Part shown: piece after piece, positions 1 through 64,000 of the stretch
Position numbering within the stretch: the first letter of the stretch is position 1
Layout of the letters: every line of letters begins with the position of its first letter
DNA from: a virus
Virus record (IMG/VR): IMGVR_UViG_3300029787_005266
Location: 27,043 to 91,042 of that record
Direction: 5' to 3' (one strand)
Length of the DNA: 64,000 nucleotides
The notes under the pieces: generated by a model
What the model saw: only the letters and a program-made list of their open reading frames with translations
The model's database searches: none
Told to the model about the DNA's origin: nothing
Made by a program: the position numbers and the translations under genes

Positions 1-1
1 C

Positions 2-3000
2 AAAGGTTTATTTTTTGCTGAAATAGAAGAAAACATAAGATACAAAACACCTTTTGATCCTGCAAATTATGATTCTTGGAACGATGAACATGTAGGTGAA
101 GTTTGGTTAGATACAAAGCAACTTAAATTTTTATGGTATGAACAAGGAGAGTTAGAACAAAGACTTTTAAACTGGGGGAAAATACATCCTGCAAGTGTTG
201 TATCAGTAAAAGAATGGGTGCGAAGCATTTATACTCCTACAAATTACAACATATTATCAGCAACAGTTGAAGGCCAACAACAAGATATCACAGGCACAGC
301 ACAAACAAATTTTGTTACACAGAATGTTTTTGACGATGTAAAAAATACGTTTGTTGAAAGATATTTTTACTGGGTAGAAAAATCTTCTACAGTACCTGCA
401 GTTGACAATAGATCTATCTCTACGGCACAAATTGCCAGCACAATTGAAGATCCAAAATCATATACTGAAAATTTCAGTGCTGTCGTTGACTCTAATGCAG
501 TTTTATTAAGTATCCAGCCAAGTGTGTTGACAAATAAAAATATTGCTTTTCATATTGAAAGCACTACAGACACTGACCCAATTCAAGCACATGAAGAGTA
601 TGTATTGTTATCAGAAGGTGATCCAAACGTTTCTTTGCCAAAAGATCTTGTACAAAAATATCACGATTCATTAGTTGGTGTAGATGTAAATGGTAGAACA
701 GTGCCTGATTTAGACTTCCCGGAAGACATGCGTTTTGGTACATTGAATAGACCTAGACAATCAATATTCAAAAATAGATTGAATGCACTGGAAACTGTGG
801 TTAAATTTATCAACACAAGATTGATATTACAACCATACGCAACACTGGTTGACTTGAGTTTGATGACTGCATCGGATCCTATTCCTAACATACTATTAGG
901 TGGCTACGATCAAATAGTTGACACTGACATAGACTTAGCCTATATCAATACAGAATCATTTATAGCTGGTCGCAAAGTGTTAGTCACAACAGATTCTTTG
1001 GTACAAGGATGGGCAATTTACAATTATGATGGCGAACAATTTATCAGAGAGCGTAACCAACAGTTTGATACAAATAGATATTGGTCATATGCTGATTATT
1101 ATGCTAATGGCTACTCATCTTTCACAGTGCCAGATATTATTGTAGCAGACGAAAAGGCAAAAAAACAACTGTCATCTGATATAGGACAAATTGTTAAAGT
1201 CAAGTCATCTTACAATGGGGCTTTTAGATTATATGTTACCACAGCAGATGGATATGATATTGTAGGAATTGGCAATGGCACAATTCAATTGGATGCTTCT
1301 TTGTATGATTACGCAAGTACATCTAGAGGATTTGGTGGCGAAGCATATGACTCTTTAACATTCGATGAAGAAGCAGTTCAAGAACTAAGAAATATTCTAC
1401 AGGCAATTAATTCGTTTGAAGAAAGTTCAGACTTTGATGCGTCAGAAGTATTCTTCACTGCGATCAAAGTTGCACTGGCTCAAGATCCTGGAGCAGACTG
1501 GGTTGTTAAATCATCATTTGTCAAAAAAACAAACGAAATAGAATCAATATCTACCCAATCTGAATTCCAATTAGATGTGTCAAACTCAGTTGATGCTTTC
1601 TTTGATGAAGTACTTCCATACAAGACACAAGTGCGTGATGATGTTAGCAAATATGGCATCAAAGAAACAATGGAAGGCGACTTCACTGACTTTGACAATC
1701 CTACGTATTGGGACAGCGACCTAGGAAAATATGTTACTCCGACAGTTGTAGCAGGTGACTCAACTTACTTCGATGTGTATGAAAATAATCCACACAAATT
1801 TTTCTCTGACAATTACAAATACAAAATTGTTGAAATTGCTGTAGACAAAGGCGGAGCAGGATACACAGTTGCTCCTAACATAACAATATCTGGAGGTGGA
1901 GGTTCGGGCACAGTTGCAAAAGCAAATATTCAAAACGGAGCTATTTCTAGTGTAAAAGTTATTACTCAAGGCACAGGTTATTCTACTAATCCAACAATTA
2001 CCTTAACAGGCGGTGGCGGAGGTGTTACAGAAGAAGCAAAAATACGTGCGGTGCTTACAAATAACAAAACAAGAAAACTTAATGAAACAATCAAGTTTGA
2101 CAGAGTAGCAGGCAACCATGCACTTGCTGGTGGCCCAGCAAGTATAAAGACTTGGACAAAAGATACAGTATTTGCTCAAGGTGACAACATCAGATATGAA
2201 AACGAAATATATCGTGCAATATATTCATTCAAATCCGGAGCCAAATTTGATGATGATGTGTTACTAGACGACTCTACAAACAACAATGATTCGTCAACAG
2301 CAAATCGTTATCAAGCTTTAGCATTATGGACAGCGGCTGACAGAATTCATGCTTTCTACGAACCAACAACTAATATGCCTGGTTTGATAGGAGATGGATC
2401 AACCACAATAAATGCATATGCACAACTGATGACTGGATTAGAATATCCAGGAACCAGATTACGTGCGACTACATTCCAAGCTGGTGAAGGATACGATGAA
2501 GCAAACTTTGATGTATTAGCATATGACAAAGCTACTGATGATCCATATGCTGATGCTGATACATTGACTGATTTGGATTTAGTTGTTGATTCAAAAACAT
2601 TCACAACAAATTTAGGAATGCGTCCAGAAGATATCAATGTTGTAGGTGACGCATTTATTTCTGAGTATTCCGCTCACGCACCAGAAGAAGTTTTACCAGG
2701 CGGTGTGTACGATACAATGGATATGAAAGTGTTTACAAGATCAACTGATGGAGCAAGTATTATACAAAAGAGAAATTATTATGGTGATGGATCAACAGTG
2801 TCATTTGCAATTCCAGAACCAAAAGCTCTAGAAGGTATTAGAGTGTTTATAAATGATCATTTCAAAGCACAAACTACTGATTACACTGTGGATTATAAAG
2901 CACAAACAATTACATTTACAACAGCTCCAGAAACAAATTCAATAATAAAAATTGTTGTAATTGGGGTATCAACTGATGACCTATTAGGCAAGTTTCAAGT

Positions 3001-4753
3001 TGAAGCAGATGGATCAACCACAGCATTTGATATCAATGTTGCATTCCATTTAATAAAACAAACTTACGTGTTGGTGAATGGTGTCAAAACATCTCACACA
3101 ATATCACAAACATCAAATGCAAGAACAACAACGGTAACATTTTCTTCTGCTCCTGCCGATGATGCTATTATAGATGTGTACGCATTTGATTTGCCAGCAT
3201 CTACAAAAGCATTTTCTGAAGTTGATCAAACAGAATACTCATTACCAACAGACTCTACAGAAATTAAAATTCAACTAACAACACTTCCGGGAGCGTTTGG
3301 ACCATTCCATCACAAAGTTTTTGTTGAAGGAGTCAGTGGAGACAATAATGGCACTGGTCGATACAAGTTGACACCACCACAGGTCAAATACTACACAGGT
3401 GATGACACAAGTACCGTTTACTTGTTGCCAGACGAACCTATTGGTAGTAATTTGGCAACACCAAGCAACATTGAAGTTTACAAAAATGGAGTCAAATTAT
3501 CTTTGGCCGAATACCAACTGCAATTTAATGCACAAAACAAAGGTGTAATAAACTTTAACACAGCACCAACAACTACTGACAATCTTGCCATAGTGCTTCT
3601 GTTAGGCATGGATTATACAGTTGATCTAGATGGAACACTTACACTACATGGCGATTGGTCAGATGGCAGTACAATGCATAATGAAAAAATCATCGTGACC
3701 ACATTTAACAATCATGATCAAATGACCATGCGTACAGAAGTATTCACAGGAGCAACAGGATCTTTAATTGATGTTGTAGCAGACTTTGGAGGACTTACAG
3801 GAGGAACTACTGCCTCTGATATTGATTATGGTGACCTAGGTGCGACAACCGCTGATTCAGAAGACTTTGGCTCTATTCTATCAAGCACACAAATTATAGA
3901 TATACAAGAAAAAGTTTATGAATTGGCATCAGCACCGTTGAACACAGATTATCTGTTTGTAGGAAAAAACAAAGGGTATTTGACTGCAAACGTGGATTAC
4001 AGATTAGAAGGTAAGAGACTGATACTTCCAAGAAGTGCGTTAGATCTGAGCGACACTATTTCTGTGACATATATCACTGGTCCACAAAGAAAAGAACCTA
4101 TGGGTTACAGGGTGTTCAAAGATATTCTAAACAGAACACATTACAGAAGATTGTCCAAAGCGGCTTCAACAAGACTTGTGCTAGATCTTGGTGTATCAGA
4201 CACAACAATGACCGTGACGGATGGCACTGCTCTACCAGAACCAGACACTGAAAATAATGCTCCTGGTGTGGTGTTTATCGGTACAGAGAGAATCAACTAT
4301 TTTGAGAAAGATGGCAATGTAATTTCAAGACTAGTAAGAGGAACATTAGGTACAGGAGTGAAACATCATGCAGGAGGATCAGTGGTTGTAGATGGATCCA
4401 AACATCAATCTATCGCAGGTTATGAAGACACAACCACATCTGAAGTACACACAAGTGACGGCTCAACAGTATTCTTCGGAACATCATTTACACCAGCAGA
4501 TGCAAATGAATTGGTGGTTCAAGTTGGTGGTACAGCAACTAAAGAATTCACTATAGGTGGAGATTCAACTGCAGGAATAACATTTACCACTGCTCCTGCA
4601 AATGGATTAACAATTAGGATTTCAAGAAAAACGGGATCAGTTTGGTATACATCTGGTGCGTCAACGGCATCGAATGGATTAGGATTACAACAATCAACAA
4701 CATCTCAAGCAACATTCTTACAGGCATCACCTGCTGATTTATCATTGCTATAA
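2..4753 (+). CDS. Giant virion structural protein (partial, 5' end outside window)
   Basis: The frame is open from the first bases of the window, so the real start lies upstream; about 1,583 residues are visible. The protein is Thr/Asp/Gly-rich and predicted mostly beta, with no membrane segment. Two Gly-rich units of the form GxGYxxxPxITxxGGGG are encoded near 1850-2030. A hairpin unit ending in F-x-T/S-A-P recurs near 2910, 3140, 3550 and 4580, each time after a V-x-VNG or similar strand. Size, composition and position just before the fibre genes fit the very large structural proteins of marine T4-like phages (baseplate or fibre-proximal). It ends convergently against the minus-strand fibre gene, 18 bases away. 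Its exact place in the virion cannot be read from sequence. Confidence 0.75.
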   Translation, partial: KGLFFAEIEENIRYKTPFDPANYDSWNDEHVGEVWLDTKQLKFLWYEQGELEQRLLNWGKIHPASVVSVKEWVRSIYTPTNYNILSATVEGQQQDITGTAQTNFVTQNVFDDVKNTFVERYFYWVEKSSTVPAVDNRSISTAQIASTIEDPKSYTENFSAVVDSNAVLLSIQPSVLTNKNIAFHIESTTDTDPIQAHEEYVLLSEGDPNVSLPKDLVQKYHDSLVGVDVNGRTVPDLDFPEDMRFGTLNRPRQSIFKNRLNALETVVKFINTRLILQPYATLVDLSLMTASDPIPNILLGGYDQIVDTDIDLAYINTESFIAGRKVLVTTDSLVQGWAIYNYDGEQFIRERNQQFDTNRYWSYADYYANGYSSFTVPDIIVADEKAKKQLSSDIGQIVKVKSSYNGAFRLYVTTADGYDIVGIGNGTIQLDASLYDYASTSRGFGGEAYDSLTFDEEAVQELRNILQAINSFEESSDFDASEVFFTAIKVALAQDPGADWVVKSSFVKKTNEIESISTQSEFQLDVSNSVDAFFDEVLPYKTQVRDDVSKYGIKETMEGDFTDFDNPTYWDSDLGKYVTPTVVAGDSTYFDVYENNPHKFFSDNYKYKIVEIAVDKGGAGYTVAPNITISGGGGSGTVAKANIQNGAISSVKVITQGTGYSTNPTITLTGGGGGVTEEAKIRAVLTNNKTRKLNETIKFDRVAGNHALAGGPASIKTWTKDTVFAQGDNIRYENEIYRAIYSFKSGAKFDDDVLLDDSTNNNDSSTANRYQALALWTAADRIHAFYEPTTNMPGLIGDGSTTINAYAQLMTGLEYPGTRLRATTFQAGEGYDEANFDVLAYDKATDDPYADADTLTDLDLVVDSKTFTTNLGMRPEDINVVGDAFISEYSAHAPEEVLPGGVYDTMDMKVFTRSTDGASIIQKRNYYGDGSTVSFAIPEPKALEGIRVFINDHFKAQTTDYTVDYKAQTITFTTAPETNSIIKIVVIGVSTDDLLGKFQVEADGSTTAFDINVAFHLIKQTYVLVNGVKTSHTISQTSNARTTTVTFSSAPADDAIIDVYAFDLPASTKAFSEVDQTEYSLPTDSTEIKIQLTTLPGAFGPFHHKVFVEGVSGDNNGTGRYKLTPPQVKYYTGDDTSTVYLLPDEPIGSNLATPSNIEVYKNGVKLSLAEYQLQFNAQNKGVINFNTAPTTTDNLAIVLLLGMDYTVDLDGTLTLHGDWSDGSTMHNEKIIVTTFNNHDQMTMRTEVFTGATGSLIDVVADFGGLTGGTTASDIDYGDLGATTADSEDFGSILSSTQIIDIQEKVYELASAPLNTDYLFVGKNKGYLTANVDYRLEGKRLILPRSALDLSDTISVTYITGPQRKEPMGYRVFKDILNRTHYRRLSKAASTRLVLDLGVSDTTMTVTDGTALPEPDTENNAPGVVFIGTERINYFEKDGNVISRLVRGTLGTGVKHHAGGSVVVDGSKHQSIAGYEDTTTSEVHTSDGSTVFFGTSFTPADANELVVQVGGTATKEFTIGGDSTAGITFTTAPANGLTIRISRKTGSVWYTSGASTASNGLGLQQSTTSQATFLQASPADLSLL

Positions 4754-4771
4754 AAAAATTAAAGAAAAAAA

Positions 4772-7006
4772 TTAAAGTCTGCCAACTACAACTTCAATAA
4801 CACCTACATCAGCAGTGTCTTTTGATTCAAGTGCTTTACCGATTATACAGCCAACTTGATATGATGCAGAATTAAGTTTTGTGCCTACACCTGCAATATT
4901 AGATGACACAATTAAATCTCCTTTTGCAACTACGCCCTTGACTTTGCAAGGCACACGCCCAGTAAGTGCCAAATCAACAACATGAGCACCTTCACATGCT
5001 TCATTCATGATAAAGCCTGGTGCTGTGGATACCACACCCGCCACTCTAGGATCATGTGATACTTCAGTTGTTGTGACTTCGTTTTCGCCACCAAATATAA
5101 TCACTGTGCCTGGCTCATACGGATTGTCAGCAACATATTTCTCAGCCAAGTCAGAATATTGTGCGGCAGTTGCCGTTGTAGTCAATATGTTTGTAGCAGG
5201 ATTGTATGATATTCCATTATCTGTAAACAGTGTATTGCCTGTGGCAGCTGAATCATCTGAATCAACAAATGTAATAAAGTGTGCCGCGTCTGTGCCGTCA
5301 CCTGATCGTGTTTTTACTGTGGTTGCGGCTACTGCCGAGGCAGTTATTGCAACGTTTCCAGCACCAGTAAATCCAACAGCTCCTCCTGTGACATCACCTG
5401 TAATTGAAAAGTTTCTTGATGTTGCTAGTACTGTGGCTGTGTCTGCGTTTCCTGTAAGTGCACCTATAAATGTTGTCGCTGTACAGTTTCTAAATGATGA
5501 AGCGTCTTTGTTGCCATCAACAACAACTGCTTTGTTGGCAGCTACTGTACCGTTTGTGATTCCGTCTAATTTTTCTAGATCAGTTTCATTCATTGAGGCT
5601 GTACCAATTACTAATGAACCTGATGTTGTTTGAATGTCTCCGTCAACATTCAATCCATCATTGATGTTTACAAAAGTTGAATCGGATGAAAGTATTTCAT
5701 TAACTGTTACAGTAGTGGCTGTCAAGTCTCCTTCGAAAGCTGCCACTATGGTTGCAGTTGATGAGTCTGTTACTGCTGTCGCTGTGCCTGCCGAGTTGGA
5801 AAGCACCGCTTTAAATTTATCATCGCCTTCGTTCCAATAAAATACCGCATTGTTGCCTGCTGATCCACGTTGTATTAATATTCCGCCGTCAATATCAGCA
5901 CCACCTGAATTGTTTTTGTTTAATTCTAATAATGCATCTGCAACTTCTAGTGTGGTTGTGTTTACAGAATTTGTTGTACCTGATACAGTTAAGTTTCCGT
6001 CAAGTTGTAAATCTCCACCAACATCCATGTTGCCAGTCATACTTAAATTTCTTATAGTGCCGATGTCAATGTTAGCATCAGCAACCAGTGCCTTGTTGGC
6101 AGCCGCTGTTCCATTTGTGATACCATCTAGTTTTTCTAGATCAGTTTCATTCATGTCAGCTGAGCCAATTATGAATGATCCTGTAGCAGTAACATTCCTA
6201 AATCCTGATGCATCACTATTGGCATCAACTACCACTGCTTTACTTGCCGCCACGGTGCCATTAGTGATACCATCCAGTTTTTCTAGATCAGTTTCATTCA
6301 TGTCTGCAGAGCCAATTATAAATGAACCAGTAGCTGTTACGTTTCTAAAGCCACTTGCGTCTTTGTCTGAATCAACTACCACTGCTTTGGATGCCGCCAC
6401 TGTGCCTGCTGTGACACCATCGATGGTTTCCAGTTCTGCTTCATTTATAGCCGCTGACCCAATAGTAAATCCTGCCGCAGTAACAGTGCCTGATGTGGTT
6501 TGAATATTTCCGTTGACATTAAGTCCATCATTTATGTTTACGAAAGCAGAATCAGTTGAAGATATTTCATTTACATTAAGAGTATCATTTATCTGTACAC
6601 CTGTTGAATCTGTTGATTGTATTTGGTTTACATTTAGTGGATTATTAATTGTGACAACACTCGAATCTTGAGCAGAAATTTCGTCTACACTAATACTTCT
6701 GTTCAAAGTAAATGTCATGGTGTTTCCAGCCGCTGATGTAGTAATATCATTACCTATAAAAGTGATATCACTCGCACCAGGAACCAAACTTACTGTGTTG
6801 GAACTTGAATCTGAAATATCTATTGTTGCCGCTGTGATGGACGACGCAATATCTGTAAATTTTGCAATTCTAACGCCACCTGCCGCAGAACCATCATGTA
6901 CTTTTAATGTGTTTAAATCCGTGTCTACAGTGACTTCACCCACAGCACCTGTGAAAGAACTGTGTTGAGATGTTGTGCCTCGTCTAAACTGTACCTGAGT
7001 TGTCAT
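4772..7006 (-). CDS. Tail-fibre-like protein, opposite orientation to its neighbours
   Basis: About 744 residues. The N terminus (TTQVQFRRGTTSQHSSFTG) resembles the virion-anchoring start of Mtd-type and related phage fibres. The middle consists of tandem units containing NETDLEKLDGITNGT and INDxLNVNxISSxDS. The last ~130 residues (AQYSDLAEKYVADNPYEPGT, then GRVPCKVKG) closely match the C-terminal domain of the plus-strand fibre at 13.4-14.9 kb and resemble peptidase-G2-like or autoproteolytic fibre ends. ATG codons occur at 7012 and 7006; no Shine-Dalgarno is seen, and a GTAAATA late-type box ends 7 bases before the second, so that one is preferred. It lies between convergent and divergent structural genes. 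Likely a receptor-binding or side fibre; its target is unknown. Confidence 0.8.
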   Translation of the reverse strand: MTTQVQFRRGTTSQHSSFTGAVGEVTVDTDLNTLKVHDGSAAGGVRIAKFTDIASSITAATIDISDSSSNTVSLVPGASDITFIGNDITTSAAGNTMTFTLNRSISVDEISAQDSSVVTINNPLNVNQIQSTDSTGVQINDTLNVNEISSTDSAFVNINDGLNVNGNIQTTSGTVTAAGFTIGSAAINEAELETIDGVTAGTVAASKAVVVDSDKDASGFRNVTATGSFIIGSADMNETDLEKLDGITNGTVAASKAVVVDANSDASGFRNVTATGSFIIGSADMNETDLEKLDGITNGTAAANKALVADANIDIGTIRNLSMTGNMDVGGDLQLDGNLTVSGTTNSVNTTTLEVADALLELNKNNSGGADIDGGILIQRGSAGNNAVFYWNEGDDKFKAVLSNSAGTATAVTDSSTATIVAAFEGDLTATTVTVNEILSSDSTFVNINDGLNVDGDIQTTSGSLVIGTASMNETDLEKLDGITNGTVAANKAVVVDGNKDASSFRNCTATTFIGALTGNADTATVLATSRNFSITGDVTGGAVGFTGAGNVAITASAVAATTVKTRSGDGTDAAHFITFVDSDDSAATGNTLFTDNGISYNPATNILTTTATAAQYSDLAEKYVADNPYEPGTVIIFGGENEVTTTEVSHDPRVAGVVSTAPGFIMNEACEGAHVVDLALTGRVPCKVKGVVAKGDLIVSSNIAGVGTKLNSASYQVGCIIGKALESKDTADVGVIEVVVGRL
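6060..6420 (-). repeat. Tandem 147-bp coding repeats in fibre gene
   Basis: TTCTAGATCAGTTTCATTCA recurs at about 6134 and 6281, 147 bases apart, and again near 5573. The repeats encode the NETDLEKLDGITNGT unit and stay in frame. High DNA identity suggests recent duplication and possible length variation. Confidence 0.75.
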
Positions 7007-7022
7007 ATACATTTATTTACCA

Positions 7023-7050
7023 ATATCGCAAACCTTGGTTTGCTGGATAT
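7023..7050. repeat. Inverted repeat between divergent fibre-region genes
   Basis: GCAAACCTTGGTTTGC (7028-7043) is a perfect palindrome, and ATATC/GATAT extend the stem with a two-base bulge. It lies in the 67-base gap between the minus-strand fibre and the plus-strand gene, beside late-type boxes. It could be an operator, a hairpin at either mRNA start, or an invertase or recombination site. Confidence 0.55.
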
Positions 7051-7057
7051 CGTCGCC

Positions 7058-7064
7058 ATAAATA
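7058..7064 (+). promoter_or_regulatory. T4-type late box
   Basis: ATAAATA, nine bases before the ATG at 7074. One end of the divergent fibre region. Confidence 0.5.
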
Positions 7065-7073
7065 ATAAAATAC

Positions 7074-7733
7074 ATGACAGAGAAATTACAAACAGAATCA
7101 CAAACACAGGAAGAATCAGTGAAATCAACCGACGAAACACAAGGTGTAAACATAGAAGGTCATATCAAAATTTTTGACCCAGATTCAGGTGATGTGTATG
7201 TAGACAAAAAGAATGCAATCCACTATGAAAACTTCTCTGTTGCCCTAGCAAAAAGCATAGCAAATAGAACCACAGGATTTATAGAAGAAATGCATTTTGG
7301 TAATGGTGGTACAACTGTAGATTCTACCGGTGTAATTACATATTTGACGCCAAACTCTTCAGGAGACAATGCCAATTTATACAACAAAACATATTACAAA
7401 AGTGTTAACGATACTTCATCATTAAACACAGACACAGCAAGAAATAAAATCACCACAGCACATGTGAACGGCACAACTTACACAGACGTTATTGTGACAG
7501 CACTTTTAGATTTTGGTGAGCCTGCAGGGCAGAGTGCATTTGACAACACAACCAACGTGAATGATACCTATGTGTTCGACGAAATAGGATTATTTTCATG
7601 GGAAGGAACAGCAGGCACGGGAAATTTGTTGACTCATGTTATATTCCACCCTGTACAAAAATCTTTAAACAGATTGATACAGATAGATTATACAATCAGA
7701 ATACAGAGTTTGACTAATTTCGTAGACGTGTAA
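7074..7733 (+). CDS. Conserved virion-type protein, unknown role
   Basis: 219 residues. The N-terminal ~25 residues are polar (Glu/Gln/Thr-rich) and the rest looks like a beta-rich virion protein (IKIFDPDSGDVYVDKKNAI and a C-terminal VFHPVQKSLNRLIQIDY-like stretch). There is no enzyme motif, signal peptide or membrane segment. Similar proteins sit next to fibre genes in T4-like marine phages, as far as I recall. A late-type ATAAATA box lies nine bases upstream of the ATG, and the next gene follows after 19 bases, so it is probably expressed late with the fibres. It could be a fibre connector or a baseplate-associated protein. Confidence 0.6.
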   Translation: MTEKLQTESQTQEESVKSTDETQGVNIEGHIKIFDPDSGDVYVDKKNAIHYENFSVALAKSIANRTTGFIEEMHFGNGGTTVDSTGVITYLTPNSSGDNANLYNKTYYKSVNDTSSLNTDTARNKITTAHVNGTTYTDVIVTALLDFGEPAGQSAFDNTTNVNDTYVFDEIGLFSWEGTAGTGNLLTHVIFHPVQKSLNRLIQIDYTIRIQSLTNFVDV

Positions 7734-7739
7734 TTTTAA

Positions 7740-7747
7740 TTAAATAC
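7740..7747 (+). promoter_or_regulatory. Late-type box five bases from fibre start
   Basis: TTAAATAC followed by ACACG and the ATG of the fibre at 7753. No ribosome site fits in the gap. Confidence 0.5.
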
Positions 7748-7752
7748 ACACG

Positions 7753-9351
7753 ATGGCATACACAATCAACAAAACAGATGGAACAATACTCGCAGTAATA
7801 CAGGACGGCCAATTAGACACAACCAGTTCTGTATCACTTCCTGGAAAATTATTTCAAAATTATGGTGAAATAATAAACGAAAATTTAGTAAAACTTCTGG
7901 AAAATTCTGCATCTGGCACGGCACCTACAGCTCCATTGACAGGTGAATTATGGTATGACAAGACTAATGCAAAATTAAAATTATATTCTGGCACAGAATT
8001 TATTAATATTGCCACAGCAGGAGGTGATGCTTTTACCATAGTTGGTGATGATTCAACAGGCACAGGTGTAAACATTGGTGAAACATTTCAATTTGCTGGA
8101 GGTAGTAATATAACAACTAGTGTGAGTGGAGACACTTTATCAATAGCCACAAGAGATCATATTATAGTAAGTGAAATTTCAGCAACAGATTCAGCATCAA
8201 TAAAAATTAATGATGTGTTGCAAGTGAATCAAATTGAATCTTCTGATTCAACTGGATTACAAATCAATGACACATTGAATGTGAACACTATTGCATCAAC
8301 AGACTCCACAGCAATTCAGATCAATGACACTTTAAATGTGTCTGGCACTGTGTCTGCGTCAACAATTCAAACAACAAATATTACACCTTCATTACTGAGT
8401 GAAGCAGTACAAATTAATTACATAGACACTGAAAAAATTTCCAGTTCATCATCTTCAGCAATTCAAGTGCAAGATGCTGTGAATATCAGTGGAGCATTGA
8501 CTGTAAATGGGTCACTGGTCACAGATGAAGATTTTACTATTGCAGGAGACGGAGCCACAGTGACAGGAATTAAAGACGAAGATGATATGTCTTCAAACAG
8601 TGCAACAAAACTGGCTACACAACAATCAATCAAAGCATATGTAGATAATGAAATAGGTGGCGGCACACTGGAGTTTAGTGATCTGTCTTCCAACACAGGA
8701 TCTATTGTGACAAAAGATGAAGAGTTGGTATTTGCTGGAGGAAACAGCATAACCACATCGGTAACGGCAGGATCTAACACAGTCAATATTGCATTAGATG
8801 ATAATATTGTTGTAAATGAAATTTCATCGTCAGACTCAACTGCGGTACAGATAAATGATACACTGAATGTAAACACAATATCATCATCTGACTCAACTGA
8901 AGTTACTGTTGAAGATGGATTGAATGTAAAAGGCACAGTTACAGCCACAGCTTTTAAAGGAGACGGATCAAATCTTACAGGAACTATATCTGTAACAAAC
9001 GGTGCTAACAACAGAGTTGTTACTGCCGCAAGTACTTCGGCTTTGAATGCAGAATCAAATTTTACATTTGACGGATCAACACTTGCTGTCACTGGAGCAA
9101 TAACTGGCTCCACAACAATTACGGTACCAACGTTGGATGTAAATGTAATACAATCTACAGATTCAACTGCTGTTCAAATAAACGAAGGCATAAATGTAAG
9201 TGGGGCCATTACAACATCAACAGGATTTACAGGAAATTTAACAGGTCAAGTAAATTCTATCACAGTTGGATCAAATGCTACTGGCACAAGAACAGTTTCA
9301 AGCAGTACGCCATCAGGTGGATCTGACGGAGACATTTGGTATAGGGTGTAA
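7753..9351 (+). CDS. Tail-fibre-like protein with MAYTINKTDGT anchor domain
   Basis: 532 residues. The first ~85 residues (MAYTINKTDGTILAV ... GELWYD ... LKLYSGTEF) form a domain shared with the fibres at 10.2 and 13.4 kb, so it is probably the common attachment module. The remainder is Ser/Thr/Asn-rich and carries repeated QINDTLNVNxISSxDS units also seen in the minus-strand fibre, followed by a triple-helix-like region and a short Gly/Ser tail ending SGGSDGDIWYRV. A TTAAATAC late-type box ends five bases before the ATG and there is no Shine-Dalgarno, so translation may be leaderless. The gene for a glycine-rich adhesin-like protein follows three bases after the stop. Confidence 0.8.
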   Translation: MAYTINKTDGTILAVIQDGQLDTTSSVSLPGKLFQNYGEIINENLVKLLENSASGTAPTAPLTGELWYDKTNAKLKLYSGTEFINIATAGGDAFTIVGDDSTGTGVNIGETFQFAGGSNITTSVSGDTLSIATRDHIIVSEISATDSASIKINDVLQVNQIESSDSTGLQINDTLNVNTIASTDSTAIQINDTLNVSGTVSASTIQTTNITPSLLSEAVQINYIDTEKISSSSSSAIQVQDAVNISGALTVNGSLVTDEDFTIAGDGATVTGIKDEDDMSSNSATKLATQQSIKAYVDNEIGGGTLEFSDLSSNTGSIVTKDEELVFAGGNSITTSVTAGSNTVNIALDDNIVVNEISSSDSTAVQINDTLNVNTISSSDSTEVTVEDGLNVKGTVTATAFKGDGSNLTGTISVTNGANNRVVTAASTSALNAESNFTFDGSTLAVTGAITGSTTITVPTLDVNVIQSTDSTAVQINEGINVSGAITTSTGFTGNLTGQVNSITVGSNATGTRTVSSSTPSGGSDGDIWYRV

Positions 9352-9354
9352 CAT

Positions 9355-10212
9355 ATGACATCAAAGTTATATGTTAAGAATGACGGAACAATCCACAACA
9401 CAGAAGAAGTTTATGTAAAAAAGAACGGCAACTGGAAACGTGCTGGTCAAATTTTTGTTAAAGAAAGTGGAACTTGGGAACCACTATTTTCAAACTCAGG
9501 CAATGAAACATTCACCTCGGTTGGACAGCACACATTTCAAGTACCAGCTGGCATATACTCACTCTCAGTAGTCATCCAAGGAGGTGGCGGCGGAGGTGGT
9601 GGTGGTAATGAAGGCGGTTCTGGTGGCGGTGGCGGTGGTGGTGGCGCCGGTGGAAACATCACAGGAAGTATTTCTGTAAGACCATTTCAAGATTTGACAA
9701 TTACAGTAGGAGGTGCAGGAGCAGGTGCTCCTACAGCTCGGAGAGGCGTACTTCCAGTACCTCAAGGATCGGGAGGTGGTAATTCAAGGATTGTTACTCC
9801 ACAAGGAACATATGTGGCAAGCGGAGGCGCTCGAGGAGCATCAGCTCTTACAGGATTTGCTCCTGGCATGTTTGGTGCCGGAGGTGCAGGAGGTACTACA
9901 TCAGGTCCAACTGGACCAACATATACTACAGGAAATTCTGGCTCAAATGGTAGTGATAATGGTGGTGACGGTGCAAGTCAAACAGGTGGTACAGGAGGAA
10001 GTTCTCCCAATTCATTAGGAGCAGGTGGAACTGCAGGTGGATCTGGAGGAGGTGATGTAAACACTGGAGATTCGTCGGGTAAAGATGCATCAGGAAATGG
10101 TGCAGGAGGCGGTGGAGCCGGTGCACGTGACCGAGATCCTATTGTTTACTCGTTTCAATTTTGGTCAGGTGGCAATGGCACTGCTGGAAAAGTTACATTG
10201 TCCTGGAGTTAA
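9355..10212 (+). CDS. Glycine-rich adhesin-like fibre protein
   Basis: 285 residues. The N terminus has two or three short beta repeats around KLYVKNDGT, VYVKKNGNWKRAGQIFVK and GTWEPLF. Next comes the strand-turn motif FxVPAGIYSLSVVIQGGGG that typically opens glycine-rich phage adhesin domains, and then long Gly runs broken by Ser/Thr/Asn to the C terminus. Such Gly-rich domains form polyglycine-II sheets in receptor-binding adhesins of T4-like phages (family knowledge). It is probably the distal tip or adhesin working with the preceding fibre gene. GGT/GGA/GGC codon runs create misleading long open frames in other registers. The receptor is not predictable. Confidence 0.75.
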   Translation: MTSKLYVKNDGTIHNTEEVYVKKNGNWKRAGQIFVKESGTWEPLFSNSGNETFTSVGQHTFQVPAGIYSLSVVIQGGGGGGGGGNEGGSGGGGGGGGAGGNITGSISVRPFQDLTITVGGAGAGAPTARRGVLPVPQGSGGGNSRIVTPQGTYVASGGARGASALTGFAPGMFGAGGAGGTTSGPTGPTYTTGNSGSNGSDNGGDGASQTGGTGGSSPNSLGAGGTAGGSGGGDVNTGDSSGKDASGNGAGGGGAGARDRDPIVYSFQFWSGGNGTAGKVTLSWS

Positions 10213-10232
10213 TCACCGATGAAACAAAACAG

Positions 10233-10240
10233 TTAAATAC
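10233..10240 (+). promoter_or_regulatory. Late-type box five bases from fibre start
   Basis: TTAAATAC followed by ATTAT and the ATG of the 714-residue fibre. Same box and spacing as at 7740, with no ribosome site. Confidence 0.5.
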
Positions 10241-10245
10241 ATTAT

Positions 10246-12390
10246 ATGGCATACACAATTAACAAGACTGATGGTACTATTATTGCACAAGTAGAAGATG
10301 GAGTATTGAACACTGATACCTCATTGCAACTGATTGGCAGAAATTATCAATCATACGGTGAGCCATTCAACGAAAATCTTGTAAAATTATTAGAAAATTC
10401 AGCAGGTACTTCAGCACCAAGTAATCCTATTAGAGGAGAATTATGGTATGATGTTACTAATTTACAACTTAAAGTTTATGATGGAAACAATTTTGTTGCC
10501 ATAGGTGCAACACGCAATTCAGCCACTGCTCCAACTAATGGTGTAAGAACAGGAGATTTATGGAATCATATCACTAATGATCAGTTGTACTTGTATGATG
10601 GCACCAACTGGGATCTGATTGGACCAATTTACAAAGCAGGTGATGGCAAGTCAGGATGGTTAGTGGATGAAGAAAATTTATCAGGAGGTGGCACAGCAAA
10701 TGTTGTAGGTCTATATCAAGATGGCACACGAGTAGGAATATTATCAGCAACTGAAAGAACATTGGCATCAACACCAACAGGATTCGATTCTGCTACAATT
10801 AAAAAAGGATTAACATTTTACACTGACACAGATTCAACAACATTCAGATTGAATGGCACAGCTCAGAATGCATTAGAACTTGGTGGCACACCGGCCGCAA
10901 ATTATATTAACACTACAGACAATTCAACCATGAGTGGTACACTGTCAATTACAAATTCTCAAGGACTATCATTTGGACCATCAAGTGAAGGTCAATTGTT
11001 TATAGATTCAAACAATGTCATACTACAGAATAATAATTTTGATTCTATATTCTTTAGAATCAATCAATCATCAGTATTAGTAAATGCTGTAGAAATTACA
11101 AATGCCGCAGATTTAAGAGTGTATGGAAACTTACAAGTGGATGGTAACTTAGTGACCACTGGATCATCATCGTCGTTTGCTGATTCTAAATTAGTAGTAA
11201 ATGACCAATCACCTAGAGCATCTAACCAAAATGCTGGACTTGATATAGAAGGCGGCAGTGCAGGCACAGATGTCACATTACTTGTCACAGGTTCAGATGG
11301 TGGATACTTGGAGTCATCATCAGGTTTATCTGTTGCAACAGGCAAAGCATTCAGTGTAAACGGAACATCTGTTTTGAATGCCACAACTTTAGGATCAGCT
11401 GTAGTATCATCGTCTTTGACACAAGTTGGAGATTTATCAGTAGGAAACATAGTGAATGGATTTGGACCAATCAACAACAAAGGTAATGATGTACAAACCA
11501 CAGGTGTAACAAGTAACAGTGACATTATTGTTGAAGCCAGTTCATCAGATTCAACAGTCAAATGCACAATCACAGCAGTGAATGGAAATATTTTATCCCA
11601 AGGCACAGTGACAGGAACTAACGGAGTGATAGGTGGGAATACAACAATTAGTGGAAACGCAATAATAAATTCAAGTGGCGGAATAGACTTTGACGATGAA
11701 AATTTATCAACTTCTGGAACTATTACTGGAGCATCATTTACAGGAACTACTGTTGATACTTCAATATTAAAAAGTACAGACTCTACATTAATCACAGTTC
11801 AAGATGGCATGAGTATAGAAGGCGACCTTGTAGTGGAATCAATAAGTTCAGATGATTCAACATTTATTACAATCAACAGTGGAATTGAATTAGGTGGGCC
11901 GATCAGAGCAAACGATTCAGGCGCTGTGCAAATTGATGAAGGATTAAGAGTCTCGGGAGCATTGACAGTTTTAGACAATATAACGATTGCAGGAACAACA
12001 ACAGTAAGTCAAGTTTTAGATGAAGATGATTTTTCATCCGATGCCAATGATGCATTGGCCACACAACAATCGATAAAGGCATATGTGGCAACACAGATTG
12101 CGGCAATTTCAACAGATTTATTTTTCTCTTTGAATACAACAGGATTATCAAACACAGACATAGCATCACTTTTGGACACATTGGCTCCATCAGCGGCAAC
12201 AGGCACTAAAGCAAGAATAGCTGGTGTAAGTATCACTGCTTCTTCATCTTCATCATCCAACTATGTAGCGGCAATTGGTGATTCAAGAAATTCAGTATCA
12301 ACGTCCACAAGCACTACACTGAACCACACAAGAAATAATGACTTACTATTCACACGTGGTGGCTCCAACTGGGCATACACTTCAGGTTAA
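10246..12390 (+). CDS. Long tail-fibre-like protein with MAYTINKTDGT anchor domain
   Basis: 714 residues and the largest of the three MAYTINKTDGT proteins. The ~85-residue N-terminal anchor is followed by a second GDLWNHITNDQLYLYDG-type copy of the same WYD/LYDG unit, so the head domain is duplicated. The body is Ser/Thr/Asn-rich with ISSDDSTFITINSG-like repeats and a predicted coiled stretch near ALATQQSIKAYV, a segment also present in the fibre at 7.75 kb. The tail is Ser-rich (ITASSSSSSNYV). A TTAAATAC late-type box ends five bases before the start. A 2OG oxygenase gene begins four bases after the stop, which may be functionally linked. Confidence 0.8.
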   Translation: MAYTINKTDGTIIAQVEDGVLNTDTSLQLIGRNYQSYGEPFNENLVKLLENSAGTSAPSNPIRGELWYDVTNLQLKVYDGNNFVAIGATRNSATAPTNGVRTGDLWNHITNDQLYLYDGTNWDLIGPIYKAGDGKSGWLVDEENLSGGGTANVVGLYQDGTRVGILSATERTLASTPTGFDSATIKKGLTFYTDTDSTTFRLNGTAQNALELGGTPAANYINTTDNSTMSGTLSITNSQGLSFGPSSEGQLFIDSNNVILQNNNFDSIFFRINQSSVLVNAVEITNAADLRVYGNLQVDGNLVTTGSSSSFADSKLVVNDQSPRASNQNAGLDIEGGSAGTDVTLLVTGSDGGYLESSSGLSVATGKAFSVNGTSVLNATTLGSAVVSSSLTQVGDLSVGNIVNGFGPINNKGNDVQTTGVTSNSDIIVEASSSDSTVKCTITAVNGNILSQGTVTGTNGVIGGNTTISGNAIINSSGGIDFDDENLSTSGTITGASFTGTTVDTSILKSTDSTLITVQDGMSIEGDLVVESISSDDSTFITINSGIELGGPIRANDSGAVQIDEGLRVSGALTVLDNITIAGTTTVSQVLDEDDFSSDANDALATQQSIKAYVATQIAAISTDLFFSLNTTGLSNTDIASLLDTLAPSAATGTKARIAGVSITASSSSSSNYVAAIGDSRNSVSTSTSTTLNHTRNNDLLFTRGGSNWAYTSG

Positions 12391-12393
12391 CAA

Positions 12394-12888
12394 ATGCCTA
12401 TTCAGGCTCCTACACTTATTGAAAATTATTTAGGTAATGCTGAACATATCCTTGATCATGCAATACAGCATGGAGATTTTACAAGGCGTGAAAAAGGCAA
12501 ACGCAAATATCATCAGGCAAAACCTGGTGGTCCAATCAGCAAATTTTCTTCTTGGTTTATTCATGTGCATGATTCATTTGCTGATGTAATATTTGAAACA
12601 ATCCCACATGATCGCAAACATTGTACACAATTGGTATTGAACAAATATGATCCTGGAGATTATCTAGTAAAACACTGTGACGCACAAGGTTTATATTGGA
12701 AGTTTAAATTAGTGTATTTGACTGCTGGAGAACCACATTTTTGTTGGTATGATGAGCATGATAATCAACATTTCATACAGGAAAAAGTAGGCAGTATGCT
12801 GGATATGGATATTGGACTGTATCATGAAGTTACAATGATTGGTGATCATGAGCCAACAAAGTATAGCCTCTGTCTTTTATACGAATAA
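12394..12888 (+). CDS. 2OG-Fe(II) oxygenase-like protein next to fibre genes
   Basis: 164 residues, the size of a minimal prolyl-hydroxylase-like double-stranded beta helix. Candidate iron ligands are His94 and Asp96 (YLVKHCDAQGLYWKFKLVYL) and His144 (LYHEVTMI). The position that usually holds the 2-oxoglutarate-binding Arg is Lys156 (PTKYSLCLLYE), so cosubstrate binding may be altered. Members of this superfamily hydroxylate protein side chains, sugars or nucleic acid bases. The location between two fibre genes, four bases after one of them, suggests (inference) hydroxylation of a virion or fibre protein. There is no signal peptide, so it should act in the cytoplasm. Confidence 0.7.
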   Translation: MPIQAPTLIENYLGNAEHILDHAIQHGDFTRREKGKRKYHQAKPGGPISKFSSWFIHVHDSFADVIFETIPHDRKHCTQLVLNKYDPGDYLVKHCDAQGLYWKFKLVYLTAGEPHFCWYDEHDNQHFIQEKVGSMLDMDIGLYHEVTMIGDHEPTKYSLCLLYE

Positions 12889-12891
12889 ATA
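12885..12891 (+). promoter_or_regulatory. T4-type late box
   Basis: ATAAATA overlapping the oxygenase stop region, eight bases before the ATG of the acidic gene. Confidence 0.45.
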
Positions 12892-12899
12892 ACAGCACA

Positions 12900-13358
12900 A
12901 TGGCCAAGCAACAAATGACATTAATGTTCAATGCAAAAACAGGCATTCTGTTAGGTGAAAAACCTACAGATAATGACGTATTAGATCTAAGTAAATTCAA
13001 ATTTAAAGATGTTGAAATAGATCCTATACTGGATTTTTATGATGGAGACTATGACACTGGATCAGTCAAAGCCTGTGATGAGAAACCCATGCTGAATGAA
13101 TCAATTGTAAATGCACAAACCACTGAAAATATTGAAACAAAATATCCTTTGCACAAACAATTAAACATAATGATGGACATGTTAGACAAAAGTGATATGC
13201 CTAACACTTCTGAATTTGCAGACATGATGACACATATCAAGGATGTAGTAGAAGCAAGTAAACTTAAAAAGAAGACTTACTTAGAGTCAGATGCTTATCA
13301 TTATGAAACAGAAGAAGAAGCAAAGGAAAAGGCAAAGAAAGCGGTTGATTTCGACTAA
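12900..13358 (+). CDS. Unknown acidic protein in fibre region
   Basis: 152 residues, acidic, with a Lys/Glu-rich helical C terminus (EEEAKEKAKKAVDFD). The central part, around HKQLNIMMDMLDKSDMPN, looks helical and Met-rich. I do not recognise a family. An ATAAATA late-type box ends eight bases before the ATG, which supports a real, late-expressed gene. It stands between the oxygenase and another fibre gene and could be a fibre chaperone or assembly helper; that is only a guess from position and helix content. Confidence 0.55.
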   Translation: MAKQQMTLMFNAKTGILLGEKPTDNDVLDLSKFKFKDVEIDPILDFYDGDYDTGSVKACDEKPMLNESIVNAQTTENIETKYPLHKQLNIMMDMLDKSDMPNTSEFADMMTHIKDVVEASKLKKKTYLESDAYHYETEEEAKEKAKKAVDFD

Positions 13359-13368
13359 AAATCGAATG

Positions 13369-13376
13369 TATAAATA
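13369..13376 (+). promoter_or_regulatory. Consensus T4 late promoter TATAAATA
   Basis: An exact TATAAATA ten bases before the ATG of the third MAYTINKTDGT fibre. The best late box of the window; use requires the gp45 clamp and phage late sigma factors. Confidence 0.65.
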
Positions 13377-13386
13377 TTAATAGATC

Positions 13387-14934
13387 ATGGCATATACAAT
13401 TAATAAAACAGACGGATCAGTACTAGCTACAATAGCAGATGGTACTTTAGATACCTCAACCAGTTTACAACTCATAGGAAAAAACTATGCAGGTTACGGT
13501 GAAATCCTAAATGAAAATACAGTAAAGTTATTAGAAAATTTTGCAAACTCATCGGCACCAACAAATCCTTTAACTGGACAAATGTATTACAACACTGCCA
13601 CAGCACAGGTTGAAGTTTATAATGGAACAGCGTTCAAGGCAGTATCAGGAGCAATTATTTCTTCCACATCACCTACAACAGGATCACAAGGTGACTTATG
13701 GTATGATTCAGTCAACGGACAAGTTTATGTGTATTCAGGCACTGCTTGGGTATTGGTTGGACCACAAGCAACAGCAGGATCAGGAACATCAGGAGCCATT
13801 GTTAAATCAATTACTGATACTACTGGTACCGACAGAATTGTTACACAATTGGTTGTATCAGATTCAATTGTTGCAATGGCATCATCTGTTGAATTTACAC
13901 CACAGATTGCTGTATCAGGATATGCTACAATTAAAAAAGGACTTACATTAGGAACACAAATTACAAGCAACAAGTTCCAAGGCACAGCAACTGACTCAGA
14001 TGCATTAGGTGGAGTTGTTGCCGCAAACTATTTTAGATCAGATGCTTCAGACACAACCACAGGCACAGTAACTATAGCTTCTGACTCACCTTTGATTATA
14101 GGGGCAGATGGAGATTTAACAGTAACACAATCTGGATCAAACACAACTTTCAAAAATGTTACCACAGATGGAAATATTATTTTCAATGTAAATGATGGCG
14201 GAGTCGACACAGCAGTATTGACACTGACTGGATCAGATGCATCAGCAACAGTAACCAACTTAACTATTTCAGGCGATTTGACTGTGAGTGGCACAACAAC
14301 CACATTGAATACAACAAACATGGTGGTTGAAGATCCACTAATGATACTAAACAAAAACGCGGCATCAATCAGTGATAGAGATATTGGTCTTGTGTTTGAT
14401 AGAGGTATTAACCAAAATGTTGCCTTTATTTGGGATGAGTCTGCAGATGAATTTGCACTTGTAACAACAAATGAAGACGGTACAACAGCAGGTGCTGTTA
14501 GTATTGTTGGCTATGCCACTTTACATGCAACATCCACTGCCGCACAATATTCTGACCTTGCTGAGCGTTATGAAGCAGACTCAGTAATGGAGCCAGGAGA
14601 TGTTGTAAAAATTGGCGGTGAAAAAGAAATTACAAAAACAGTATCAGCAAATGATACAGATGTGTTTGGTGTTATATCAACTGATCCAGCATACAAAATG
14701 AATGAGGATGCTGGTAACAACGACACACATCCACACGTTGCACTTACAGGTCGTGTACCATGTAAAGTAATAGGTGCTGTAACAAAAGGTGAAAGATTAG
14801 TTTCGTCGGATACAACAGGGGTTGCAATAGTGGCAACTGGTGATTATAATATGCAAAGTGTAATTGGACGTGCTTTAGAAACAAGCACTGATGATGGTGT
14901 TAAAACAATAGAAGTTGTGGTAGGTAAAAATTAA
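13387..14934 (+). CDS. Tail-fibre-like protein with MAYTINKTDGT anchor and G2-like C-terminal domain
   Basis: 515 residues. The N-terminal anchor matches the fibres at 7.75 and 10.2 kb, again with a duplicated GDLWYDSVNGQVYVYSG unit. The middle carries VSGDLTVSGTTTTLNTTNMV, a near match to a segment in the minus-strand fibre. The C-terminal ~130 residues (AQYSDLAERYEADSVMEPGD through GRVPCKVIGAVTKGERLVSS) are the same domain that ends that fibre and resemble self-cleaving peptidase-G2-type ends. The exact T4 late consensus TATAAATA lies ten bases upstream of the start. The stop overlaps the next ATG. This modular sharing suggests domain shuffling between fibres. Confidence 0.8.
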   Translation: MAYTINKTDGSVLATIADGTLDTSTSLQLIGKNYAGYGEILNENTVKLLENFANSSAPTNPLTGQMYYNTATAQVEVYNGTAFKAVSGAIISSTSPTTGSQGDLWYDSVNGQVYVYSGTAWVLVGPQATAGSGTSGAIVKSITDTTGTDRIVTQLVVSDSIVAMASSVEFTPQIAVSGYATIKKGLTLGTQITSNKFQGTATDSDALGGVVAANYFRSDASDTTTGTVTIASDSPLIIGADGDLTVTQSGSNTTFKNVTTDGNIIFNVNDGGVDTAVLTLTGSDASATVTNLTISGDLTVSGTTTTLNTTNMVVEDPLMILNKNAASISDRDIGLVFDRGINQNVAFIWDESADEFALVTTNEDGTTAGAVSIVGYATLHATSTAAQYSDLAERYEADSVMEPGDVVKIGGEKEITKTVSANDTDVFGVISTDPAYKMNEDAGNNDTHPHVALTGRVPCKVIGAVTKGERLVSSDTTGVAIVATGDYNMQSVIGRALETSTDDGVKTIEVVVGKN

Positions 14935-15926
14935 TGGGTTATACAGCTGGTGATACTATACTAGATAATGAGTACAATGATTTTGCCAATGATGCAAGTA
15001 ATAACATTAACGCAATTTGGGGTGCCAGTACTGGCAACAAAGGATACGGCCAAACAAACACTATATCGGCTGTTAGTGCCGGCAATGCCATTACAGCGGC
15101 ACAATGGAACACTCTACAAGACAGATTAAAATCAATTGCAGATCACCAAGGTACAACTATTAACAATGCGGCTGGATCACTTTCAGGTGGAGATACAGTT
15201 GAAATTTTAGCCAATTTTGGTGCTGATATAACCACAGTCACAAACGCAAGATACACAGTGGCAGGAGCCAATGTTACAGCATCATCCAACCCTAACTCAA
15301 TTAACAGATCATACACAGGAGATTGGACTACAAACACTATACATGAATGCAAATTTACTTTTGCATCATCTGATGCGGCAAGATACTTTTTCAATGCAGG
15401 TGGATCAATCACTCATGTATGGAATTTGTCTGGAAGTACAACATCAGACAAGTCCTCTGAGTGGGTAGACTTATTCAACACTAAAGCGGCCACATTCACT
15501 TTGGCGGGCGCCACTGATGGATTGAGTGGATCAGGATCACAGAATACAAATGCTAACGATGGATTTTGGAATACAAACTTGACCAATGGTGGATCCTATG
15601 TGGTAATTCAAAAAATGTTTGCTGACTCATCACCATACACATCAAACTATGTGCAATGGGAAGTAAAAATATCAGGCACATCAGGATCACTAGGCGGTAA
15701 AGGCGAAGTGGTTACAATCAAAGCCACAGCTAAAGACGATGCGGCTGATTCAAGTGATGAAGGACAAGGACCACAGGATGCCGCTGATGCGGCTCAAACA
15801 GCACTTGATGTTGTGGACGGCACACTGACATCATCATGGACATTTAATAAACCAAATACTAACCAATTGAACAACGATGCTATAGGCACAATTACAGCGG
15901 CTGAAGTATCTCAAACTCAAGCATAA
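14934..15926 (+). CDS. Virion-associated protein, unknown role
   Basis: 330 residues. It begins MGYTAGDTILDNEYNDFAN and is rich in Asn, Thr, Ser, Gly and Ala. A beta-type pattern predominates, with a run at its centre (CKFTFASSDAARYFFNAGG) typical of phage structural proteins in marine T4-like genomes. There is no catalytic motif. Its ATG overlaps the stop of the fibre gene before it (TAATG), so the two are translated together. This is the last gene of the structural block; a sigma70-type promoter follows and the enzyme cluster begins. It may be a fibre or neck decoration protein. Confidence 0.65.
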   Translation: MGYTAGDTILDNEYNDFANDASNNINAIWGASTGNKGYGQTNTISAVSAGNAITAAQWNTLQDRLKSIADHQGTTINNAAGSLSGGDTVEILANFGADITTVTNARYTVAGANVTASSNPNSINRSYTGDWTTNTIHECKFTFASSDAARYFFNAGGSITHVWNLSGSTTSDKSSEWVDLFNTKAATFTLAGATDGLSGSGSQNTNANDGFWNTNLTNGGSYVVIQKMFADSSPYTSNYVQWEVKISGTSGSLGGKGEVVTIKATAKDDAADSSDEGQGPQDAADAAQTALDVVDGTLTSSWTFNKPNTNQLNNDAIGTITAAEVSQTQA

Positions 15927-15944
15927 TCACATTTATAATTCTTA

Positions 15945-15973
15945 TTGATTTTTTGGCATAAACTTATTATAAT
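15945..15973 (+). promoter_or_regulatory. Sigma70-type promoter with near-leaderless start
   Basis: TTGATT (15945-15950), a 17-base spacer and a perfect TATAAT (15968-15973). Only five bases separate the -10 box from the ATG of the next gene, so transcription should begin at or next to the start codon. It opens the 16-32 kb modification cluster. An 18-base perfect palindrome overlaps the -10. Confidence 0.65.
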
Positions 15974-15978
15974 AAGTT
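15961..15978. repeat. Perfect 18-bp palindrome over a -10 box (operator candidate)
   Basis: AACTTATTATAATAAGTT is fully self-complementary, contains the TATAAT box and ends on the base before the start codon. It could be bound by a dimeric repressor, or form a hairpin at the mRNA start. An AT-rich palindrome of this length could also be chance around a promoter. Confidence 0.45.
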
Positions 15979-16260
15979 ATGAGTTCGAAACAAAGATTTG
16001 CACTAAAACGTGATCTCTTATTGTTACAGCAACGAGTCAAATCACAAGAGGTGTTTGTGTATAATGGTTGCATGTTCAGGGCCGATGCCGTGACAGTGGC
16101 CTATGCACAGACAGTGAAAGATGATGCAGTTATCATAGATATAAATCAAACACCTTGCAGAATTGAAAACGCAGACGATTTTCGACGTACTCTACAACTT
16201 AAACACAACGAAATATTAAATGAGTATGAAAAAGAGTATCAAGAAATCACATTACGATAA
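15979..16260 (+). CDS. Small unknown protein, first gene of modification cluster
   Basis: 93 residues, mixed charge, with a central beta-rich part (QEVFVYNGCMFRADAVTVAYAQ) and a C-terminal helix (NEILNEYEKEYQEITLR). I do not recognise a family. The ATG is five bases after a TATAAT box and no Shine-Dalgarno is present, so the message is probably leaderless. The last 35-41 bases overlap the start of the following glycosyltransferase-like gene, which would couple their translation. Confidence 0.55.
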   Translation: MSSKQRFALKRDLLLLQQRVKSQEVFVYNGCMFRADAVTVAYAQTVKDDAVIIDINQTPCRIENADDFRRTLQLKHNEILNEYEKEYQEITLR

Positions 16261-17008
16261 AGGCATATTGCTTTTCAGTTTTGACACACCTGAATTACAG
16301 TATTCAAAAATCACTAAAAAATGTATTGAACTGTTAAGAATATATTGTCCTGAGATTCCTGTAGTTGTTGTAGGCGACCAAATTATTAAATCTGCAGATT
16401 GGACTATACTGGCAGATGATCCTACTGCTAATGTGCATAATATCCGCGGTCCAAAACCATGGAAAAACTTAGCACGAGTTGATGCCTATGAACTATCACC
16501 TTTTGATACTACGATAATAATTGATTCTGATTATCTTGTGTATGACAACAATTTACTGAAGTTGTTTGAATCAGATCAACCAGTGTTGGCACACACCACG
16601 TGGTGTGATATAAATTATGCAGAAGTATCCAGACTACCAATGGGCAATTCTATGTTGGACATGATGTGGGCAACTGTGTTGATGTTCAAGAAAGACGACG
16701 CTGTAAGAGAGATGTTTGACACCTGGAGAAACATTTTGAAAAACTATCAATATTATGCACAGATGTTTGGACTGAACAAACGCATGATTAGAAATGACCA
16801 TGCGTTCACTATTGCTATGGCAAACATGCAAGACCATGGCTCTACAGAACACACAGTGATACCATGGGATATTATCACAGCCAATCAAAATTTTGAAGTA
16901 AAAAAGATCACAAATAAAAATATTGTGTTGCAAGATCAACATGGCGAAATAATAGTTGATCAAAGTGTACACATCTTAAACAAAGAAAGTTTATTAAATG
17001 CTATCTGA
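16220..17008 (+). CDS. GT-A-fold glycosyltransferase-like protein
   Basis: 262 residues (ATG codons at 16220 and 16226; neither has a clear ribosome site). An N-terminal beta strand (GILLFSFDTPELQYSK) and an IIIDSDYLVYD segment, with the acidic Asp102-x-Asp104 motif expected to bind metal and nucleotide-sugar, match GT-A glycosyltransferases. A late NDHAFTIAM segment could be the acceptor loop. No membrane anchor. It is a distant paralogue of the next gene (both have an LSPF segment followed by the acidic motif). It probably transfers a sugar within the cluster's glycan or protein-decoration pathway; donor and acceptor are unknown. Confidence 0.65.
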   Translation: MSMKKSIKKSHYDKGILLFSFDTPELQYSKITKKCIELLRIYCPEIPVVVVGDQIIKSADWTILADDPTANVHNIRGPKPWKNLARVDAYELSPFDTTIIIDSDYLVYDNNLLKLFESDQPVLAHTTWCDINYAEVSRLPMGNSMLDMMWATVLMFKKDDAVREMFDTWRNILKNYQYYAQMFGLNKRMIRNDHAFTIAMANMQDHGSTEHTVIPWDIITANQNFEVKKITNKNIVLQDQHGEIIVDQSVHILNKESLLNAI

Positions 17009-17825
17009 CAAAGAACAGTATGGATATCTTACATATGCTTTGAATACTGGTGACACAGATTATGAAAGTATTGCACATCTTTGGGCATTAAGTGTTAAAC
17101 TTACACACAAACATTGTCCATCACTTGCTGTAATTGTAAAAGACAAACAAAAATGTAGAAGTAGTTTACACACTGTATTTGATCATGTAATAGAATTACC
17201 CATCAGAGATGTTGTTAATAATATGCAGTATGAGTGCGATGTGTTAAAGTTATCACCTTTCAAAGAAACAGTCAAATTTGAAGCAGACATGCTGTGTACA
17301 TCCGACATAATGATATGGCAAAAATATTTTAGATTACGTGACTTGTGTTTTACAGGACATGTTTGCAATTTCAAACAACAACAAGCAGATGACTCGAAGT
17401 ATAGGAGATACATTAAAACAAACCTGTTACCTAATGTATATCAAGGATTATATTATGTAAGGACAACAAGACAGACCGACAAGTTTATGAAAACAGCTAA
17501 CAGTGTATTCAATAATTGGGATAAAGAAATTAAAAATTTGAGAATGTTTGACAAATTTGAACCATCTACAGATTTTGCATTCAGCATAGCATTAGACAAA
17601 CTAAACATGAATAATTGTGTCAGTAATGATGTGTATCCGTCTTTTATACATGTAAAACAAGGGATTGTAAAACAAGCAGATTGGGATCAGATAACATGGA
17701 GTTTATTAAAAAATAAGTATTTTACAGTGTGCGGTACACAATTATCATTGCCAATACATTATTTTGACAAGTCATTCTGTACGGAAAAACTAATAAGGGA
17801 GTATGAATATGCCGTTGGAATATAG
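16998..17825 (+). CDS. GT-A-like protein, degenerate DxD motif
   Basis: 275 residues, overlapping the previous gene by eleven bases. The order of strands and the LSPFKETVKFEADMLC segment align with LSPFDTTIIIDSDYLVYD of its neighbour, but the DxD is replaced by Glu95-Ala-Asp97. The enzyme may therefore use a different metal or donor, or be a non-catalytic partner. The C terminus is aromatic and basic. No signal peptide. It is placed here because of this partial paralogy; without a structure prediction the fold is an inference. Confidence 0.5.
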   Translation: MLSDKEQYGYLTYALNTGDTDYESIAHLWALSVKLTHKHCPSLAVIVKDKQKCRSSLHTVFDHVIELPIRDVVNNMQYECDVLKLSPFKETVKFEADMLCTSDIMIWQKYFRLRDLCFTGHVCNFKQQQADDSKYRRYIKTNLLPNVYQGLYYVRTTRQTDKFMKTANSVFNNWDKEIKNLRMFDKFEPSTDFAFSIALDKLNMNNCVSNDVYPSFIHVKQGIVKQADWDQITWSLLKNKYFTVCGTQLSLPIHYFDKSFCTEKLIREYEYAVGI

Positions 17826-18147
17826 AATATATTATCAAGACGAAGAAATTACCACAGTGACAACACAGACTGCAGAAGGTGAATACATTGTGGTTGATTC
17901 AAAAAAATGGCTAGATGTACAAAATAGTCCATCAGCATGGAAAGTAATTGATAAAACACTGGAGAAAAAGATTATAGATCGTACAAATGGAAAAAAGAAA
18001 AAGAAATTTACAGTGAAAGGTCATGACACATTTCCAGGATGGGTAATAAAAAAATATCAACTGTATACAGCCATAGAATATGCTATTGAGGAACCTGAGT
18101 GGTTTGACCCCGAAAAACATGCAGTAGTAGGATATGAAGATGATTGA
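17809..18147 (+). CDS. Small unknown protein in modification cluster
   Basis: 112 residues. Two in-frame ATG codons exist at 17803 and 17809; the AAGGGAG ribosome site lies two bases from the first and eight from the second, so the second is chosen. The sequence has a basic patch (TNGKKKKKFTVKGHD) and an acidic C terminus (EEPEWFDPEKHAVVGYEDD). No family recognised. It overlaps both neighbours and so is translationally coupled to the GT-like genes on either side. A small partner or chaperone of one of them is possible. Confidence 0.55.
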   Translation: MPLEYRIYYQDEEITTVTTQTAEGEYIVVDSKKWLDVQNSPSAWKVIDKTLEKKIIDRTNGKKKKKFTVKGHDTFPGWVIKKYQLYTAIEYAIEEPEWFDPEKHAVVGYEDD

Positions 18148-19018
18148 TGTAGCAGACTTGGATGTAATTTTTTTAAGTTATAACGAACCAAACAAAGAAC
18201 ACAACTGGGCAGATTTACGTTCTAAATGTCCGTGGGCAAAACGTGTGGACGGTGTAGAAGGTTCTGATGCGGCACACAAAGCGGCAGGAGAAGCATCAAG
18301 CACAGAACGTTTTATTTTGATAGACGGAGACAACATTGTAAATCCTGCCCTATTTGATCAACAATTTGATATAGATAGTATGCCATCAGACGCAGTAATA
18401 CGTTATCAAGGATTGAATATTGTGAATGGATTAAAATATGGCAATGGCGGCGTGTCTTCTTGGACTAGGAAGTTTGTCAAAGAAATGAAGACACATGAAA
18501 ACTCACAAGGCGATGATGAAAGTCTAATTGAATTTTGTTTTCACAATCAATATGTTGCAATTCAAGAATGCTATTCTACTACTGTTATGAACAGCACTGA
18601 CAAACAAGCATGGCAGGCTGGATTCAGAGAAGGTGTCAAAATGAGTCTTGATGAAGGCAAACGGGTATCACCGGCAAATTTTGTGAAAAACATATGGCGC
18701 GGAAATTTGAGAAATTTGTGTATTTGGATGAGTGTTGGTGCTGATGTAAAGAATGGTCTATGGGCAATATATGGTGCTTGCCAAGGTTGTCTTTGGACCA
18801 CACTGCAACAGGATTGGGATCATTCTATTACACGTGACTTTACAGAATTAGACAATATATGGGATCAAACTATTGATCAAGGTGACGAAAGCCGAAAAAC
18901 AGCTATTAAGGAGATGCACAATGACTTGAACTATCATTTAGGATTAAATGTTGCACTACTAGATGATGAACAATCCAAGTTTGTTAAATTTATAAATTCA
19001 TGTCCAGCGACTACTTAA
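18140..19018 (+). CDS. GT-A-like protein, paralogue of the C-terminal domain of the 1000-residue repeat protein
   Basis: 292 residues. AGGA lies seven bases before the ATG at 18140, which is preferred over the ATG six bases earlier. The protein starts with DVIFLSYNEP, then AKRVDGVEG and AHKAAGEAS, then an IDGDN acidic motif (Asp62, Asp64). The same order (IIFISYDEP, AKRVHGIKG, YHKAAETS) occurs in the C-terminal ~220 residues of the long repeat protein at 29.7-32.7 kb, and NGLKYGxxG is shared downstream. The acidic motif suggests a GT-A-type glycosyltransferase. It precedes the radical SAM series and overlaps its first gene by 19 bases. Confidence 0.6.
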   Translation: MIDVADLDVIFLSYNEPNKEHNWADLRSKCPWAKRVDGVEGSDAAHKAAGEASSTERFILIDGDNIVNPALFDQQFDIDSMPSDAVIRYQGLNIVNGLKYGNGGVSSWTRKFVKEMKTHENSQGDDESLIEFCFHNQYVAIQECYSTTVMNSTDKQAWQAGFREGVKMSLDEGKRVSPANFVKNIWRGNLRNLCIWMSVGADVKNGLWAIYGACQGCLWTTLQQDWDHSITRDFTELDNIWDQTIDQGDESRKTAIKEMHNDLNYHLGLNVALLDDEQSKFVKFINSCPATT

Positions 19019-20367
19019 CAGATGCCAACAAGGCAAAACTAAAACTAGATAAGATTTCTGATTCTATGTGTCTGGCAAAATGGATGCAGACTTCTTTACA
19101 CCTTACAAATGGCATGACAAACTCTTGCTATCATCCACCATTACACAAAATAGATGTAGAGCAAATCAAAACAAATCCTTCTAAATTACACAACACTGAT
19201 GAAAAGAAACAGCAACGTGATCTAATGATAAATGGAAAAAGACCAGAAGGTTGTTCATACTGTTGGAAGTTAGAAGATGACAAACAGATGAGTGATCGAC
19301 ATTATAGGTCAGGAGAACCATGGGCAATGGATCATTATCAAAATATTTTAGATAATCCACAAGCAGATATTGTGCCTACATATGTTGAGGTCGATTTCAG
19401 TAATGCATGTAACTTCAAATGTTCATATTGTTCGCCACAATTTTCAACTGCGTGGGCAAAAGAAACAGAAGAACATGGATCATGGCCAACATCAACACCA
19501 CATAATGATCCAGCACATTTTAAAGGTGACAGAAAAGTTATGCCACAAAATGATAATCCATATGTTGAAGCATTTTGGAAATGGTGGCCAGAACTGTATC
19601 CACAATTACGTCATTTTAGAATGACAGGTGGTGAACCTATGATGGATAAAAATACATTTAGGGTGTTTGATTATGTAATAGAAAATCCAAAAAAAGATTT
19701 GCATTTAAACGTAACTTCTAATTTTTGTCCACCTACTCCTGCACTAGGTGACAGATACTTTAACATGGTAAAAACAATGTGTGATGGAGCGATGATAGAA
19801 CACTTCATGCAATTTGTATCTTTAGATGCTTGGGGAGAAAGAGCAGAGTATATAAGAAACGGAATGGATTTTGGCACTGTATGGTCAAACGTACACAGAT
19901 ACTTGCATGATATTAAAGGTTACAATTCTATTACATTTATTATTACAATGAACAATCTTAGTGTGTCTAGTTTAAAAGAATTATTAGAAAACATTTTAAG
20001 ATTAAGAGAACAATATTCTACAACATATCAACGGGTGTGGTTCGACACACCTATTTTAAGGTTTCCCATATGGCAACATATAGGATTGTTGGACGAATCC
20101 TTTAACCATTATTTCGAGGAGGCTATAGAGTTTATGGAGCAACACCGACATGACTCTAACATGGCAGGGTTTAGAGATTTTGAAATTGCTAAACTTACTC
20201 GGACATACCGCATAATGCAACAAGGACTGGACAACAAGGAACAACACCTAGCAAACTTTTGGCGTTTCTTTCGAACTCATGACTCGAGACGTGAAACAGA
20301 TTTGTTAGGTGTTTTTCCAGAATACAAAGATTGGTTTAAACAATGTCAACAAGCAACGAAGATTTAA
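19000..20367 (+). CDS. Radical SAM enzyme 1 with N-terminal twitch-type Cys domain
   Basis: 455 residues. Radical SAM cluster motif CNFKCSYC (Cys137, Cys141, Cys144) and SAM-contact motif GGEP at 210-213. Before the core is an auxiliary Cys set: Cys24, Cys43 (NSCYHP) and the Cys85-x2-Cys88 pair (EGCSYCWKLED). This is the N-terminal twitch/SPASM-like arrangement of phage radical SAM proteins, where the auxiliary [4Fe-4S] domain comes first instead of last. The reaction is unknown; relatives modify peptides or sugars by radical chemistry. It is closest to the next gene, with which it shares the HPxxHKID and HNTxEKKxQR segments. Confidence 0.85.
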   Translation: MSSDYLTDANKAKLKLDKISDSMCLAKWMQTSLHLTNGMTNSCYHPPLHKIDVEQIKTNPSKLHNTDEKKQQRDLMINGKRPEGCSYCWKLEDDKQMSDRHYRSGEPWAMDHYQNILDNPQADIVPTYVEVDFSNACNFKCSYCSPQFSTAWAKETEEHGSWPTSTPHNDPAHFKGDRKVMPQNDNPYVEAFWKWWPELYPQLRHFRMTGGEPMMDKNTFRVFDYVIENPKKDLHLNVTSNFCPPTPALGDRYFNMVKTMCDGAMIEHFMQFVSLDAWGERAEYIRNGMDFGTVWSNVHRYLHDIKGYNSITFIITMNNLSVSSLKELLENILRLREQYSTTYQRVWFDTPILRFPIWQHIGLLDESFNHYFEEAIEFMEQHRHDSNMAGFRDFEIAKLTRTYRIMQQGLDNKEQHLANFWRFFRTHDSRRETDLLGVFPEYKDWFKQCQQATKI

Positions 20368-21689
20368 AATATAGAAGAGAGGTCCTAGACCCAAAATCTT
20401 CATCCTTCTGTGGAGCCAAATGGTATAATGCCACTATATGGTTAGGTTCTGGCATGACCACAAGTTGCCATCATCCTTTGCCACACAAAATTGATTTAGA
20501 AGCAGTAAAAAATAATCCCAAAGCTCTGCATAACACACCCGAGAAAAAATTACAACGTGAGCAGATGCAGGCAGGTGAAAGACCTGCAGGTTGTGAATAT
20601 TGTTGGAAAATAGAAGACCTAGGTGATAACAGTATATCTGACAGAGTATACAAATCAAACATATATTCAAATGAAGATTTAGAGACAGCATTTAACACAC
20701 CTTGTCAAAAAGATGTAGATTTACAAACATTAGAAATATCATTTGATAGGACTTGCAATTTTGCTTGTTCTTATTGTAATCCTGCTTTTTCTACTACGTG
20801 GGTAAAAGATATCAAACAACACGGAGCATATGAAAAACTACAATCAGACGGCAGAAATCATTTTACTCATGTACATGAATCATCACAACTGTATGGTTAT
20901 CAAGAATACAATCCCTACATAGAAGCATTTTGGAAGTGGTGGGATTCAGACTTACATCGTACATTGAAAGAATTAAGAGTCACAGGTGGTGAACCTTTGA
21001 TGAGTGCAGACATGTGGAAACTGTTTGATTGGTTCAAGGATAATCATGGCAAGTCAGATACTAGGCTAGCAATTAATTCGAATCTGTGTCCTAAAGACAA
21101 ATTAATGGATCAGTTGATTGAAAAGTCACACTATGTCAAAAACTTCGATGTCTATACTTCAGCTGAAGCAATGGGAACCAGAGCAGAGTATATTAGAGAT
21201 GGCATGGACTTTGCATTATGGAAAAAGAATTGTCTGCGTCTTATAAATGAAGGCAGTTTGTCAGGATTGCATGTAATGATGACTGTGAATGCATTGTGTT
21301 TAGATTCATTGCCAGAAATGATTGATCTCTTAGTAAGTTGGAAACGCAAGTATGGTCCTGATTACCCGAATTTTACTCTCAATATATTACGTTTTCCGTC
21401 ATTTCAGTCAGCAGTAGTATTGCCAACAAGTATCAAAAAAGAATGCATTGAGCAATTAACAAAGCAAACACATGATTATTACAATGATTTGCATGGTATG
21501 GAACTTAATCAAATGCTGAGATTAATAGAATACCTTAAAGAAGTCGAAAGTCCTCATGAGGGAGCGGACAATGTGGATAAATTACAGAGTGACTTCAAGA
21601 ACTTTTATTCACAGTATGATAAACGCAGAGGCAAAGACTTTGCAAATACATTTGGTAACAAAATGGTAACATGGTATGAGCAGTTATAA
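20343..21689 (+). CDS. Radical SAM enzyme 2 with N-terminal twitch-type Cys domain
   Basis: 448 residues. Radical SAM motif CNFACSYC (Cys138, Cys142, Cys145) and a TGGEPLM segment. The N-terminal auxiliary cysteines Cys23, Cys42, Cys84 and Cys87 align one-to-one with those of the preceding enzyme, and YNPYIEAFWKWW is shared with its NPYVEAFWKWW. The two are clear tandem duplicates that have diverged. The start overlaps the previous gene by 25 bases. Cytoplasmic. The substrate is unknown; duplication suggests two related positions or substrates in one pathway. Confidence 0.85.
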   Translation: MSTSNEDLKYRREVLDPKSSSFCGAKWYNATIWLGSGMTTSCHHPLPHKIDLEAVKNNPKALHNTPEKKLQREQMQAGERPAGCEYCWKIEDLGDNSISDRVYKSNIYSNEDLETAFNTPCQKDVDLQTLEISFDRTCNFACSYCNPAFSTTWVKDIKQHGAYEKLQSDGRNHFTHVHESSQLYGYQEYNPYIEAFWKWWDSDLHRTLKELRVTGGEPLMSADMWKLFDWFKDNHGKSDTRLAINSNLCPKDKLMDQLIEKSHYVKNFDVYTSAEAMGTRAEYIRDGMDFALWKKNCLRLINEGSLSGLHVMMTVNALCLDSLPEMIDLLVSWKRKYGPDYPNFTLNILRFPSFQSAVVLPTSIKKECIEQLTKQTHDYYNDLHGMELNQMLRLIEYLKEVESPHEGADNVDKLQSDFKNFYSQYDKRRGKDFANTFGNKMVTWYEQL

Positions 21690-22956
21690 AGACAAAATGC
21701 CCACACAAGTGGATGCTGACAAACTGACAGATAAGCAAAAGTTTTTGTTGAACGATTCTAAATATTTTTGCACACTGCCTTGGACACATTTACACGCTTA
21801 TCCGAATGGAGCCGCATATCCTTGTTGTCTTGCAAAACATGAATTTCCCATTGGGTCTATGAAAGAAAACACTATGAAAGAATTATGGAATAGTGCAGAC
21901 ATGAAAGACATCAGGAAAAACATGTTGAATGAAAAACCATCCAAACAATGTACCAAGTGTTATGAGCAAGAAGAACATGGATGGACGTCAATGCGAGAAT
22001 CGTCTAATATACGTTATGGGCACCACATTGACAAAGTTCCACTTACAAAAGATGATGGAACTTATGATGATGTGAACATGATATATTGGGATATACGTTT
22101 TTCCAATCTGTGCAATTTGTCATGCAGATCCTGTGGCACATGGTTTTCTTCAAACTGGTATGATGACCAAGTAGCATTGTGGGGAGATCCTGGACACCCG
22201 AAAGTTACATATGCTGGCACCACTAAAATGGATGCCTATGAACAACTTATTGAATATTTGCCAATGGTCGAACAGGTATATTTTGCAGGTGGTGAACCTC
22301 TTATTATGGAAGAACATTATAAAATTTTACAAGCTCTTATAGATACAGGCAAAGCTGATAGTGTGCGGTTACTTTACAATACAAATTTAACCAGACTGTC
22401 GTACAAAAAAACAAATGTATTAGATATTTGGCCTGAATTTAAAGATGTGGCAGTAGGGGCATCTTTAGATGCTATGGGGCCGAGAGCAGAACTTATGCGT
22501 AATGGAACAAAATGGGCCGATGTAGAACGTAACAGAGAAGATATGTTGAAAAAATGTCCTGATGTTGATTTTTACATATCGCCAACTGTAGGCATTTTTA
22601 ACTATTCACACATAATTGACTTTCATAATGATTGGGTGCAAAAAGGATTCATCAGAGAAGGTGATATAAATGTAAACATGATACAAGATCCATTACATTA
22701 TAGAATAGATGTAATTACTCCAAAAATGAAAAAAGAAGTTGAACCAAAGTACAAAGAACACATAGAAAAGATTAGGCCAAAAGATCATTTGAATCGAGCC
22801 ACAGGTGGATTTGAATCTGCATTGAATATGATGATGGCCGATGATAGGAGTGATCTTATACCTACTTTCAAAAGAATCACATCACAGTTGGATAGACATC
22901 GTGGACAGGAAACACATGAAATATTTCCTGAGTTGTCGGAGATACTAATTGACTAA
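21676..22956 (+). CDS. Radical SAM enzyme 3 with N-terminal SPASM/twitch-like domain
   Basis: 426 residues. The N-terminal domain has the typical order CTLPW (Cys32), PCC (Cys50/51), ELWNS, then CTKCYEQE (Cys92, Cys95). The radical SAM motif is CNLSCRSC (Cys146, Cys150, Cys153), followed by FAGGEPLIM. This belongs to a second subgroup with the two genes after it, which share the CxxPW-PCC-WNS-CxxC layout. The start overlaps the upstream stop by fourteen bases. Proteins of this layout are named twitch-domain radical SAM proteins in phages; none has a firmly known reaction that I can cite. Confidence 0.85.
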   Translation: MSSYKDKMPTQVDADKLTDKQKFLLNDSKYFCTLPWTHLHAYPNGAAYPCCLAKHEFPIGSMKENTMKELWNSADMKDIRKNMLNEKPSKQCTKCYEQEEHGWTSMRESSNIRYGHHIDKVPLTKDDGTYDDVNMIYWDIRFSNLCNLSCRSCGTWFSSNWYDDQVALWGDPGHPKVTYAGTTKMDAYEQLIEYLPMVEQVYFAGGEPLIMEEHYKILQALIDTGKADSVRLLYNTNLTRLSYKKTNVLDIWPEFKDVAVGASLDAMGPRAELMRNGTKWADVERNREDMLKKCPDVDFYISPTVGIFNYSHIIDFHNDWVQKGFIREGDINVNMIQDPLHYRIDVITPKMKKEVEPKYKEHIEKIRPKDHLNRATGGFESALNMMMADDRSDLIPTFKRITSQLDRHRGQETHEIFPELSEILID

Positions 22957-24109
22957 AATTTGTACATTGCCTTGGATGCATTTAGAAACTACTCCGTTGG
23001 GCGAATATCGACCATGCTGTCTTGCAGAAGAATCAATCAAACGTTCAGATGGTACGCCATACGACATATCAAAAGGTGACACTATCAAAGATGCATTCAA
23101 TTCTGAATACATGGAGAATATGCGTGATGAATTTTTACAAGGTGGACAGCCTGAAACTTGTAGCAAGTGTTGGTCTTTAGAAGAAGCAGGTGGTACATCG
23201 AAAAGGATGATATCAAATGAAAAGTTTGGGATTAACACTGATGAAAAAGGTATTACATTCTTAGATTTAAAACTAGGCAATATTTGTAATTTAAAGTGCA
23301 GAATCTGTGGAGGATTTTCATCGTCTAAATGGGCCGCCGAAGAAATAAAGCAGGGCAGTGAAAATGCTAAAAGCTGGCTCAAAGCAGGCATGTGGCCACG
23401 CAAAACTGATTCATTATGGAACGAAGTTGTTGATATGTTGCCGCAAATAGAACATTTTGAATTTACTGGCGGCGAACCTTTTATGATTCAAGAACATTTT
23501 GACCTGTTAGAAAAAAGTGTTGAACTAGGCTATGCTAAACAGCAAGAAATACATTATAATACAAATGGCACACAGTTTCCAGAATATGCTATGAAACATA
23601 TATGGCCACATTTTAAAGATGTAGAAATAGCATTTAGTATTGATGACATAAGAGCAAGATTTGAATATCAGAGATATGGAGCCAAATGGGATCAAGTGAA
23701 CGAAAATATACGCAAGTTCAATGAATTAAAATCCAACAGTAAAAATATTTCAACACAGATTTGTTGCACAATTAACATCCAAAACATTTATAACTTAGAC
23801 AATATGGCTGATTGGATAAAGCAACAAAACTTTGATTATGTGTTTTACAATTATCTACATGAAGCAAAAGAATGGAATGTGCAATATTTGCCTATTCATT
23901 TGAAGCAAGAAATTAAAAAGAAACTTGAAGCATATGATGGAGACTTATGGCATTATAAACAGATACAAAATGCAATAAACTTTATGATGTCTGCAAATTT
24001 ATATTCAGAAGAAATGGACCATAAACGCAAGATAAAAATAAAACTGAGTGATCAATTTAGAAACGAATCATTTGCAGAAACTTTTCCAGAATTAAAAGAG
24101 TTAGTATGA
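22949..24109 (+). CDS. Radical SAM enzyme 4 with N-terminal SPASM/twitch-like domain (TTG start)
   Basis: 386 residues, the shortest of the five. Start is TTG within TTGACTAA, overlapping the upstream stop by eight bases, with GGAG about eight bases before it; no ATG exists before the first essential Cys (Cys5). Auxiliary cysteines are Cys5, Cys23/24, Cys71 and Cys74, the radical SAM motif is CNLKCRIC (Cys113, Cys117, Cys120), and FTGGEPFMI follows. The shorter N terminus begins right at the CTLPW motif. Presumably acts in the cytoplasm on the same class of substrate as its neighbours. Confidence 0.83.
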   Translation: MTKICTLPWMHLETTPLGEYRPCCLAEESIKRSDGTPYDISKGDTIKDAFNSEYMENMRDEFLQGGQPETCSKCWSLEEAGGTSKRMISNEKFGINTDEKGITFLDLKLGNICNLKCRICGGFSSSKWAAEEIKQGSENAKSWLKAGMWPRKTDSLWNEVVDMLPQIEHFEFTGGEPFMIQEHFDLLEKSVELGYAKQQEIHYNTNGTQFPEYAMKHIWPHFKDVEIAFSIDDIRARFEYQRYGAKWDQVNENIRKFNELKSNSKNISTQICCTINIQNIYNLDNMADWIKQQNFDYVFYNYLHEAKEWNVQYLPIHLKQEIKKKLEAYDGDLWHYKQIQNAINFMMSANLYSEEMDHKRKIKIKLSDQFRNESFAETFPELKELV

Positions 24110-25434
24110 GCAAAGATTGGAAAACACCAGAAGAAGGCAATTTAACATTTTGTATGGCTCCATGGACACATACATATTTGTCACCTACATCTGAAAGACG
24201 TCTGTGTTGTGCTTCTACTGAGCCTGCACAAAGTTTTGAACAATACATTGATACATCTGAAGGCACAAACGAATATAATCCGATGTCTTTACCAGCATGG
24301 TGGAACAGTGATCATATGAAGTCTGTAAGGCAAAGAATGCTTAAGGGCGAGATGTTGCCAGAGTGTCAAGTGTGCAATCACAACATATTACATACTAGTC
24401 CTTACAGAAAACATTTCAATCAACTGTTTGAAAATTTAATTAAAGAAGCATACCAAAAAACAAATTCAGATGGCAGTACAGATATGCCAGTTGTATCTTT
24501 TGATTATAGATTTTCAAACTTGTGTAATTTTATGTGTAGAATGTGCGGATCAAATCTGTCCTCTAGTTGGGAAACTGAAGAAAGAAAATACATTGAAAAT
24601 TTTGACAAAGTTCGACCATGGGCAAGTAAAGAAGTAAAAAAAGCAACTGCAGAATTTGTCGCTAACATGGCAGAACCAGAATTTGAACATGCTATAAAAA
24701 ATAAACAAATCCGTGAAGTGTATTGGGTAGGTGGAGAACCATTGATGTATCATCAACATTGGAAGTTCATGAAAATGATTGTGGACACAGGACAAGCCGG
24801 TAATGTGTATGCAAGGTATAACACTAATTTAAGTAGGATAGTGTTCAAAAATTTAAACCTGTTTGACGATGTACTTTCAAAATTTAGTGCATGGGAAGTG
24901 TGTGCAAGTATAGATGGCACAGGCCCTACAGGCGAATATATTAGATCAGGTTTAGATTGGGAGAAATGGTTAGACAATTGGAAACATGCACACAAGTTTC
25001 AAAACGGTCGGAATAAAATATTAAATTTAGACTTCACTATAACCACAGCAGGAATATGGGAAATAGAAAAAATGTTCGAACTAAGTTTAGAATATAATGT
25101 ACCTATTATTGCAAAACAAACTTTCGCATTCAGTTCCGAAGTATTAATGAGTTGCAGAGCAATACCTAAACACATTTTACAAAGAATATTTTCTAACATT
25201 TTAGAAAGAATAGAGCCACGAGCAACAAAAAAACAAAAAGGTTTAGTGGATCAACTAAAACACATGATACAACAAGGACATTTTGTTGATGACTACCCTG
25301 ATGATTATGAAGAAGGAATAAAAGACGGCAAAGAATTTATTTTACACATGGAAAGTAGAAGAAAAAATCCTGTCACAATGCGTGAAATAATGTGGAAAGA
25401 CAAAGAACTAGGAGAATGGTATGACTCAATATAA
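24106..25434 (+). CDS. Radical SAM enzyme 5 with N-terminal SPASM/twitch-like domain
   Basis: 442 residues, joined to the previous gene by an ATGA overlap. Auxiliary cysteines are Cys16 (CMAPW), Cys34/35, Cys87 and Cys90. The radical SAM motif is CNFMCRMC (Cys140, Cys144, Cys147), followed by WVGGEPLMY. A ~50-residue insertion between the auxiliary domain and the core sets it apart from the other four. The C terminus is Lys/Glu-rich. The SGNH-like gene after it starts fourteen bases before its stop, so all five radical SAM genes and this protein form one coupled message. Confidence 0.85.
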   Translation: MSKDWKTPEEGNLTFCMAPWTHTYLSPTSERRLCCASTEPAQSFEQYIDTSEGTNEYNPMSLPAWWNSDHMKSVRQRMLKGEMLPECQVCNHNILHTSPYRKHFNQLFENLIKEAYQKTNSDGSTDMPVVSFDYRFSNLCNFMCRMCGSNLSSSWETEERKYIENFDKVRPWASKEVKKATAEFVANMAEPEFEHAIKNKQIREVYWVGGEPLMYHQHWKFMKMIVDTGQAGNVYARYNTNLSRIVFKNLNLFDDVLSKFSAWEVCASIDGTGPTGEYIRSGLDWEKWLDNWKHAHKFQNGRNKILNLDFTITTAGIWEIEKMFELSLEYNVPIIAKQTFAFSSEVLMSCRAIPKHILQRIFSNILERIEPRATKKQKGLVDQLKHMIQQGHFVDDYPDDYEEGIKDGKEFILHMESRRKNPVTMREIMWKDKELGEWYDSI

Positions 25435-26101
25435 ACATATTGTTAGTGCAGGATGTTCTTTTATACATGGCAGTGAATTAGGTGATGAAGTTCCATATTC
25501 ACAGTCCACCTATCCTGCTTTGATATCAAAACAATTAGACACCACTTATGAATGTCTTGCATATCCTTCAGCATCTAATCAAGGCATAGCAAAAAATATT
25601 CTACAGCATTCACCACAGCAACACACATTGTACATTGTTCAATGGACATATCCTTCTAGGTTTGGAGTGAATCTAAATTTTGAAATTAAAGACAAAAACA
25701 AAAGCAAAACTACATGGTTTGATCTTGCTCCAAACTCATGGGATTACAATCCAAAAGCATTTCATGAATACACTGAATATTCAAAACAACTGATTGATAT
25801 GGGAATACCGGAACTAAGTGAACAATATTACAAGTATACAGGCAACAATGATCAGTTCATGTTCCAAACTGAACTCTGTGTGAAAGCAGTGCAACAGCAT
25901 TGTAGACAACACGAAGCAGGATATCTTTTTTATACTGCAACCAGTGAATTGCTACAATTGGAAGATATAAAAGGGTTTGATGGCAAAGGTTTTGTAGAAT
26001 GGGCAACAGACAGCAAGTATCCACATGGTCCTTACAAACATCCTTTACACCAAGCACATTCAGATGCCGCTTCGCTAGTAATGGTAAGATTAAAAGGATA
26101 A
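25421..26101 (+). CDS. SGNH/GDSL-hydrolase-like protein
   Basis: 226 residues. The start HIVSAGCSFIHGSELGD resembles block I of SGNH hydrolases, with Ser13 of GCSF as nucleophile candidate. A late HPLHQAHSDAAS segment may supply the catalytic His. A second protein of this type lies at 39.3-40.2 kb. Members of the fold include esterases and O-acyl or O-acetyl transferases acting on sugars, which would suit this cluster, but the catalytic Asp-x-x-His of block V is not clear here. No signal peptide. It is coupled to radical SAM enzyme 5 upstream. Confidence 0.55.
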   Translation: MTQYKHIVSAGCSFIHGSELGDEVPYSQSTYPALISKQLDTTYECLAYPSASNQGIAKNILQHSPQQHTLYIVQWTYPSRFGVNLNFEIKDKNKSKTTWFDLAPNSWDYNPKAFHEYTEYSKQLIDMGIPELSEQYYKYTGNNDQFMFQTELCVKAVQQHCRQHEAGYLFYTATSELLQLEDIKGFDGKGFVEWATDSKYPHGPYKHPLHQAHSDAASLVMVRLKG

Positions 26102-26109
26102 TTACACAT

Positions 26110-26214
26110 ATGTTTAGATGGATCAAAAAATTGTACAACAATATTCTTCTTGAAATACGGTACAGGAAAAAAATGAAAGAGCTGAAGAAGAAGGATCCTT
26201 TCATTTATCACTAA
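26110..26214 (+). CDS. Tiny basic protein (34 residues)
   Basis: MFRWIKKLYNNILLEIRYRK begins a 34-residue, strongly basic, helix-prone protein ending KKKDPFIYH. AAAAGGAT stands upstream of the ATG, and the gene fills exactly the gap between its neighbours. Very similar short proteins ending in RDPFIY recur in marine T4-like phages, as far as I recall, which supports a real gene. The first ~20 residues could be an amphipathic membrane-surface helix. Function unknown. Confidence 0.6.
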   Translation: MFRWIKKLYNNILLEIRYRKKMKELKKKDPFIYH

Positions 26215-26217
26215 TCA

Positions 26218-27255
26218 ATGAAAAATACTTTTTGCCTATGGGAATACACTGGAGTAGATTCTATCTACAACACTGGCAAACTTGTTAAAGACCTTACAAC
26301 GTATATCAAAACACAAACATTACAAAACGAAGAAATAATTTTAGATATGTATCCGGAAGGTTATAGTCTACATCATAATGGAGTATGGAGTATTATTGAA
26401 GCAGTGTGTGAAGCATGTGATACACACCCAGCATCTTTGACATTAGTAATTGGGGATATGACTGCCGATTATCCGTGTAACGTGATTATACATCAACCTA
26501 GATGGCTAATGGAAACTGCCGCTGAGTTTCCAAATTTTAAGCAAGATTTCGATAAAGTTGCAGAAAAAAAATTCTTGCACTTCATAGGTCGAGCCACGTG
26601 GGATAGGATAGGGGTCAACAAATATTTGAGAGAAAATTATGCTGATGATTCATGGGTAACAATCGGTCCAACTAGAAACAGACAAAGAGTAATTGATGAC
26701 ACATTTCATGGTTTGACAAACAATCACTTTACTCCTGATCAAATTGTAGACATGATGAAATACACTTTAAATCCTCCAAAAAACTTTTTGGTGGAAACAG
26801 CACGTGAAGATTACACTACGTTTCCAGATAATATGCTACCTTTACAGCATATGTACACCAATGCATTTGTTGAGATAGTACATGAAACAGACATACACGA
26901 TAATAATTTTTTTATAACAGAAAAAACTATCAGGCCAATCTTGTTCAAAAAGCCATTTATAACCATGTGCGGAAAACACTTCTGCAAGAATCTACGCACA
27001 CTAGGTTTTAAAACCTTTGATGATTGGTTTGATGAACGATATGATGAAGTTAATGCTAGACAACGATACGATGCAGTTCTTAAAAGAATTATTAATATTG
27101 GAAAAATGAGCTACAAAGAGTTGTCAGAATGGAACCTAGAAATGCGTGACACTGTTGAACATAATTTTCAGCATCTGCTTACAAAAGGTTGGCTAGAACA
27201 TTTAGACAAATTCGATGTACAATTTTGGCACGATGGCAAGGGACAATTATTATGA
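26218..27255 (+). CDS. Putative transferase (GT10-like C-terminal motif), copy A
   Basis: 345 residues. It is paralogous to the next gene along its whole length: PEGYSLHHNGVWSIIEAV, GDMTADYPCN, FLHFIGRA and FFITEKTIRPILFKKPF align with NEGYGLYANGAWPIIESV, SDMFASYPCN, FGHFIGRA and CFTTEKTLRPIIFKTPF. The E-x-(n)-F-x-TEK-x-x-x-P-I-x-x-x-x-PF segment (TEK near residue 234) resembles the donor-binding motif of fucosyltransferase-type GT10 enzymes, so a GDP-sugar transferase is plausible but not proven. No membrane segment. Coupled to its paralogue by an ATGA overlap. Confidence 0.55.
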   Translation: MKNTFCLWEYTGVDSIYNTGKLVKDLTTYIKTQTLQNEEIILDMYPEGYSLHHNGVWSIIEAVCEACDTHPASLTLVIGDMTADYPCNVIIHQPRWLMETAAEFPNFKQDFDKVAEKKFLHFIGRATWDRIGVNKYLRENYADDSWVTIGPTRNRQRVIDDTFHGLTNNHFTPDQIVDMMKYTLNPPKNFLVETAREDYTTFPDNMLPLQHMYTNAFVEIVHETDIHDNNFFITEKTIRPILFKKPFITMCGKHFCKNLRTLGFKTFDDWFDERYDEVNARQRYDAVLKRIINIGKMSYKELSEWNLEMRDTVEHNFQHLLTKGWLEHLDKFDVQFWHDGKGQLL

Positions 27256-28292
27256 TAGTAGACTCAGTCACAGAGTGTTATGATCTTAATGCATCAGGGC
27301 ATGTAAATTTGCACGAAACATTTCCATCTTTGAAAGATGACCTCCGTGCCTACTTTATCAGATGCAATAAACAAGGAATTAATCCTATTATAGATTTCAC
27401 CAATGAAGGGTATGGATTGTATGCCAATGGTGCGTGGCCAATCATTGAAAGTGTTGCCGAAGAATGTGGGATCAAAATGAATAGATTGACTTTGTACATA
27501 TCTGATATGTTTGCATCATATCCTTGCAACACAATGCCTTTAGTGAATGATAAATGGTTACAAGTGTATACACCAGATTCTGAACCAGATGTGACCGACA
27601 GACTTTTTAAAAAATTTGGTCATTTTATAGGAAGAGCATCACCAGATAGGCTGGCTATGCATGTGATGTTAGAAAAATATCAAAACGATATGTGGTACTC
27701 TATATGGAATGGCTGGGATTTTGATGACAATTTTTTTGCTAGATTAAAAAATTACATTCCATTCAAATTTGACAAAGGCAAACTGATAGGAAGAGCAAGA
27801 GAAGTAGCGGAACAATTACCTCAAAAAAATACATATGAAACTCCTAGTAAAGATGATTTTTATGAATGGCCTAGACAAGTTGCTCCATTACATTTTTATT
27901 ACAAAAATATGTTTGTTGATATTGTAAGTGAAACAGATCTTGACACTTGCTTCACTACAGAAAAAACTTTGAGACCTATTATTTTCAAAACACCATTTTT
28001 GTTAATGGCAGGCAAAGGCACACTGCAAAAATTAAAAGAGATTGGTTTTAAAACATTTAACAATTGGTGGTCAGAAGATTACGACAGGTATTCACACAGA
28101 CAAAGATTGGAAAAAATATTAGACATTGTAGATTGGATTAGTGTACAATACAATGTAAAGGAATTAAAAGCAGAAATGAATAGCATTTTGGAATACAATT
28201 ATAATCATTATGTGAATCAAACGTGGATTCCTATGGCAAAAGAGATGGGTATTCCGGACAGTGCATTTGGAGACACAAGAACATGGGAGTAG
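27252..28292 (+). CDS. Putative transferase (GT10-like C-terminal motif), copy B
   Basis: 346 residues starting at the ATG in the ATGA overlap; a longer in-frame start upstream would overlap the previous gene by 60 bases and is not needed. It is a full-length tandem paralogue of the preceding gene, with the TEKTLRPIIFKTPF segment near residue 236. Fast divergence of the N-terminal third with conservation of the two core blocks suggests different acceptors. The likely donor is a nucleotide sugar. The carbamoyltransferase gene begins ten bases before its stop. Confidence 0.55.
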   Translation: MIVDSVTECYDLNASGHVNLHETFPSLKDDLRAYFIRCNKQGINPIIDFTNEGYGLYANGAWPIIESVAEECGIKMNRLTLYISDMFASYPCNTMPLVNDKWLQVYTPDSEPDVTDRLFKKFGHFIGRASPDRLAMHVMLEKYQNDMWYSIWNGWDFDDNFFARLKNYIPFKFDKGKLIGRAREVAEQLPQKNTYETPSKDDFYEWPRQVAPLHFYYKNMFVDIVSETDLDTCFTTEKTLRPIIFKTPFLLMAGKGTLQKLKEIGFKTFNNWWSEDYDRYSHRQRLEKILDIVDWISVQYNVKELKAEMNSILEYNYNHYVNQTWIPMAKEMGIPDSAFGDTRTWE

Positions 28293-29731
28293 TTTGGGGA
28301 GCATCAGCACACTTTCATGATGCAGGCTTGAGTGTGGTCAAAGATGGCGAAGTTGTATTTGGTGCTCATGCAGAAAGATATTCTGGAGTAAAACATGACA
28401 AGTTGCTAAATCAAGACATTATCAACGAAGCACTTACTTGGGGTAGACCTGATGTAGTTGCATGGTACGAAAAACCATGGAAGAAGAATATTAGAAAGTT
28501 ATGGACTGGCGAATGGCGGTATTCAAAATTTGATACACACCCAAGCAAGTATCTTAAACAGTTTGGCATTGATGCTCCAGTTAAATTGTATGATCATCAT
28601 TACACTCATGCAACAGCAGGATATTTTACATCACCATTTAAAGAAGCAGTCATTGTGGTAGCAGATGCTATTGGAGAGTTTGAATGTATTACTATATGGG
28701 AGGCAAAAGGGAATAAACTAAAAAGACTGGCGTCATGGTCTTATCCTCACTCACTAGGTTTGTTATATTCAGCATTTACTCAAAGATGCGGATTGAAGCC
28801 TATGGATGAAGAGTATATCACAATGGGAATGGCAGGTTGGGGTGAACCTAAGTACGCACATCAAATCAAACAAGAATTTGTAAATCCGACACACTTTCAT
28901 TTGAAGAAAAATGTACACAAAGGAATAGGCAACTGGATGCCAGATGCACAAGTGGAGGATATTGCGGCTTCAATACAACAAGTCACAGAAGAGTGCATTG
29001 ATCAATTGATGTGTACTGCCTACACATGGACAAGAATGAACAATGTGGTTTTTATGGGTGGTGTTGCTCTCAACTGTGTGGCCAACCATTTGTTGCATGA
29101 TTACTTTGATAATGTGTGGATAATGCCCAATCCAGGAGATTGTGGATCTTCACTAGGAGCCGCACTTGCACACCGAGGATCACACGTTAAATGGCCGGGG
29201 CCGTACATTGGCACCAATATTGATAATCCATACCCTGTAGAGGCGTTATTGCACGAATTAGACACCAAAAAGATAGTGGGAGTAGCGTCTGGTCGTGCTG
29301 AATTTGGGCCACGTGCTTTAGGACACAGATCATTGTTAGCAGACCCTAGAGGCACTGAAATTAAAGATCAAGTGAACGCAATAAAACGCAGACAAAAGTT
29401 CAGACCATTTGCTCCTGCAATACTGGAAGAACATGTCCAACACAACTTTAAAATGTGTACCAGTCATTCACCTCATATGCAGTTTGTGGGCGAGTGTTTA
29501 AAACCAGATTTGTATCCAGCAATCATTCATGTGGATGGCACCAGCAGAGTACAAACAGTGGGCAAAAATGATTCAACAGGATTCAGAGCATTGTTAGAAG
29601 CTTGGTATGCTAAAACAGGTTGTCCTATGTTGTTGAATACGTCACTAAACATCAGAGGTGAGCCAATGGTAAACACAAGAGAAGATGCTGATCGCTTCGA
29701 AGAAAAATATGGTGTAAAGGTTTGCTCGTGA
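28283..29731 (+). CDS. NodU/CmcH-family carbamoyltransferase
   Basis: 482 residues, beginning at MGVVWGASAHFHDAG with GGAGA about eight bases upstream; an earlier start would read through the previous gene. Family motifs are complete: DHHYTHATAGYF with metal-binding His (Asp104, His105, His106, His109), GGVALNCVAN, NPGDCGSSLGAAL, GRAEFGPRALGHRSLLADPR, RPFAPAIL and NTSLNIRGEP. These enzymes use carbamoyl phosphate and ATP to put a carbamoyl group on a hydroxyl of a sugar or natural product. Here the acceptor is probably a glycan or modified peptide made by the neighbouring enzymes. The protein is somewhat shorter than typical NodU, mainly at the C terminus. Confidence 0.9.
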   Translation: MGVVWGASAHFHDAGLSVVKDGEVVFGAHAERYSGVKHDKLLNQDIINEALTWGRPDVVAWYEKPWKKNIRKLWTGEWRYSKFDTHPSKYLKQFGIDAPVKLYDHHYTHATAGYFTSPFKEAVIVVADAIGEFECITIWEAKGNKLKRLASWSYPHSLGLLYSAFTQRCGLKPMDEEYITMGMAGWGEPKYAHQIKQEFVNPTHFHLKKNVHKGIGNWMPDAQVEDIAASIQQVTEECIDQLMCTAYTWTRMNNVVFMGGVALNCVANHLLHDYFDNVWIMPNPGDCGSSLGAALAHRGSHVKWPGPYIGTNIDNPYPVEALLHELDTKKIVGVASGRAEFGPRALGHRSLLADPRGTEIKDQVNAIKRRQKFRPFAPAILEEHVQHNFKMCTSHSPHMQFVGECLKPDLYPAIIHVDGTSRVQTVGKNDSTGFRALLEAWYAKTGCPMLLNTSLNIRGEPMVNTREDADRFEEKYGVKVCS

Positions 29732-29732
29732 C

Positions 29733-32700
29733 ATGTATGACAGATATACATTCGAAGGACAAATTACGCAACATAAATCCAACACAGAATGGTATTGGCT
29801 CACAGACAGTCGAGTAGATTATTCTAATTTTAATTTTGATTATGATCCTCCCGATTGGGAAAAACAATTTATACATGCTTTTGGAGATCAACACTCTGTG
29901 CATGGCGGAACCTATCTGGTGCACATCAATCATAATAATGAAACAGACTTTAAATTTGTACCGCAAACAGTAACAAGAAATCAAGCATTTGATGTTTTTA
30001 CTGATACACATGAAATAGACTTTCAATCGGAAACATCAACTGAATGGTATTGGGTGACCAGTCCATTTAATGATTACGTCAATTTTGATTTTACATGGCA
30101 TCCTGCATTATGGGAGAAAAATTTTGTTCATGTTTTTCCTGATCAACACTGCACACATGGCGGCACTTACATTATCCATAAGGATTGTGACTTGGCAAAC
30201 ATTGAATACAAGTATCACAACTTTATCATCCAACGCACTGGATACAATCACCTTCATTGGAAAACTGATGACAGAAATTCATATGCTGGATTCGATTTTA
30301 CTTGGCATCCAGAACCATGGGAAGAAAAATATGTGCATTGTTTCGGCGATCAACATGCTGATGATTCACGCACATATTATGTTGCAGATGAAGTCGACTT
30401 TGCCAATGCAAGGAAATATTATCATCCTAAGACTGTAACATGTCACAAACCATTCCAAAGATTTCATGGTGTAAAAATACAGAACTGTATTACTGAAGAT
30501 GAATACTACTGGATAACCAGCGATGGCAATGATTACTCTAATTTTGATTTTACTTGGCATCCAGATGAATGGCAAAGCAAGTACGTTCATTGCTTCGGAG
30601 ATCAATACTCAGATGATGCTGGAACATACCTCGTGCATCGTGACACTGACATAAACAATGCCAGAACACAGTATCATCCAAATGCCATTACCCGTACAGA
30701 ATCATTTGAACAGTTTCATGTCAAAGGACTGCAAAAATGTGACACCAAACAAGATTGGTATTGGATTGTGGATGATGCAAATGATTACCAAAATTTTGAT
30801 TTCAAATGGCATCCAGAATCATGGAAGGGCAGATATGTCCACTGCTTCGGAGATCAACATTCTGACGATGCAAACACCTATCTAGTACCAAAAGACTGTG
30901 ATTTGGATAATGTCAAAGTAGAGTATCATAATCATGCTTTTCAACGTGTTAAACCATGGAATAGATTCAAAATAAGCGGTCTTAAGACGGTGTATTCGGA
31001 CACGGACTGGTACTGGATCATCTCCGATGAAAATGACTATACAGACTTCGATTTTACATGGCATCCAGAGAGTTGGCAAACCAAATATGTGCATTGTTTC
31101 GGTGATCAACATGCAGATGATTCCAACACATATCTGGTTCACAAAAGTCATGATATTACCAATATCAGATGGCAATATCACCCTGACACTGTTGTCAGAA
31201 CTGCTAAATTTGATATCATAGAATATGATGGAGAATTAAATCATCATGCAGAATCTGATACTGAATGGTATTGGTTAACAAGCAAAGAAAATGATTACTC
31301 TGATTTTGATTTCACATGGCATCCTGAAACAGCACAACGCAAATTTGTTCACGTGTTTGGAGATCAATTTTCAGAAACTTCAGGCACATATTTGATCAAT
31401 AAAGAATTGGATCCAAACGATTGTAGACAACAGTTCCATGAGAACAAAGTTGTACGCAAAACCACAGGCACAATACACAGATGTTCCAACATGATGCCTG
31501 ATGACGAAGGCACAAGATTGTTTTCAAACTTGTTTAATTTCATAAAACGAATAGCAAACAACAGTGATGAAAGAAACATTTGGATTACTGCTTCTATTGT
31601 AGATGATGCTAATTTTGATTACAAATGGCATCCTGCTGACTGGGAATCGAAGTATATTCATGTGTTCCACAATGAACAATCTGAATACGGATATGTAATG
31701 TGGGTGCCACTTGCTGAGTTCAAAAAGCAAATGGACACCTTGCAAAAATTAGAATGGTTCGATACAATAAAATATCATGCAACTGATTTGACCTATCATG
31801 ATCTTCCAGTGAACGAATATTCATTAGGCAAAGGCGCCGCCGAAAAGATACAACAACACACATTTACTCATCACTATGAATGGTTTGTGGAAGACAGTGT
31901 GCTCCAACAAAACTTGCCAAACTATTATCCTGCAAGATGGGACGAAGTCAACATCAATTGTTTTGGTACACATAAGCAAATGTTGTTAGTGCCACGTGAA
32001 GCAAAATCATTTGTAGTCGATCAAGTGTATGATTACCCTGCCATTGATACTCACCAACATAATATATCAACGCAACCTAATGACATAATTTTTATATCAT
32101 ATGATGAACCTATGGCTGATGAAAAATATGAACAACTCATAAAAAAATATCCAAGGGCCAAAAGGGTGCATGGGATAAAAGGTCAGACACAGGCTTATCA
32201 CAAAGCGGCAGAAACATCGAACACTGATTATTTTTTTGCTGTGTTCCCTAAGTTAGATATTCATCCTGACTTTGATTTTGAATATCAAGTTGATAGATTG
32301 CACAATCCCTGTCATTGGATTTTCAACAGTTTCAATCCAGTGAATGGTTTAAAATATGGTCATGAAGGTATAATTCTTTACAATAAAAATCTAGTGCTGG
32401 AAACGACAGATCCTGGAATAGACTTCACAATGTCCAAGGCACATGATTTTGAAGACATTATGAGTACCACAATGCTGTTCAATCAAGATCCATGGTTAGC
32501 ATGGAGAACTGCTTTCCGTGAAGTGGTTAAACTGAATTACTTTAATAGTCAAAAACCTGACAAGATTACACAGGAACGTTTACAGATTTGGTGTACAGTG
32601 GCGGAAGGTGAAAACAGCGAGTGGGTATTGCAAGGAGCGAATGACGGTCAAAAGTTTTTCGAAAGTGGTCAAGATCTAAAATTAAGTTATGATTTTGAAT

Positions 32701-32735
32701 GGTTGAAGAATCAGTTTAATAAGGTTTCCATTTAA
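29733..32735 (+). CDS. 1000-residue aromatic repeat protein with C-terminal GT-like domain
   Basis: The first ~780 residues are eight or nine degenerate repeats of 75-90 residues. The core of each is EWYW(L/I)-x(6-8)-DYxxFDFTWHP, then W-x-x-KYVHCFGDQH, then T-Y-L-V. Strong conservation of Trp, His, Asp and Cys suggests a shared ligand or metal. From about residue 783 a domain starting IIFISYDEP matches the GT-A-like protein at 18.1-19.0 kb, although its acidic motif is replaced (FPKLD instead of IDGDN). No signal peptide. I do not recognise the repeat. It could be a sugar-binding scaffold, or the substrate or template of the radical SAM enzymes. Confidence 0.65.
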   Translation: MYDRYTFEGQITQHKSNTEWYWLTDSRVDYSNFNFDYDPPDWEKQFIHAFGDQHSVHGGTYLVHINHNNETDFKFVPQTVTRNQAFDVFTDTHEIDFQSETSTEWYWVTSPFNDYVNFDFTWHPALWEKNFVHVFPDQHCTHGGTYIIHKDCDLANIEYKYHNFIIQRTGYNHLHWKTDDRNSYAGFDFTWHPEPWEEKYVHCFGDQHADDSRTYYVADEVDFANARKYYHPKTVTCHKPFQRFHGVKIQNCITEDEYYWITSDGNDYSNFDFTWHPDEWQSKYVHCFGDQYSDDAGTYLVHRDTDINNARTQYHPNAITRTESFEQFHVKGLQKCDTKQDWYWIVDDANDYQNFDFKWHPESWKGRYVHCFGDQHSDDANTYLVPKDCDLDNVKVEYHNHAFQRVKPWNRFKISGLKTVYSDTDWYWIISDENDYTDFDFTWHPESWQTKYVHCFGDQHADDSNTYLVHKSHDITNIRWQYHPDTVVRTAKFDIIEYDGELNHHAESDTEWYWLTSKENDYSDFDFTWHPETAQRKFVHVFGDQFSETSGTYLINKELDPNDCRQQFHENKVVRKTTGTIHRCSNMMPDDEGTRLFSNLFNFIKRIANNSDERNIWITASIVDDANFDYKWHPADWESKYIHVFHNEQSEYGYVMWVPLAEFKKQMDTLQKLEWFDTIKYHATDLTYHDLPVNEYSLGKGAAEKIQQHTFTHHYEWFVEDSVLQQNLPNYYPARWDEVNINCFGTHKQMLLVPREAKSFVVDQVYDYPAIDTHQHNISTQPNDIIFISYDEPMADEKYEQLIKKYPRAKRVHGIKGQTQAYHKAAETSNTDYFFAVFPKLDIHPDFDFEYQVDRLHNPCHWIFNSFNPVNGLKYGHEGIILYNKNLVLETTDPGIDFTMSKAHDFEDIMSTTMLFNQDPWLAWRTAFREVVKLNYFNSQKPDKITQERLQIWCTVAEGENSEWVLQGANDGQKFFESGQDLKLSYDFEWLKNQFNKVSI
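29793..32010 (+). repeat. Tandem protein-coding repeats (WYW...FDFTWHP...KYVHCFGDQH)
   Basis: Eight or nine coding repeats of roughly 225-270 bases. Units 3 to 6 are the most alike (TWHP and CFGDQ in each, encoded near 30.3, 30.56, 30.81 and 31.06 kb). Units 1-2 and 7-9 are more worn. Nucleotide identity is lower than protein identity, so the repeat is old and under selection rather than a recent expansion. Confidence 0.8.
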
Positions 32736-33921
32736 GTTCTAGTTTTTCTAACCAACTATTTCCTGCATGTTTGGCTTCATCAACTAATAATGTTATAGTG
32801 TGATCAAACGCATCCAAAAATCCTACGTCAAATGGTCTTGGTTTAATCCCAGGGCCTGACAGATGTTTTTTCACAATATCTTCAATCGAATCTTTTTTGA
32901 CGTTTCCGATGATATATCTGTCACTGCCTGGTCTGTCAAGAAATCCACTTTCATGATACACATACTGATTACCTAGACTATCCACAGCAGACGCCACTTG
33001 TGGAAAGCCATACCCGTCCATTTGTTCATAGTTTGCCATTTTGATTGGTCCGTCAATCAATCCATGTCTTACAGGATGTAATGCATAACCATAATCAATG
33101 TGTAGATGTTTCATGTCATCGTCGTTTGCACATTCTTCTTCAACTTCTAGAAATATATTGTGTAATGTGCTTCTCTCTACATTAGAAATATAATTGTTAC
33201 TCTGGCTAAAATCTTCCCGTAGTGTTATGAATGATATTTTGTAGTCACTGACTGCATTTATTTGTTTGATCATACGGAAAACTTTTTTTAGATCATTGCT
33301 GTGTCCGGGCAATATTATCCAGTTGACTCCTAGTCGTAAAGGTTTGTCTGACTCTGACATACGTTTACAAAAATTCTGTAAGTTTTTTACAACCATTTTA
33401 TGTGACTTATTATTTTTTGTGACTGAATAATAACTTTGATCATCGTATCCATAGAGACTTACACGCATCACTTCTAGGTCTAAGATACCAATCTGTTTAT
33501 CTACAAAGTTTTCTGTTAATGCGTAACCGTTGGTGTACAGTTGCATTTTAAATCCTTTTGAATTTCCGTAACGAATAATCTCCCCAATGTGTGGGTTTGT
33601 CAAAGGTTCTAATCCTCCACTTATTCTGAATCGGTCTTGCCAATTTTTGTCTGACTTAGGATCCTGATCAATAATGCTTTTGAAAACATCCAAACTGTCA
33701 TCAGCAATAGATCTTTCATATTTTGCATCATAGTTTCTTCCGCAAAAAGTACAAAAGAATTGACAGTTAAGGCCTGGATATAATCCTATTCGGTTAGGAT
33801 ATTTGTAAGTGTTGTTTACTGCATGTGACAGAGAACCATTGGCTAACAACGGTAATATTGTGTTGTTCCAGTATTTGTTTGCTTGATCTTCGCCTTTGGT
33901 ATGTTTATACCCTAATCTCAT
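32716..33921 (-). CDS. Radical SAM enzyme 6 (classic architecture)
   Basis: 401 residues. Radical SAM motif CQFFCTFC (Cys53, Cys57, Cys60), near the N terminus and without the preceding twitch domain of the five plus-strand enzymes. RISGGLEPL stands in the place of GGEP. The C-terminal third has no obvious cysteine-rich SPASM set. The gene follows the aminotransferase with a 17-base overlap and converges on the repeat-protein gene, overlapping it by 20 bases. With its epimerase and aminotransferase neighbours it may act on a nucleotide sugar. Substrate unknown. Confidence 0.8.
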   Translation of the reverse strand: MRLGYKHTKGEDQANKYWNNTILPLLANGSLSHAVNNTYKYPNRIGLYPGLNCQFFCTFCGRNYDAKYERSIADDSLDVFKSIIDQDPKSDKNWQDRFRISGGLEPLTNPHIGEIIRYGNSKGFKMQLYTNGYALTENFVDKQIGILDLEVMRVSLYGYDDQSYYSVTKNNKSHKMVVKNLQNFCKRMSESDKPLRLGVNWIILPGHSNDLKKVFRMIKQINAVSDYKISFITLREDFSQSNNYISNVERSTLHNIFLEVEEECANDDDMKHLHIDYGYALHPVRHGLIDGPIKMANYEQMDGYGFPQVASAVDSLGNQYVYHESGFLDRPGSDRYIIGNVKKDSIEDIVKKHLSGPGIKPRPFDVGFLDAFDHTITLLVDEAKHAGNSWLEKLELKWKPY

Positions 33922-35050
33922 TGTGATAGAATTCCTTAACCTTTTGTATTATATAATCCTGTTGATCTGTGTCTAGGTGTTGACTTGAAGGCAAACTCAC
34001 AATGTGTTTGCTAACTTGCTCGGTGATAGGTAAAGGATGCCGTACGCCATTATGGTAAGGTTCAAACACATGACAAGGATGTCTGAAGTGTATGTTTGTG
34101 TAAATTTCTTGGTCTTTAAGCCACTGCATTAATTCGTCACGTCTTTCTACTTGGATATTATAAACGTAGAAAGTCATCTTGCTCCATGGCACTTCAGGCA
34201 ATGTTTTTATTATGCCTTTCACATCTTTGAATGCATCATTATATTTTCTGCAAATTTCTTGTTTCTTATTCATCCATTTATCTACATAAGGAAGTTTTGC
34301 ACACAACACAGCCGCTTGAATATTATCTATCCTTGTGTTGTAACCAATTTTTTCATATTCGAATCTAACACGTCTTCCATGATCTCTATACATTTTGCAT
34401 TCTTCGATTAAATCTTTCCTCCCCATAACACAGCCAGCATCACCTATGGCCCCTAAATTTTTCACTGGATTAAAACTTACACAAGCAAGATCCACTCCTT
34501 TGACAGCACCTAATTTGGTTCCTAAATAATCTGAACCAAATGCTTGAGCGGCATCTTCGATCAAATACAAATTGTGTTTGTTTTTTATTTCGATAATTTT
34601 GTTTATGTCTGGTGATTGTCCATATATGTCTACAAACAGAATTGCTTTTGTTTTGTCTGTTATAGCATGTTCAATTTTGTCTATGTCTATGTGATAGTAA
34701 TCATCGATGTCAACAAACACAGGAGATGCACCAACTACTGCAATAGATTCTGGAGTACTAACGAATGTATGACTAGGAACTATGACTTCATCGCCTGGTC
34801 CTATACCGCAGGCCTTCAAAGCAATAATCAATGCCATTGTACCACTTCCACATGACGCAACTGATTCACAACCTATGTAGTCCATAATCATTTGTTCTAA
34901 TGTGTCTCGATATCCTGTGGTAGTTCCAAACACTGCATTGCCAGTAATGAAATTGTTTGTGTCTAATACTTCTTGTATTGCTTGATCAATATCGTGTTTG
35001 CATTCTTGATATTGTGATTGTAAATCTGTAAATTCTATAGGTAACTTCAT
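33905..35050 (-). CDS. DegT/DnrJ/EryC1-family sugar aminotransferase
   Basis: 381 residues, full length for the family. The PLP-binding pieces are visible: SGTMALIIALKA, DEVIVPSHTFVST, LIEDAAQAFGS (Asp166) and SFNPVKNLGAIGDAGC with the Schiff-base Lys197. It should make an amino sugar from a nucleotide-linked keto sugar, using glutamate as amino donor (family knowledge). The gene is tied to the epimerase upstream by an ATGA overlap, so the two probably act in sequence on one nucleotide sugar. Good relatives are found in O-antigen pathways. Confidence 0.88.
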   Translation of the reverse strand: MKLPIEFTDLQSQYQECKHDIDQAIQEVLDTNNFITGNAVFGTTTGYRDTLEQMIMDYIGCESVASCGSGTMALIIALKACGIGPGDEVIVPSHTFVSTPESIAVVGASPVFVDIDDYYHIDIDKIEHAITDKTKAILFVDIYGQSPDINKIIEIKNKHNLYLIEDAAQAFGSDYLGTKLGAVKGVDLACVSFNPVKNLGAIGDAGCVMGRKDLIEECKMYRDHGRRVRFEYEKIGYNTRIDNIQAAVLCAKLPYVDKWMNKKQEICRKYNDAFKDVKGIIKTLPEVPWSKMTFYVYNIQVERRDELMQWLKDQEIYTNIHFRHPCHVFEPYHNGVRHPLPITEQVSKHIVSLPSSQHLDTDQQDYIIQKVKEFYHNEIRV

Positions 35051-35964
35051 AATATTGTATCGTGATTAATGTCTTCTAATGCTTGTTTCAAATCAAACTT
35101 ACTGGAATATCCAATTGATTTAAGTTTTGTTATATTTAATGCTCCGCGATTGGGAAAATATTTCTCTCTGTTTACAGGTAAAACTTTGCTCTTACTATTG
35201 TAAAAATTAACCACAGACTCTGCAATTTCTTTTATGGTGAATGTTTGTTCACTGCTGATATTGAATGTTTCATTTTTTACAGTATCCTTTAATGTTAAAG
35301 TTACTGCTTCTATCAGGTCTTTCACATATGTTATATCTGTTGTAGAATCTTGTGCATAAAATATGTCTTGATCTTGTAATGCTGATTTAATAAATTTAGG
35401 CATAAGTCTGTCTGCAATATCGTAATCCCCAAACACACAAATTGGTCTAAAAATAACATAATCAACAGTATCTCTTGTAATTGCTTTTAACAGTTTTTCT
35501 TGTGTAAGTTTTAAACTACCATACAAATTTATAGGTGAACACAAACTGTTTTCATCTGCATCATCTTGATAATTTCCATACACATTTGAACTGCTGAACA
35601 ATATGTATTTTTTTGGTTTGTACGAAAAAGTGTTTACCAGTCCGGTGATCATTGTCTCTGATGCCACAGTCGGATATTGTTCAACTAAACTTACTCTTGG
35701 ATACGATGCAAGATTTATTACAACATCTGGTTGGAAGTCTGTATACAATGAATCAATTTTACTTCTTTCAAGTATTGATCCATTAATAGTGTTGACGTTA
35801 TTCCAATTTTTGATTCTTGAACTGATAATTTTTTGTTTGATAGTTTCGTTCTCAATACCAAATAAAGTAAAATTATCGTAGACGCAAATTTGGTGATCCT
35901 CTTGCAAATGGTTTACTAGGTGGTGCCCGATAAATCCAGCACCACCAAATATAAGGATCTTCAT
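35047..35964 (-). CDS. NAD-dependent sugar epimerase/dehydratase (extended SDR)
   Basis: 305 residues. The start MKILIFGGAGFIGHHLVNHL has the Gly-x-x-Gly-x-x-Gly NAD site. SSSNVYGNY and NLYGSLKLTQEK give the catalytic Ser and Tyr-x3-Lys of extended short-chain dehydrogenases. RPICVFG and an ISSEQTFTIKEIA segment follow as in UDP-glucose-epimerase-like proteins. It interconverts or dehydrates a nucleotide sugar and presumably supplies the aminotransferase encoded next. Both genes lie downstream of the sigma70-type promoter at 36.9 kb, so they are probably expressed early. Confidence 0.88.
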   Translation of the reverse strand: MKILIFGGAGFIGHHLVNHLQEDHQICVYDNFTLFGIENETIKQKIISSRIKNWNNVNTINGSILERSKIDSLYTDFQPDVVINLASYPRVSLVEQYPTVASETMITGLVNTFSYKPKKYILFSSSNVYGNYQDDADENSLCSPINLYGSLKLTQEKLLKAITRDTVDYVIFRPICVFGDYDIADRLMPKFIKSALQDQDIFYAQDSTTDITYVKDLIEAVTLTLKDTVKNETFNISSEQTFTIKEIAESVVNFYNSKSKVLPVNREKYFPNRGALNITKLKSIGYSSKFDLKQALEDINHDTIL

Positions 35965-35970
35965 TACGGA

Positions 35971-36558
35971 TTACTCCGCGGACTTCTTAGGTCGTCCTTT
36001 TTTAGGTCTTAGTTCAGGATCAAGTTCATATGCTCTTTCCCTCATAGCCAACATTTGTTCTTCTAGTTTGTTTGCTCTATTGATCATCAATTTTGCTTCT
36101 GTCTTTCTAGAATCACCTTGTTCGTTTGTGTCAGCCTGTATTGCAAGACCTTCTACTCTAACACCTTTTTGTTCTGCAATCAATTCATTCAATTTGTCCA
36201 ATTGAATTGCATCAGCACCTTCTTCTGTCACTAACACATTTTCAGTTGATTGTTTAATCAACAATCCTTTGTTGTGTAAATGCTCAAGTACTGAAATGCC
36301 TTGAATTGAGTTGGCTGCCGATGCTTCATTTGGATCTAATGAATCTTCTAATGGCATCTTCATTCTTCCAAGTATATGTGCAAACTCAAATGCGTTTTGT
36401 CCATCATTGGATTCCAATAATCCCATCACTTGATCCTCTTCGAATGGTCTAAGTGCATCCTTATCGATCACTAATGAAGACATTGGATCACCTGGTAAAG
36501 TTCTATTGATTACAATCACTTTATTTCCAGTGGATTTTAATTGTCCTATGTGTTTCAT
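35971..36558 (-). CDS. Conserved unknown protein with basic C-terminal tail
   Basis: 195 residues. The N-terminal part is mixed, the middle is acidic (EDSLDPNEASAANSIQGISV) and helical, and the end is strongly basic (LRPKKGRPKKSAE) like an AT-hook-type GRP tail, which could bind AT-rich DNA. Its ATG directly follows the stop of the small acidic gene, so they are co-expressed. I do not recognise a characterised family, although proteins of this kind are common beside MoxR/VWA genes in marine T4-like phages, as far as I recall. A DNA-associated role is an inference from the tail. Confidence 0.6.
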   Translation of the reverse strand: MKHIGQLKSTGNKVIVINRTLPGDPMSSLVIDKDALRPFEEDQVMGLLESNDGQNAFEFAHILGRMKMPLEDSLDPNEASAANSIQGISVLEHLHNKGLLIKQSTENVLVTEEGADAIQLDKLNELIAEQKGVRVEGLAIQADTNEQGDSRKTEAKLMINRANKLEEQMLAMRERAYELDPELRPKKGRPKKSAE

Positions 36559-36843
36559 TTATTCTCCTTCCGCAGGTGCGTCAGTCTCTGCTGGTGCTTC
36601 TGCTGGTTGTTGTTCCGCTTCTTTGGCATCTACGCCTTTTAAGAAAGCATCCAACTTATCAAATACTGCTCCAACAGTTCCTAGTTCAGGACCTTTGAAT
36701 GAACCTCGTTGTGATGAGATATCGATAATTGTTCTTAAGTTTCTCAAATCGGCCACAGTCAGTGCGGGTGCTTCTGCTTGTGGTGTAGTAACTGTACCAT
36801 CTTGTGGAACAGTTGCTTCTTCTGTTTTTGTTTCTTCTGACAT
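36559..36843 (-). CDS. Small acidic unknown protein behind an early promoter
   Basis: 94 residues with low-complexity acidic ends (MSEETKTEEATVPQDGTV and a Glu/Ala/Pro-rich C terminus) around a folded-looking core VADLRNLRTIIDISSQRGSFK. A very good ribosome site, AAGGAG, stands six bases before the ATG, and a consensus-like promoter is just upstream, so expression should be strong and early. No family with known function. The short helical core suggests a protein-protein adaptor. Confidence 0.65.
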   Translation of the reverse strand: MSEETKTEEATVPQDGTVTTPQAEAPALTVADLRNLRTIIDISSQRGSFKGPELGTVGAVFDKLDAFLKGVDAKEAEQQPAEAPAETDAPAEGE

Positions 36844-36873
36844 TAGTGTCTCCTTATATTATAATATATGTAC

Positions 36874-36903
36874 ATTATAATTTATCTAAGGAGCGATTGT
36901 CAA
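36874..36903 (-). promoter_or_regulatory. Sigma70-type early promoter
   Basis: Read on the minus strand: perfect TTGACA (36898-36903), an 18-base spacer and perfect TATAAT (36874-36879). The start codon is 30 bases further on, with an AAGGAG ribosome site between. It overlaps the stop codon of the VWA gene and should drive the acidic gene, its neighbour, the epimerase, the aminotransferase and radical SAM enzyme 6. Confidence 0.75.
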
Positions 36904-38087
36904 GAATAATAAACGGTTTGCCCAAAAGGTGGTTTTACATGATCACCACTGTGTATGACCCAAAGTGTATCACAATGATCTGGATCACCCCATTGGTCCC
37001 AAGTTTCTCCATCAGTGAAAACCACTAGCATGGATGGACGTATTTCTTCATCTTGCATGTATTTCCAATTGACTGAAATATCAGTACCACCATATCCAGC
37101 GGGTTGGTAATCTTCAAGTTCTTTGCCATCCCATGTTTCAAATGTTTCATCAGCATGTACGTCTGTATCAAAACACCATACTCTGATTTTGTAATCATCA
37201 AATTCATCTTTGATGCCATTTATTTCACCTAAGAAATCTTGCAACATCTTATTATCAATTGAGCCTGATGTGTCAATAGCAACATGAACGTCAAGTTCAT
37301 TGTCTACATCTAGTCCAGGTAAAACTGCATTTGTGGAATACATTTTTCTAGATGGTCGTGTCCATGTGTAATTGTTTTTGATCTGACTTTTGATAGAAGT
37401 TCTAAGCATCTGTCTCCAGTCTAGTTTTGGAGAAGTAATGTCTGTAATCAATCTTTCAAGTCCTGCAGGAACATTACCAGCACCTGATGATTCAGCCGCC
37501 TTGGCTGATTGTATCAGACTGTTTTTAATTTCATCTTTTAGTTGATCTTGTTCAGCCTTGCTCATGCCTTCACCAATTTTTATAGTTTGTTTTGTGCCGT
37601 CTTTATTTTCAATGGTTGCTTCACCCTTATCTAGATCTAGATGTACATCTAAAGTTTTCTGTTGTTTTTGATAATCACTTAATTTTTCATAAATTTGTTC
37701 TGCACTCAAACCGTCATACTGTGGATCATATAATGGAGCCAAATCGCCTGTAGGTGGTCTGCCAATATTTTCATTAATGATAAGAGTGTTAATCGCATAA
37801 TCGGCCGCAACATTCCATCCCTGTGGATCTCGTTCACCTCTTCTTAGCATGTGTTCAAATGCAACATGAAGCACTTCATGACAAATCAAAAATTCAACTT
37901 GTTTTACATCTAATTTATTGATAAAGTCTGCATTGTAATATAAATGTTTTCCATCAGTGGCCGCAGTTGGTAAGCCTGGAGTTTCTTTCAATACCAACCT
38001 TGTAGCCATGTTGCCAAAGAAAGGTTTCTTCAACAACAATGATATTCTGGCTGTGACCAGTTTTTCTTCTACTGCTGACTTATGCAT
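36900..38087 (-). CDS. VWA-domain protein with N-terminal metallopeptidase-like domain
   Basis: 395 residues. The N-terminal domain carries HEVLH at residues 70-74 followed by AADYAIN, the pattern of DUF2201-type putative metallopeptidases. The C-terminal von Willebrand A domain has the metal site DTSGS at 272-276 and a later FTDGETW. Partner of the MoxR-like ATPase encoded just upstream with an eight-base overlap. Such pairs act as ATP-driven chaperones or metal inserters in bacteria. Their job in phages is unknown. Cytoplasmic. Confidence 0.85.
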   Translation of the reverse strand: MHKSAVEEKLVTARISLLLKKPFFGNMATRLVLKETPGLPTAATDGKHLYYNADFINKLDVKQVEFLICHEVLHVAFEHMLRRGERDPQGWNVAADYAINTLIINENIGRPPTGDLAPLYDPQYDGLSAEQIYEKLSDYQKQQKTLDVHLDLDKGEATIENKDGTKQTIKIGEGMSKAEQDQLKDEIKNSLIQSAKAAESSGAGNVPAGLERLITDITSPKLDWRQMLRTSIKSQIKNNYTWTRPSRKMYSTNAVLPGLDVDNELDVHVAIDTSGSIDNKMLQDFLGEINGIKDEFDDYKIRVWCFDTDVHADETFETWDGKELEDYQPAGYGGTDISVNWKYMQDEEIRPSMLVVFTDGETWDQWGDPDHCDTLWVIHSGDHVKPPFGQTVYYS

Positions 38088-39165
38088 TTTCCATACTCGC
38101 TACAACATACTTGCCAAATTGTTTATGAAACTTAGTAAACGATTTTAATTTACTAGGCTTCATTGGCAGTTTATAAGTTGATAAAGCAATCTTGGCACCC
38201 ATCACTGTAAGTTCAGTGTCAAAGTTGTCCATCATAAAGTTTAAGAAGCAGTCTGCTTTCTTATCAAAGTCTTTGTCTTTTTTATCGGCTGACTCTTTAA
38301 GTTCATAACACATACTCACTGCCAGTGAATATTGTCCACTTACTTCAGTTTTCTTCTTCATTTCTTTTACTTTACCACTTAGTATGTCTGTAGGATTAGG
38401 AAGGTCTGACGCAATTTTACGATGAGCCATAAATTTGATTGCCAAACCTTCCCCTACTGCACCTGCTACGAGATCGGTGAGTGATGTCTCAGGCAGGGAT
38501 TCTGTAAGTAGTTGACTCACGAATGCCCATGTTCTAGGAGTAGCAAACGCCTTACTAGAACCTTTAGGATCGAAGTCATACAAATCTTGTTTTGTAAATG
38601 TAATATAACCTACAACATCCGGATGAATGTTATGTAGAGTTGCCCATTCAAACCAATCTTCAAAATCAACTTTCATTTCCAAGTGTACAAATCTATTAGA
38701 CAACGGAGCAGGCATTCTAAATGTTACGCCTCTGTCTGTCTCTCTATTACCAGCCGCTACAATTGACACTCCTTCTGGTAATTTGTAAGCACCAACCTGT
38801 CTGTTTAGTATAAGTTGATAAGCCGCCGCCTGTACTGCCGGAGGTGCCGCATTGATCTCATCTAAGAATAAAATTGCAGTACTCTTAGGATCACTTGGTA
38901 ATTCAATTGGTGGTGCCCACTCCATCAAGTTGGATTTTGAATTGTAAAATGGAATACCTTTAATATCTGTTGGCTCCCACAATGGAAGTCTTATATCAAT
39001 TACTTCACGTTTTTCAATCTCACCAATTTGTTTTACAATGTCGGATTTACCAATACCAGGTGCACCCCATACCATGCATGGTCTCTTAAGATCAATACAA
39101 TGTTTTAAGGCTGTAATAACCTGGGTTGGTCCAATCTGTCTTGTTGTTTCTACTGTTTTGCTCAT
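38080..39165 (-). CDS. MoxR-like AAA+ ATPase
   Basis: 361 residues. Walker A GAPGIGKS at 34-41, Walker B ILFLDEINA with Asp102 and Glu103, then a VAAGNRETDRG sensor-like segment and NRFVHLEM. The size and motif order are those of MoxR-type AAA+ proteins, which remodel partner proteins together with VWA proteins; the VWA gene follows with overlap. A sigma70-type promoter and an AGGTG ribosome site lie upstream, so it belongs to the early set. Common in T4-like marine phages. Confidence 0.87.
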   Translation of the reverse strand: MSKTVETTRQIGPTQVITALKHCIDLKRPCMVWGAPGIGKSDIVKQIGEIEKREVIDIRLPLWEPTDIKGIPFYNSKSNLMEWAPPIELPSDPKSTAILFLDEINAAPPAVQAAAYQLILNRQVGAYKLPEGVSIVAAGNRETDRGVTFRMPAPLSNRFVHLEMKVDFEDWFEWATLHNIHPDVVGYITFTKQDLYDFDPKGSSKAFATPRTWAFVSQLLTESLPETSLTDLVAGAVGEGLAIKFMAHRKIASDLPNPTDILSGKVKEMKKKTEVSGQYSLAVSMCYELKESADKKDKDFDKKADCFLNFMMDNFDTELTVMGAKIALSTYKLPMKPSKLKSFTKFHKQFGKYVVASMENA

Positions 39166-39196
39166 CTGCTCACCTTTGTTAAGTTAATATAGTTCT

Positions 39197-39224
39197 ATTA
39201 TAATACCAAACAAGAGAGAGTCAA
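39197..39224 (-). promoter_or_regulatory. Sigma70-type early promoter
   Basis: Minus-strand TTGACT (39219-39224), a 16-base spacer and TATAAT (39197-39202), 31 bases before the MoxR start codon. The leader contains AAAGGTG as ribosome site. It starts the MoxR-VWA pair. Confidence 0.7.
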
Positions 39225-39252
39225 CCGAATAAAAACCAATTAGATCAACAAC

Positions 39253-40170
39253 TTACAATTTAAATAATCGAGTAATCATAGAATCGAACCATTTAGGTTC
39301 TTGTTTTCCGTCGAATCCTGTTGCATTCACATTGTGAAAAGCCGTTTTTGTGTTGGTCACTGCTGTAGAAGTTGTATCAATATGAAACAGATTTGTTCTA
39401 AATGGATCCATATTCTTGACGTCATGGTAATATGTAGGTTTGTCACGGTGAGAATAATTTGACATAACCGGATCCATAAATTTTGTTCTTTTCCGAACAA
39501 GTGCTTCGTGTTCTTTTACTAACTCTGGAACTCTGCCTTGCTTCCAATCTATATGCTCAAATATATTTTTCACTATGCCTATCGAAGGAGCAACTACTTC
39601 ATTGGCAAATTTCCATTGGTCCAACGGTGTAGGGTGTATGTCATTGTAGAGCGGTGCTTTATCGCTTCTATGCATAGAGAAACAAGTGTGATTGAGACTC
39701 CAAGATCCTGTGGTCATTAGTTTGAGATACCTTCTCTCTTGGGGAGTAAATTGGAAATAGAAGAAATTATAGCATTCTATGTTTCTTGTCTGGCACAATA
39801 GATTGACTGCATCTATACACATGGCCAAGTTTCTTAATCTCTCATTTGGATGAAAATGTTCTCCAACATACTTGAGATCTGTATGTGTTACAACATCCTT
39901 ATACTGTGGACAATATCTTTCATGCCCAGTCCACATAACACAAACTTTTCCTACATCTTTTGGATCATGAGCACGTTCGAATTTGCACACTGGTACTCTG
40001 TTGTTCAAATAATCAATTACTCTATAGGCAATAATACTGTTATCGATACCAGCCTCTCCCACATTGACCACTTGATGAGGTTGCTTTTCAGTTGACCATT
40101 CTTTAAGATAATTGGCCCAAGTAGGCCATTTGTATTGCGTGAAACTACAACCTGCAGTTAAAACTATCAT
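39253..40170 (-). CDS. SGNH-like conserved phage protein
   Basis: 305 residues. The start MIVLTAGCSFTQYKWPTW resembles SGNH block I (Ser in GCSF), and NDIHPTPLDQWKFA gives the Asp-x-x-His pair of block V, so a hydrolase or acyl-esterase triad is possible. The overall likeness to the protein at 25.4 kb is limited to the N terminus. It is coupled to the gene before it by ATGA. Proteins of this kind are frequent and uncharacterised in marine T4-like phages. Confidence 0.6.
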   Translation of the reverse strand: MIVLTAGCSFTQYKWPTWANYLKEWSTEKQPHQVVNVGEAGIDNSIIAYRVIDYLNNRVPVCKFERAHDPKDVGKVCVMWTGHERYCPQYKDVVTHTDLKYVGEHFHPNERLRNLAMCIDAVNLLCQTRNIECYNFFYFQFTPQERRYLKLMTTGSWSLNHTCFSMHRSDKAPLYNDIHPTPLDQWKFANEVVAPSIGIVKNIFEHIDWKQGRVPELVKEHEALVRKRTKFMDPVMSNYSHRDKPTYYHDVKNMDPFRTNLFHIDTTSTAVTNTKTAFHNVNATGFDGKQEPKWFDSMITRLFKL

Positions 40171-40511
40171 ACCGCAAAGTTTTCAAGATCACCGTCGAGT
40201 AATTGCAACATTACCGCTGGCTTCTCAGAAAAGAATAACACATATGTTTTCTTTTGGTTTATATAATAAGGACACGAACAGGCACGATCAAGATTCAACA
40301 TGCCTTTCACAGTCATTGTATTTTTCAATTTGATTTTATAATGCTTGAAATCACAGTGTTTCAACAAGTGAAATCCTTTATAGGTCAATTGGAAATTAGT
40401 TGCATCACTTTTGATATTGCGGAACATGACAGCAGGCAGGCTTCTGATAGAATCAGAGACACCGCATCGTCCTTTTACAATGTTGGCAAGTGCAAGTTTA
40501 GTGAGTTTCAT
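40167..40511 (-). CDS. Small unknown basic protein
   Basis: 114 residues, basic, with five cysteines (the CSCPYYINQKK segment includes two close together) and an ordered beta-looking centre (FQLTYKGFHLLKHCDF). No family recognised. Its start overlaps the previous gene by fourteen bases, and its stop overlaps the SGNH-like gene by ATGA, which supports a real coding region in a coupled series. Confidence 0.55.
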   Translation of the reverse strand: MKLTKLALANIVKGRCGVSDSIRSLPAVMFRNIKSDATNFQLTYKGFHLLKHCDFKHYKIKLKNTMTVKGMLNLDRACSCPYYINQKKTYVLFFSEKPAVMLQLLDGDLENFAV

Positions 40512-40794
40512 CTTTCAACAACTTGCCCTTGGTTAGTTCATACACTGCAAAATCTTTTGTCTTGAACATATTGTTGAGTTTCTGTGCTAGGTTATGAGCA
40601 TGACCAGGATTCGAAAAAGAAACTTTCTTGTATTTTGGCCCTGGGTAGTTGGACACTATAGAAGAAGTTTTGAGATTGATTGGTTTCTGTTTGAAGAACA
40701 CCGCAAAGATGGCAGAAGCCTCTAAGATCTCTTCCATCTTGAAACTTTTGTTGTTTGTGTGTTGCAACAAGGTCTTTGGTTTTGGCCTACTCAT
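40498..40794 (-). CDS. Small unknown basic protein behind a late-type box
   Basis: 98 residues, rich in Lys and Asn, with KVSFSNPGHAHNLAQKLNNM and a C-terminal helix. No membrane segment or enzyme motif. An ATAAATAC late-type box ends nine bases before the ATG. Similar short basic proteins are widespread in marine T4-like phages, as far as I can judge, but none is characterised. It opens a coupled run with the next two genes. Confidence 0.55.
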   Translation of the reverse strand: MSRPKPKTLLQHTNNKSFKMEEILEASAIFAVFFKQKPINLKTSSIVSNYPGPKYKKVSFSNPGHAHNLAQKLNNMFKTKDFAVYELTKGKLLKDETH

Positions 40795-40803
40795 ATGTAA
40801 TGA

Positions 40804-40811
40804 GTATTTAT
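40804..40811 (-). promoter_or_regulatory. T4-type late promoter box
   Basis: Minus-strand ATAAATAC, nine bases before the start codon of the 98-residue gene, in the gap after the glutaredoxin gene. One base off the TATAAATA consensus. Confidence 0.5.
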
Positions 40812-40838
40812 CGGTCTATTTAAGCAGGGCGTTGGTTT

Positions 40839-41081
40839 TTATTCTAGTTCTAGTGCTACAAGATCATCATATCCGCCAACACGATCGCCATTGATAAAAA
40901 TTTGTGGAACTGTCCTTACAGTTGGATACTCAGCCATGAATGACTCTCTGACAGCAGGGTCTTCTATGCTTTCTTCAGTCCATTCTAATCCTTTTGACTG
41001 CAACAGAGATTTGGCTTTGACACAGTATGGACAAACTGTTTTTGTAATCATTTTAATTTCTTTAATATCTTCTATTTTCAT
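40839..41081 (-). CDS. grx: Glutaredoxin
   Basis: 80 residues. The active site is CPYC (Cys17, Cys20) after beta strand KMITKTV, with the cis-Pro region TVPQIFINGDRVGGYDDL. All core glutaredoxin features are present at normal length. It probably supplies electrons to ribonucleotide reductase or protects thiols during infection, as T4 NrdC and phage glutaredoxins do (family knowledge). Coupled to the upstream gene by ATGA. Confidence 0.93.
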   Translation of the reverse strand: MKIEDIKEIKMITKTVCPYCVKAKSLLQSKGLEWTEESIEDPAVRESFMAEYPTVRTVPQIFINGDRVGGYDDLVALELE

Positions 41082-41776
41082 TTGTGCTCCTCGTATTGCA
41101 TATTGTTATAATTTGTATGTATATAGTTTACATCGGAAAGATCAAAAAACTTTTTGTTGTAATCTACAAAATCTATTTTTTTCATCTCTTTGAAATCATT
41201 TGTGGAAAATATCAGCCACTGATTTGTAACAAATCTCAATGGCAATGTTTTCACTATGTATTGTAAATCGTCTTTCACCAAGTTTGATAAGTGTATCATT
41301 TTATTATAATGGCTGTATACTATTGTGTCTGGTCTTTCGTCTTGGTCCAAGTCGCATATTTGTCTAAGATCAAAGCCTGGAATGTTAATAGTGATCATCT
41401 TTGATTTCTTAATTGATGAAATACTTGAAACCTTTTCTTTGATATGCTCAAAATCTCCTGTAAATTTAAAATATTGTCTGATCAAATATGTCACTAAATG
41501 ATATTCTTTTTCAGATAAGGCCCACTTGCCCTGCAATGGTTCGTAATTTGTAATGTTGCAGTCGATACCCTCTAAAGCAACACATAAGTCTAAACATGTA
41601 TAACCTCCTAGTGCAGTAATATTTGTAGGCTTTATATGAGCCATTATTTGTTTGAGTAAAAAATATTCTAATAAGTCGTGATCAAAATAAAATTTTGCAA
41701 CATCATATGTGAAGTTGTTATGACTGTTAACACTTTTTGTGAAAGAATTTAATTTAGTGTGTAAAGATTCTAGCAT
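41078..41776 (-). CDS. Unknown protein, possibly methyltransferase-like
   Basis: 232 residues. The order ITALGGYTCLDLCVALEGID, then NYEPLQGKWALSE, then DTIVYSHYNKM recalls a Rossmann-type class I methyltransferase with a weak glycine loop, but the motifs are not strong enough for a call. No cysteine cluster and no membrane segment. It lies between a small helical gene and glutaredoxin, with an ATGA overlap to the latter. Confidence 0.5.
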   Translation of the reverse strand: MLESLHTKLNSFTKSVNSHNNFTYDVAKFYFDHDLLEYFLLKQIMAHIKPTNITALGGYTCLDLCVALEGIDCNITNYEPLQGKWALSEKEYHLVTYLIRQYFKFTGDFEHIKEKVSSISSIKKSKMITINIPGFDLRQICDLDQDERPDTIVYSHYNKMIHLSNLVKDDLQYIVKTLPLRFVTNQWLIFSTNDFKEMKKIDFVDYNKKFFDLSDVNYIHTNYNNMQYEEHK

Positions 41777-41785
41777 CCGGTTTCA

Positions 41786-42001
41786 TTACTCTTTGAATCC
41801 TCCGCCGGTAAGTTCTATTTCCTGTACCTGATTTGGCGTATTAATTTGCTTATCTACTAGTCTTAGTAACAACATGTTCAAAGCATTTCTAACTCTTTTG
41901 ATAGTTTCGATATCAAATTTCATTTCCTTTTGCCTGGAATTATCTGCTCTGTTTATTGCTTCGATAAAATTTTTGATATGTAATGTTTCGTCTTGCTTCA
42001 T
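41786..42001 (-). CDS. Small helical unknown protein
   Basis: 71 residues, mostly charged helix (HIKNFIEAINRADNSRQKEM, then KRVRNALNMLLLRLVDK), ending with a short Gly tail. Likely dimeric by helix packing. A TTAAATAG late-type box ends four bases before the ATG. No characterised family recognised. Confidence 0.55.
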   Translation of the reverse strand: MKQDETLHIKNFIEAINRADNSRQKEMKFDIETIKRVRNALNMLLLRLVDKQINTPNQVQEIELTGGGFKE

Positions 42002-42005
42002 ACTG

Positions 42006-42013
42006 CTATTTAA
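42006..42013 (-). promoter_or_regulatory. Late-type box four bases from start codon
   Basis: Minus-strand TTAAATAG with only CAGT before the ATG. The same four-base spacing appears at 62528 and 62994, so initiation would fall on the start codon. Confidence 0.45.
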
Positions 42014-42017
42014 ACAA

Positions 42018-42518
42018 TCACTTTGACCTGTTTACTAGTGAAAAAGCCTGTTTTTGTTCAGTAACAGTTTTGAACGGGCCTTTAAATTCATTGCCTTCTA
42101 GTGTGCTCAGTTTGGGGCAAAATCCTCTTACCCAACCTTTGGGGAAATGAACTAAAAAATATCCAGCCGCATACATGTTGTCCGAATTTGCACTCTTACT
42201 GTATAGAGCAATTTTTTTATGCACATCAAACACACCATTGTGTGGAATGTGTTTAGTTGGATAGTCATACAATACTCTGTCAGGTTCCTGCGGTTCGATC
42301 TCTGCAGAATGATCTAGTACAAATTTAGTGTTTACTTCATCTTCCGTCATGGTTAGTATTGTGGAATCTACACAAGTAATCACATATTGTGTGTCTGTGT
42401 GTTTTTGAATTGTACCTATTTTGGAACCGTTATGTAATAACAACCAGAATCTGTTAGGCAACAACTGCTTCGTTGTTACTGACTCTTGCGTTAAAAGGCT
42501 CTGCATAAAATTTGACAT
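42018..42518 (-). CDS. Conserved unknown protein overlapping the exonuclease gene
   Basis: 166 residues, beta-rich start (FWLLLHNGSKIGTIQKHTD) and a late HFPKGWVRGFCPKLSTLEG segment. AAGGATAAGAGACA precedes the ATG and provides a ribosome site. The first 65 bases overlap the end of the exonuclease gene in another frame, which is long for this genome. Proteins of this type are conserved in marine T4-like phages, as far as I recall; function unknown. Confidence 0.6.
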   Translation of the reverse strand: MSNFMQSLLTQESVTTKQLLPNRFWLLLHNGSKIGTIQKHTDTQYVITCVDSTILTMTEDEVNTKFVLDHSAEIEPQEPDRVLYDYPTKHIPHNGVFDVHKKIALYSKSANSDNMYAAGYFLVHFPKGWVRGFCPKLSTLEGNEFKGPFKTVTEQKQAFSLVNRSK

Positions 42519-43464
42519 TGTCTCTTATCCTTACTAGTTCATGTTTACTACAAAATTTTAACAGATGTATACCAACATTTGCAACCTGTTTTGGATTATT
42601 TTCTGTGTCTGCTATTGTTGAAAACATAATCTCTTTTATATCATCAGGTTGTTGGGTTAAGTCTATCACTTGTTGATTAGTAGCATATTCTTGTTTCACT
42701 ATTCTTTCTTTGCCTTCATGATCAACCCATCTTGCATTCATAATATTATTCCATGCAAATCCTTGATTGTGTCGATCTTCGAATGCTTCTAACAACTTGT
42801 TTTTTCTTACTTTTGGATATGCTGAAAACACATTGTCTGACGAATCACCACGCATACATTTTTCGAACAACAACCATTCTGGATTGGGTGCTTCTTTTTC
42901 TGCTTTTGTTTTTTTGTCTATGATATGTTTTCCATGCTCATCAAAAAAGCCTTCATGAGTAATCAGCACATCGGTAATGCCATTGTACTGTGAAACATTA
43001 TGAGCAATCAATTGGTAGAAATCAGAATCAGAACTTACTATGATATGATTGTCATCTGGATGCGATTGAATCCATCCTGCAATATAATCATCTGCTTCTA
43101 GTCTTGAGTGTTGTAATACTGTGCTATTTGTTTTTGTTTCTACAAACTCTTTGAATGAATCAAACGATTCCCAAAACACTTTGTCTGCTTCCATTTCTGC
43201 TGGGGACATGGCTTCACGTGTTTCTTTCCTATTTGCTTTGTATGGAGTGTATGCATCTTTACGCCAAGACCTACCTTCAAAACAAAACACAACATGATCT
43301 GCTTTGAATCTTTCCCAACATTTTTTAACTGAGTTGATACAGATATGTAATGCTAGGCCTGTCTTGGTGTCTATATCATCACCACGGACAACATGTCTCG
43401 CCCTAAAGAATGTGTTGGCAGAATCAAAAAGTAGATATGTTTTAGGAGATTTCAGTTTTGCCAT
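42454..43464 (-). CDS. Flap-type 5'-3' exonuclease / RNase H-like nuclease
   Basis: 336 residues. The acidic metal sites of the FEN/T4 RNase H family are in order: LLFDSANTFF (Asp14), FEGRSWRKD, RLEADDYIAGW (Glu123, Asp125, Asp126), SSDSDFYQL (Asp146, Asp148) and GDSSDNV (206-211). The helix-hairpin-helix that normally follows is only partly visible. In T4 this enzyme removes RNA primers and flaps during lagging-strand synthesis. A GAGAGAGG ribosome site precedes the ATG. Confidence 0.85.
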   Translation of the reverse strand: MAKLKSPKTYLLFDSANTFFRARHVVRGDDIDTKTGLALHICINSVKKCWERFKADHVVFCFEGRSWRKDAYTPYKANRKETREAMSPAEMEADKVFWESFDSFKEFVETKTNSTVLQHSRLEADDYIAGWIQSHPDDNHIIVSSDSDFYQLIAHNVSQYNGITDVLITHEGFFDEHGKHIIDKKTKAEKEAPNPEWLLFEKCMRGDSSDNVFSAYPKVRKNKLLEAFEDRHNQGFAWNNIMNARWVDHEGKERIVKQEYATNQQVIDLTQQPDDIKEIMFSTIADTENNPKQVANVGIHLLKFCSKHELVRIRDNVKFYAEPFNARVSNNEAVVA

Positions 43465-43795
43465 CCTCTCTCACTGTGCGTTTTACTATTTCTTCTGTGC
43501 TTCTGCCCATTGGAGTATCTTCTGTGGCAATAGTATTACACAACACTGAGAACCAATGATCAACAATCTCTTCATCAGAGTTGCCTGAGAACCCATGTTC
43601 TTTCAGATTAGTTACAAAATGTTTGTTCCAATCCAATTCAAAATAACCCATCTTTGGATTGTCTGCATCAACTTTTGTGTCCAAAACTTTAACATAAGGC
43701 ACACCTTCTTTTGTTGCTATTTCTTTTTCTGTTAGGGGTGTTTGTACTGTATTCTTTTTCTTACCACCAAACATGTTTTTCATTTTATCTAACAT
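43442..43795 (-). CDS. Unknown protein with probably leaderless message
   Basis: 117 residues from the ATG at 43795; the frame is open further upstream but that part contains the promoter. The N terminus is basic (MLDKMKNMFGGKKKNTVQTP) and the rest mixed, with FELDWNKHFVTNLKEHGFSG. No family recognised. TATAAT lies six bases before the ATG and there is no ribosome site. The stop lies 22 bases inside the exonuclease gene, so both are probably made from one transcript. Confidence 0.6.
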   Translation of the reverse strand: MLDKMKNMFGGKKKNTVQTPLTEKEIATKEGVPYVKVLDTKVDADNPKMGYFELDWNKHFVTNLKEHGFSGNSDEEIVDHWFSVLCNTIATEDTPMGRSTEEIVKRTVREDGKTEIS

Positions 43796-43801
43796 AGTAT
43801 T

Positions 43802-43830
43802 ATTATAAGCATTCTTACCAAATTTGTCAA
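43802..43830 (-). promoter_or_regulatory. Sigma70-type promoter with leaderless start
   Basis: Minus-strand TTGACA (43825-43830), a 17-base spacer and TATAAT (43802-43807); six bases then separate the -10 from the ATG. Transcription would start at about the first base of the codon. Confidence 0.75.
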
Positions 43831-44723
43831 GTACCAATTGCATTACCAAACAGATATACATGAACTCTGGCCGCTACATTGAAACCACGTTGAAATGCCT
43901 TTTTGGCAACTTCTCCTGCTGTCATACTCTGTTCTTCTTCTCTTGCTCCAACAGGCATCACCCATACAGGCCAATCAACACCGACATCTCGAAATTGCTT
44001 AACCACAGAGTCAAGTTCTTCCCATTCTCTATCTCTGTGTCCAACAACAAATTTAAGTTGTCCAAAGTCTCTTGTTTCTTTATATTCAGCAACTGTTTCT
44101 GGTTTGATTGCTTTTGCGGCTTTTTCTCCTGCTACTGACCAAAGTTTTGGACTCACTGAAAAGAATACTTCTTGTTCCATGTTAGCCAGAAACTCTTTTG
44201 TTGTATCTTTCAACTTTTGTGTACCGTTGGTCTCGAATGTAATCGAACTAGGAGTGTTCTCACGTTCTTGTAAAGATTTCATTATTCCAACTATGGCATC
44301 CTGTGTCATCAACATCAATGGCTCTCCGCCAGTAAAACAAAGATGTTGTGTCTGATCTGACACAGGATGTCTAAACAATCCATCAGGATTGGAGTCGTTG
44401 CGGAGAATATCTACAATTTTGTCTGCTAACACTTCAGGAGTTTCTTGCCCCATCAAGTGTTTAAATTTTTTTGCCCAAGTGTATGAAGAATCACAACCAT
44501 GTTTCCAAACAGGCAAGTCTTCAACCCTGTTTACTGTTTTAGGATCAAAGTCTTCATATGGTAATTCATAAGTGTCTGGATTGGTTGGATCTATTTGTCC
44601 AAACCCGTTGCATTGTAAGTTACACAAGAAAAATCTTATCCATGCAGTTGGCACACCTGTATAGTGTCCTTCGCCTTGGATAGAGTGGAAGATCTCGGAA
44701 TAGTAATACTTCTTGTCAGACAT
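43827..44723 (-). CDS. queE: QueE: 7-carboxy-7-deazaguanine synthase with enlarged Cys loop
   Basis: 298 residues from the ATG at 44723, six bases after a perfect -10 box. SIQGEGHYTGVPTAWIRF is the QueE signature and TGGEPLM sits at 131-137. The cluster cysteines are Cys34, Cys38 and, after 38 residues, Cys77 (GCDSS), instead of the compact CxxxCxxC. The inserted stretch is acidic and Pro-rich. QueE turns 6-carboxy-tetrahydropterin into 7-carboxy-7-deazaguanine using SAM and a [4Fe-4S] cluster. FolE and the QueD-like gene are a few kb upstream on the same strand. The product probably feeds DNA modification by the DpdA-like protein. Confidence 0.88.
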   Translation of the reverse strand: MSDKKYYYSEIFHSIQGEGHYTGVPTAWIRFFLCNLQCNGFGQIDPTNPDTYELPYEDFDPKTVNRVEDLPVWKHGCDSSYTWAKKFKHLMGQETPEVLADKIVDILRNDSNPDGLFRHPVSDQTQHLCFTGGEPLMLMTQDAIVGIMKSLQERENTPSSITFETNGTQKLKDTTKEFLANMEQEVFFSVSPKLWSVAGEKAAKAIKPETVAEYKETRDFGQLKFVVGHRDREWEELDSVVKQFRDVGVDWPVWVMPVGAREEEQSMTAGEVAKKAFQRGFNVAARVHVYLFGNAIGT

Positions 44724-44729
44724 AGTGTT

Positions 44730-44758
44730 ATTATACAATAGTATTTAGACAATGTCAA
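44730..44758 (-). promoter_or_regulatory. Sigma70-type promoter with leaderless start
   Basis: Minus-strand TTGACA (44753-44758), a 17-base spacer and TATAAT (44730-44735), then six bases to the QueE ATG. The -35 lies inside the end of the shortened aminotransferase gene. The same geometry appears at 43802. Confidence 0.78.
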
Positions 44759-45335
44759 ATGTAAGTTCTCTGCAATCACGATGAGTACCTGCCTTGGGTG
44801 TGTAATTGCCTTTGGCTATATATTCGTCTAATAACTTGCTACAATGTATTGAATGTTCTATAGACATATTGTAATGATACCCTATTATGAAAGTGTCTTG
44901 TTCTTTCCATGTTATATTAGGATCTCTTCCATCCATAGACATACGTTTCATAGTTTGGTATTGTTCTTTATTGTCTAATAGTATACAACCTCCTCGTTTT
45001 GCATCAATAGGTTTGCCATTGCCAAAACTTAAACATTGTACTTGTCCTTGTCTATACATGTCTGGAGATAGTTGCCATGCACTGTCCCAGATATTTGATC
45101 CATGCAATTGATATTCGCCGATCCATTCTTCGCCGGTCAATTCATATATAATGCCCAACTTGTGAAACAACATAGGCACACTCAAATATGTAAAGGCAGT
45201 GCTTGTAATCTTTTTGGGTTTGGCATATCTAAGTGCAATTTCTAATGCATGGGTGCAACAATCAGTTGCTATCACATATGGAGCGCCTGTAAATTTAGAC
45301 AGTTTATCTTCAAATTGTTTTATTTGTTCGAGCAT
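44745..45335 (-). CDS. Shortened DegT/DnrJ-type PLP enzyme
   Basis: 196 residues, about half the normal length. The N-terminal domain follows DegT proteins (FEDKLSKFTGAPYVIATDCC, then STAFTYLSVPML). NIWDSAWQLS supplies the PLP-pyridine Asp84 and SFGNGKPIDAKRGGCIL the Schiff-base Lys108, matching EDAAQ and SFNPVKNLGAIGDAGC of the full enzyme at 34 kb. The stretch between the first strands and the Asp is compressed, and almost the whole C-terminal small domain is missing. Either a minimal PLP enzyme or a decayed one; the intact frame and coupled context argue for use. Confidence 0.65.
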   Translation of the reverse strand: MLEQIKQFEDKLSKFTGAPYVIATDCCTHALEIALRYAKPKKITSTAFTYLSVPMLFHKLGIIYELTGEEWIGEYQLHGSNIWDSAWQLSPDMYRQGQVQCLSFGNGKPIDAKRGGCILLDNKEQYQTMKRMSMDGRDPNITWKEQDTFIIGYHYNMSIEHSIHCSKLLDEYIAKGNYTPKAGTHRDCRELTFDIV

Positions 45336-45832
45336 GTGACCTGCATTGTATATCGATGTTCATATCCCATATTGTAGGCGGCATGTAAAGTTGAACCTTT
45401 CCAACTGCATACATCTCCAGCTTTCCATGTAGAAAATACATTATTTTCAATCTGCATCATGTGTCCTATTTTAGCATCTTCTAGAAAAATTATATACCTA
45501 TGAATGTCGGCAATGTCATTTATTTCGTATGCTTTTACATAGTTTTCATACAAGTCAGAATGCAGTGGCAAAATATTTCCAGGAGGTGTTCTGTTGAATG
45601 CAACAGCAACAATGTCGTAATCAAATTGTGCTGTCACTTCATTGACAAATTTTGGCATAGGATTTGGCATACTGTAAACATCATTGTTGATGATATGCTT
45701 GTAAGGATCTTGACTATATTGGATGTAATTGTTAGATCCATATCCACCTAATGTTTTATAATCTAGATTGATAAAGTCTTGTATGTTCCAACATACTTTA
45801 ATATTTGTTATCAAAAGTGTACTCCAATTCAT
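45320..45832 (-). CDS. 2OG-oxygenase/cupin-like protein
   Basis: About 170 residues. NILPLHSDLYENYVKAYEIN gives a His-x-Asp pair; HRYIIFLEDAKIGHMMQIE and WKAGDVCSWKGSTLHAAYNMG follow, with a second His and typical cupin spacing, as in aspartyl/asparaginyl-hydroxylase-like proteins. The ATG at 45832 lacks a ribosome site; a TTG at 45814 has GGAG six bases before it and is an equally good start. The gene overlaps the amidinotransferase upstream and the PLP-enzyme gene downstream. The substrate is unknown, perhaps a small molecule of the same pathway. Confidence 0.6.
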   Translation of the reverse strand: MNWSTLLITNIKVCWNIQDFINLDYKTLGGYGSNNYIQYSQDPYKHIINNDVYSMPNPMPKFVNEVTAQFDYDIVAVAFNRTPPGNILPLHSDLYENYVKAYEINDIADIHRYIIFLEDAKIGHMMQIENNVFSTWKAGDVCSWKGSTLHAAYNMGYEHRYTMQVTCSNK

Positions 45833-46778
45833 AATCACGTTCTAGTTCAACAGTGCAACAATGTGGTCCGCCACTCAAAGATCTCTGATGTCTCATATGC
45901 ACAGGTATTACAGTGAATCCTTTTGTTTCTAACACATTGATCAAATTAGTTTGTGTGGATTGCACAACCACAGTGTCTTCGTCAAGACTCACACAATTCA
46001 TGCCAGTCCATTGACTCATCATTGCTTCAGGGCCTGCATAATTCATTTCTATAGGTTCTGGACATTCTATTAAATCCCAATTACGCATACCGTACGGTAA
46101 CACATCTTTATTTTTAATTCTACTAGGATTTATTAATGCAGTGCCAGGTTTCAGCAAAGCAATAGTGCTGTCTAAATGAGAGTAGGAATATACATCTGAA
46201 ATAATATGCACATTGAAGTTTGGTCCAAGTAATTTTTGTAATTGTTCTGCTCCTGCATAGTTGCCAGTATTAGAATGTAGATACAAAATATCTCTACCTG
46301 CTCTTAGTACATTAGCGGCATCCCACATTGGCGTAAAATTTACAGTAGCCAATTTGTTTTTGTTCATAATACAACTATCTTCATAATCCTTTTGCGTGAA
46401 TTGTATTGCAGTAAGGTCATTTGTAACTTTGCACATATATTTGTATTCGTCTTTTCTGCAGTTCATAGACATAGGTGATGCTATTATTTTTTTATCAATG
46501 GTTAAAATATTATCACGTGGGCAATACAAATAATGATTAACTTCTGCTGGTTCAGGCCTGATTACCTCTGATCCAAAGTCTTTGTAAATTTTTGCTAAAG
46601 ATTCTAAATCTTCATTTGCTTCATCTATAATTGTTTGTGAATATGCTCCTACAGGAATAGAATCTTGTAATGATCGATCAGCATAATTGATGTGTCTAAC
46701 TCCTAATTCATTAGGCAAATATCTCGCACCTGTGGCAGTGCCAACGATAACCTTTTTAACTTTGCCCCATTCGTTCAT
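45798..46778 (-). CDS. Arginine:glycine amidinotransferase-family enzyme (intact site)
   Basis: 326 residues, a five-bladed guanidino-modifying fold. The catalytic residues fit AGAT: Asp153 in PMWDAANVLRAGRD, His201 in SHLDSTIALLKPG, and the nucleophile Cys307 in GGPHCCTVE. AGAT enzymes move an amidino group from arginine to an amine. Here the acceptor could be an aminated sugar, an antibiotic-like small molecule or the aminomethyl group of a deazaguanine. Its start faces a second family member across 23 bases. The next gene downstream overlaps it. Confidence 0.85.
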   Translation of the reverse strand: MNEWGKVKKVIVGTATGARYLPNELGVRHINYADRSLQDSIPVGAYSQTIIDEANEDLESLAKIYKDFGSEVIRPEPAEVNHYLYCPRDNILTIDKKIIASPMSMNCRKDEYKYMCKVTNDLTAIQFTQKDYEDSCIMNKNKLATVNFTPMWDAANVLRAGRDILYLHSNTGNYAGAEQLQKLLGPNFNVHIISDVYSYSHLDSTIALLKPGTALINPSRIKNKDVLPYGMRNWDLIECPEPIEMNYAGPEAMMSQWTGMNCVSLDEDTVVVQSTQTNLINVLETKGFTVIPVHMRHQRSLSGGPHCCTVELERDYELEYTFDNKY

Positions 46779-46781
46779 TCA

Positions 46782-46789
46782 TTAAATAC
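46782..46789 (+). promoter_or_regulatory. Late-type box in divergent amidinotransferase spacer
   Basis: TTAAATAC twelve bases before the plus-strand ATG at 46802. A TATAAT (46793-46798) is nearer but has no fair -35. The 23-base AT-rich gap must also carry the start signals of the opposite gene. Confidence 0.4.
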
Positions 46790-46801
46790 TTATATAATAC
46801 A

Positions 46802-47869
46802 ATGTTACGCCAATTTAAAAGATGGTCTCCATGGGATCCTGTGAAATCAATTATGCTTGGTTCCTGTTATTCTGAAAAATTTTTTGAGCCAGTAAAAAAC
46901 CAAAAGTTACGAGAATCATTACAAAAAATCTGTATTGAAACAAACGAAGATATAGATCGAATAGAAAGAATTTACCGAAGCATGGATGTAGAAGTGACTC
47001 GAACATTGATTGATGAATCTGAAACAATTGAAGATTATTTGGATGACTCGGGAGCATTGAAACACAAAGCATGGAAACCAAAGTCACTAGTACCGCGCCC
47101 ACCTATTATGCCACGAGACTGTCAAGTTGTGATAGGAGAACATATGTTCGTAAATTTAATAGGTGATCGAAACATGATGAAGTCTTTGTTCAACGTAATG
47201 GATGATCCAATTGAACAGTGTGTGATTCCAGTTGATCACGGCTTCAAAGGATTACATGGAGGGCATCAAACATTAATAGGAAATAGATTATACTTAGACA
47301 CTGATGCAGGCAATTATGATCCGGAGTACAATGAAAAATTCAAACGTATTCTAAATCATTACTATCCCCAAATACAAGTGCATCAGTTAGAAATAGGTGG
47401 CCATAATGATTGTTGTTTTCATCCTTGCAAACCAGGTGTGCTGATTTCCTTAAACGACATACAGAATTACGATGAAACATTTCCAGGCTGGGATGTTCAT
47501 TATATTGAAGATGCTAATCTTGACAAAGTTGAAGGTTGGTTAGATATAAAAGATAAGAATAAGGGCAGATGGTGGGTGCCAGGTGAAGAGAAGAACAATG
47601 AATTTGCAGAATTTGTTGAAACATGGCTAACAGAATGGGTAGGATATGTAGAAGAAACGGTGTTTGATGTTAATGTTCATATGGTAAATCCTGAAACAGT
47701 AATTGTTAATTCACATAACAAAGAACTATTTTCTTATTTCGAAACACACAAAATACAACCAATTATTGCTCCATTCAGGCACAGACACTTTTGGGATGGA
47801 GGAGTGCATTGTATGACTTTAGATTTATATCGTGAAGGTGAGTGTGAAGATTATTTTTCCCAAGGATAA
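46802..47869 (+). CDS. Amidinotransferase-family protein with altered catalytic Asp
   Basis: 355 residues and the only plus-strand gene after 32.7 kb. GGHNDCCFHPCKPG (His201, Asp203) and DGGVHCMTLDL (Cys337) match the His and Cys blocks of AGAT-type enzymes. The Asp block is not kept: LHGGHQTLIGNRLYLDTDAG stands where the other copy has WDAANVLRAGRD. It may therefore use different acid-base chemistry, act as hydrolase, or serve as a partner. Extra cysteines crowd the His block. The stop overlaps the convergent XGPRT gene by 19 bases. Confidence 0.75.
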   Translation: MLRQFKRWSPWDPVKSIMLGSCYSEKFFEPVKNQKLRESLQKICIETNEDIDRIERIYRSMDVEVTRTLIDESETIEDYLDDSGALKHKAWKPKSLVPRPPIMPRDCQVVIGEHMFVNLIGDRNMMKSLFNVMDDPIEQCVIPVDHGFKGLHGGHQTLIGNRLYLDTDAGNYDPEYNEKFKRILNHYYPQIQVHQLEIGGHNDCCFHPCKPGVLISLNDIQNYDETFPGWDVHYIEDANLDKVEGWLDIKDKNKGRWWVPGEEKNNEFAEFVETWLTEWVGYVEETVFDVNVHMVNPETVIVNSHNKELFSYFETHKIQPIIAPFRHRHFWDGGVHCMTLDLYREGECEDYFSQG

Positions 47870-48279
47870 ACAATCCAGGTAGGCTCTTTATCCTTATCAA
47901 TTTTTTGAAACCAATAATCAACACTAAATTCTGAAGGTATGTTGTCATGTATGACAGCATAGTCAATATCTAAATTTCTTTGATCAAACATATCCTGTAA
48001 GAATCTAAATGTTTCTCCAGTATCATTTATATCATCTACACACAAATATCTCCCATGTGGAATATCATGAATCATTGTAGGTTTATTCACATGGTCACGT
48101 AATGAACAATTGACTGAATACATTGGAATATCTAATTCGTGAGATATAATTACAGCAGGAATAAGTCCACCTCTTTGTATGCCTATGACTGCTTTATATC
48201 CCATGTCTCTGGCATTGTCCGCAATTAATCTACTTGCTTCTTGTATTTGTGTCCATGTGATGAATATTTTGTCTGGCAT
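47851..48279 (-). CDS. gpt: Xanthine/guanine phosphoribosyltransferase-like enzyme
   Basis: 142 residues. The PRPP loop LCVDDINDTGET (residues 80-90) and IQRGGLIPAVIISHELDIP at 35-53 fit type I purine phosphoribosyltransferases; the C-terminal TWIVYPWE parallels WIEQPWD of Gpt. It joins free guanine or xanthine to PRPP. The start overlaps the FolE stop (TAATG), so it is part of the same message as GMP reductase and FolE. It may recycle guanine released when DpdA exchanges the base. Confidence 0.82.
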   Translation of the reverse strand: MPDKIFITWTQIQEASRLIADNARDMGYKAVIGIQRGGLIPAVIISHELDIPMYSVNCSLRDHVNKPTMIHDIPHGRYLCVDDINDTGETFRFLQDMFDQRNLDIDYAVIHDNIPSEFSVDYWFQKIDKDKEPTWIVYPWEK

Positions 48280-48977
48280 TATTTCGGAGCGAATTGTTGT
48301 TGCAGTTTTATATTGTCCATAAATTCTTTCTTTGTTGCTGGATCAGTTGCAAACGCACCTTCTAACACAGTGGTCTGTGTCAAACTTGAATGTGCTTCAA
48401 TTCCTCTGTGTTCAACACAACCGTGAGTTGCTTGAACATAAACACCAACATTCTCGGAGTTGGTTGCTTTCATTATTTCTCTACATATATCCATTGCAAG
48501 TTCTTCTTGCAGTGTTCCACGTTTTGCACACCATTGTGCTATCCTTGTATATTTGCTTAAACCTATTAATGTATCTCCAGCAATAATACCAATGTATGCT
48601 ACACCCTTCACTGGTTGATGATGATGTGAACACATACTTACTATCTCTGATCTCACAGTCAACAAACCTTTGTATGCAGTTGTTGAATCATTTGGAAATG
48701 CAGTGGCAGGCGGCATTGGATCATACCTACCGCTCATTAATTCGTTGATATACATCTTTGATAATCTTTTTGCAGTCCCGTTACTATTTGGATCATTTTC
48801 CACGTCAATGACTAATCCTTCTAACACCTTTTGAAACTGATGTGTAAGTTCATCTATCAGCATTTCTTTTTCGCCCTCTTGTATGAACTCACTTATATTA
48901 TCACCGGCCCAAAATCTTTTGCCTGCTTCTTGTAATCGTTGTCTTATTCTTTTAGATATTAAGAAAACCTCTGTCAT
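48279..48977 (-). CDS. folE: GTP cyclohydrolase I (FolE)
   Basis: 232 residues. The zinc site CSHHH (Cys116, His118 or His119) and ATHGCVEHRGIE (His185, Cys187) are intact, and LIGLSKYTRIAQWCAKR and TLQEELAMDI complete the family pattern. It opens GTP to 7,8-dihydroneopterin triphosphate, the first step of both folate and 7-deazaguanine synthesis. With QueD- and QueE-like genes nearby the second is meant. Joined by ATGA to the glycosyltransferase gene before it. Confidence 0.92.
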   Translation of the reverse strand: MTEVFLISKRIRQRLQEAGKRFWAGDNISEFIQEGEKEMLIDELTHQFQKVLEGLVIDVENDPNSNGTAKRLSKMYINELMSGRYDPMPPATAFPNDSTTAYKGLLTVRSEIVSMCSHHHQPVKGVAYIGIIAGDTLIGLSKYTRIAQWCAKRGTLQEELAMDICREIMKATNSENVGVYVQATHGCVEHRGIEAHSSLTQTTVLEGAFATDPATKKEFMDNIKLQQQFAPK

Positions 48978-50026
48978 GTTTTTAGTATACTTTCGTTGAT
49001 TGTTTTGTACAAGTTATTTCCATGGAAAAAATTATTCTTAAGAGATTGTTTTTGATGTTGCATCTTTATTCTATATGAATCATAATTGTCCATGTAATCA
49101 CAGATTGTATTTAGAATTTTATCTTTGTGTACCAAATAATCTTTCATACTGCTGGTCCATTCTGAAGGATATTTGAAATCATCGAACATTTCAGTATAAC
49201 TTAATCTATCAGGAACCATTGGAATAACATCTAGCAGTAAACCTTCAAATCCAGATATTCCAAGTGTTTCTTGCAAGTTTGCAGAAAATAATAATTTAGA
49301 TTCGGCCAACAAGTTGTGATAATCATCTTTTGATCTTGGTTCTTCTTGTGCAATCACAAATTCATATTGTGGCAATGCATCTTTTAAATCATAAAAAATG
49401 TCTGGTTGTTTTTCAGGAGCAATTCTGTGTGGAAACAGTATGATATCTTTTTTAGGCATATCTTTAAATGCTTCTAATTCTTGATCCATGTATTCCATCG
49501 GCCAACCAGTTCTTGTGATCTTGTCTTTATCCAAGTTTAATGTATCGGCAAACATATCGATATGAAAGTCTGTAGCAAAAAAATTGTCATCATAACAATC
49601 ATACATCGAACGTTCAGCATTTCTCACCCATGGTTTGTCACCTATTAGTCTACCCAGAAAGTCTGCTGGGTCATATGAACCTGCATGCCACATACCGCCT
49701 ATCTTAATTTTTATATTCAACAGTTCTGCCATGTATCGCAGTTGAATCACCGTAGGATTCCATGCATCGGTGTACAAAAAATAATCTCCATTTTTCACTT
49801 CTCCGTCACAAAACATTTGACCAATTTTTTCTAATTGTTTGGATTTGTATACATTGGTGCCTCCAAAATTTAAGAATGCTCCTGGAGTAGTTGCTTGTGG
49901 AGTATCGCCACCTGATATAGTCATCACAGATTGATTCGTGTGTCTACCTAATTGCTTGGGCAAATATTTTTTCCACTGTGCTGTGTATCTTGTTTCAACT
50001 GCTTCTATGTCTACTATAAAAATCAT
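48974..50026 (-). CDS. GT-B (GT4-like) glycosyltransferase in deazaguanine operon
   Basis: 350 residues. The C-terminal half has the GT-B donor-site pattern: LFPHRIAPEKQPDIFYDL, then SANLQETLGISGFEGLLLDV, where Glu lies in the E-x7-E-like region. The N-terminal half has HAGSYDPADFLGR and a TDFHIDMFADTLNL segment. No membrane anchor. It lies between GMP reductase and FolE, joined to both by ATGA. The acceptor could be a modified DNA base, as for T4 beta/alpha glucosyltransferases, or an intermediate; DNA is an inference from context only. Confidence 0.7.
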   Translation of the reverse strand: MIFIVDIEAVETRYTAQWKKYLPKQLGRHTNQSVMTISGGDTPQATTPGAFLNFGGTNVYKSKQLEKIGQMFCDGEVKNGDYFLYTDAWNPTVIQLRYMAELLNIKIKIGGMWHAGSYDPADFLGRLIGDKPWVRNAERSMYDCYDDNFFATDFHIDMFADTLNLDKDKITRTGWPMEYMDQELEAFKDMPKKDIILFPHRIAPEKQPDIFYDLKDALPQYEFVIAQEEPRSKDDYHNLLAESKLLFSANLQETLGISGFEGLLLDVIPMVPDRLSYTEMFDDFKYPSEWTSSMKDYLVHKDKILNTICDYMDNYDSYRIKMQHQKQSLKNNFFHGNNLYKTINESILKT

Positions 50027-51075
50027 TTTACTGTATATTGTTCATAAACTCTATTTTGTACATTATGTGTCTTTACAAAGGTAGCACATTTTGGCATATC
50101 TTTCAACCTTCTTGCTCCAATATATGTTGCAGACGATCGTACACCGCCAAGTATATCTTCAACTGTTTCTTTGACTGATCCTCTGTATGGTAACGTAATC
50201 AATCTTCCTTCATTACCACGATAACCATCTTTTCTTTTTCCATGCACTTCTCTTGCTCTGTCCGAACTCATGCCATAAAATTCAACTTGTCCATCAACTA
50301 TTTTTTGTTCTGATTCATCATGGCCTGCCAGCATACCGCCTATCATAACCATGTGAGCACCGCCACCTAATGCTTTTGCAATATCTCCTGGAAACACACA
50401 TCCACCATCTGCCATTATGTGTCCATCAACACCATTGGCCGCATCTGAACATTCACATATTGCTGAAAACTGTGGCACACCCACACCAGTCATTGTTCTG
50501 GTTGTGCATACTGAACCAGGACCAATTCCTATTTTTACAATATCAGCACCATTCAAGATAAGTTCTTCAGTCATTTCCGGTGACACAACATTGCCAGCAA
50601 TTATAATTTTATCTGGGTATTCTTCACGGATACGTTTTACAAAGTCAATAAATTTTTGGTGATAGGCATTTGCAACATCAATTGTAATAAATTTAACATC
50701 TGGAAAACTGGCCAACACCTCAGTCATAGTTTTGTAATCAGGTGCATCTGGATCCCACATAACATTTGTACCGGTACATACCGAAACAGATTGCAATCTA
50801 AGTCCAGTACCTGCCGCTTGTTTCCATTGATCAACTGTGGTAGACTTTGTGATCACAGTCATCATTTTGTATTCTTGTAAGACCTTTGCCATTGAAAAAG
50901 TGCCAACACCATCCATATTTGATGCAAATATAGGACAAAATTCTAACTGTTTGCCAGAGTTTATAAAATTAAATGTTCTAGTCATTTTTACATCTGCACG
51001 TGATGTCAGTGTTGATCTTTTAGGTTGCAATAACACATCATCAAAATTTAACTTTACTTCTGATTTAATTCTCAT
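50023..51075 (-). CDS. guaC: GMP reductase
   Basis: 350 residues, the length of bacterial GuaC, with no CBS domains, which argues against IMP dehydrogenase. The catalytic loop GIGPGSVCTTRTMTGVG holds Cys190 and matches GuaC. MADGGCVFPGDIAKALGGGA, GGMLAGHDES and the C-terminal VQNRVYEQY complete the likeness. It converts GMP and NADPH to IMP and ammonia, lowering the guanylate pool. In a deazaguanine operon it may route guanine released from DNA, or limit plain dGTP. ATGA overlaps on both sides. Confidence 0.9.
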   Translation of the reverse strand: MRIKSEVKLNFDDVLLQPKRSTLTSRADVKMTRTFNFINSGKQLEFCPIFASNMDGVGTFSMAKVLQEYKMMTVITKSTTVDQWKQAAGTGLRLQSVSVCTGTNVMWDPDAPDYKTMTEVLASFPDVKFITIDVANAYHQKFIDFVKRIREEYPDKIIIAGNVVSPEMTEELILNGADIVKIGIGPGSVCTTRTMTGVGVPQFSAICECSDAANGVDGHIMADGGCVFPGDIAKALGGGAHMVMIGGMLAGHDESEQKIVDGQVEFYGMSSDRAREVHGKRKDGYRGNEGRLITLPYRGSVKETVEDILGGVRSSATYIGARRLKDMPKCATFVKTHNVQNRVYEQYTVK

Positions 51076-51374
51076 ACATATAAACTTTCTGTTTGATCAA
51101 TGCATTTAAATCTTAAATTCAAATAACTTTGTATTTCTGTTTTGTCGCATGAAAACACAACACAATCAAGTCCTGCATCTTCAAAATAAAAGTCTTTGCC
51201 ATAGGTCCAACCTTTAAGTCCTAAGTCATTGCTCACTATACACCCAACATCAAAGTCTTTGTATCCACTGTTTAATGCACCACCTTCGACAGCATAATAA
51301 GAATTTCTGTCACTAGTATCTGTACTTGATACTATCACCTTTGTCTTGTATCGATATGGCCCAGGATTACTCAA
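51072..51374 (-). CDS. Small unknown protein in deazaguanine operon (TTG start)
   Basis: 100 residues. The start is the TTG in a TTGA overlap with the QueD-like stop; no nearby ATG. It is beta-looking (KVIVSSTDTSDRNSYYAVEG), with three cysteines and an acidic FEDAGLDCVVFSCDKTE segment. I do not recognise a family. Constant coupling on both sides suggests a role in the same pathway. Confidence 0.55.
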   Translation of the reverse strand: MSNPGPYRYKTKVIVSSTDTSDRNSYYAVEGGALNSGYKDFDVGCIVSNDLGLKGWTYGKDFYFEDAGLDCVVFSCDKTEIQSYLNLRFKCIDQTESLYV

Positions 51375-51754
51375 TTTACAGTCTCCGCAAATGGAAACTC
51401 CATATCAGCACCATTTTCTCCATCTTCACTTACAGAAATTTTAATATATCTGCCTGGATATCTTGCTTTGATTTGTTCTGCTAAATCTTCGCCCATCATT
51501 TCACAACTTTTATAATCAAGTTCTATTATGCCATCGCCATATAAATTTTCAAGCCATCTTTTGAACTGTATAAACTCTATGTCTCTGTCATCATGAAATA
51601 CTTCGATCCATACTTTAAAATGAAATATGTGCCTGTGTGGATATCCCAAAAAGGACACGTCATATTCATCACCTGTTGCTAATTTAGGATCTGTAAGTGC
51701 CGCAGGATATTTGTGTATGCCTTCTTTACTGAATGTTACCCATATTGTGTTCAT
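51371..51754 (-). CDS. queD: QueD-like (6-pyruvoyl-tetrahydropterin synthase fold) protein
   Basis: 127 residues. An early His in SKEGIHKYPA and PHRHIFHFKVWIEV supply the three zinc ligands expected for the fold; SVSEDGENGADMEF ends it as in T-fold relatives, with Glu for pterin binding. The catalytic Cys usually found just before the HxH pair is not visible; LGYPHRH has none. It would make 6-carboxy-tetrahydropterin for QueE. It is linked to the next genes by ATGA and TTGA overlaps. The assignment leans on the His pattern and on FolE and QueE nearby. Confidence 0.7.
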   Translation of the reverse strand: MNTIWVTFSKEGIHKYPAALTDPKLATGDEYDVSFLGYPHRHIFHFKVWIEVFHDDRDIEFIQFKRWLENLYGDGIIELDYKSCEMMGEDLAEQIKARYPGRYIKISVSEDGENGADMEFPFAETVN

Positions 51755-52263
51755 AGTATTTCATCATCTCCATATTCATTCCAATCAGTAAAATGTTCCT
51801 CTTTTATCAGGTCACGTACCGACCAACACCATACTCCTGGATTTGTTGCTTTAAAGTCTTTGTCATCAATCTTAAAAATCACATTGCCTTTCATTTCCAT
51901 AATATTTTCTACAGGCACTGCATATACTATTGAAAATTTTGGATTGGATAAAAAATTTGTTATTTCTTTTAAGTCTGCGTTGCCAGGAACATCAAGTGTG
52001 ACATGATAATTCTGCAATAGTTTTTTTATTGTTGGCATTAACATTTCTTTATCAAGTGCATCAAAATATTTGAAACAATGATTGGCTCCAAGATAAATGT
52101 GTGTACAATTATTTTCTTCTGCATACTTTTCAATATCTTCATCTTCTTGATGTCTAACAACAAACAATGTCTTCATTCCTTGTGTAGGCGTTTTTTCTAC
52201 TTCTGTGCCTATAAAAAATTCAGCAGTGTCTGTTACACCTGTTGAGTAATCACGTTTCATCAT
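51751..52263 (-). CDS. Unknown protein in deazaguanine operon
   Basis: About 170 residues, beginning at one of two adjacent ATG codons in the overlap with the coiled-coil gene. TLFVVRHQEDEDIEKYAEEN and THIYLGANHCFKYFDALD look alpha/beta, and the C terminus WCWSVRDLIKEEHFTDWNEY is aromatic and acidic. No cysteine cluster, so not a QueE; no SGGxDS, so not QueC. Joined to the QueD-like gene by ATGA. It may be a pathway-specific helper. Confidence 0.55.
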   Translation of the reverse strand: MMKRDYSTGVTDTAEFFIGTEVEKTPTQGMKTLFVVRHQEDEDIEKYAEENNCTHIYLGANHCFKYFDALDKEMLMPTIKKLLQNYHVTLDVPGNADLKEITNFLSNPKFSIVYAVPVENIMEMKGNVIFKIDDKDFKATNPGVWCWSVRDLIKEEHFTDWNEYGDDEIL

Positions 52264-52498
52264 TATCAAACTTTTCGTCTATCCATTTGTTTAAACTTTC
52301 ATCAGAAGTGTCTGAGCCTCTCATTTCTTCAAGTTCATCTAAAAGTTGTTTCATTTGTAATTTTTTCTTTTTAGCATCTAGTAATATTTCTTTGTGATCC
52401 CATGATCTGTTAAGTTCTCTCTGTGCTTCAAGTTGTTTGACAGTTTTCTTTAATTTTTTCAATTCTTGTTTGAAATTTAAAATTTTTGCTGATGCCAT
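52250..52498 (-). CDS. Small coiled-coil protein
   Basis: 82 residues from the ATG at 52498, which overlaps the preceding stop by one base and has AAAGGA upstream; a longer frame would start in the membrane-protein gene. Nearly all of it is charged heptad helix (LKKLKKTVKQLEAQRELN, then KKKKLQMKQLLDELEEMRG). Probably dimeric. Possible scaffold for the enzymes around it; no family assigned. Confidence 0.6.
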   Translation of the reverse strand: MASAKILNFKQELKKLKKTVKQLEAQRELNRSWDHKEILLDAKKKKLQMKQLLDELEEMRGSDTSDESLNKWIDEKFDNDET

Positions 52499-52731
52499 TA
52501 TAATCCTTTCACTTTTTTCCATGCTGAATGTAAAACATAAAACCATAATCCATTAATAGAAGGTTCAACTAATGCAACAACACCCGCCTCCCATATACTT
52601 GCTCCAGTCATTGCACTGACAACTATCATTGCTATACAAATATGGCCTGTAGTGTAGATTAATGCTAGAGCCAACGAACTTTTTATTAATTCTTTAAATG
52701 CTCCTTGAATTCCTTGTGTAAATTCTGTCAT
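52498..52731 (-). CDS. Small membrane protein (DUF2061-like)
   Basis: 77 residues with two hydrophobic segments, SSLALALIYTTGHICIAMIV and IWEAGVVALVEPSINGLWFY, and a basic end HSAWKKVKGL. The layout resembles the small DUF2061 membrane proteins. It should sit in the host inner membrane. Start overlaps the DpdA stop (TAATG). Function unknown. Confidence 0.6.
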   Translation of the reverse strand: MTEFTQGIQGAFKELIKSSLALALIYTTGHICIAMIVVSAMTGASIWEAGVVALVEPSINGLWFYVLHSAWKKVKGL

Positions 52732-54191
52732 TATACATCCTCGAATAAATTGTTAAATTGTGTTGTTGCGTTCACAGTTTTTTTGCCTGTTGCTCCTCTT
52801 GTTCCTATGATACTCATCCAATACTTTGAATACTCTTCTATTATAGCATCTGCTATACTTCTGTCATCCGTTGCAAAAATGGCTTCTACAATATCACGGA
52901 ACATTATTCGATCAAATGATTCATTGACCAACATGTCTGGTATAATGCCTTGATCGTACTGTCTGTTTGCTTCTTGTACTGCGTTGATATGCATCCAAAC
53001 ATTATGGCCCATCATGACTGCATATGAAAAAGAATCCCAAGATGTTTTGCCTTCTTTACCAATCTTGTTCAAGTCTCCTGGTCCATATATGCATATATCC
53101 TTTGCTTGTAACCCATCTGTAATAGGTGAATCTAAGAAACTTGAATGCTTGCCTTCTCTTATAAATGCCTGTGAAAATGGTGTTGTATCTGTGGATAACT
53201 TTTTGTCATCTATACTGGGAACCATTCTATACACCCATTTGGTTCTGTCTTCTGTTTCTAGTTCACAATAAATTTGTCCGTTTGCAGTGGCAAGGAAAGG
53301 AGATGCACAATCAAATGTTACCATAAAGTTTTCATTATGGTATTTGCGTACTGCTCTTTGTATGTCTGTTAGTAGTGTTGCCCATTCTAATTTTGACGTA
53401 CCAAGAAAATGCATAACATCATGTACACCCTTTTCCAGTAATCCATCAAAACGTAATGCAACCAATCTTTTCAACACTAGATGCACATCACACATATTTT
53501 GCCCACCCATTGACCAACCATTTAAATGATTGCCTGGATGTTGCTTAGGATCAGAATAATGTTTCATATGTTCATACCAAGCATCAGCATCAGCATGATT
53601 TTCACCTTGTAAAACATTCAGAAACTTACAAGCACCTGTTCTGTGCTTCATGAAGTACTCATTGTTTATATCTGTGGCCTTAAGTGCTTCTTCATAACTA
53701 CCTACACCTGATGCCTTTGCTCCTTCCGGAGAACGTGCTACCCAGGCAGGGATATCTAAGATCATTCCATAATCCATCATCTCGTCCATCCAGTTAAGCA
53801 CAAGTTCACGTTTCTTCTGTGCTTTAGGACATGAAGGATCTTTCCAATCACCTTCCCATTTACCTTTACCTATCTGGAATCCACCTGAGTCGCCTAACAC
53901 CCATGATGTTGATCTGTCACGTTTACGGAACATATCTTCTTTGGGAGAATCTTTTGAAAGATCCAAATCAGCATGACCTGCCGAATACAAACACCACTTG
54001 TATTGGAATTGGCCTTCATTGGGATTCAGATAATTCAAACTTTCAATACCGTGTTTGAAGTTTTTGGGGATACGTGAAGGATCGACGTAATCGGTATGCA
54101 TCTGTTTCCCAATGAAAGTAGCGTAAAACCCACTGGTAGCAGGGAGGAAATGAGCGAAATCCTTTTGCTCTTCAGTTAGGTTAATTCTCAT
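52731..54191 (-). CDS. dpdA: DpdA-like deazaguanine DNA transglycosylase
   Basis: 486 residues from the ATG at 54191, two bases after the gp45 stop. The tRNA-guanine transglycosylase pattern is present: GDSGGFQIGKG (Asp101), LDIPAW (Asp146), NVLQGE (Gln195), GWSMGG (around 225-230) and TFDCASPFLATANGQ (Asp294, nucleophile candidate). The CxCxxC zinc site of true TGTs is not seen, in line with the phage and genomic-island DpdA branch. DpdA exchanges guanine in DNA for preQ0 or a relative. It heads a coupled series that contains QueD- and FolE-type genes. Confidence 0.85.
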   Translation of the reverse strand: MRINLTEEQKDFAHFLPATSGFYATFIGKQMHTDYVDPSRIPKNFKHGIESLNYLNPNEGQFQYKWCLYSAGHADLDLSKDSPKEDMFRKRDRSTSWVLGDSGGFQIGKGKWEGDWKDPSCPKAQKKRELVLNWMDEMMDYGMILDIPAWVARSPEGAKASGVGSYEEALKATDINNEYFMKHRTGACKFLNVLQGENHADADAWYEHMKHYSDPKQHPGNHLNGWSMGGQNMCDVHLVLKRLVALRFDGLLEKGVHDVMHFLGTSKLEWATLLTDIQRAVRKYHNENFMVTFDCASPFLATANGQIYCELETEDRTKWVYRMVPSIDDKKLSTDTTPFSQAFIREGKHSSFLDSPITDGLQAKDICIYGPGDLNKIGKEGKTSWDSFSYAVMMGHNVWMHINAVQEANRQYDQGIIPDMLVNESFDRIMFRDIVEAIFATDDRSIADAIIEEYSKYWMSIIGTRGATGKKTVNATTQFNNLFEDV

Positions 54192-54192
54192 A

Positions 54193-54930
54193 TTACTTGC
54201 TTTGTGCAGGAAGTATGTATTGATATTTGCCAACGCCTGAATCAAGCACAATCTGTAATGCACCATCATCTGAAAAACTCATTTCGCAATCAGCAGTTTC
54301 TATCAATTTTAAAATTTGTGTAACTTGTGCAACAGGCCATGCCCATGATTTGGTTAACTCACCAGTCACGCCAGTTTCAAATACAAACTCACCAGCATGT
54401 GATGAAGCATCACCAAACTTAAATTTTAAGTTTCCATCTTCAGTTAGCACAGTAAACACATTCTCTTCTGAGTTTGCTTGTGCTTGAAAGTTTAATCTTT
54501 GTACTGCTGGCATAGTTGGCTTCATGGTTACATGCCAGTTTACTCCTCTAAACTTCACAGACTTTAATTTTTCATTAACAATCTCTGAATTCATAAATCT
54601 ATAATCATTTTTGAAATCTTTGTTTGCATTTTCAAAATGTAAACCTGTTGGCACTGTTTCGCCATTACGATCTTGTGTGTTCACAGTAATTTCTGCTTTG
54701 TCTTTGTATTCAGGACATTTTAATATAATGTCTAACTTGCCTAAGTTAGGCATTCCAAATGTGCCTTTCATTTCTGCAACAGGTTTGTTAAATTCTGCTT
54801 TCACAACAACTGATCTGTCTTCAGCCATTGCATCCATTTCTGTTTTTGCATCATCACCTACAATCTTGACAAGGTCAATAAACCCTAATGAATGTGTGTG
54901 CTTAACAATGTCTTGTAATATATCCTTCAT
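54193..54930 (-). CDS. 45: Sliding clamp (gp45)
   Basis: 245 residues, close to T4 gp45 (228). MKDILQDIVKHTHSLGFID, a long two-domain beta/alpha repeat and the end KYQYILPAQ match marine T4-like clamps. As a trimer it holds DNA polymerase on the template and, in T4, also activates late transcription at TATAAATA promoters. It has its own sigma70-type promoter and a TAGGAGAT ribosome site. DpdA follows two bases after its stop, linking replication with base exchange. Confidence 0.88.
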   Translation of the reverse strand: MKDILQDIVKHTHSLGFIDLVKIVGDDAKTEMDAMAEDRSVVVKAEFNKPVAEMKGTFGMPNLGKLDIILKCPEYKDKAEITVNTQDRNGETVPTGLHFENANKDFKNDYRFMNSEIVNEKLKSVKFRGVNWHVTMKPTMPAVQRLNFQAQANSEENVFTVLTEDGNLKFKFGDASSHAGEFVFETGVTGELTKSWAWPVAQVTQILKLIETADCEMSFSDDGALQIVLDSGVGKYQYILPAQSK

Positions 54931-54953
54931 ATGTGTATCTCCTATATAAAACT

Positions 54954-54982
54954 ATTATAAGAGTAATTAGATCAAAAGTCAA
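54954..54982 (-). promoter_or_regulatory. Sigma70-type early promoter of gp45
   Basis: Minus-strand TTGACT (54977-54982), a 17-base spacer and TATAAT (54954-54959). A conventional leader of about 20 bases with TAGGAGAT leads to the clamp ATG. Likely drives gp45, DpdA and the coupled deazaguanine genes. Confidence 0.78.
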
Positions 54983-54985
54983 ATA

Positions 54986-55813
54986 TTATTCACCAATCTT
55001 TTCCATTTTGGTTGGGCCTTTTTTGATGCTCTCTAGTGATCCAGGTTTTTGCATGGATAAAAATGAGTAATGGTCTTCTATGTGATAAAACTCACAATTC
55101 ATATCAAACTTTTTCGCCATCCTTTTTATTATAGTTTCTGTACAGTATGTGCGTTTTTTTGACACTACCGAGGTCCATTCTTGTTCTTGGTCGGCATCAC
55201 TGAAATGTATAAAAGCAGAACCACCTGGTTTTAACATCTGATTAAAAGATGATATCAAATTTCTCATCTGTTCTAAAGACAAATAAGGAAAATAATCAAG
55301 ACACACAATGTTTCCAATTTGTCCATATGGAACGTGCATGTCTGGAATGTCACCATGTATTTCTAATGGTTTATGTCTGTACTGTTGCGGGTTGGATTTT
55401 TCTCTTAGATTGTCACGCAGGTGCTGATCTATGTCATTCATTTTAAATTTATTCGAGAGCACATAAACCAAATGTGATTTTACACCTTGTTCTGTATAAA
55501 GCAGTGTAGTTGGACAAAGCCACGCCATTGGATATCGCCAATCACTTTGTCGCACTAACCATGTTTTAATAAATTGCTCTACGTTTTGATTGTGAGTGAT
55601 TTTTAGTGTTTCAAAAAACTTTTCATCGAATCCCATGGCAAGACTTTTACCCATATCATCATTAATCATTTGATATGCTTCGTCTGAACTTTGAATGTAA
55701 TTTTCAAGTGATTCAAGATCTTGATGCAACTCACTTTTGAACATGTCAAAGTTTTCATTACATGCTTCTTTAAGAATCTTTACTGCTTCCTTTATTTGAT
55801 ATCTTGATGCCAT
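54986..55813 (-). CDS. Class I methyltransferase-like protein between gp43 and gp45
   Basis: 275 residues. The C-terminal half has NIVCLDYFPYLSLEQMRNLI, then LKPGGSAFIHFSDADQ, the typical motif IV-to-VI region of class I methyltransferases. The usual SAM loop (GxGxG) is not recognisable; WLCPTTLLYTEQGVKSHLVY is at its place. The N-terminal ~90 residues are helical. No DPPY-type catalytic motif for base methylation. Coupled to gp43 (TAATG). It may be inactive or act on an unknown substrate. Confidence 0.55.
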   Translation of the reverse strand: MASRYQIKEAVKILKEACNENFDMFKSELHQDLESLENYIQSSDEAYQMINDDMGKSLAMGFDEKFFETLKITHNQNVEQFIKTWLVRQSDWRYPMAWLCPTTLLYTEQGVKSHLVYVLSNKFKMNDIDQHLRDNLREKSNPQQYRHKPLEIHGDIPDMHVPYGQIGNIVCLDYFPYLSLEQMRNLISSFNQMLKPGGSAFIHFSDADQEQEWTSVVSKKRTYCTETIIKRMAKKFDMNCEFYHIEDHYSFLSMQKPGSLESIKKGPTKMEKIGE

Positions 55814-58446
55814 TACCCAAATAATTTATCAAATGTATTATCGGCTTCTGAATTTCCTAGGTCCCAATCCAGAACACCTATCAAATTATCTAATTTTTTG
55901 TTGATCAAAGTTGCCTCCATTTCATCATCTGCAAATGGCATTTCTTTAAACCATTCTGGAATACGCAATTCATCTGTTGGATATGCAATAGATGTATATC
56001 CCATAGGATTGTCCTTAAGTTTGCATACGATACATTTTTGTCCATCTATGATCTCCATGGAATATCTGTCATTGTAAACCTTTTTGAGTGTGTTCCAATT
56101 GATGGCCGCTCGTACATGACCAGGCATGTTTATTTTGCCTTTACGTTTTTCACGTGAATGATACTCAGTAAGTTTGTTAACACGTCTTGGCGATCCTTTT
56201 TCCCATCCTGGCATCTTTTTAAATTCTAATCTAAAGTCTGCAATGAACTCCATTATCTCTTGTTCTTCTTTTCCTGTAAGCACTTTGTCCAACACATCTG
56301 ACAGGAAGTTTTGTATGTAACTAGGAGTATCTGAACGTTTAAGATCTAGTCCCATTGCTTTTATTTTGTCTATTTTGTTTCCTTCAAGATCATATATCTT
56401 AATAGCATATCTTTTCTTTGTGATGAATAATCCTTTTGACCCAACAACTTCTCTACCTGCTTTTATTAATTTACCATATGTAGATGGACAGTTGAATGCA
56501 TCTTGCATATATTTTGTAAATGATTTGTTTACTTCTTCTGCAACAGAGTCATACAGTTGCGTTACCGATTCTTCTGACCAAGGGATATTGCCTGCATCTA
56601 TTTCTTCTTTCAAAGGAGCATAAGCACTGAAATACACAGAGTCTGTGTCACCATATATCACAGATGGCCCTACATAATCATATGTGCCACAAATGATTTC
56701 ATTAGTCTTTGCCGCCATGTGTTTTGTAATGCATCTGCCAGTCAATGTTGTAGATTGTCCAATTCTTATATCAAAGAATCTACAACCTGGATTTAGTAAT
56801 GCACCATATAGAGAATTCAAATTAATTTTTTTAACCAACTGTCGCTTATCCCAAAATTCTTGTTCTACTTTGTTGCCGGCATCAATTGCCTGTTGCAGTT
56901 TGCCTTGCATTTCTTTTCTTTCTGCATACCAACGTTCTAACAAGCCTGGGATTACTCCTGCAAATTCATGTGTAAAAATTGTGCCATTTGCACTCAAGAA
57001 CCAAGGTTTCCCTTGATCATAAATCAAATCATACACTTCTGCCGCACTCAGTATGTTTGACTCTCCATTCTCCCAATCAATTGTGATGCTTTGTGCTCTG
57101 TCTTTAAGCATCACGGCACTGTACTCTAGTGTGCCAAATTGGCCTTCCCATGCACCTGCAAAACTGACTTTTTGTGCCATCTTACCATCTATAAAGTCTT
57201 CAGTCAAATCTTGCCGCAGTTGTCCAACAATAGTTTCATTGCCCATGTTAAGTGATCTAATCACACTTGGATACAGTGAATTAATGTCAATGGATCCAAT
57301 CCAGTCATGCAATCCTTTTTTTGGATATGCCACATAGGCACCTGCCGCAGGGTCTGATCCTGGTTCACGCCTTACTCTGTCAGGAACAACCATGCCACGT
57401 CTATGTGCTTCATTAATAATGCCTTGCTCAGTCACTGCCACAGCACCCATTGTAGTTTGAATTAATACTGTGTTTTGGTGTGCTAGTTCGTTTGAGAGAT
57501 CAATAAATTTAAGTTTTGCATCAAGTCTGCCTAGCAGTGCTGTATCTTGTCTGTTATACTCAATAAATTTTACAAAGTCTTCATTGTATAATTGATCAAG
57601 TGTACCTTCATAAGGTGTCTTTTGCTCACCAAGTTCATGTTTAGATATAAAGTCTAATGCGTATGAATGTCTTTCTTCGTATGTGTATTTTCTATACAGT
57701 TGCATATAGTCTAAATGCACTCGGCCTATTATGTCATATGTGACCTCTTCGTTGCCAAAACGTTCAAATGTTCGTTTGCGTGGAAACGTATTCCACAAAC
57801 ACAAACGCCTTGTGTCGTCTTTGCTCAACACTTTGGCAATTCTATGCACAGTGTATGGAATATCAAATCCTTCTGAGTTCCAACCTGATATTACATCAGC
57901 ATCTTCTATGATTGTGATAAACTTGTCCAACATGTCTGCTTCATCTGGACACAACATTGTATTTTCAAATTGTTGTTCTACAATTTCTGGATTAGGAAAG
58001 TTTTTTGGTGGAACAGCAAGTGTAATCAATTGATCCATCCAGTCCAAATACACAGTGACAGAAATGATAGGAGACCATGCATCTGCTGGTTTGGCATATC
58101 CTTTAGCTGGATCAAAGTCTACCTCAATATCAAAAAAGGCACACTGTAATTTTGGAGTCTCTTTGCCCAGATAGTTTTCTTCCAAGCACCTAAAGATTGG
58201 ATTTACATCTGACTCATACATTTTTTTGTCTTTGTGAAAAGCACATTCACGTTTAAATTCTTTGCCCTGTTTGGTTGCTATTCTACTGACTGGATTACCA
58301 TATATGCTTTTGTATTTGCCTTTGGGATCATCATAGTATGCCACATAACGAGCAGGATATTCTGTGAAATATCTCTTGCCTTCTCTGCGTTCTACCACAG
58401 ATATCTTGTCTGCTTCTCTATCGAATAATGCGTCTACGTAACTCAT
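55813..58446 (-). CDS. 43: DNA polymerase, family B (gp43)
   Basis: 877 residues, as in T4 (898). Exonuclease site: AFFDIEVDF (Asp106, Glu108), SGWNSEGFDIPY and YNRQDTALL. Polymerase site: SIDINSLYPSVIRSLN (Asp387), KKINLNSLYGAL near 539-550 and YGDTDSVYF (598-606). No intein or split. The thumb region is complete to the C-terminal clamp-binding tail. The upstream message includes the DsbA-like, pseudoazurin and small membrane genes, all overlapping or close. Confidence 0.96.
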   Translation of the reverse strand: MSYVDALFDREADKISVVERREGKRYFTEYPARYVAYYDDPKGKYKSIYGNPVSRIATKQGKEFKRECAFHKDKKMYESDVNPIFRCLEENYLGKETPKLQCAFFDIEVDFDPAKGYAKPADAWSPIISVTVYLDWMDQLITLAVPPKNFPNPEIVEQQFENTMLCPDEADMLDKFITIIEDADVISGWNSEGFDIPYTVHRIAKVLSKDDTRRLCLWNTFPRKRTFERFGNEEVTYDIIGRVHLDYMQLYRKYTYEERHSYALDFISKHELGEQKTPYEGTLDQLYNEDFVKFIEYNRQDTALLGRLDAKLKFIDLSNELAHQNTVLIQTTMGAVAVTEQGIINEAHRRGMVVPDRVRREPGSDPAAGAYVAYPKKGLHDWIGSIDINSLYPSVIRSLNMGNETIVGQLRQDLTEDFIDGKMAQKVSFAGAWEGQFGTLEYSAVMLKDRAQSITIDWENGESNILSAAEVYDLIYDQGKPWFLSANGTIFTHEFAGVIPGLLERWYAERKEMQGKLQQAIDAGNKVEQEFWDKRQLVKKINLNSLYGALLNPGCRFFDIRIGQSTTLTGRCITKHMAAKTNEIICGTYDYVGPSVIYGDTDSVYFSAYAPLKEEIDAGNIPWSEESVTQLYDSVAEEVNKSFTKYMQDAFNCPSTYGKLIKAGREVVGSKGLFITKKRYAIKIYDLEGNKIDKIKAMGLDLKRSDTPSYIQNFLSDVLDKVLTGKEEQEIMEFIADFRLEFKKMPGWEKGSPRRVNKLTEYHSREKRKGKINMPGHVRAAINWNTLKKVYNDRYSMEIIDGQKCIVCKLKDNPMGYTSIAYPTDELRIPEWFKEMPFADDEMEATLINKKLDNLIGVLDWDLGNSEADNTFDKLFG

Positions 58447-58667
58447 GTAATATAGTTTAACACAATCCCGCCTGTGCCTACAAGGAATAATACAGCATTG
58501 GTTACAATCAAAGACGGTTCACGCCACATACAAGAAACAGCCAGCCATATGAGACCTCCTAGTGCTAGTATGATAGCTCCTAGGGGGTAGATGCCAAATG
58601 CATTAACGCCTGTACCCACAATTAAAATTGCGGTGGCTAGCCATTTCAGTAATGTGTCTAGTTTCAT
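58443..58667 (-). CDS. Small membrane protein upstream of gp43
   Basis: 74 residues with two or three hydrophobic segments (LATAILIVGTGVNAFGIYPL, then AIILALGGLIWLAVSCMW, then TNAVLFLVGTGGIVLNY). ATGA overlaps couple it to the pseudoazurin gene before it and to gp43 after it. Similar small membrane proteins are common in marine T4-like phages, as far as I recall. It may sit beside the pseudoazurin at the host inner membrane; no function is known. Confidence 0.65.
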   Translation of the reverse strand: MKLDTLLKWLATAILIVGTGVNAFGIYPLGAIILALGGLIWLAVSCMWREPSLIVTNAVLFLVGTGGIVLNYIT

Positions 58668-59083
58668 ATAGAATCAAGTAACTCTGCTAATTTCTTCTTT
58701 GATTTTCCAACTGCTTTTTGTGTTGCAATTTGTTCTTTGTTAGAGATATCATTGCCGACTACAACCAACCCGATCATGCCCATGGACTTATGTGGTGTAC
58801 AAACATAATAGTATATGCCTGGAGTTTCAAATGTGTGCGAAAACTCTTTGTTCATTTTGCTTTTCTTTGGCAGTGTTGCTCCTTCTGGGCCGGCAACAAA
58901 TTCAACATTGTGTCCTTTGGAGGTTGGTAACCAAGTTATTGTATGCTCAACATCGATGTTTACAACGTCTTCTGAGTAAACCATTTTGGCTCCGTCATCG
59001 CGTTTGTTTAACATGTCGATAGTGTGTTCTGCATATGCAGGTGTTACAAATAAAAAAACTAATAGTGTAATAATGTATTTCAT
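58664..59083 (-). CDS. Pseudoazurin-type blue copper protein with signal peptide
   Basis: 139 residues. A signal peptide (MKYIITLLVFLFVTPAYA) is cut after Ala18. Copper ligands have canonical pseudoazurin spacing: His58 in GHNVEF (His40 of the mature protein) and Cys95, His98, Met103 in VCTPHKSMGM. These type I copper proteins carry electrons in the periplasm, for example to nitrite or nitrous-oxide reductases or cytochrome oxidases. AAGGAG five bases before the ATG gives strong expression, and the gene lies in the early gp43 message. The C-terminal helix is Lys-rich. It presumably keeps or redirects host respiration. Confidence 0.88.
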   Translation of the reverse strand: MKYIITLLVFLFVTPAYAEHTIDMLNKRDDGAKMVYSEDVVNIDVEHTITWLPTSKGHNVEFVAGPEGATLPKKSKMNKEFSHTFETPGIYYYVCTPHKSMGMIGLVVVGNDISNKEQIATQKAVGKSKKKLAELLDSI

Positions 59084-59092
59084 GTATGCTCC

Positions 59093-59344
59093 TTATCTTG
59101 CTATGTCTAATAATACTTCTAAGTCTTCAAAATCTTCTCGTTCAGCGGCCGCACTGTCTTTGAATCTCACATTTATTGCTTTCATCAGCACTGCTGGTTT
59201 TATGTTAAGTTCAAGTGCTACTGCTTTAACTGTGTCACGCAAGCCTTCATTTAAATCTTGTACTTCTTGTTTTACATTTGTGCCTTGTTGAATGATCTGT
59301 TTAATCTTGGCTTGATCATCAGAACTAAAGTTTGCTATTGCCAT
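59093..59344 (-). CDS. dsbA: DsbA-like double-stranded DNA binding protein
   Basis: 83 residues, all helical. The C-terminal part NIKPAVLMKAINVRFKDSAA followed by EREDFEDLEVLLDI resembles T4 DsbA (KMFNRLLALYHKDN, then EAETEEVVELYD), a small dsDNA-binding protein that supports late transcription. AAAGGAG six bases before the ATG and a good promoter mean strong early expression. It is the first gene of the message that continues into pseudoazurin and gp43. The identification rests on size, pattern and position. Confidence 0.65.
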   Translation of the reverse strand: MAIANFSSDDQAKIKQIIQQGTNVKQEVQDLNEGLRDTVKAVALELNIKPAVLMKAINVRFKDSAAAEREDFEDLEVLLDIAR

Positions 59345-59366
59345 AATTGTCTCCTTTGAAAAAATT

Positions 59367-59395
59367 ATTATACAACGTAATAATGAATTTGTCTA
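59367..59395 (-). promoter_or_regulatory. Sigma70-type early promoter of the gp43 operon
   Basis: Minus-strand TAGACA (59390-59395), a 17-base spacer and TATAAT (59367-59372), then a leader of 22 bases with AAAGGAG before the DsbA-like ATG. No other promoter is seen before gp43, so pseudoazurin and polymerase share it. Confidence 0.75.
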
Positions 59396-59536
59396 TTGAT
59401 TTCTAGTTTGTTTTTTCATTCCAGCACTGAAATATCTCACAGAGCCTTCTTTGTTTTTCTTAAGACCACGACTGCCTGGAGACTGTGGTTTTTCAATCTG
59501 TTTAGATACTGCTACAAATTCTTTAATCTTCACCAT
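59393..59536 (-). CDS. Very small basic protein
   Basis: 47 residues from the ATG at 59536, which overlaps the previous gene's end by fourteen bases. The peptide is strongly basic with Gly/Pro/Ser (KPQSPGSRGLKKNKEGSVRY). No family recognised. A longer reading frame upstream would lie wholly inside the previous gene, so the internal start is preferred. Could bind nucleic acid. Confidence 0.45.
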   Translation of the reverse strand: MVKIKEFVAVSKQIEKPQSPGSRGLKKNKEGSVRYFSAGMKKQTRNQ

Positions 59537-60227
59537 ACATCGCGTCCGAGTTGTCTTTGTCATATTTAGTGAATCTACTACCATCCTTGTATGTGGCACC
59601 TTTTGATCCAAACTCGGTCATGTAGTCATCGGAAGTGCCGCCAGTCCTTTTGTTTTCAACGGTGTACACTGTTTGATCAATTTTGTATCCTGGGTTGCGT
59701 GTGAGTCTGTCTGTGATGTATGCATCATCAGTCCACACAATTCTGTTGTTTGGATAAATGAAAAAGTTTCCATCATCCATTTTAAATGTGTGTCCGCACT
59801 TGTGTTCAGGATCTTCTGCAAAATTGCAGTCTGTGTTGCCAGCATGATTTTCCCAAGACCAATCTAGTGTGAACATGTATTCACCCCAATGTCTGCCACC
59901 ATGCAAATCAATCAATTCTGCTCTGCGTCTTGCCAATCTGTGTCGCACATTTACATCAATGTAAGGGGAAAAACAATTCCAATACTGATGCATTTCTATA
60001 GGATGTATAGGAGCATCTTCTTTCCAACAGAATGCCATGATAGGTCTGCGTGTCCAGTTTACTCCATTTTCCATCAATGCTTCAAACAATGGAACTTTGT
60101 GTTCCATGGATGCAACTGAATGAACTTCTGCCACAGAAAAATCGCCGTGACCTTTTTGATGATCGTACATGTACTCATCTCTTATTAAACATGTGAAGGG
60201 TGGTAGGTTATGATTCAAGTATGCCAT
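59523..60227 (-). CDS. Conserved T4-like marine phage protein, unknown role
   Basis: 234 residues. The start MAYLNHNLPPFTCLIRDEYM, with YDHQKGHGDF, is a segment I associate with conserved genes of marine T4-like phages. The middle, HWGEYMFTLDWSWENHAGNT, is aromatic and the end polar (GSKGATYKDGSRFTKYDKDN). Cysteines and histidines at CNFAEDPEHKCGH could bind a metal. No known reaction. No clear promoter box upstream. Confidence 0.6.
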   Translation of the reverse strand: MAYLNHNLPPFTCLIRDEYMYDHQKGHGDFSVAEVHSVASMEHKVPLFEALMENGVNWTRRPIMAFCWKEDAPIHPIEMHQYWNCFSPYIDVNVRHRLARRRAELIDLHGGRHWGEYMFTLDWSWENHAGNTDCNFAEDPEHKCGHTFKMDDGNFFIYPNNRIVWTDDAYITDRLTRNPGYKIDQTVYTVENKRTGGTSDDYMTEFGSKGATYKDGSRFTKYDKDNSDAMYGED

Positions 60228-60245
60228 GGATACTACTATATATCA

Positions 60246-60656
60246 CTACTTCTTTTTGGTGGCTACGTTTTTTGCTTTTCCGCGTCGGTTTTTGTTTGGG
60301 TCTTCTCTACGTTTTCTGCTGGCCGCAGATTTTCTACCTTTTTTACCTAGAGCCTGTGCTTTCGATCTTGGTAGACATTTAGGTTTGCCTTCTTTGCTTG
60401 AACCTCTAGCACAATCTCCTCTAATTTTTCCATCAGGACCAAATCTTACCCACTTGTCTTTGAACCATTTTTTAAGTCCAGAATGATTTGATTCATCGAG
60501 ATCACCAAATGTAAGTTCTTCACAGTTGATGCAATAATCAATTTGATCTAGATCTTCTTTCTTGACACAGTTGGGAACACGTTTGCCGAACATAGTTTTC
60601 ATGCCCTTCTTTTGGTATCCGTCCCAACACTTTTCTGAAATTTCTACTGCTCTCAT
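60246..60656 (-). CDS. Basic Cys-containing phage protein (DUF6321-like)
   Basis: 136 residues. The segment WVRFGPDGKIRGDCARGSSK followed by GKPKCLPRSKAQALGKKGR and a Lys/Arg tail is a recurring cassette of marine phage proteins, which I tentatively place in DUF6321. Four N-terminal cysteines (CWDGYQKKG, NCVKKEDL, DYCINCEE) may form a zinc knuckle. It probably binds nucleic acid or packs inside the head. The start overlaps the stop of the next gene upstream (TAATG). Confidence 0.6.
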   Translation of the reverse strand: MRAVEISEKCWDGYQKKGMKTMFGKRVPNCVKKEDLDQIDYCINCEELTFGDLDESNHSGLKKWFKDKWVRFGPDGKIRGDCARGSSKEGKPKCLPRSKAQALGKKGRKSAASRKRREDPNKNRRGKAKNVATKKK

Positions 60657-60838
60657 TACTTGCTCTTGTTACCCCAGTTGGCCGCACCTTTTTTACGACA
60701 CTGAACTAGAGCACCAGAGGCATAGGCTGAAGGCCAAACTTTATATCTTGATTTTACTTTATGATAGCAGGCATCTTTCTTTTCTGCTAATTTTTCGAAT
60801 TCTTCTTCTGTAATTGCTATGTCGTTAAACTTTACCAT
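60656..60838 (-). CDS. Small basic phage protein (DUF5872-like)
   Basis: 60 residues from the ATG at 60838, nine bases after GGAG; an earlier ATG in frame would lie further within the previous gene. CYHKVKSRYKVWPSAYASGA, then LVQCRKKGAANWGNK, is a short Cys/Lys/Trp cassette known from many phages, probably DUF5872. It shares its style with the basic tail cassettes of the two flanking proteins. Role unknown, perhaps DNA-associated in the capsid. Confidence 0.65.
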   Translation of the reverse strand: MVKFNDIAITEEEFEKLAEKKDACYHKVKSRYKVWPSAYASGALVQCRKKGAANWGNKSK

Positions 60839-62523
60839 TTTCTGCAACTCCAATATCTTGCTTTTGTTTTAGGTCCTGGATTGTCACAGTTGTGTCTTGC
60901 TCTGAAAGAACGTCTTGCCGCTGGGTTGGATTTACGGATTCTCATAGTTTTTCTTTTTGCTGATGTTCCACCATGTCCAAAATTAACTTTTTTTACATTG
61001 CCTGTTTTCGGATCTTTCACATAAACTTTAAACTTTTTTACATCACCTCTTGTGGGTTTGTTCAATTGCACTTTTCTACCTTGATATTCTGCTTCCCACA
61101 TTTCTTCTGTTGGATATCCTAATACGCCAAATGTTTCATGGAAGTCAGCATCATCACTTAATGTAAGTTCATCTTCGTTTGGAAAGTCAACACCATGTCC
61201 ATCATCGCCTATTGCTTTGTTAAGCATCTGCATGGCAGGCATAATTTGTCCTTTTTCTAAAAGTTCGATAGCATTACCTACTTGCTCTCTTATATGATCC
61301 TCATCATTTGCTTTAGGATCGTTTACAGGATCAGCACTTGGATCATATGTGCCGTTCAGTATTTCTGTAAGTTCATCAGCAAGTCTTGTTGGATTTAAGT
61401 TGCCCATCTCTGTGTTGTTGATTTGCCCCATAAAGTCTTCTACTTCGTCTTTCAATCTGTTAAGTGTGTTGGCATCTTCTTTCAAACCCATTTTCCTTGC
61501 TTCGTCATCTAGATCTGCTTTTCTTTTGATAATTTCTTTTTTAAGTTTTTCATTACTGTTTGTTGCAGGATCCATCTGTAATCTTTGTAATTCTGCTTTC
61601 TTGGCCATGTAGTCTTCTTTGTTTTTGATTTCTACACGTTTGTATTCTGTGACATCATCCTGTGTTGGATTTTGCAAATAATCTTTGACTGATGAAATTT
61701 TGTCTGCCGCCACTGCTAATTTGTTTGTGATCCAAGTCATAATGTTTTCATCACCTGGATTGTTTTGAAACATTTTATAAAGTTCCATTGCATCTTTGGC
61801 AATCTGTGCTGTTTTGGCCTGCATTGAATCTGTGTCAGTGTGACCATCTTCTGTGGTCATTATAACTCTGTCTGAGTCTTTGCTTTGTGAAACTGTTTTG
61901 TTTGCTTTGATGAATTGCAATATTTTGTTTATTTCTTCTATTGGTGCACGTTTAACATAGGTCTCAACCATGTCGCCAATTGAATCAGACATTGTCTCTC
62001 TGTCTAAATTTAGTGCGCCTTCCATTGCATTCTTTGTGGCAGTGGCATACATCACAGCGTCAGCATCCTTGCCATATCTCTTTTTGAAGTCTGCTTTGTT
62101 TTTCTTCATGCCTTTGACCAAACGTTCTTTTTCATCTTCTTCGCCTTTGGTCATTGATCTACCTGAAGTGGTGTGTTTGCCACCATGTGCTTCAGCAAGT
62201 TCATAACCATCTGCTTTGTATTTTGCAAGGTCTTTCTTGTCTATGGTAATAACTTTACCATCTTTGACAACCATCACTTCTGTTTTGGGATCTTTTAATT
62301 GTCTTGCTTGATATTCGCCCAACATCATCTGTACCAGTTTGGAATTAGCAAAGGTTTCGTTTTGAGCACACAAATTTGCTAGGTGTGTACGGGGTTGGAT
62401 GCCGTTTGCTTTAGCATCGTCACGGATCATTTTTTCAAAGTCTAATAACTTGTCCTTAGGTGTTTGTTCTGGCTCTTTGGCTTTGTCCATGGAGTCGAAT
62501 AAATTTGATAAGAAACTAGTCAT
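60832..62523 (-). CDS. Head-associated or scaffold-like protein
   Basis: 563 residues, highly charged and largely helical, with a long coiled region around residues 300-350 (EDYMAKKAELQRLQMDPATN). GMKKNKADFKKRYGKDADAV, with MYATATKNAMEG, is a recurring cassette of marine T4-like structural proteins. The C terminus PAARRSFRARHNCDNPGPKT, then KARYWSCRKW, is a basic cassette seen in several phage proteins. Probably a prohead core or internal head protein. An ATAAATAC box stands four bases before the ATG, so it is late-expressed. Confidence 0.65.
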   Translation of the reverse strand: MTSFLSNLFDSMDKAKEPEQTPKDKLLDFEKMIRDDAKANGIQPRTHLANLCAQNETFANSKLVQMMLGEYQARQLKDPKTEVMVVKDGKVITIDKKDLAKYKADGYELAEAHGGKHTTSGRSMTKGEEDEKERLVKGMKKNKADFKKRYGKDADAVMYATATKNAMEGALNLDRETMSDSIGDMVETYVKRAPIEEINKILQFIKANKTVSQSKDSDRVIMTTEDGHTDTDSMQAKTAQIAKDAMELYKMFQNNPGDENIMTWITNKLAVAADKISSVKDYLQNPTQDDVTEYKRVEIKNKEDYMAKKAELQRLQMDPATNSNEKLKKEIIKRKADLDDEARKMGLKEDANTLNRLKDEVEDFMGQINNTEMGNLNPTRLADELTEILNGTYDPSADPVNDPKANDEDHIREQVGNAIELLEKGQIMPAMQMLNKAIGDDGHGVDFPNEDELTLSDDADFHETFGVLGYPTEEMWEAEYQGRKVQLNKPTRGDVKKFKVYVKDPKTGNVKKVNFGHGGTSAKRKTMRIRKSNPAARRSFRARHNCDNPGPKTKARYWSCRKW

Positions 62524-62527
62524 GTAG

Positions 62528-62535
62528 GTATTTAT
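62528..62535 (-). promoter_or_regulatory. T4-type late box four bases from start codon
   Basis: Minus-strand ATAAATAC and then CTAC before the ATG of the scaffold-like gene. No ribosome site fits between, so leaderless translation is implied. Confidence 0.5.
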
Positions 62536-62747
62536 TCTGCGAGGACTTCTGTTCCGCCTGGGTTGACGGTGAGTGTGTTAGCAGTGAAAGGCACTTTTCC
62601 GGTGTTTTTAACAACGATTTTTTTCACTGGTAGGCTTGTATCCGGAGTCAACAGTGTGTGCTTCCAAGGCAATGTTTGATCTAGGAATAATTCATTATTC
62701 AAATACAGTTGTAAACTGGCTGGACATGAACCATGTATTTGGATCAT
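62532..62747 (-). CDS. Small unknown structural-looking protein
   Basis: 71 residues, beta-rich (ASLQLYLNNELFLDQTLPWK, then KIVVKNTGKVPFTANTLTVN), like a small Ig-type or cement protein domain. Its start overlaps the stop of the gene upstream by ATGA. No family recognised. The late box of the scaffold-like gene overlaps its 3' end. Confidence 0.5.
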   Translation of the reverse strand: MIQIHGSCPASLQLYLNNELFLDQTLPWKHTLLTPDTSLPVKKIVVKNTGKVPFTANTLTVNPGGTEVLAE

Positions 62748-62989
62748 CGCTTGAGTAGTGGTCCACCAAACAGTGATGTGCCTTTCATATCAAGGGCATT
62801 GTCTGTGGGTTTTTGTTTTTTGGATTTTGGTGGTCTAGGTGCTTTGGTTCCTGACTTGCCAGGTGACCCTGTAAATGATTTTTTCTTTCTGTCTTTGCCT
62901 ATTGCTATGTGTGGACTGGTGACAGTAGCAATATTTCCAGAGGCAGTTGCACCTGCTGTGGCTTGTTCTAGTATTTCTTTGATACGCAT
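62744..62989 (-). CDS. Small basic phage protein
   Basis: 81 residues from the ATG at 62989; the earlier ATG (63010) would include the late box. MRIKEILEQATAGATASGN opens it, then ATVTSPHIAIGKDRKKKSF, and a Pro/Lys-rich end. Proteins starting MRIKELLE with this pattern are frequent in marine T4-like phages and probably virion-associated. TTAAATAG lies four bases before the ATG. Confidence 0.55.
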   Translation of the reverse strand: MRIKEILEQATAGATASGNIATVTSPHIAIGKDRKKKSFTGSPGKSGTKAPRPPKSKKQKPTDNALDMKGTSLFGGPLLKR

Positions 62990-62993
62990 AATA

Positions 62994-63001
62994 CTATTTA
63001 A
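62994..63001 (-). promoter_or_regulatory. Late-type box overlapping a stop codon
   Basis: Minus-strand TTAAATAG, whose TAG is the stop of the 262-residue gene; GTAT then leads to the next ATG. Same four-base spacing as at 42006 and 62528. Confidence 0.45.
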
Positions 63002-63782
63002 CTTCCACATTGCCGTTAATTAGATCGAATTGCTTGTAGTATTCGGGCAACGATTCCATCATCTGGAAATTAAACACACTGCGATCTATAAATTGCAACA
63101 GACGTATATAACCAGTGACGTATTGTTCCATTTGTAAATTTTTATCAGTGGATTGTGTATTCTTCCTTATAATCAAATTGGCATCCTGATCTATTTCTGC
63201 AATCATCGACACATGATCTATCTGATGCTTGTCATTTGCATTATTCAGAATATAATTTTCTTGTGTGCTGTCTTTGTCTTCGAAACCTTCTAACAGCAAC
63301 TTGTTCATTCCTTTTACGTTTTTCAAAGGTGTTTGATTATCCAACATCACATAACCGCTACGTAGAGTCAGTAATAGTTGACATGGCTGTTCACCAAATA
63401 TAAAATTTTTATCATTTTTCCATAATGTGTTTTTTAACCATCCTGCATCAGTATGATGCAATGAGTCAACATGATATTGATAAGGATGTCCATTAACAAG
63501 CACTGCATATAATAACATAGCACTACCTTCACCATCTTTTGTATAAACTGTTTTTGGGTTAACGTCTTCTTGTTTTGCTACTTCGTCACGTGATCGAGGC
63601 ACAATTCTAAAAGTGTATTTGTATGTTCCATCTTCCTCATGTGTGATAGGCTTTGTGAGAATCAAACAATCATGATGATGCCAGTAGAATTCATCTATCA
63701 AGACATCATTGCAATAAAGTCTTATATCAGAGTAGCACAAACTTTCATTGGTATACAACATGAATTGAACTTGGTGTGTCAT
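62994..63782 (-). CDS. Unknown beta-rich protein
   Basis: 262 residues. The first half reads as beta strands (VQFMLYTNESLCYSDIRLYC, then GTYKYTFRIVPRSRDE), the second as mixed with an acidic turn (LIIRKNTQSTDKNLQMEQYV). There is an early HHHD motif but no recognised metal site. No family assigned. It follows the partial basic gene by eight bases and precedes the small basic gene. Likely virion-associated from its neighbours. Confidence 0.55.
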   Translation of the reverse strand: MTHQVQFMLYTNESLCYSDIRLYCNDVLIDEFYWHHHDCLILTKPITHEEDGTYKYTFRIVPRSRDEVAKQEDVNPKTVYTKDGEGSAMLLYAVLVNGHPYQYHVDSLHHTDAGWLKNTLWKNDKNFIFGEQPCQLLLTLRSGYVMLDNQTPLKNVKGMNKLLLEGFEDKDSTQENYILNNANDKHQIDHVSMIAEIDQDANLIIRKNTQSTDKNLQMEQYVTGYIRLLQFIDRSVFNFQMMESLPEYYKQFDLINGNVEVK

Positions 63783-63790
63783 GCTGTTAA

Positions 63791-64000
63791 TTATTTTTTC
63801 TTTTTTTTGCCTCTACGCATATTGAGTTGCCAACGGGCCATGCGTCCTTTTTCTCCACCTGCTTTGGCATACTTTTGTAACTGTGCCATGGTAGCACCTT
63901 TTGGTATGCCCACTCTTTTTGATATGCCTTTGCGTCCAGGCTTTTTGCCATCAGCAAAATTGTCCACCAATGTGTCTATGCTTTCATCTACTATGATAAC
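63791..64000 (-). CDS. Basic phage protein (partial, 5' end outside window)
   Basis: 69 codons and the stop are visible, and the frame is open to the window edge. It reads VDNFADGKKPGRKGISKRVG, IPKGATMAQLQKYAKAGGEK and a Lys-rich tail RRGKKKKK. Such cassettes end several T4-like marine phage proteins and are probably nucleic-acid-binding. The start and full length cannot be judged from here. Confidence 0.6.
   Translation of the reverse strand, partial: VIIVDESIDTLVDNFADGKKPGRKGISKRVGIPKGATMAQLQKYAKAGGEKGRMARWQLNMRRGKKKKK

Follow-up and report, generated by a model that had tools for sequence, protein, structure and literature searches.

Glycosyltransferases of the GT-A fold, such as B4GALNT1, the fucosyltransferase WrtF and SpsA, usually carry an acidic DxD motif. 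Metal-free GT-A enzymes that use basic residues also exist, for example the GT14 enzyme C2GnT. In K4CP and CHSY3-CHPF, GT-A-like modules are combined within one chain or complex, and CHPF is a non-catalytic partner. In phages, a comparable gene setting is the host recognition cluster of pelagimyophages, which are T4-like aquatic phages; the accessible part of the report on it describes tail fibres, glycosyltransferases and radical SAM cassettes, with modification of the LPS O-chain inferred by the authors (PMC7029224). Here we compare with these systems a gene from a 91-kb virus record of an uncultured tailed phage, which encodes a long repeat array ending in a GT-A-like domain. The features discussed are listed in Table 1; the window is the whole stretch of DNA that was analysed, 64,000 nucleotides of that record.

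The array ORF is free of internal stops. When scored with a repeat profile of 320 units, from which the window's own units were excluded, it contains eight units with i-E 1.1e-17 to 3.2e-23 and a weak ninth (aa 712-753, E 0.002), and none of 200 shuffled copies of the protein matches; the eight or nine units counted in the initial annotation are thus recovered. A further weak match (aa 828-877, E 0.002) falls inside the C-terminal domain. The units mostly recur every 84-86 aa, with two exceptions of 69 and 103. The initial annotation also described invariant Trp, His, Asp and Cys in each unit, suggestive of a repeated binding site. Across 328 family units, Trp (97%), the Asp of FDF (93%) and a Pro (95%) are near-invariant. 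The His of WHP is present in seven of the eight window units but in 50% of units family-wide, and the description fails for the Cys of HCFGDQH, found in four of the eight and in 9% of the 328; these Cys counts rule out a metal or Cys site in every unit. The conserved aromatic residues align with GT-A core strands, and thus the fold explains their conservation at least as well as a repeated binding site would.

Table 1. Features of the array gene and its surroundings (positions in the window)
Feature	Position	Strand	Remarks
Whole repeat protein, 1000 aa	29733..32735	+	open ORF; conserved in IMG/VR
Unit 1 (aa 15-78)	29775..29966	+	nearest to unit 1 of short relatives L002-L005
Unit 2 (aa 100-164)	30030..30224	+	lineage-specific expansion
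Unit 3 (aa 169-233)	30237..30431	+	lineage-specific expansion
Unit 4 (aa 253-317)	30489..30683	+	lineage-specific expansion
Unit 5 (aa 337-401)	30741..30935	+	lineage-specific expansion
Unit 6 (aa 421-485)	30993..31187	+	lineage-specific expansion
Unit 7 (aa 507-571)	31251..31445	+	lineage-specific expansion
Unit 8 (aa 610-674)	31560..31754	+	nearest to penultimate unit of short relatives
Degenerate ninth unit (aa 712-766)	31866..32030	+	weak, E 0.0015-0.002
C-terminal GT-A-like domain (aa 780-1000)	32070..32732	+	fold match Z 11.1; Lys at aa 840 replaces second Asp of DxD
Separate GT-A protein, intact DGD, paralogue of C-terminal domain	18134..19018	+	orthologues in 34/37 records
Five tandem twitch-domain radical SAM proteins (NF033640)	19000..25434	+	relatives in 56/79 loci
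NodU-like carbamoyltransferase	28283..29731	+	PF16861 3.8e-51, PF02543 2.9e-39; 64/79 loci; ends 1 base before array ORF
DesII-like radical SAM protein	32716..33921	-	TIGR04426 5.8e-96; convergent, 20-base overlap with array 3' end
DegT/DnrJ/EryC1 sugar aminotransferase	33905..35050	-	PF01041 1.9e-96; 61/79 loci
NAD-dependent sugar epimerase/dehydratase	35047..35964	-	PF01370 1e-31; 64/79 loci

Judging from profile comparisons, the repeat unit very probably derives, by shortening, from the core that bears DxD in the GT-A family of the C-terminal domain. A profile of 328 units, to which the C-terminal domain contributed none, aligns with the profile of that domain at an hhalign probability of 94.2 (not above 95) and P 1.1e-7; the 12 control profiles, taken from neighbouring cassette families, reach probabilities <1 and P 0.066 or worse against the repeat. 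For the penultimate unit, which is longer, the alignment to the domain begins at the domain's first strand and extends across 74 columns (probability 91.4, P 9.2e-7). A separate test set comprised 957 ORFs from 80 contigs that encode DxD transferases. In it, the repeat profile matches inside the DxD glycosyltransferase domain in 38 of the 140 separate ORFs, in none of the 817 other ORFs and in none of the 957 reversed decoys; in the three alignments displayed, the match covers the DxD strand and the strands following it. Eighteen of the 140 ORFs have a unit preceding the DxD domain. We read these intermediate architectures as part of a probable series from the single DxD enzyme, through the enzyme with one added unit, to long arrays. 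By descent from a GT-A domain the units belong with GT-A, and a single unit is predicted by homology to take the GT-A fold.

The C-terminal domain itself is 32% identical to the 18.1-kb protein over aa 780-993 (E 2.6e-20), and at the site of the acidic motif it reads AVFPKLD as against LIDGDN. In all 75 array proteins of the domain set (L052, L058, L090 and L091 excluded), the second Asp of DxD is a Lys, in the context [FPNW]-[AGP]-K; D-[GA]-D is found in 52 of 52 aligned separate DxD domains (every second one longer than 190 aa, up to 50, plus two named ones). Lys-type and DxD groups separate in the domain tree, with a label of 0.75 or 0.997 depending on the rooting. An AlphaFold2 model of a relative, L019, made with 51 sequences, has pLDDT 93.1 and pTM 0.85. 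Among the GT-A enzymes that its C-terminal domain resembles, the best match is B4GALNT1 (Z 11.7, 140 residues at rmsd 2.9), with WrtF (Z 10.8) and SpsA (Z 10.1) also matched. For the window domain the match to B4GALNT1 has Z 11.1; the B4GALNT1 matches of the two domains have rmsd 2.8-2.9 with 135-141 residues aligned. The model of the window protein averages pLDDT 75: its last units and C-terminal domain reach about 90, the middle units 50-60. Both models are of whole proteins, and their fold matches fall mainly in the C-terminal domain. In these model comparisons the C-terminal domain has the alpha/beta/alpha fold of GT-A; it lacks the DxD that is usual, not universal, in that class.

Thus, the initial annotation was right to call the domain a paralogue of the 18.1-kb GT-A-like protein and to note the loss of its acidic motif. 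Its wider label, an undescribed aromatic repeat protein, holds in that the array belongs to no named family; the repeat, being itself derived from a GT-A core, is not an unrelated aromatic domain. Nor did a known domain with a plain structural role emerge, the outcome it had named as counting against it: the repeat HMM matches a sugar-transferase core.

The separate enzyme travels with the arrays. Among 37 array-bearing records, picked on length of record, 34 also encode a separate transferase of ~300 aa (A5 profile, E 1e-82 or better), and every one of these 34 reads LIDGD, LVDGD or IIDGD, with 45-65% identity to the window protein at 18134. The three without it are 66-105 kb and may be fragments. 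In the reciprocal comparison, no Lys-type array protein is apparent in 15 DxD-type records; the array profile matches the C-terminal region only in 13 of them, and two (G040 and G052) also have unit-like stretches. Taken together, the counts indicate that arrays accompany the DGD enzyme, yet DxD enzymes exist without long arrays.

The array family is widespread in environmental viruses and common in aquatic virus contigs: a profile scan found at least 105 contigs with a confirmed family match, of which 80 were kept, and among the matches listed an ORF has 1-26 units under the strict cut-off and up to 30 under a looser one. The close IMG/VR relatives are L001 (1000 aa, 96% identical) and five proteins of ~400-510 aa with far fewer units. 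A scan of 84,980 prokaryote genomes returned three contigs, all in MAGs, which are likely viral; L089 has array units, and the other two (L090 and L091) bear DxD-type domains. The three are binned as Pacearchaeota, Neisseriaceae and Gammaproteobacteria and have cassette-like genes alongside. Searched with tblastn against 50,697 phage isolate records, the window protein, its 18.1-kb paralogue, L019 and L091 were unmatched and L003 gave one chance match (E 8). The carbamoyltransferase, used as a control query, matched 136 of these records, which indicates that the search works; a radical SAM paralogue from 19000-25434 matched only two records, of Vibrio phages. Megablast of 18134-29728 gave no match. 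The array protein has no convincing match in Pfam, PHROGs, NCBIfam or PDB sequences; the best library scores in the array family are phrog_30527 (E 0.0039, from two of 28 members) and phrog_7612 (E 0.0098, from one of six). In the literature searched, with preprints and most subscription journals outside it, the repeat was not found described. The GT-A fold is known; by the searches made, the use of a GT-A core as a long repeat would be new.

The array has grown by internal duplication within the window lineage. In the unit tree, window unit 1 falls with the first units of L002-L006 and window unit 8 with their penultimate ones, and units 2-7 group with one another; this lineage has thus gained six units. 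A side observation concerns L006:10310-11509 and L011: a tblastn match there spans the whole query, and the ORF begins ~300 bases into it, with the first unit either damaged or lying outside the frame. Between the window and L001, dN/dS is ~0.035 for units 2-7 (0.0133/0.383) and ~0.04 for the C-terminal domain (0.0169/0.420); values this low mean that the array is kept by strong purifying selection.

Conservation of this kind could equally mark the C-terminal domain as a working transferase that is independent of metal, in which the invariant Lys, placed at the usual site of the metal, would neutralise the donor diphosphate and the array would serve as an acceptor-binding or processivity module. 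The constancy of the Lys, the many near-invariant residues of the domain and its low dN/dS all fit such an enzyme. The intact DGD paralogue in 34 of the 37 array-bearing records speaks against it, since transferase activity need not then belong to the C-terminal domain, and we regard an active domain as possible but unlikely.

The genes around the array point to a glycan pathway. Linked families were counted in 79 loci, obtained after removing 13 duplicates (L001, L007-L012, L025, L033, L047, L048, L056 and L079); many of the 79 end at contig ends. In addition to those in Table 1, they include the family of ORF 35971-36558 (61 loci), a transferase-like family with no family match that is presumably GT-B (59 loci) and an SGNH-like family (30 loci), so labelled from a sub-threshold Pfam match of one member. 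The DesII-like protein scores 322 bits against a curated NCBIfam cut-off of 450 for DesII (dTDP-4-amino-4,6-dideoxyglucose ammonia-lyase) and has relatives in only four loci, window included; that it works like DesII is a lead only. Together with the adjoining DegT aminotransferase and epimerase, it suggests a deoxyamino-sugar pathway. In the flanks fetched for arrays of the L060/L062/L088 type, a carbamoyltransferase lies close upstream and there is no DegT or epimerase gene. Linkage within the cassette may partly stem from the common descent of related phages.

The same linkage, of radical SAM and carbamoyltransferase genes to the array (Table 1), is what favours a suggestion in the initial annotation, that the array is the multi-site substrate of these enzymes. 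We now consider this very unlikely. The conserved unit residues largely coincide with core positions of the GT-A domain, conservation does not extend to Cys, radical SAM genes are missing from the limited flanks fetched for some arrays, and the sugar enzymes of the cassette point to small-molecule or glycan substrates. A carbamoyltransferase could also belong to a DNA-modification pathway of the 5-carbamoyloxymethyl-cytosine type, with the array binding DNA: the accessible text of PMC8670742 describes a 5hmC carbamoyltransferase from a phage-like contig. It also gives a residue rule for thymidylate synthases, in which Asp marks the dCMP enzyme. All 32 thymidylate synthases neighbouring the relatives have the dUMP-type Asn and none the expected Asp, and nothing of the 5hmC carbamoyltransferase cluster was found in the window; a role in DNA modification was accordingly rejected as very improbable.

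Several other genes in the window are worth describing. Immediately upstream of the 18.1-kb region are fibre-like genes; relatives of 13387-14934 and 14934-15926 occur in 16 and 20, respectively, of 80 DxD loci (6-kb flanks). Two proteins without family matches are encoded at 16220-17825 (+), with relatives in 46 and 45 of the 80 DxD loci; the first, which contains an IDSD stretch, is a possible further transferase. On the other side, the label 'HNH endonuclease' for 36900-38087 (-), from phrog_1314 (1.8e-114), looks doubtful, given a HEVLH-type motif and an adjoining ATPase-like gene. Divergent paralogues of one family, which we take to be amidinotransferase-like, are found at 45798-46778 (-) and 46802-47869 (+) and in 23 of the 79 loci. 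A DNA polymerase of phrog_262 lies downstream.

The number of repeats shifts quickly: the C-terminal domains of L074 and L087 are 92.6% identical, yet the two proteins are 738 and 1330 aa long. Such change would suit a virion component, similar to a tail fibre or adhesin, that binds host glycans and whose repeat number is tuned to hosts, and tailed-phage structural genes matching tail and fibre families do lie upstream of the array region. Against this, the array protein has no structural match in PHROGs, and its gene sits within the enzyme cassette, adjoining the carbamoyltransferase in the window. We consider a virion role rather improbable.

None of the units carries the acidic motif, and the short ones also miss the initial strand-loop portion of the donor site, which makes sugar transfer by the units unlikely. 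With cores that go back to a sugar-binding fold and an active paralogue alongside, the array is most readily taken for a holder or scaffold. The overall reading, an array of shortened GT-A cores acting as scaffold or holder in a phage glycan pathway, is one to which we give an even chance; the more specific mechanism, in which the array is mostly non-catalytic and serves the DGD transferase as scaffold or substrate-holding partner, is plausible but falls slightly short of that. The sequence comparisons support common descent, the Lys substitution, linkage to sugar genes, co-occurrence with the DGD enzyme and purifying selection. In the proposed mechanism, the array and its GT-A-like cap would have come from the DGD enzyme's own family through repeated internal duplication. 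The array itself would carry out no sugar transfer of the usual metal-dependent kind; it would bind an acceptor, a growing glycan or a tail fibre bearing the glycan, and present this partner to the DGD enzyme, the carbamoyltransferase and other transferases. From the neighbouring genes we infer that the product would be an amino-deoxy sugar, possibly carbamoylated, which the pathway would place on the tail fibre of the phage or on the surface of its host.

More speculatively, and in keeping with the ruler suggested in the initial annotation, the row of disarmed cores might be a length-setting ruler or track for a phage-made glycan, with a cap that holds an invariant Lys in the place of the metal; we think this possible but unlikely. 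If it were true, the arrays would form a new class of repeat protein, in which the sugar-nucleotide-binding core of a glycosyltransferase has been multiplied; long repeat arrays seldom arise from enzyme cores. The related viruses hold every stage, from the DxD enzyme through the enzyme plus one unit to arrays of up to ~26 units ending in a Lys-type domain, and the change from catalytic fold to a repeat for binding or scaffolding is thus testable. With its abundance in aquatic virus contigs, its conserved glycan cassette and no name in the libraries, the family may account for some of the sugar machinery, so far poorly understood, of environmental phages.

Among described systems, the pelagimyophage cluster resembles the array cassette in bringing tail fibres, glycosyltransferases and radical SAM genes together; the repeat protein is not among the parts described in the accessible section of that report (PMC7029224). 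The BFVD entries A0A6J5LK21 and A0A6J5L5L5, uncharacterised proteins of uncultured Caudovirales phages that carry no function annotation, are full-length structural matches to L019 (~40% identity over ~580 columns, TMq 0.89) and are deposited members of the family. K4CP and CHSY3-CHPF, both among the fold matches of L019 residues 97-445, are like the array in having at least two GT-A-like modules per chain or complex and differ from it in that its modules are many and truncated. The rmsd of 12-17 A in these alignments to two-domain polymerases does not support a like arrangement of modules, and we treat them as no more than a hint. The GT-A DxD enzymes B4GALNT1, WrtF and SpsA share the predicted fold of the C-terminal domain, and the repeat descends in sequence from a viral DxD GT-A domain. 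Unlike these enzymes, all the array proteins compared have x-x-Lys at the motif, and the core is repeated as truncated units, ~26 at most among the matches listed.

Follow-up and report, generated by a model that had tools for sequence, protein, structure and literature searches.

A predicted glycosylation step in a phage 7-deazaguanine DNA-modification block

A T4-like phage sequence (IMG/VR virus record IMGVR_UViG_3300029787_005266, positions 27,043 to 91,042; this whole 64,000-nt stretch is referred to as the window) carries, at 43.8–54.2 kb, a deazaguanine DNA-modification block in which a DpdA-like transglycosylase is obligately linked to a GT4-family glycosyltransferase (GT). Going by the encoded proteins and their genomic associations, we judge it moderately likely that the block specifies a DpdA-type 7-deazaguanine DNA modification that includes glycosylation. 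Such a system would be predicted to produce a sugar-decorated DNA base of a kind so far unreported.

Composition and conservation of the block

The first-pass annotation had proposed a deazaguanine block, and the block is real: FolE, QueE, DpdA, GMP reductase (GMPR), XGPRT, the GT, a PLP enzyme and the amidinotransferase AMT1 were all confirmed by profile or structure comparison (Table 1). Within the proposed FolE, QueD-like, QueE and DpdA set, only the QueD-like protein is plausible rather than statistically proven. Its residues H14, H40 and H42 are invariant in a QueD-like His pattern, and the gene is found in every locus with enough sequence. The catalytic Cys typical of QueD is missing, neither Pfam nor PDB gives a significant match, and the hhalign alignment with ACP17 QueD is weak (P 11%). 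Single-protein Pfam searches with DpdA, the GT, QueD and u172 gave nothing significant, including no TGT match for DpdA, and alignments and structure settled only DpdA and the GT; u172 has no PDB match either. QueE contains a long insert before its third Cys, an architecture shared with the QueE proteins of nt-1 and Paride; for its start the ATG at 44723 is a better candidate than the TTG at 44738.

Stop/start overlaps of 1–4 bases, which had been put forward as joining most of the genes, are present at seven junctions (DpdA/u77, u172/QueD, QueD/u100, u100/GMPR, GMPR/GT, GT/FolE and FolE/XGPRT), but the second amidinotransferase gene, AMT2, is on the plus strand and outside the minus-strand operon. 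The gene order of the block is kept in 191 distinct relatives, and dN/dS is 0.02–0.25 wherever computable. The gene identities, conserved order and low dN/dS show that the block is more than a chance assembly. A single broad T4-like group accounts for most of the 191 loci, and much of the synteny therefore reflects common descent and is not independent. A megablast search of 24 kb against phage records returned no match.

Table 1 Features of the deazaguanine block (window coordinates)
Feature	Position	Strand	Evidence
Sliding-clamp-like gene, directly upstream of DpdA	54193..54930	-	35% to Phosso annotated sliding clamp
DpdA-like putative DNA-guanine transglycosylase, TGT fold, 486 aa	52731..54191	-	AF2 model, PDB matches, motifs
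Small ORF u77, 77 aa	52498..52731	-	Among loci read, window's clade only
Small ORF, 98 aa	52250..52546	-	ORF
u172, conserved core protein between DpdA and QueD	51751..52260	-	In 72 loci of first gene map
QueD-like (PTPS-like) protein, 127 aa	51371..51754	-	His pattern, locus conservation
Small ORF u100, 100 aa	51072..51374	-	ORF
GMP reductase, optional in relatives	50023..51075	-	PF00478 5.7e-66; best PDB match GMPR1 9.4e-108
GT4-family (GT-B) glycosyltransferase	48974..50026	-	AF2, Foldseek, catalytic residues, 33/33 loci
FolE, GTP cyclohydrolase I	48279..48977	-	PF01227 1.4e-37
XGPRT, xanthine/guanine phosphoribosyltransferase	47851..48279	-	PF00156; NCBIfam PRK09177 2e-18
AMT2, pentein amidinotransferase-like	46802..47869	+	HsvA/StrB1 matches, C-terminal part
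AMT1, StrB1-type amidinotransferase	45798..46778	-	StrB1 1.3e-57, AGAT 1e-34
2OG-Fe(II) oxygenase-like (Asp/Asn hydroxylase-like)	45320..45838	-	PF05118 0.0012, below cut-off
Short DegT/DnrJ-type PLP enzyme, 196 aa	44745..45335	-	PF01041 2.8e-14
QueE, 7-carboxy-7-deazaguanine synthase	43827..44723	-	PHROG 2076 4.7e-56

QueC, reported as missing from the window, is also missing from the 91-kb parent record, itself a fragment, and the absence extends to large relatives: no QueC scored over the cut-off in 15 large relatives or in phages Paride, Phosso and ACP17, and no QueF was found in nine relatives or in the same three phages. Weak QueC-like matches in G001, G009, G011 and G014 fell below the cut-off, and those in G001 and G009 look like other PP-loop proteins. 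Without QueC, the likely base is 7-carboxy-7-deazaguanine (CDG) or a host-made derivative of it.

DpdA and its glycosyltransferase partner

The AF2 model of DpdA (pLDDT 72, pTM 0.79) has 34 PDB matches at E<=0.001, all of them tRNA-guanine transglycosylases. The protein contains the motifs DSGGFQ, VLQGE, MGGQN, HFLGTSKLEW and FDCASPF, and the catalytic Asp pair, D101 and D294, is invariant across the family. We moved its start from 54269, as first annotated, to 54191 because the homologues begin at MxxNLT. In hhalign it cannot be aligned with the DpdA of phage 9g (0.2%) and scores poorly against ACP17 gp123, yet the TGT motifs of the latter pair line up. The gene order polymerase–clamp–DpdA is the same here as in 9g.

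These genes could instead raise queuosine in host tRNA, with the TGT-like protein acting on tRNA, given that FolE, QueD and QueE are common to the queuosine pathway and that Hutinet et al. allow such a role for phages lacking DpdA (PMC6884629). We consider this very improbable, as the protein is highly divergent from tRNA TGTs and matches no Pfam TGT family, its gene adjoins clamp and DNA polymerase genes as in 9g, and neither QueC nor QueF was detected in the genomes searched.

The GT is modelled with a retaining GT-B/GT4 fold (AF2, pLDDT 86) whose Foldseek matches include BshA, MshA and glycogen synthase (E~1e-9). Across the family the E-x7-E motif (E253-x7-E261) and the donor-phosphate Arg/Lys (R201/K206) are invariant, and Pfam Glycos_transf_1 matches five of nine members. 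A kinship to the tRNA-queuosine mannosyltransferase QTMAN was unsupported, with no QTMAN/DUF3524-type Pfam domain at E<=1 and no QTMAN structure among the best 50 PDB fold matches.

Gene association ties the GT to the deazaguanine system. With DpdA as bait, the GT and QueD genes are present in all distinct loci with more than 6 kb downstream (33/33 each), and well-covered loci contain XGPRT (29/29), FolE (29/29) and QueE (28/29) but no QueC (0/29), with GMP reductase in 16/29 and an amidinotransferase in 5/29. With the GT as bait, the loci hold QueD (74/74), DpdA (60/60), FolE (40/40) and QueE (39/40); more distant GTs recover DpdA and QueD in 32/32 loci each, and FolE in 29, QueE in 30 and QueC and QueF in none of the same set. 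Wherever enough sequence is available, DpdA loci of this type thus include the GT and GT loci include DpdA, making the GT a core, obligately linked partner of DpdA. In another group, a homologous but divergent GT4 occupies the same slot (hhalign 98.3%, E 1.6e-14; Pfam Glycos_transf_1).

This linkage recurs in other genomic settings. In the cultured phages Paride/PA5oct, Phosso and ACP17 the GT again accompanies deazaguanine genes, though differently arranged; in Phosso it lies with FolE and QueE while dpdA is elsewhere in the genome. On the chromosomes of Devosia and Pseudooctadecabacter the GT stands beside DpdA and a Vut_1-type (YhhQ-like) transporter, with no synthesis genes nearby, suggesting that the GT stays when these are replaced. 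A search of plasmids found no GT. The proposed connection between glycosyl transfer and the deazaguanine DNA system therefore gains strong support: the GT is never missing where sequence coverage suffices, and it recurs in unrelated phages and two bacterial islands.

The deazaguanine is the predicted acceptor of the GT. The groups of CDG open to glycosylation are its carboxylate or ring positions only, which counts against a GT step, and we know of no GT activity on CDG. The DNA may thus carry a plain deazaguanine (dCDG, dADG, or dPreQ0 made through host QueC), with the GT having another target, for example a host molecule, a precursor or the unincorporated base, and known phage DpdA systems do yield unglycosylated bases (PMC6884629). 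We nonetheless think this improbable, because the GT has been retained in every sufficiently sequenced DpdA locus of this kind, and because the bacterial islands keep it with DpdA and the transporter away from synthesis genes. Glycosylation of the inserted base remains the reading that we prefer.

The amidinotransferase, 2OG and PLP genes

Two amidinotransferases had been proposed. AMT1 is a full-length match to the inosamine-phosphate amidinotransferase StrB1 and also matches AGAT, with H201, D203 and C307 invariant, whereas AMT2 is more distant and matches HsvA (5.1e-7) and StrB1 (3.9e-4) over its C-terminal part only, keeping the Cys in GGVHC as well as HND. The PLP enzyme has invariant Lys108 and Asp84 and, like its other phage homologues, lacks the C-terminal part. 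The 2OG-like protein, with its sub-threshold PF05118 match, is 37% identical to an annotated 2OG protein of Synechococcus phage S-SCSM2R.

The amidinotransferase/2OG/PLP trio is an optional, portable module. In relatives the DpdA set always comes with the GT and often with the PLP enzyme, but usually without the amidinotransferase and 2OG genes, which leaves the amidino part at most a role in optional tailoring. It may also be a separate pathway, as the first-pass annotation had allowed. Under such a division DpdA, FolE, QueE and the GT would modify DNA, and the trio, merely sitting in the block, would supply a sugar to a glycan of the virion or host surface. This alternative is a serious one, somewhat short of an even chance. 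No deazaguanine core genes lie near 72 of 80 AMT1 relatives, most of which have the whole trio; elsewhere the trio sits mostly in phage sugar-biosynthesis clusters that lack DpdA, beside genes for carbamoyltransferases, nucleotide-sugar dehydrogenases and other glycosyltransferases; in S-SCSM2R the trio homologues lie among glycosyltransferases, with no DpdA or FolE; and AMT2 here is on the opposite strand.

Other observations argue for a tie to the block. The seven closest AMT1 relatives are all inside such blocks and form one 100/100 clade despite rearrangement, AMT1 staying within the block in the rearranged loci L377 and L379. Between clades, divergence of the trio segment goes hand in hand with that of QueE, as though the two had been exchanged as a unit. 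The low dN/dS values, where computable, count on this side too. Amidinotransferases of other branches are found in other deazaguanine blocks (L332, L350, L305, L347 and L006), which they entered separately. The only recognised sugar-transferring gene next to the trio here is the DpdA-linked GT. As for the PLP enzyme, 68 of 80 relatives adjoin DpdA, QueD or GT genes; among the large genomes four have a DegT match, in-block in G015 only. Relatives carry cassettes of Gfo/Idh/MocA with ADH, or a class III aminotransferase, consistent with sugar chemistry. Gfo/Idh was rejected as a block-only gene, being inside the block in 4/6 genomes and elsewhere in 2/6.

A predicted pathway and its relation to known systems

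In the pathway that we propose, FolE, the QueD-like protein and QueE would convert GTP to CDG, and DpdA would swap guanine in phage DNA for a CDG-type base. XGPRT, here also with GMP reductase, may return the released guanine to the GTP pool, and the GT4 enzyme would move a sugar from a nucleotide-sugar donor onto the deazaguanine, most likely once it is in DNA. We regard these four steps as likely. In this phage's clade the PLP aminotransferase, 2OG oxygenase and amidinotransferase(s) would modify the sugar into an amino- or guanidino-sugar; their action on a DNA sugar is a tentative proposal. The full outcome, phage DNA in which DpdA inserts a carboxy-type 7-deazaguanine and the obligate GT4 decorates it with an amino- or guanidino-sugar that this cassette makes cationic, is rather unlikely to hold in every part.

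If correct, the pathway would represent a branch of 7-deazaguanine DNA modification that is widespread yet so far unrecognised and that yields a glycosylated base, a purine counterpart to the glucosyl-hydroxymethylcytosine of T4. It would account for the missing queC, assign a role to a GT labelled 'hypothetical protein' in most cultured-phage records, and add guanidino-sugar chemistry to the possible DNA hypermodifications. We found no published base analysis of PA5oct, MIJ3 or Paride DNA in the literature; phages of the Paride/PA5oct type grow on a P. aeruginosa strain kept in laboratories, so the prediction is testable at once.

Known DpdA-dependent phage systems include dG+ in Enterobacteria phage 9g, dPreQ0 in CAjan and the Bipper type without queC (Hutinet et al. 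2019, PMC6884629). The block resembles these in its TGT-family DpdA downstream of a clamp, its FolE and QueE and its QueD-like gene, but differs in the absence of QueC, Gat-QueC and QueF, the obligate GT4, the XGPRT in its core, the optional PLP/amidinotransferase/2OG cassette and a DpdA that hhalign cannot align with that of 9g. Cui et al. reportedly described four further phage deazaguanines in 2023.

In Paride/PA5oct the DpdA gene (37%) directly precedes that of the same GT (46%), and QueD-like and QueE genes are present as well. In the passages of PMC7824862 consulted, the PA5oct/Paride genes are noted only as a 'deazaguanine synthesis/incorporation system', with no mention of the GT or its link to DpdA. 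AMT1 compares with StrB1 of the streptomycin pathway and with AGAT in full-length match and kept catalytic residues, here without a full streptomycin-type pathway. About 70 viral contigs besides S-SCSM2R have the same three trio families adjacent, there, as in S-SCSM2R, in sugar clusters without DpdA. The T4 DNA glucosyltransferases and QTMAN are GT-B enzymes that add a sugar to a modified base; the GT would work in a like manner, though neither is among its best 50 PDB fold matches. Carboxymethylcytosine, a carboxyl-bearing DNA base that phage enzymes decorate further, provides a handle for hypermodification (PMC12783734), in that case on cytosine and by an amide ligase, without sugar transfer.

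Block layout and predicted products

The window comes from an IMG/VR record 91,042 bases long, which belongs to a T4-like phage. The deazaguanine block is flanked by genes for polymerase, clamp and exonuclease, with baseplate-type genes farther off. Identities of the block genes were assigned by sequence comparison and structure models. From DpdA, the order is two small ORFs, u172, the QueD-like gene, u100, GMP reductase, a glycosyltransferase (GT), FolE, XGPRT, the amidinotransferase AMT1, a 2OG-oxygenase-like protein (2OG), a short PLP enzyme and QueE, with a second amidinotransferase gene, AMT2, between XGPRT and AMT1.

Coordinates of the block, its proteins and compared loci
Feature	Location	Strand
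Block, DpdA to QueE	window 54191 down to 43827	minus
AMT2		plus
u172 (alignment A5)	window 51751-52260	minus
QueD-like (alignment A4)	window 51371-51754	minus
QueE	window 43827-44723	minus
Devosia island	L191:8072-11035	
Pseudooctadecabacter island	L192:9401-12557	
Vibrio phage 2.275 locus	L091:9908-12838	
FolE/XGPRT swap	L083:7700-8930	
Third amidinotransferase-like pentein	L084:16930-17970; L085:16953-17993	

The predicted DpdA structure is moderate (pLDDT 72); every one of its 34 PDB hits with E ≤ 0.001 is a tRNA-guanine transglycosylase, and TGT motifs, including both catalytic aspartates, align between DpdA and distant relatives. The GT is a GT4-type GT-B enzyme with a good predicted structure (pLDDT 86) and the invariant residues E253-x7-E261, R201 and K206. 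In the QueD-like protein the three conserved histidines are present and the cysteine expected from E. coli QueD, whose place we take from E. coli QueD numbering, is absent; beyond that place its family has an invariant Ser-Cys-Glu-Met, and the family may perform different chemistry. In QueE a long insert separates the second from the third presumed cluster cysteine, as it does in the QueE proteins of phages nt-1 and Paride. The 2OG assignment falls under the Pfam cut-off and that of AMT2 is backed only in part. The core protein u172 is conserved: it sits between DpdA and QueD in most loci and is nearly always part of the core. It belongs to no recognisable family, has no known relatives, and may supply a catalytic or DNA-binding partner that is otherwise missing.

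The search for QueC was negative in the 91 kb parent record, in phages Paride, Phosso and ACP17 and, at the family cut-off, in 15 relatives 118-270 kb long, while its control detected QueC in 12 of 14 reference genomes; nor was QueF found in the relatives searched. The phage product is therefore probably 7-carboxy-7-deazaguanine (CDG), which a host QueC might take further. FolE, the QueD-like protein and QueE would make CDG, DpdA would swap it for guanine in DNA, and XGPRT could turn the released guanine back into GMP. The GT would attach a sugar to the deazaguanine. The genes, folds, catalytic residues, gene linkage and lack of QueC are observed; the GT's acceptor and sugar donor, the order of these steps and any action of the amidinotransferase cassette on DNA are what we infer.

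Linkage of DpdA and the glycosyltransferase

Each block part was used in turn as bait for gene association, and DpdA-bait loci were mapped, then counted after deduplication. The QueD-like and GT genes occur in 33/33 distinct DpdA-bait loci with more than 6 kb downstream. Where more than 9.4 kb is available (29 loci), XGPRT and FolE are found in 29, QueE in 28, GMP reductase in 16, Gfo/Idh/MocA plus alcohol dehydrogenase in 12, amidinotransferase and PLP enzyme in 5 each, 2OG in 4, and QueC or QueF in none. With the GT as bait, and counting loci with enough room, QueD is found upstream in 74/74 and DpdA in 60/60, and FolE downstream in 40/40; a second bait, a more distant GT, agreed (DpdA in 32/32). 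Altogether, DpdA and GT are both visible in 163 of 191 distinct loci.

Between DpdA and QueD, the Gfo/Idh/MocA oxidoreductase and zinc alcohol dehydrogenase recur as a two-gene cassette (L045-L080, L204-L253); a class III aminotransferase occurs in L025-L034 and a tryptophan-halogenase-type flavoprotein in L047-L050. In L083, divergent FolE and XGPRT (70% and 46% identity) sit among genes 91-99% identical, a mosaic exchange within the block.

Synteny within one phage group is weak evidence, and we therefore examined more distant lineages. In Paride/PA5oct (Arenbergviridae) the GT directly follows DpdA, ahead of QueD-like and QueE genes; Acidovorax phage ACP17 has the order QueD-FolE-DpdA-GT-QueE, and in Sinorhizobium phage Phosso the run is QueD-like-GT-FolE-QueE, dpdA being about 170 kb off. 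Chromosomal contigs of Devosia and Pseudooctadecabacter carry three-gene islands of a DpdA homologue, a Vut_1-type (YhhQ-like) transporter and a GT4, in differing orders and with recombinase genes close by. FolE/QueE synthesis genes are not near these islands and the GT is retained, possibly reflecting bacterial or prophage glyco-deazaguanine modification of DNA supplied with imported base. In a further group of loci (L332-L351), the slot between QueD and FolE holds a GT only 21-24% identical to that of the window, homologous to it (hhalign 98.3%) and matching Pfam Glycos_transf_1; this second, very divergent GT4 subfamily suggests other sugars or acceptors.

The amidinotransferase cassette

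The sugar added by the GT would, in this and some other phages, be altered further by the cassette's aminotransferase, oxygenase and amidinotransferase. AMT1 is a genuine StrB1-type amidinotransferase and is rare in DpdA loci. As bait it recovered 503 relatives; among the best 80, a PLP enzyme is close by in 70 and a 2OG protein in 71, and the three genes therefore form one module. Its neighbours elsewhere include radical SAM proteins, B12-binding domains, carbamoyltransferases, UDP-glucose/GDP-mannose dehydrogenases and glycosyltransferases, so the substrate of the module is very likely a sugar or cyclitol. In L380-L452, L001 and L104 the trio stands next to carbamoyltransferases and radical SAM/B12-binding proteins, a common arrangement in phages that resembles an aminoglycoside-style sugar pathway.

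The strongest rival also has the DNA glycosylated, but gives the cassette a role in a separate glycan. Deazaguanine genes are near only 8 of the best 80 AMT1 relatives, and S-SCSM2R has the trio and an AMT2-like protein with no DpdA or FolE. Bearing on modification of the GT's sugar, the seven closest AMT1 relatives all lie within DpdA-type blocks, and after dereplication AMT1 and its closest relatives form one clade (support 100/100) despite reshuffled surroundings (L377, L379). The PLP family is bound to deazaguanine blocks far more tightly than AMT1, with 68/80 relatives near DpdA, QueD or GT, most commonly directly between GT and FolE. Amidinotransferases of other branches occupy other positions in other deazaguanine blocks (L332, L350, L305, L347, L006/L081); at least four changes of block label are required on the tree, a count to be read with caution, since long branches meet and sampling was seeded from deazaguanine blocks. 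Cassette genes are under purifying selection wherever dS is computable.

Between L085 and the window, the AMT1-2OG-PLP-QueE stretch is 67-75% identical and the remaining block 85-94%, as if that stretch had been exchanged in one piece. Close relatives encode a third amidinotransferase-like pentein downstream of the block.

Relation to known deazaguanine systems

We found no description of glycosylated deazaguanine in DNA in the open-access literature searched. PA5oct is listed as carrying a deazaguanine system, and the part of the paper concerned makes no mention of a GT (PMC7824862). Phage 9g (dG+) has no annotated GT in the 25 kb around dpdA. In Vibrio phage 2.275 a DpdA relative is followed by an Amidoligase_2-like gene, QueF, a transporter and QueC, a possible amide-type hypermodification locus. 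The block lacks the defining gene sets of the dG+, dPreQ0 and dPreQ1 subtypes described in PMC6884629; in fold and gene content it falls within the DpdA family of systems for deazaguanine modification of DNA, and would function like them.

Follow-up and report, generated by a model that had tools for sequence, protein, structure and literature searches.

A pseudoazurin-type blue copper protein gene in the DNA polymerase operon of a marine phage

We identified a gene for a secreted pseudoazurin-type blue copper protein in a 64,000-base stretch of viral DNA ("the window"; bases 27043-91042 of the 91-kb virus record IMGVR_UViG_3300029787_005266), where it is an insertion into an operon that otherwise runs from a promoter through a dsbA-like gene and a DUF6552 gene to the DNA polymerase gene gp43. 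We consider it likely that the gene came from marine Alphaproteobacteria and that its product is a functional periplasmic carrier of single electrons in respiration.

Results

Copper Ligands, Signal Peptide, and Family Assignment

The gene (58664..59083, minus strand) encodes 139 amino acids from an ATG start. An earlier first-pass annotation had read it as a secreted type I copper protein with exact ligand spacing, and this reading stands: the sequence gives directly a Sec signal peptide (MKYIITLLVFLFVTPAYA; 59030..59083, minus strand), cleaved after AYA and before Glu19, as well as all four copper ligands. Counting the first residue after this cleavage as Glu1, the ligands are His58 (mature His40; codon 58910..58912) and, in the loop Cys95-x2-His98-x4-Met103 (58775..58801), Cys95 (mature Cys77; codon 58799-58801), His98 (mature His80; codon 58790-58792), and Met103 (mature Met85; codon 58775-58777), all on the minus strand. 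His58 and the loop are invariant in alignment A1, the Cys-x2-His-x4-Met pattern is kept in 160/160 viral and cellular relatives examined, and the first 20 residues of an AlphaFold model have low pLDDT, which we list in support of the signal peptide. The same annotation had taken the ligand spacing as a mark of pseudoazurins; the spacing is present, but plastocyanins commonly have Cys-x2-His-x4-Met as well, so it is not diagnostic by itself, and we assign the family on the matches that follow.

The protein matches Pfam Copper-bind (PF00127) at 2.3e-15 and the pseudoazurin profile TIGR02375 at 2.5e-27 with 94.9 bits, against 49.6, 46.5, and 36.3 bits for the rival halocyanin, amicyanin, and plastocyanin profiles. 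Its best relatives in a PDB sequence search are pseudoazurins (7.5e-22), and its identity to solved pseudoazurins is 35-40%. The AlphaFold model (pLDDT 92) has two C-terminal helices (116-120 and 127-138) after the beta sandwich; in a fold search of the PDB the best 27 matches are all pseudoazurins (E 1e-11 or better; TM(target) 0.83-0.92), and plastocyanin comes only after those, at 9e-9. Profile, sequence, and fold thus all rank pseudoazurin first and together rule out a plastocyanin or an amicyanin, the two placements that the first-pass annotation had named as evidence against its call.

The window protein (94.9 bits) does not reach the NCBIfam equivalog cut-off of TIGR02375 (109.85), and we therefore call it pseudoazurin-type and do not count it among the proteins that the cut-off admits. 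Five further relatives also score below that value (96.9-106.4 bits); since four of them are chromosomal, sorT- and sox-linked ones included, the cut-off appears tight for this marine group. On sequence and predicted structure, the assignment of a pseudoazurin-type carrier to a marine phage is firmly established, and profile, PDB, and fold matches, along with the dN/dS values given below, confirm that the secreted cupredoxin gene on the phage is real and not a product of chance.

The gp43 Operon

The gene order is promoter, dsbA-like gene, pseudoazurin, DUF6552 gene, gp43, all on the minus strand. The best promoter site, a predicted sigma70-like TAGACA-17-TATAAT (59395-59367; 11/12), lies ahead of the dsbA-like gene (59093..59344), the first of the operon. 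Of 19 polB (gp43)-anchored relatives examined, nearly all have a similar promoter before the dsbA-like gene, and although their flanking DNA has diverged, an AGGAG-like site is nearly always kept; promoter conservation amid diverged DNA supports the predicted promoter as real. Pseudoazurin starts 9 bases downstream of the dsbA-like gene, and its AAGGAG ribosome-binding site (59089..59094), 5 nt before the ATG, overlaps the end of that gene and is kept in three close relatives (L001-L003). Its stop overlaps the start (ATGA) of a small membrane protein gene of the DUF6552 family (58443..58667; PF20189, 2.3e-08), which in turn overlaps gp43, a family B DNA polymerase gene (55813..58446; phrog_262, 1.8e-195; PF00136, 5.9e-35). 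Two genes of unassigned function, one an open reading frame for a 275-aa protein (54986..55813) and the other matching phrog_12062 (54193..54930; 9.3e-37), follow downstream at positions conserved in relatives. The operon is shared with gp43, as had been proposed; the early, high-level expression that the first-pass annotation expected from the AAGGAG site is a prediction.

The DsbA-like partner named in the first-pass annotation is where it was said to be, but its 83-aa product is a homologue of phage DNA-binding and transcriptional regulators (phrog_12534, 1e-15; phrog_639, "transcriptional regulator," 9.8e-07); this match and the lack of any cysteine rule out a disulfide isomerase. Elsewhere in the window, on the same strand, a gene at 59523-60227 is labelled "ferredoxin" by PHROG (phrog_3704) and matches nothing in Pfam; its annotation looks doubtful.

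Insertion and Selection

The first-pass annotation had held that loss of the gene in all close relatives would count against it, and the comparison of gp43 relatives divides by distance. Where gp43 is 95-99% identical (L198/L005, L199/L001, L002, L003, and L004), pseudoazurin occupies the same place; where it is 92% identical (L200, L201, and L206), the dsbA-like gene leads directly to DUF6552 and pseudoazurin is absent, as it is from more distant relatives with the sole exception of L218 (gp43 55%), in which it precedes the dsbA-like gene. Given these absences, pseudoazurin is dispensable.

One could then regard it as a passenger in a dsbA-gp43 insertion hotspot, transiently retained and of little benefit. 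Such a reading would account for most gp43 relatives doing without the gene and for the changing content of the slot, which holds DUF6552 alone, two unrelated genes (L206), or an FAD/NAD reductase (L219/L220). Pairwise dN/dS of pseudoazurin among relatives is, however, 0.11-0.21 at dS 0.5-1.1, values by which the gene is under purifying selection, and the gene recurs in many phage lineages, with at least four changes between viral and cellular carriers forced by well-supported branches of the more careful of two trees. We therefore hold a mere passenger to be very unlikely and retain the functional carrier as our reading. In L004, gp43 is nearly identical (dN 0.005) whereas pseudoazurin has diverged (dN 0.146) and the upstream sequence is different, a contrast that suggests allele replacement.

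Pseudoazurin also lies beside gp43 in phages unrelated to this one (L017, L035, L049, L057, and L066), which is suggestive of preferential placement there. Several of the loci L006-L014 have another replication-gene neighbor, a DnaB-like helicase (profile run on L010 only) directly ahead of a pseudoazurin-DoxX pair. The reductase found between the dsbA-like gene and gp43 (L219:725-1423; L220:1064-1762) is FAD/NAD-binding and resembles ferredoxin-NADP reductase.

Source Phage and Distribution

At 45-48% identity, the closest relatives of the window gp43 are those of jumbo phages that infect Sinorhizobium and Agrobacterium. A 335,231-base contig (L089 / G158:C57), labelled as part of a "Neomarinimicrobiota" MAG, has gp43 at 62%, a Gp23 capsid gene, homologues of several other window genes, and a pseudoazurin ~63 kb away from gp43, in a region that shares 99.96% identity with the L029 viral contig; this contig is a mis-binned jumbo phage. 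Judged by the content of this contig, the window record, whose own 91 kb contain neither terminase nor Gp23, is probably part of the genome of a jumbo T4-like phage. A further contig, labelled Muricauda (Bacteroidota), has a pseudoazurin-DoxX pair among phage-looking genes (L112:7980-8800) and probably is also a mis-binned phage. Mis-binning of this kind is what might lend weight to the idea that the window gene is host contamination or an assembly artefact and not a phage gene at all, but the operon arrangement is identical in the independently assembled L001-L005 and phage structural genes stand elsewhere on pseudoazurin contigs, so that we regard this explanation as extremely improbable and continue to treat the gene as the phage's own.

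Used as query, the window protein had 278 matches in marine viral contigs, and the L056 protein, used in a second scan, had 254; the two counts overlap and are not additive. Terminase is on the same contig as pseudoazurin in 4/37 records searched, the T4-type Gp23 capsid protein is on four pseudoazurin contigs (G106, G110, G121, and G124), and tail sheath and tail tube genes lie beside pseudoazurin in L075. Considered as an AMG, the gene has phage neighbors (gp43 and the DsbA-like gene), relatives on contigs with Gp23 or terminase, and an origin in cellular metabolism. We found no pseudoazurin among 50,697 phage genome records, in which the best relative is cyanophage plastocyanin (~30% identity), and no report of pseudoazurin in a phage in the open-access literature searched.

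Two further window genes, both on the minus strand, encode an IMPDH/GMP-reductase-like protein (50023-51075) and a DUF2201 metallopeptidase/VWA protein that adjoins a MoxR-like AAA ATPase (36900-39165). Several other phages (L030, L036, L070, L073, and L076) have homologues of the former (44-48%) close to pseudoazurin.

Redox Neighbors in Other Phages

A DoxX-family membrane gene (PF07681) is present in 44/80 viral loci of the first scan (tblastn, E<1e-4), or in 42 of the same 80 by clustering within 4 kb, and mostly directly adjacent to pseudoazurin. The second scan gave 37/70 newly numbered loci, many of them first-scan contigs and thus not an independent sample. The association also holds from the other side: of 80 DoxX-anchored viral loci, 44 have pseudoazurin, 35 of these within 100 bp, whereas among 23 control loci anchored on gp43, DoxX occurs in L218 only, which has pseudoazurin. 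An alternative oxidase (AOX) gene lies near pseudoazurin in six contigs (L075, L330, L332, L349, L311, and L355), with the profile checked on L075 (L075:5200-5811; PF01786, 8.1e-82), and AOX is also present elsewhere on the L029 contig. In the literature searched, AOX is not reported from any phage of a heterotroph. A cellular alphaproteobacterial contig, which bears histidinol dehydrogenase and BioY genes, has pseudoazurin, DoxX, an FAD/NAD reductase, and AOX within ~6 kb (L113:8001-13699), so the whole set exists in a bacterial genome. A 2OG-Fe(II) oxygenase gene is another neighbor of pseudoazurin in phages and cells (L040:2667-3530; PS1-clade loci such as L109), and one is also present in the nirK region published for SAR11 (PMC12816887).

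Neither DoxX nor AOX was found on the window's own 91-kb record, and the argument from redox partners therefore derives from other phages. The window encoding no redox partner next to pseudoazurin, the protein might instead be a copper buffer or scavenger, binding periplasmic copper to protect the cell or to supply an oxidase and having no essential shuttle role; any cupredoxin binds copper. We judge this unlikely, since the ligands, loop, and C-terminal helices are those of a redox carrier and are conserved, and since the pairing with DoxX or AOX in other phages fits electron flow better than buffering. A respiratory role remains our best inference.

Cellular Relatives and Metabolic Context

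The pseudoazurin relatives recovered in a genome scan are almost all from marine Alphaproteobacteria, and both trees interleave viral genes with marine alphaproteobacterial ones, in agreement with the heterotrophic gene source that had been proposed. The phylogeny suggested at the outset for finding the donor host thus yields marine alphaproteobacterial kin, but neither of the two trees identifies the lineage from which the window clade took the gene. The first places the clade next to the L087/L091/L100/L106 group, at a weak support of 83; in the careful tree, made with signal peptides removed, the clade is kept (100/96) and this neighbor is not, and we therefore claim no donor.

The chromosomal surroundings fit respiration and sulfur-compound oxidation. 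In two SAR11 genomes (L101 and L120) the gene order is SorT-type sulfite dehydrogenase, cytochrome c, pseudoazurin (the L120 dehydrogenase scoring 541 bits against a cut-off of 570), in further SAR11 genomes a PF00174 gene lies within ~5 kb of pseudoazurin, and in L146 and SAR116 genomes sox genes surround or adjoin pseudoazurin. L088, L091, and L106, the chromosomal loci that the first tree places closest to the window clade, show neither Sor nor Sox genes in the stretches examined. In the sorT - cytochrome c - azu2 operon of Sinorhizobium meliloti, both small proteins have been proposed as electron acceptors (PMC3511301).

The first-pass annotation had expected a link to respiration or denitrification, of which the former fits these contexts and the latter is not supported. 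In a host from waters poor in oxygen, a protein that donates electrons to NirK or N2O reductase would be in keeping with the classical pseudoazurins, which serve NirK and NosZ. One SAR11 nirK-cbb3 region also includes a pseudoazurin (PMC12816887), and one of 50 pseudoazurin-bearing genomes (G052) has a partial nirK-like match. Across these 50 incomplete genomes, however, a search that covered nirK found it above cut-off in none, COX1 is present in 42, and the chromosomal contexts that we could identify are of sulfite or thiosulfate oxidation genes. A donor for denitrification is accordingly improbable, and we keep to the respiratory carrier.

Discussion

We infer as follows how the protein acquires copper, with which partners it exchanges electrons, when it is made, and how the phage benefits. 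Pseudoazurin would be made alongside DNA polymerase during infection, exported through the host Sec machinery, and loaded with copper in the periplasm, where it may supply a terminal oxidase with electrons from the dehydrogenases that oxidise sulfite or thiosulfate in that compartment, from the bc1 complex, or from both; the shuttle could keep respiration and proton pumping running as host protein synthesis falls. Taken more broadly, the evidence for and against is about evenly balanced for our further proposal of a modular kit for respiratory electron transfer in the T4-like and jumbo phages that infect marine Alphaproteobacteria. Consisting of pseudoazurin with DoxX or AOX, this kit would redirect host respiration and sulfite or thiosulfate oxidation during infection and be the counterpart of cyanophage photosynthetic electron-transport genes. 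The FAD/NAD reductase that a relative has in its gp43 operon would be a further part of the kit.

Most phage redox carriers known so far come from cyanophages, in which their role is in photosynthesis. The presence in many marine phages of a pseudoazurin that is paired with DoxX or AOX, and is akin to genes with which SAR11 and SAR116 bacteria oxidise sulfite and thiosulfate, suggests that phage control extends to respiration and the oxidation of sulfur in the commonest heterotrophs of the ocean. Pseudoazurin-bearing phages probably steer the energy metabolism of infected cells, and their pseudoazurin is a small, testable protein.

Among known systems, the window protein is like alphaproteobacterial pseudoazurins, especially the SorT-linked azu2 (SMc04047) of S. 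meliloti, in fold, ligands, C-terminal helices, and signal peptide, and SAR11 homologues keep the gene order of the S. meliloti sorT operon (PMC3511301); it differs in being phage-borne within a replication operon, in scoring below the NCBIfam cut-off, and in its limited identity to the solved proteins. An integrated element of Thaumarchaeota that bears a gene of the plastocyanin/azurin family (PMC6563490) likewise has a cupredoxin on a mobile element, here an archaeal one that we set beside the window gene by its published description. Cyanophage plastocyanin (PetE) is, like the window protein, a phage-encoded secreted type-1 copper electron carrier, and both kinds of carrier have a quinol oxidase as neighbor in some phages; in cyanophage S-SM2, ferredoxin and plastoquinol terminal oxidase genes come after petE. 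PetE belongs to another cupredoxin subfamily and has no C-terminal helices, whereas the window gene is of heterotroph-type source and its proposed partners are respiratory, not photosynthetic. By this analogy, the window pseudoazurin is best read as the heterotroph counterpart of cyanophage plastocyanin.
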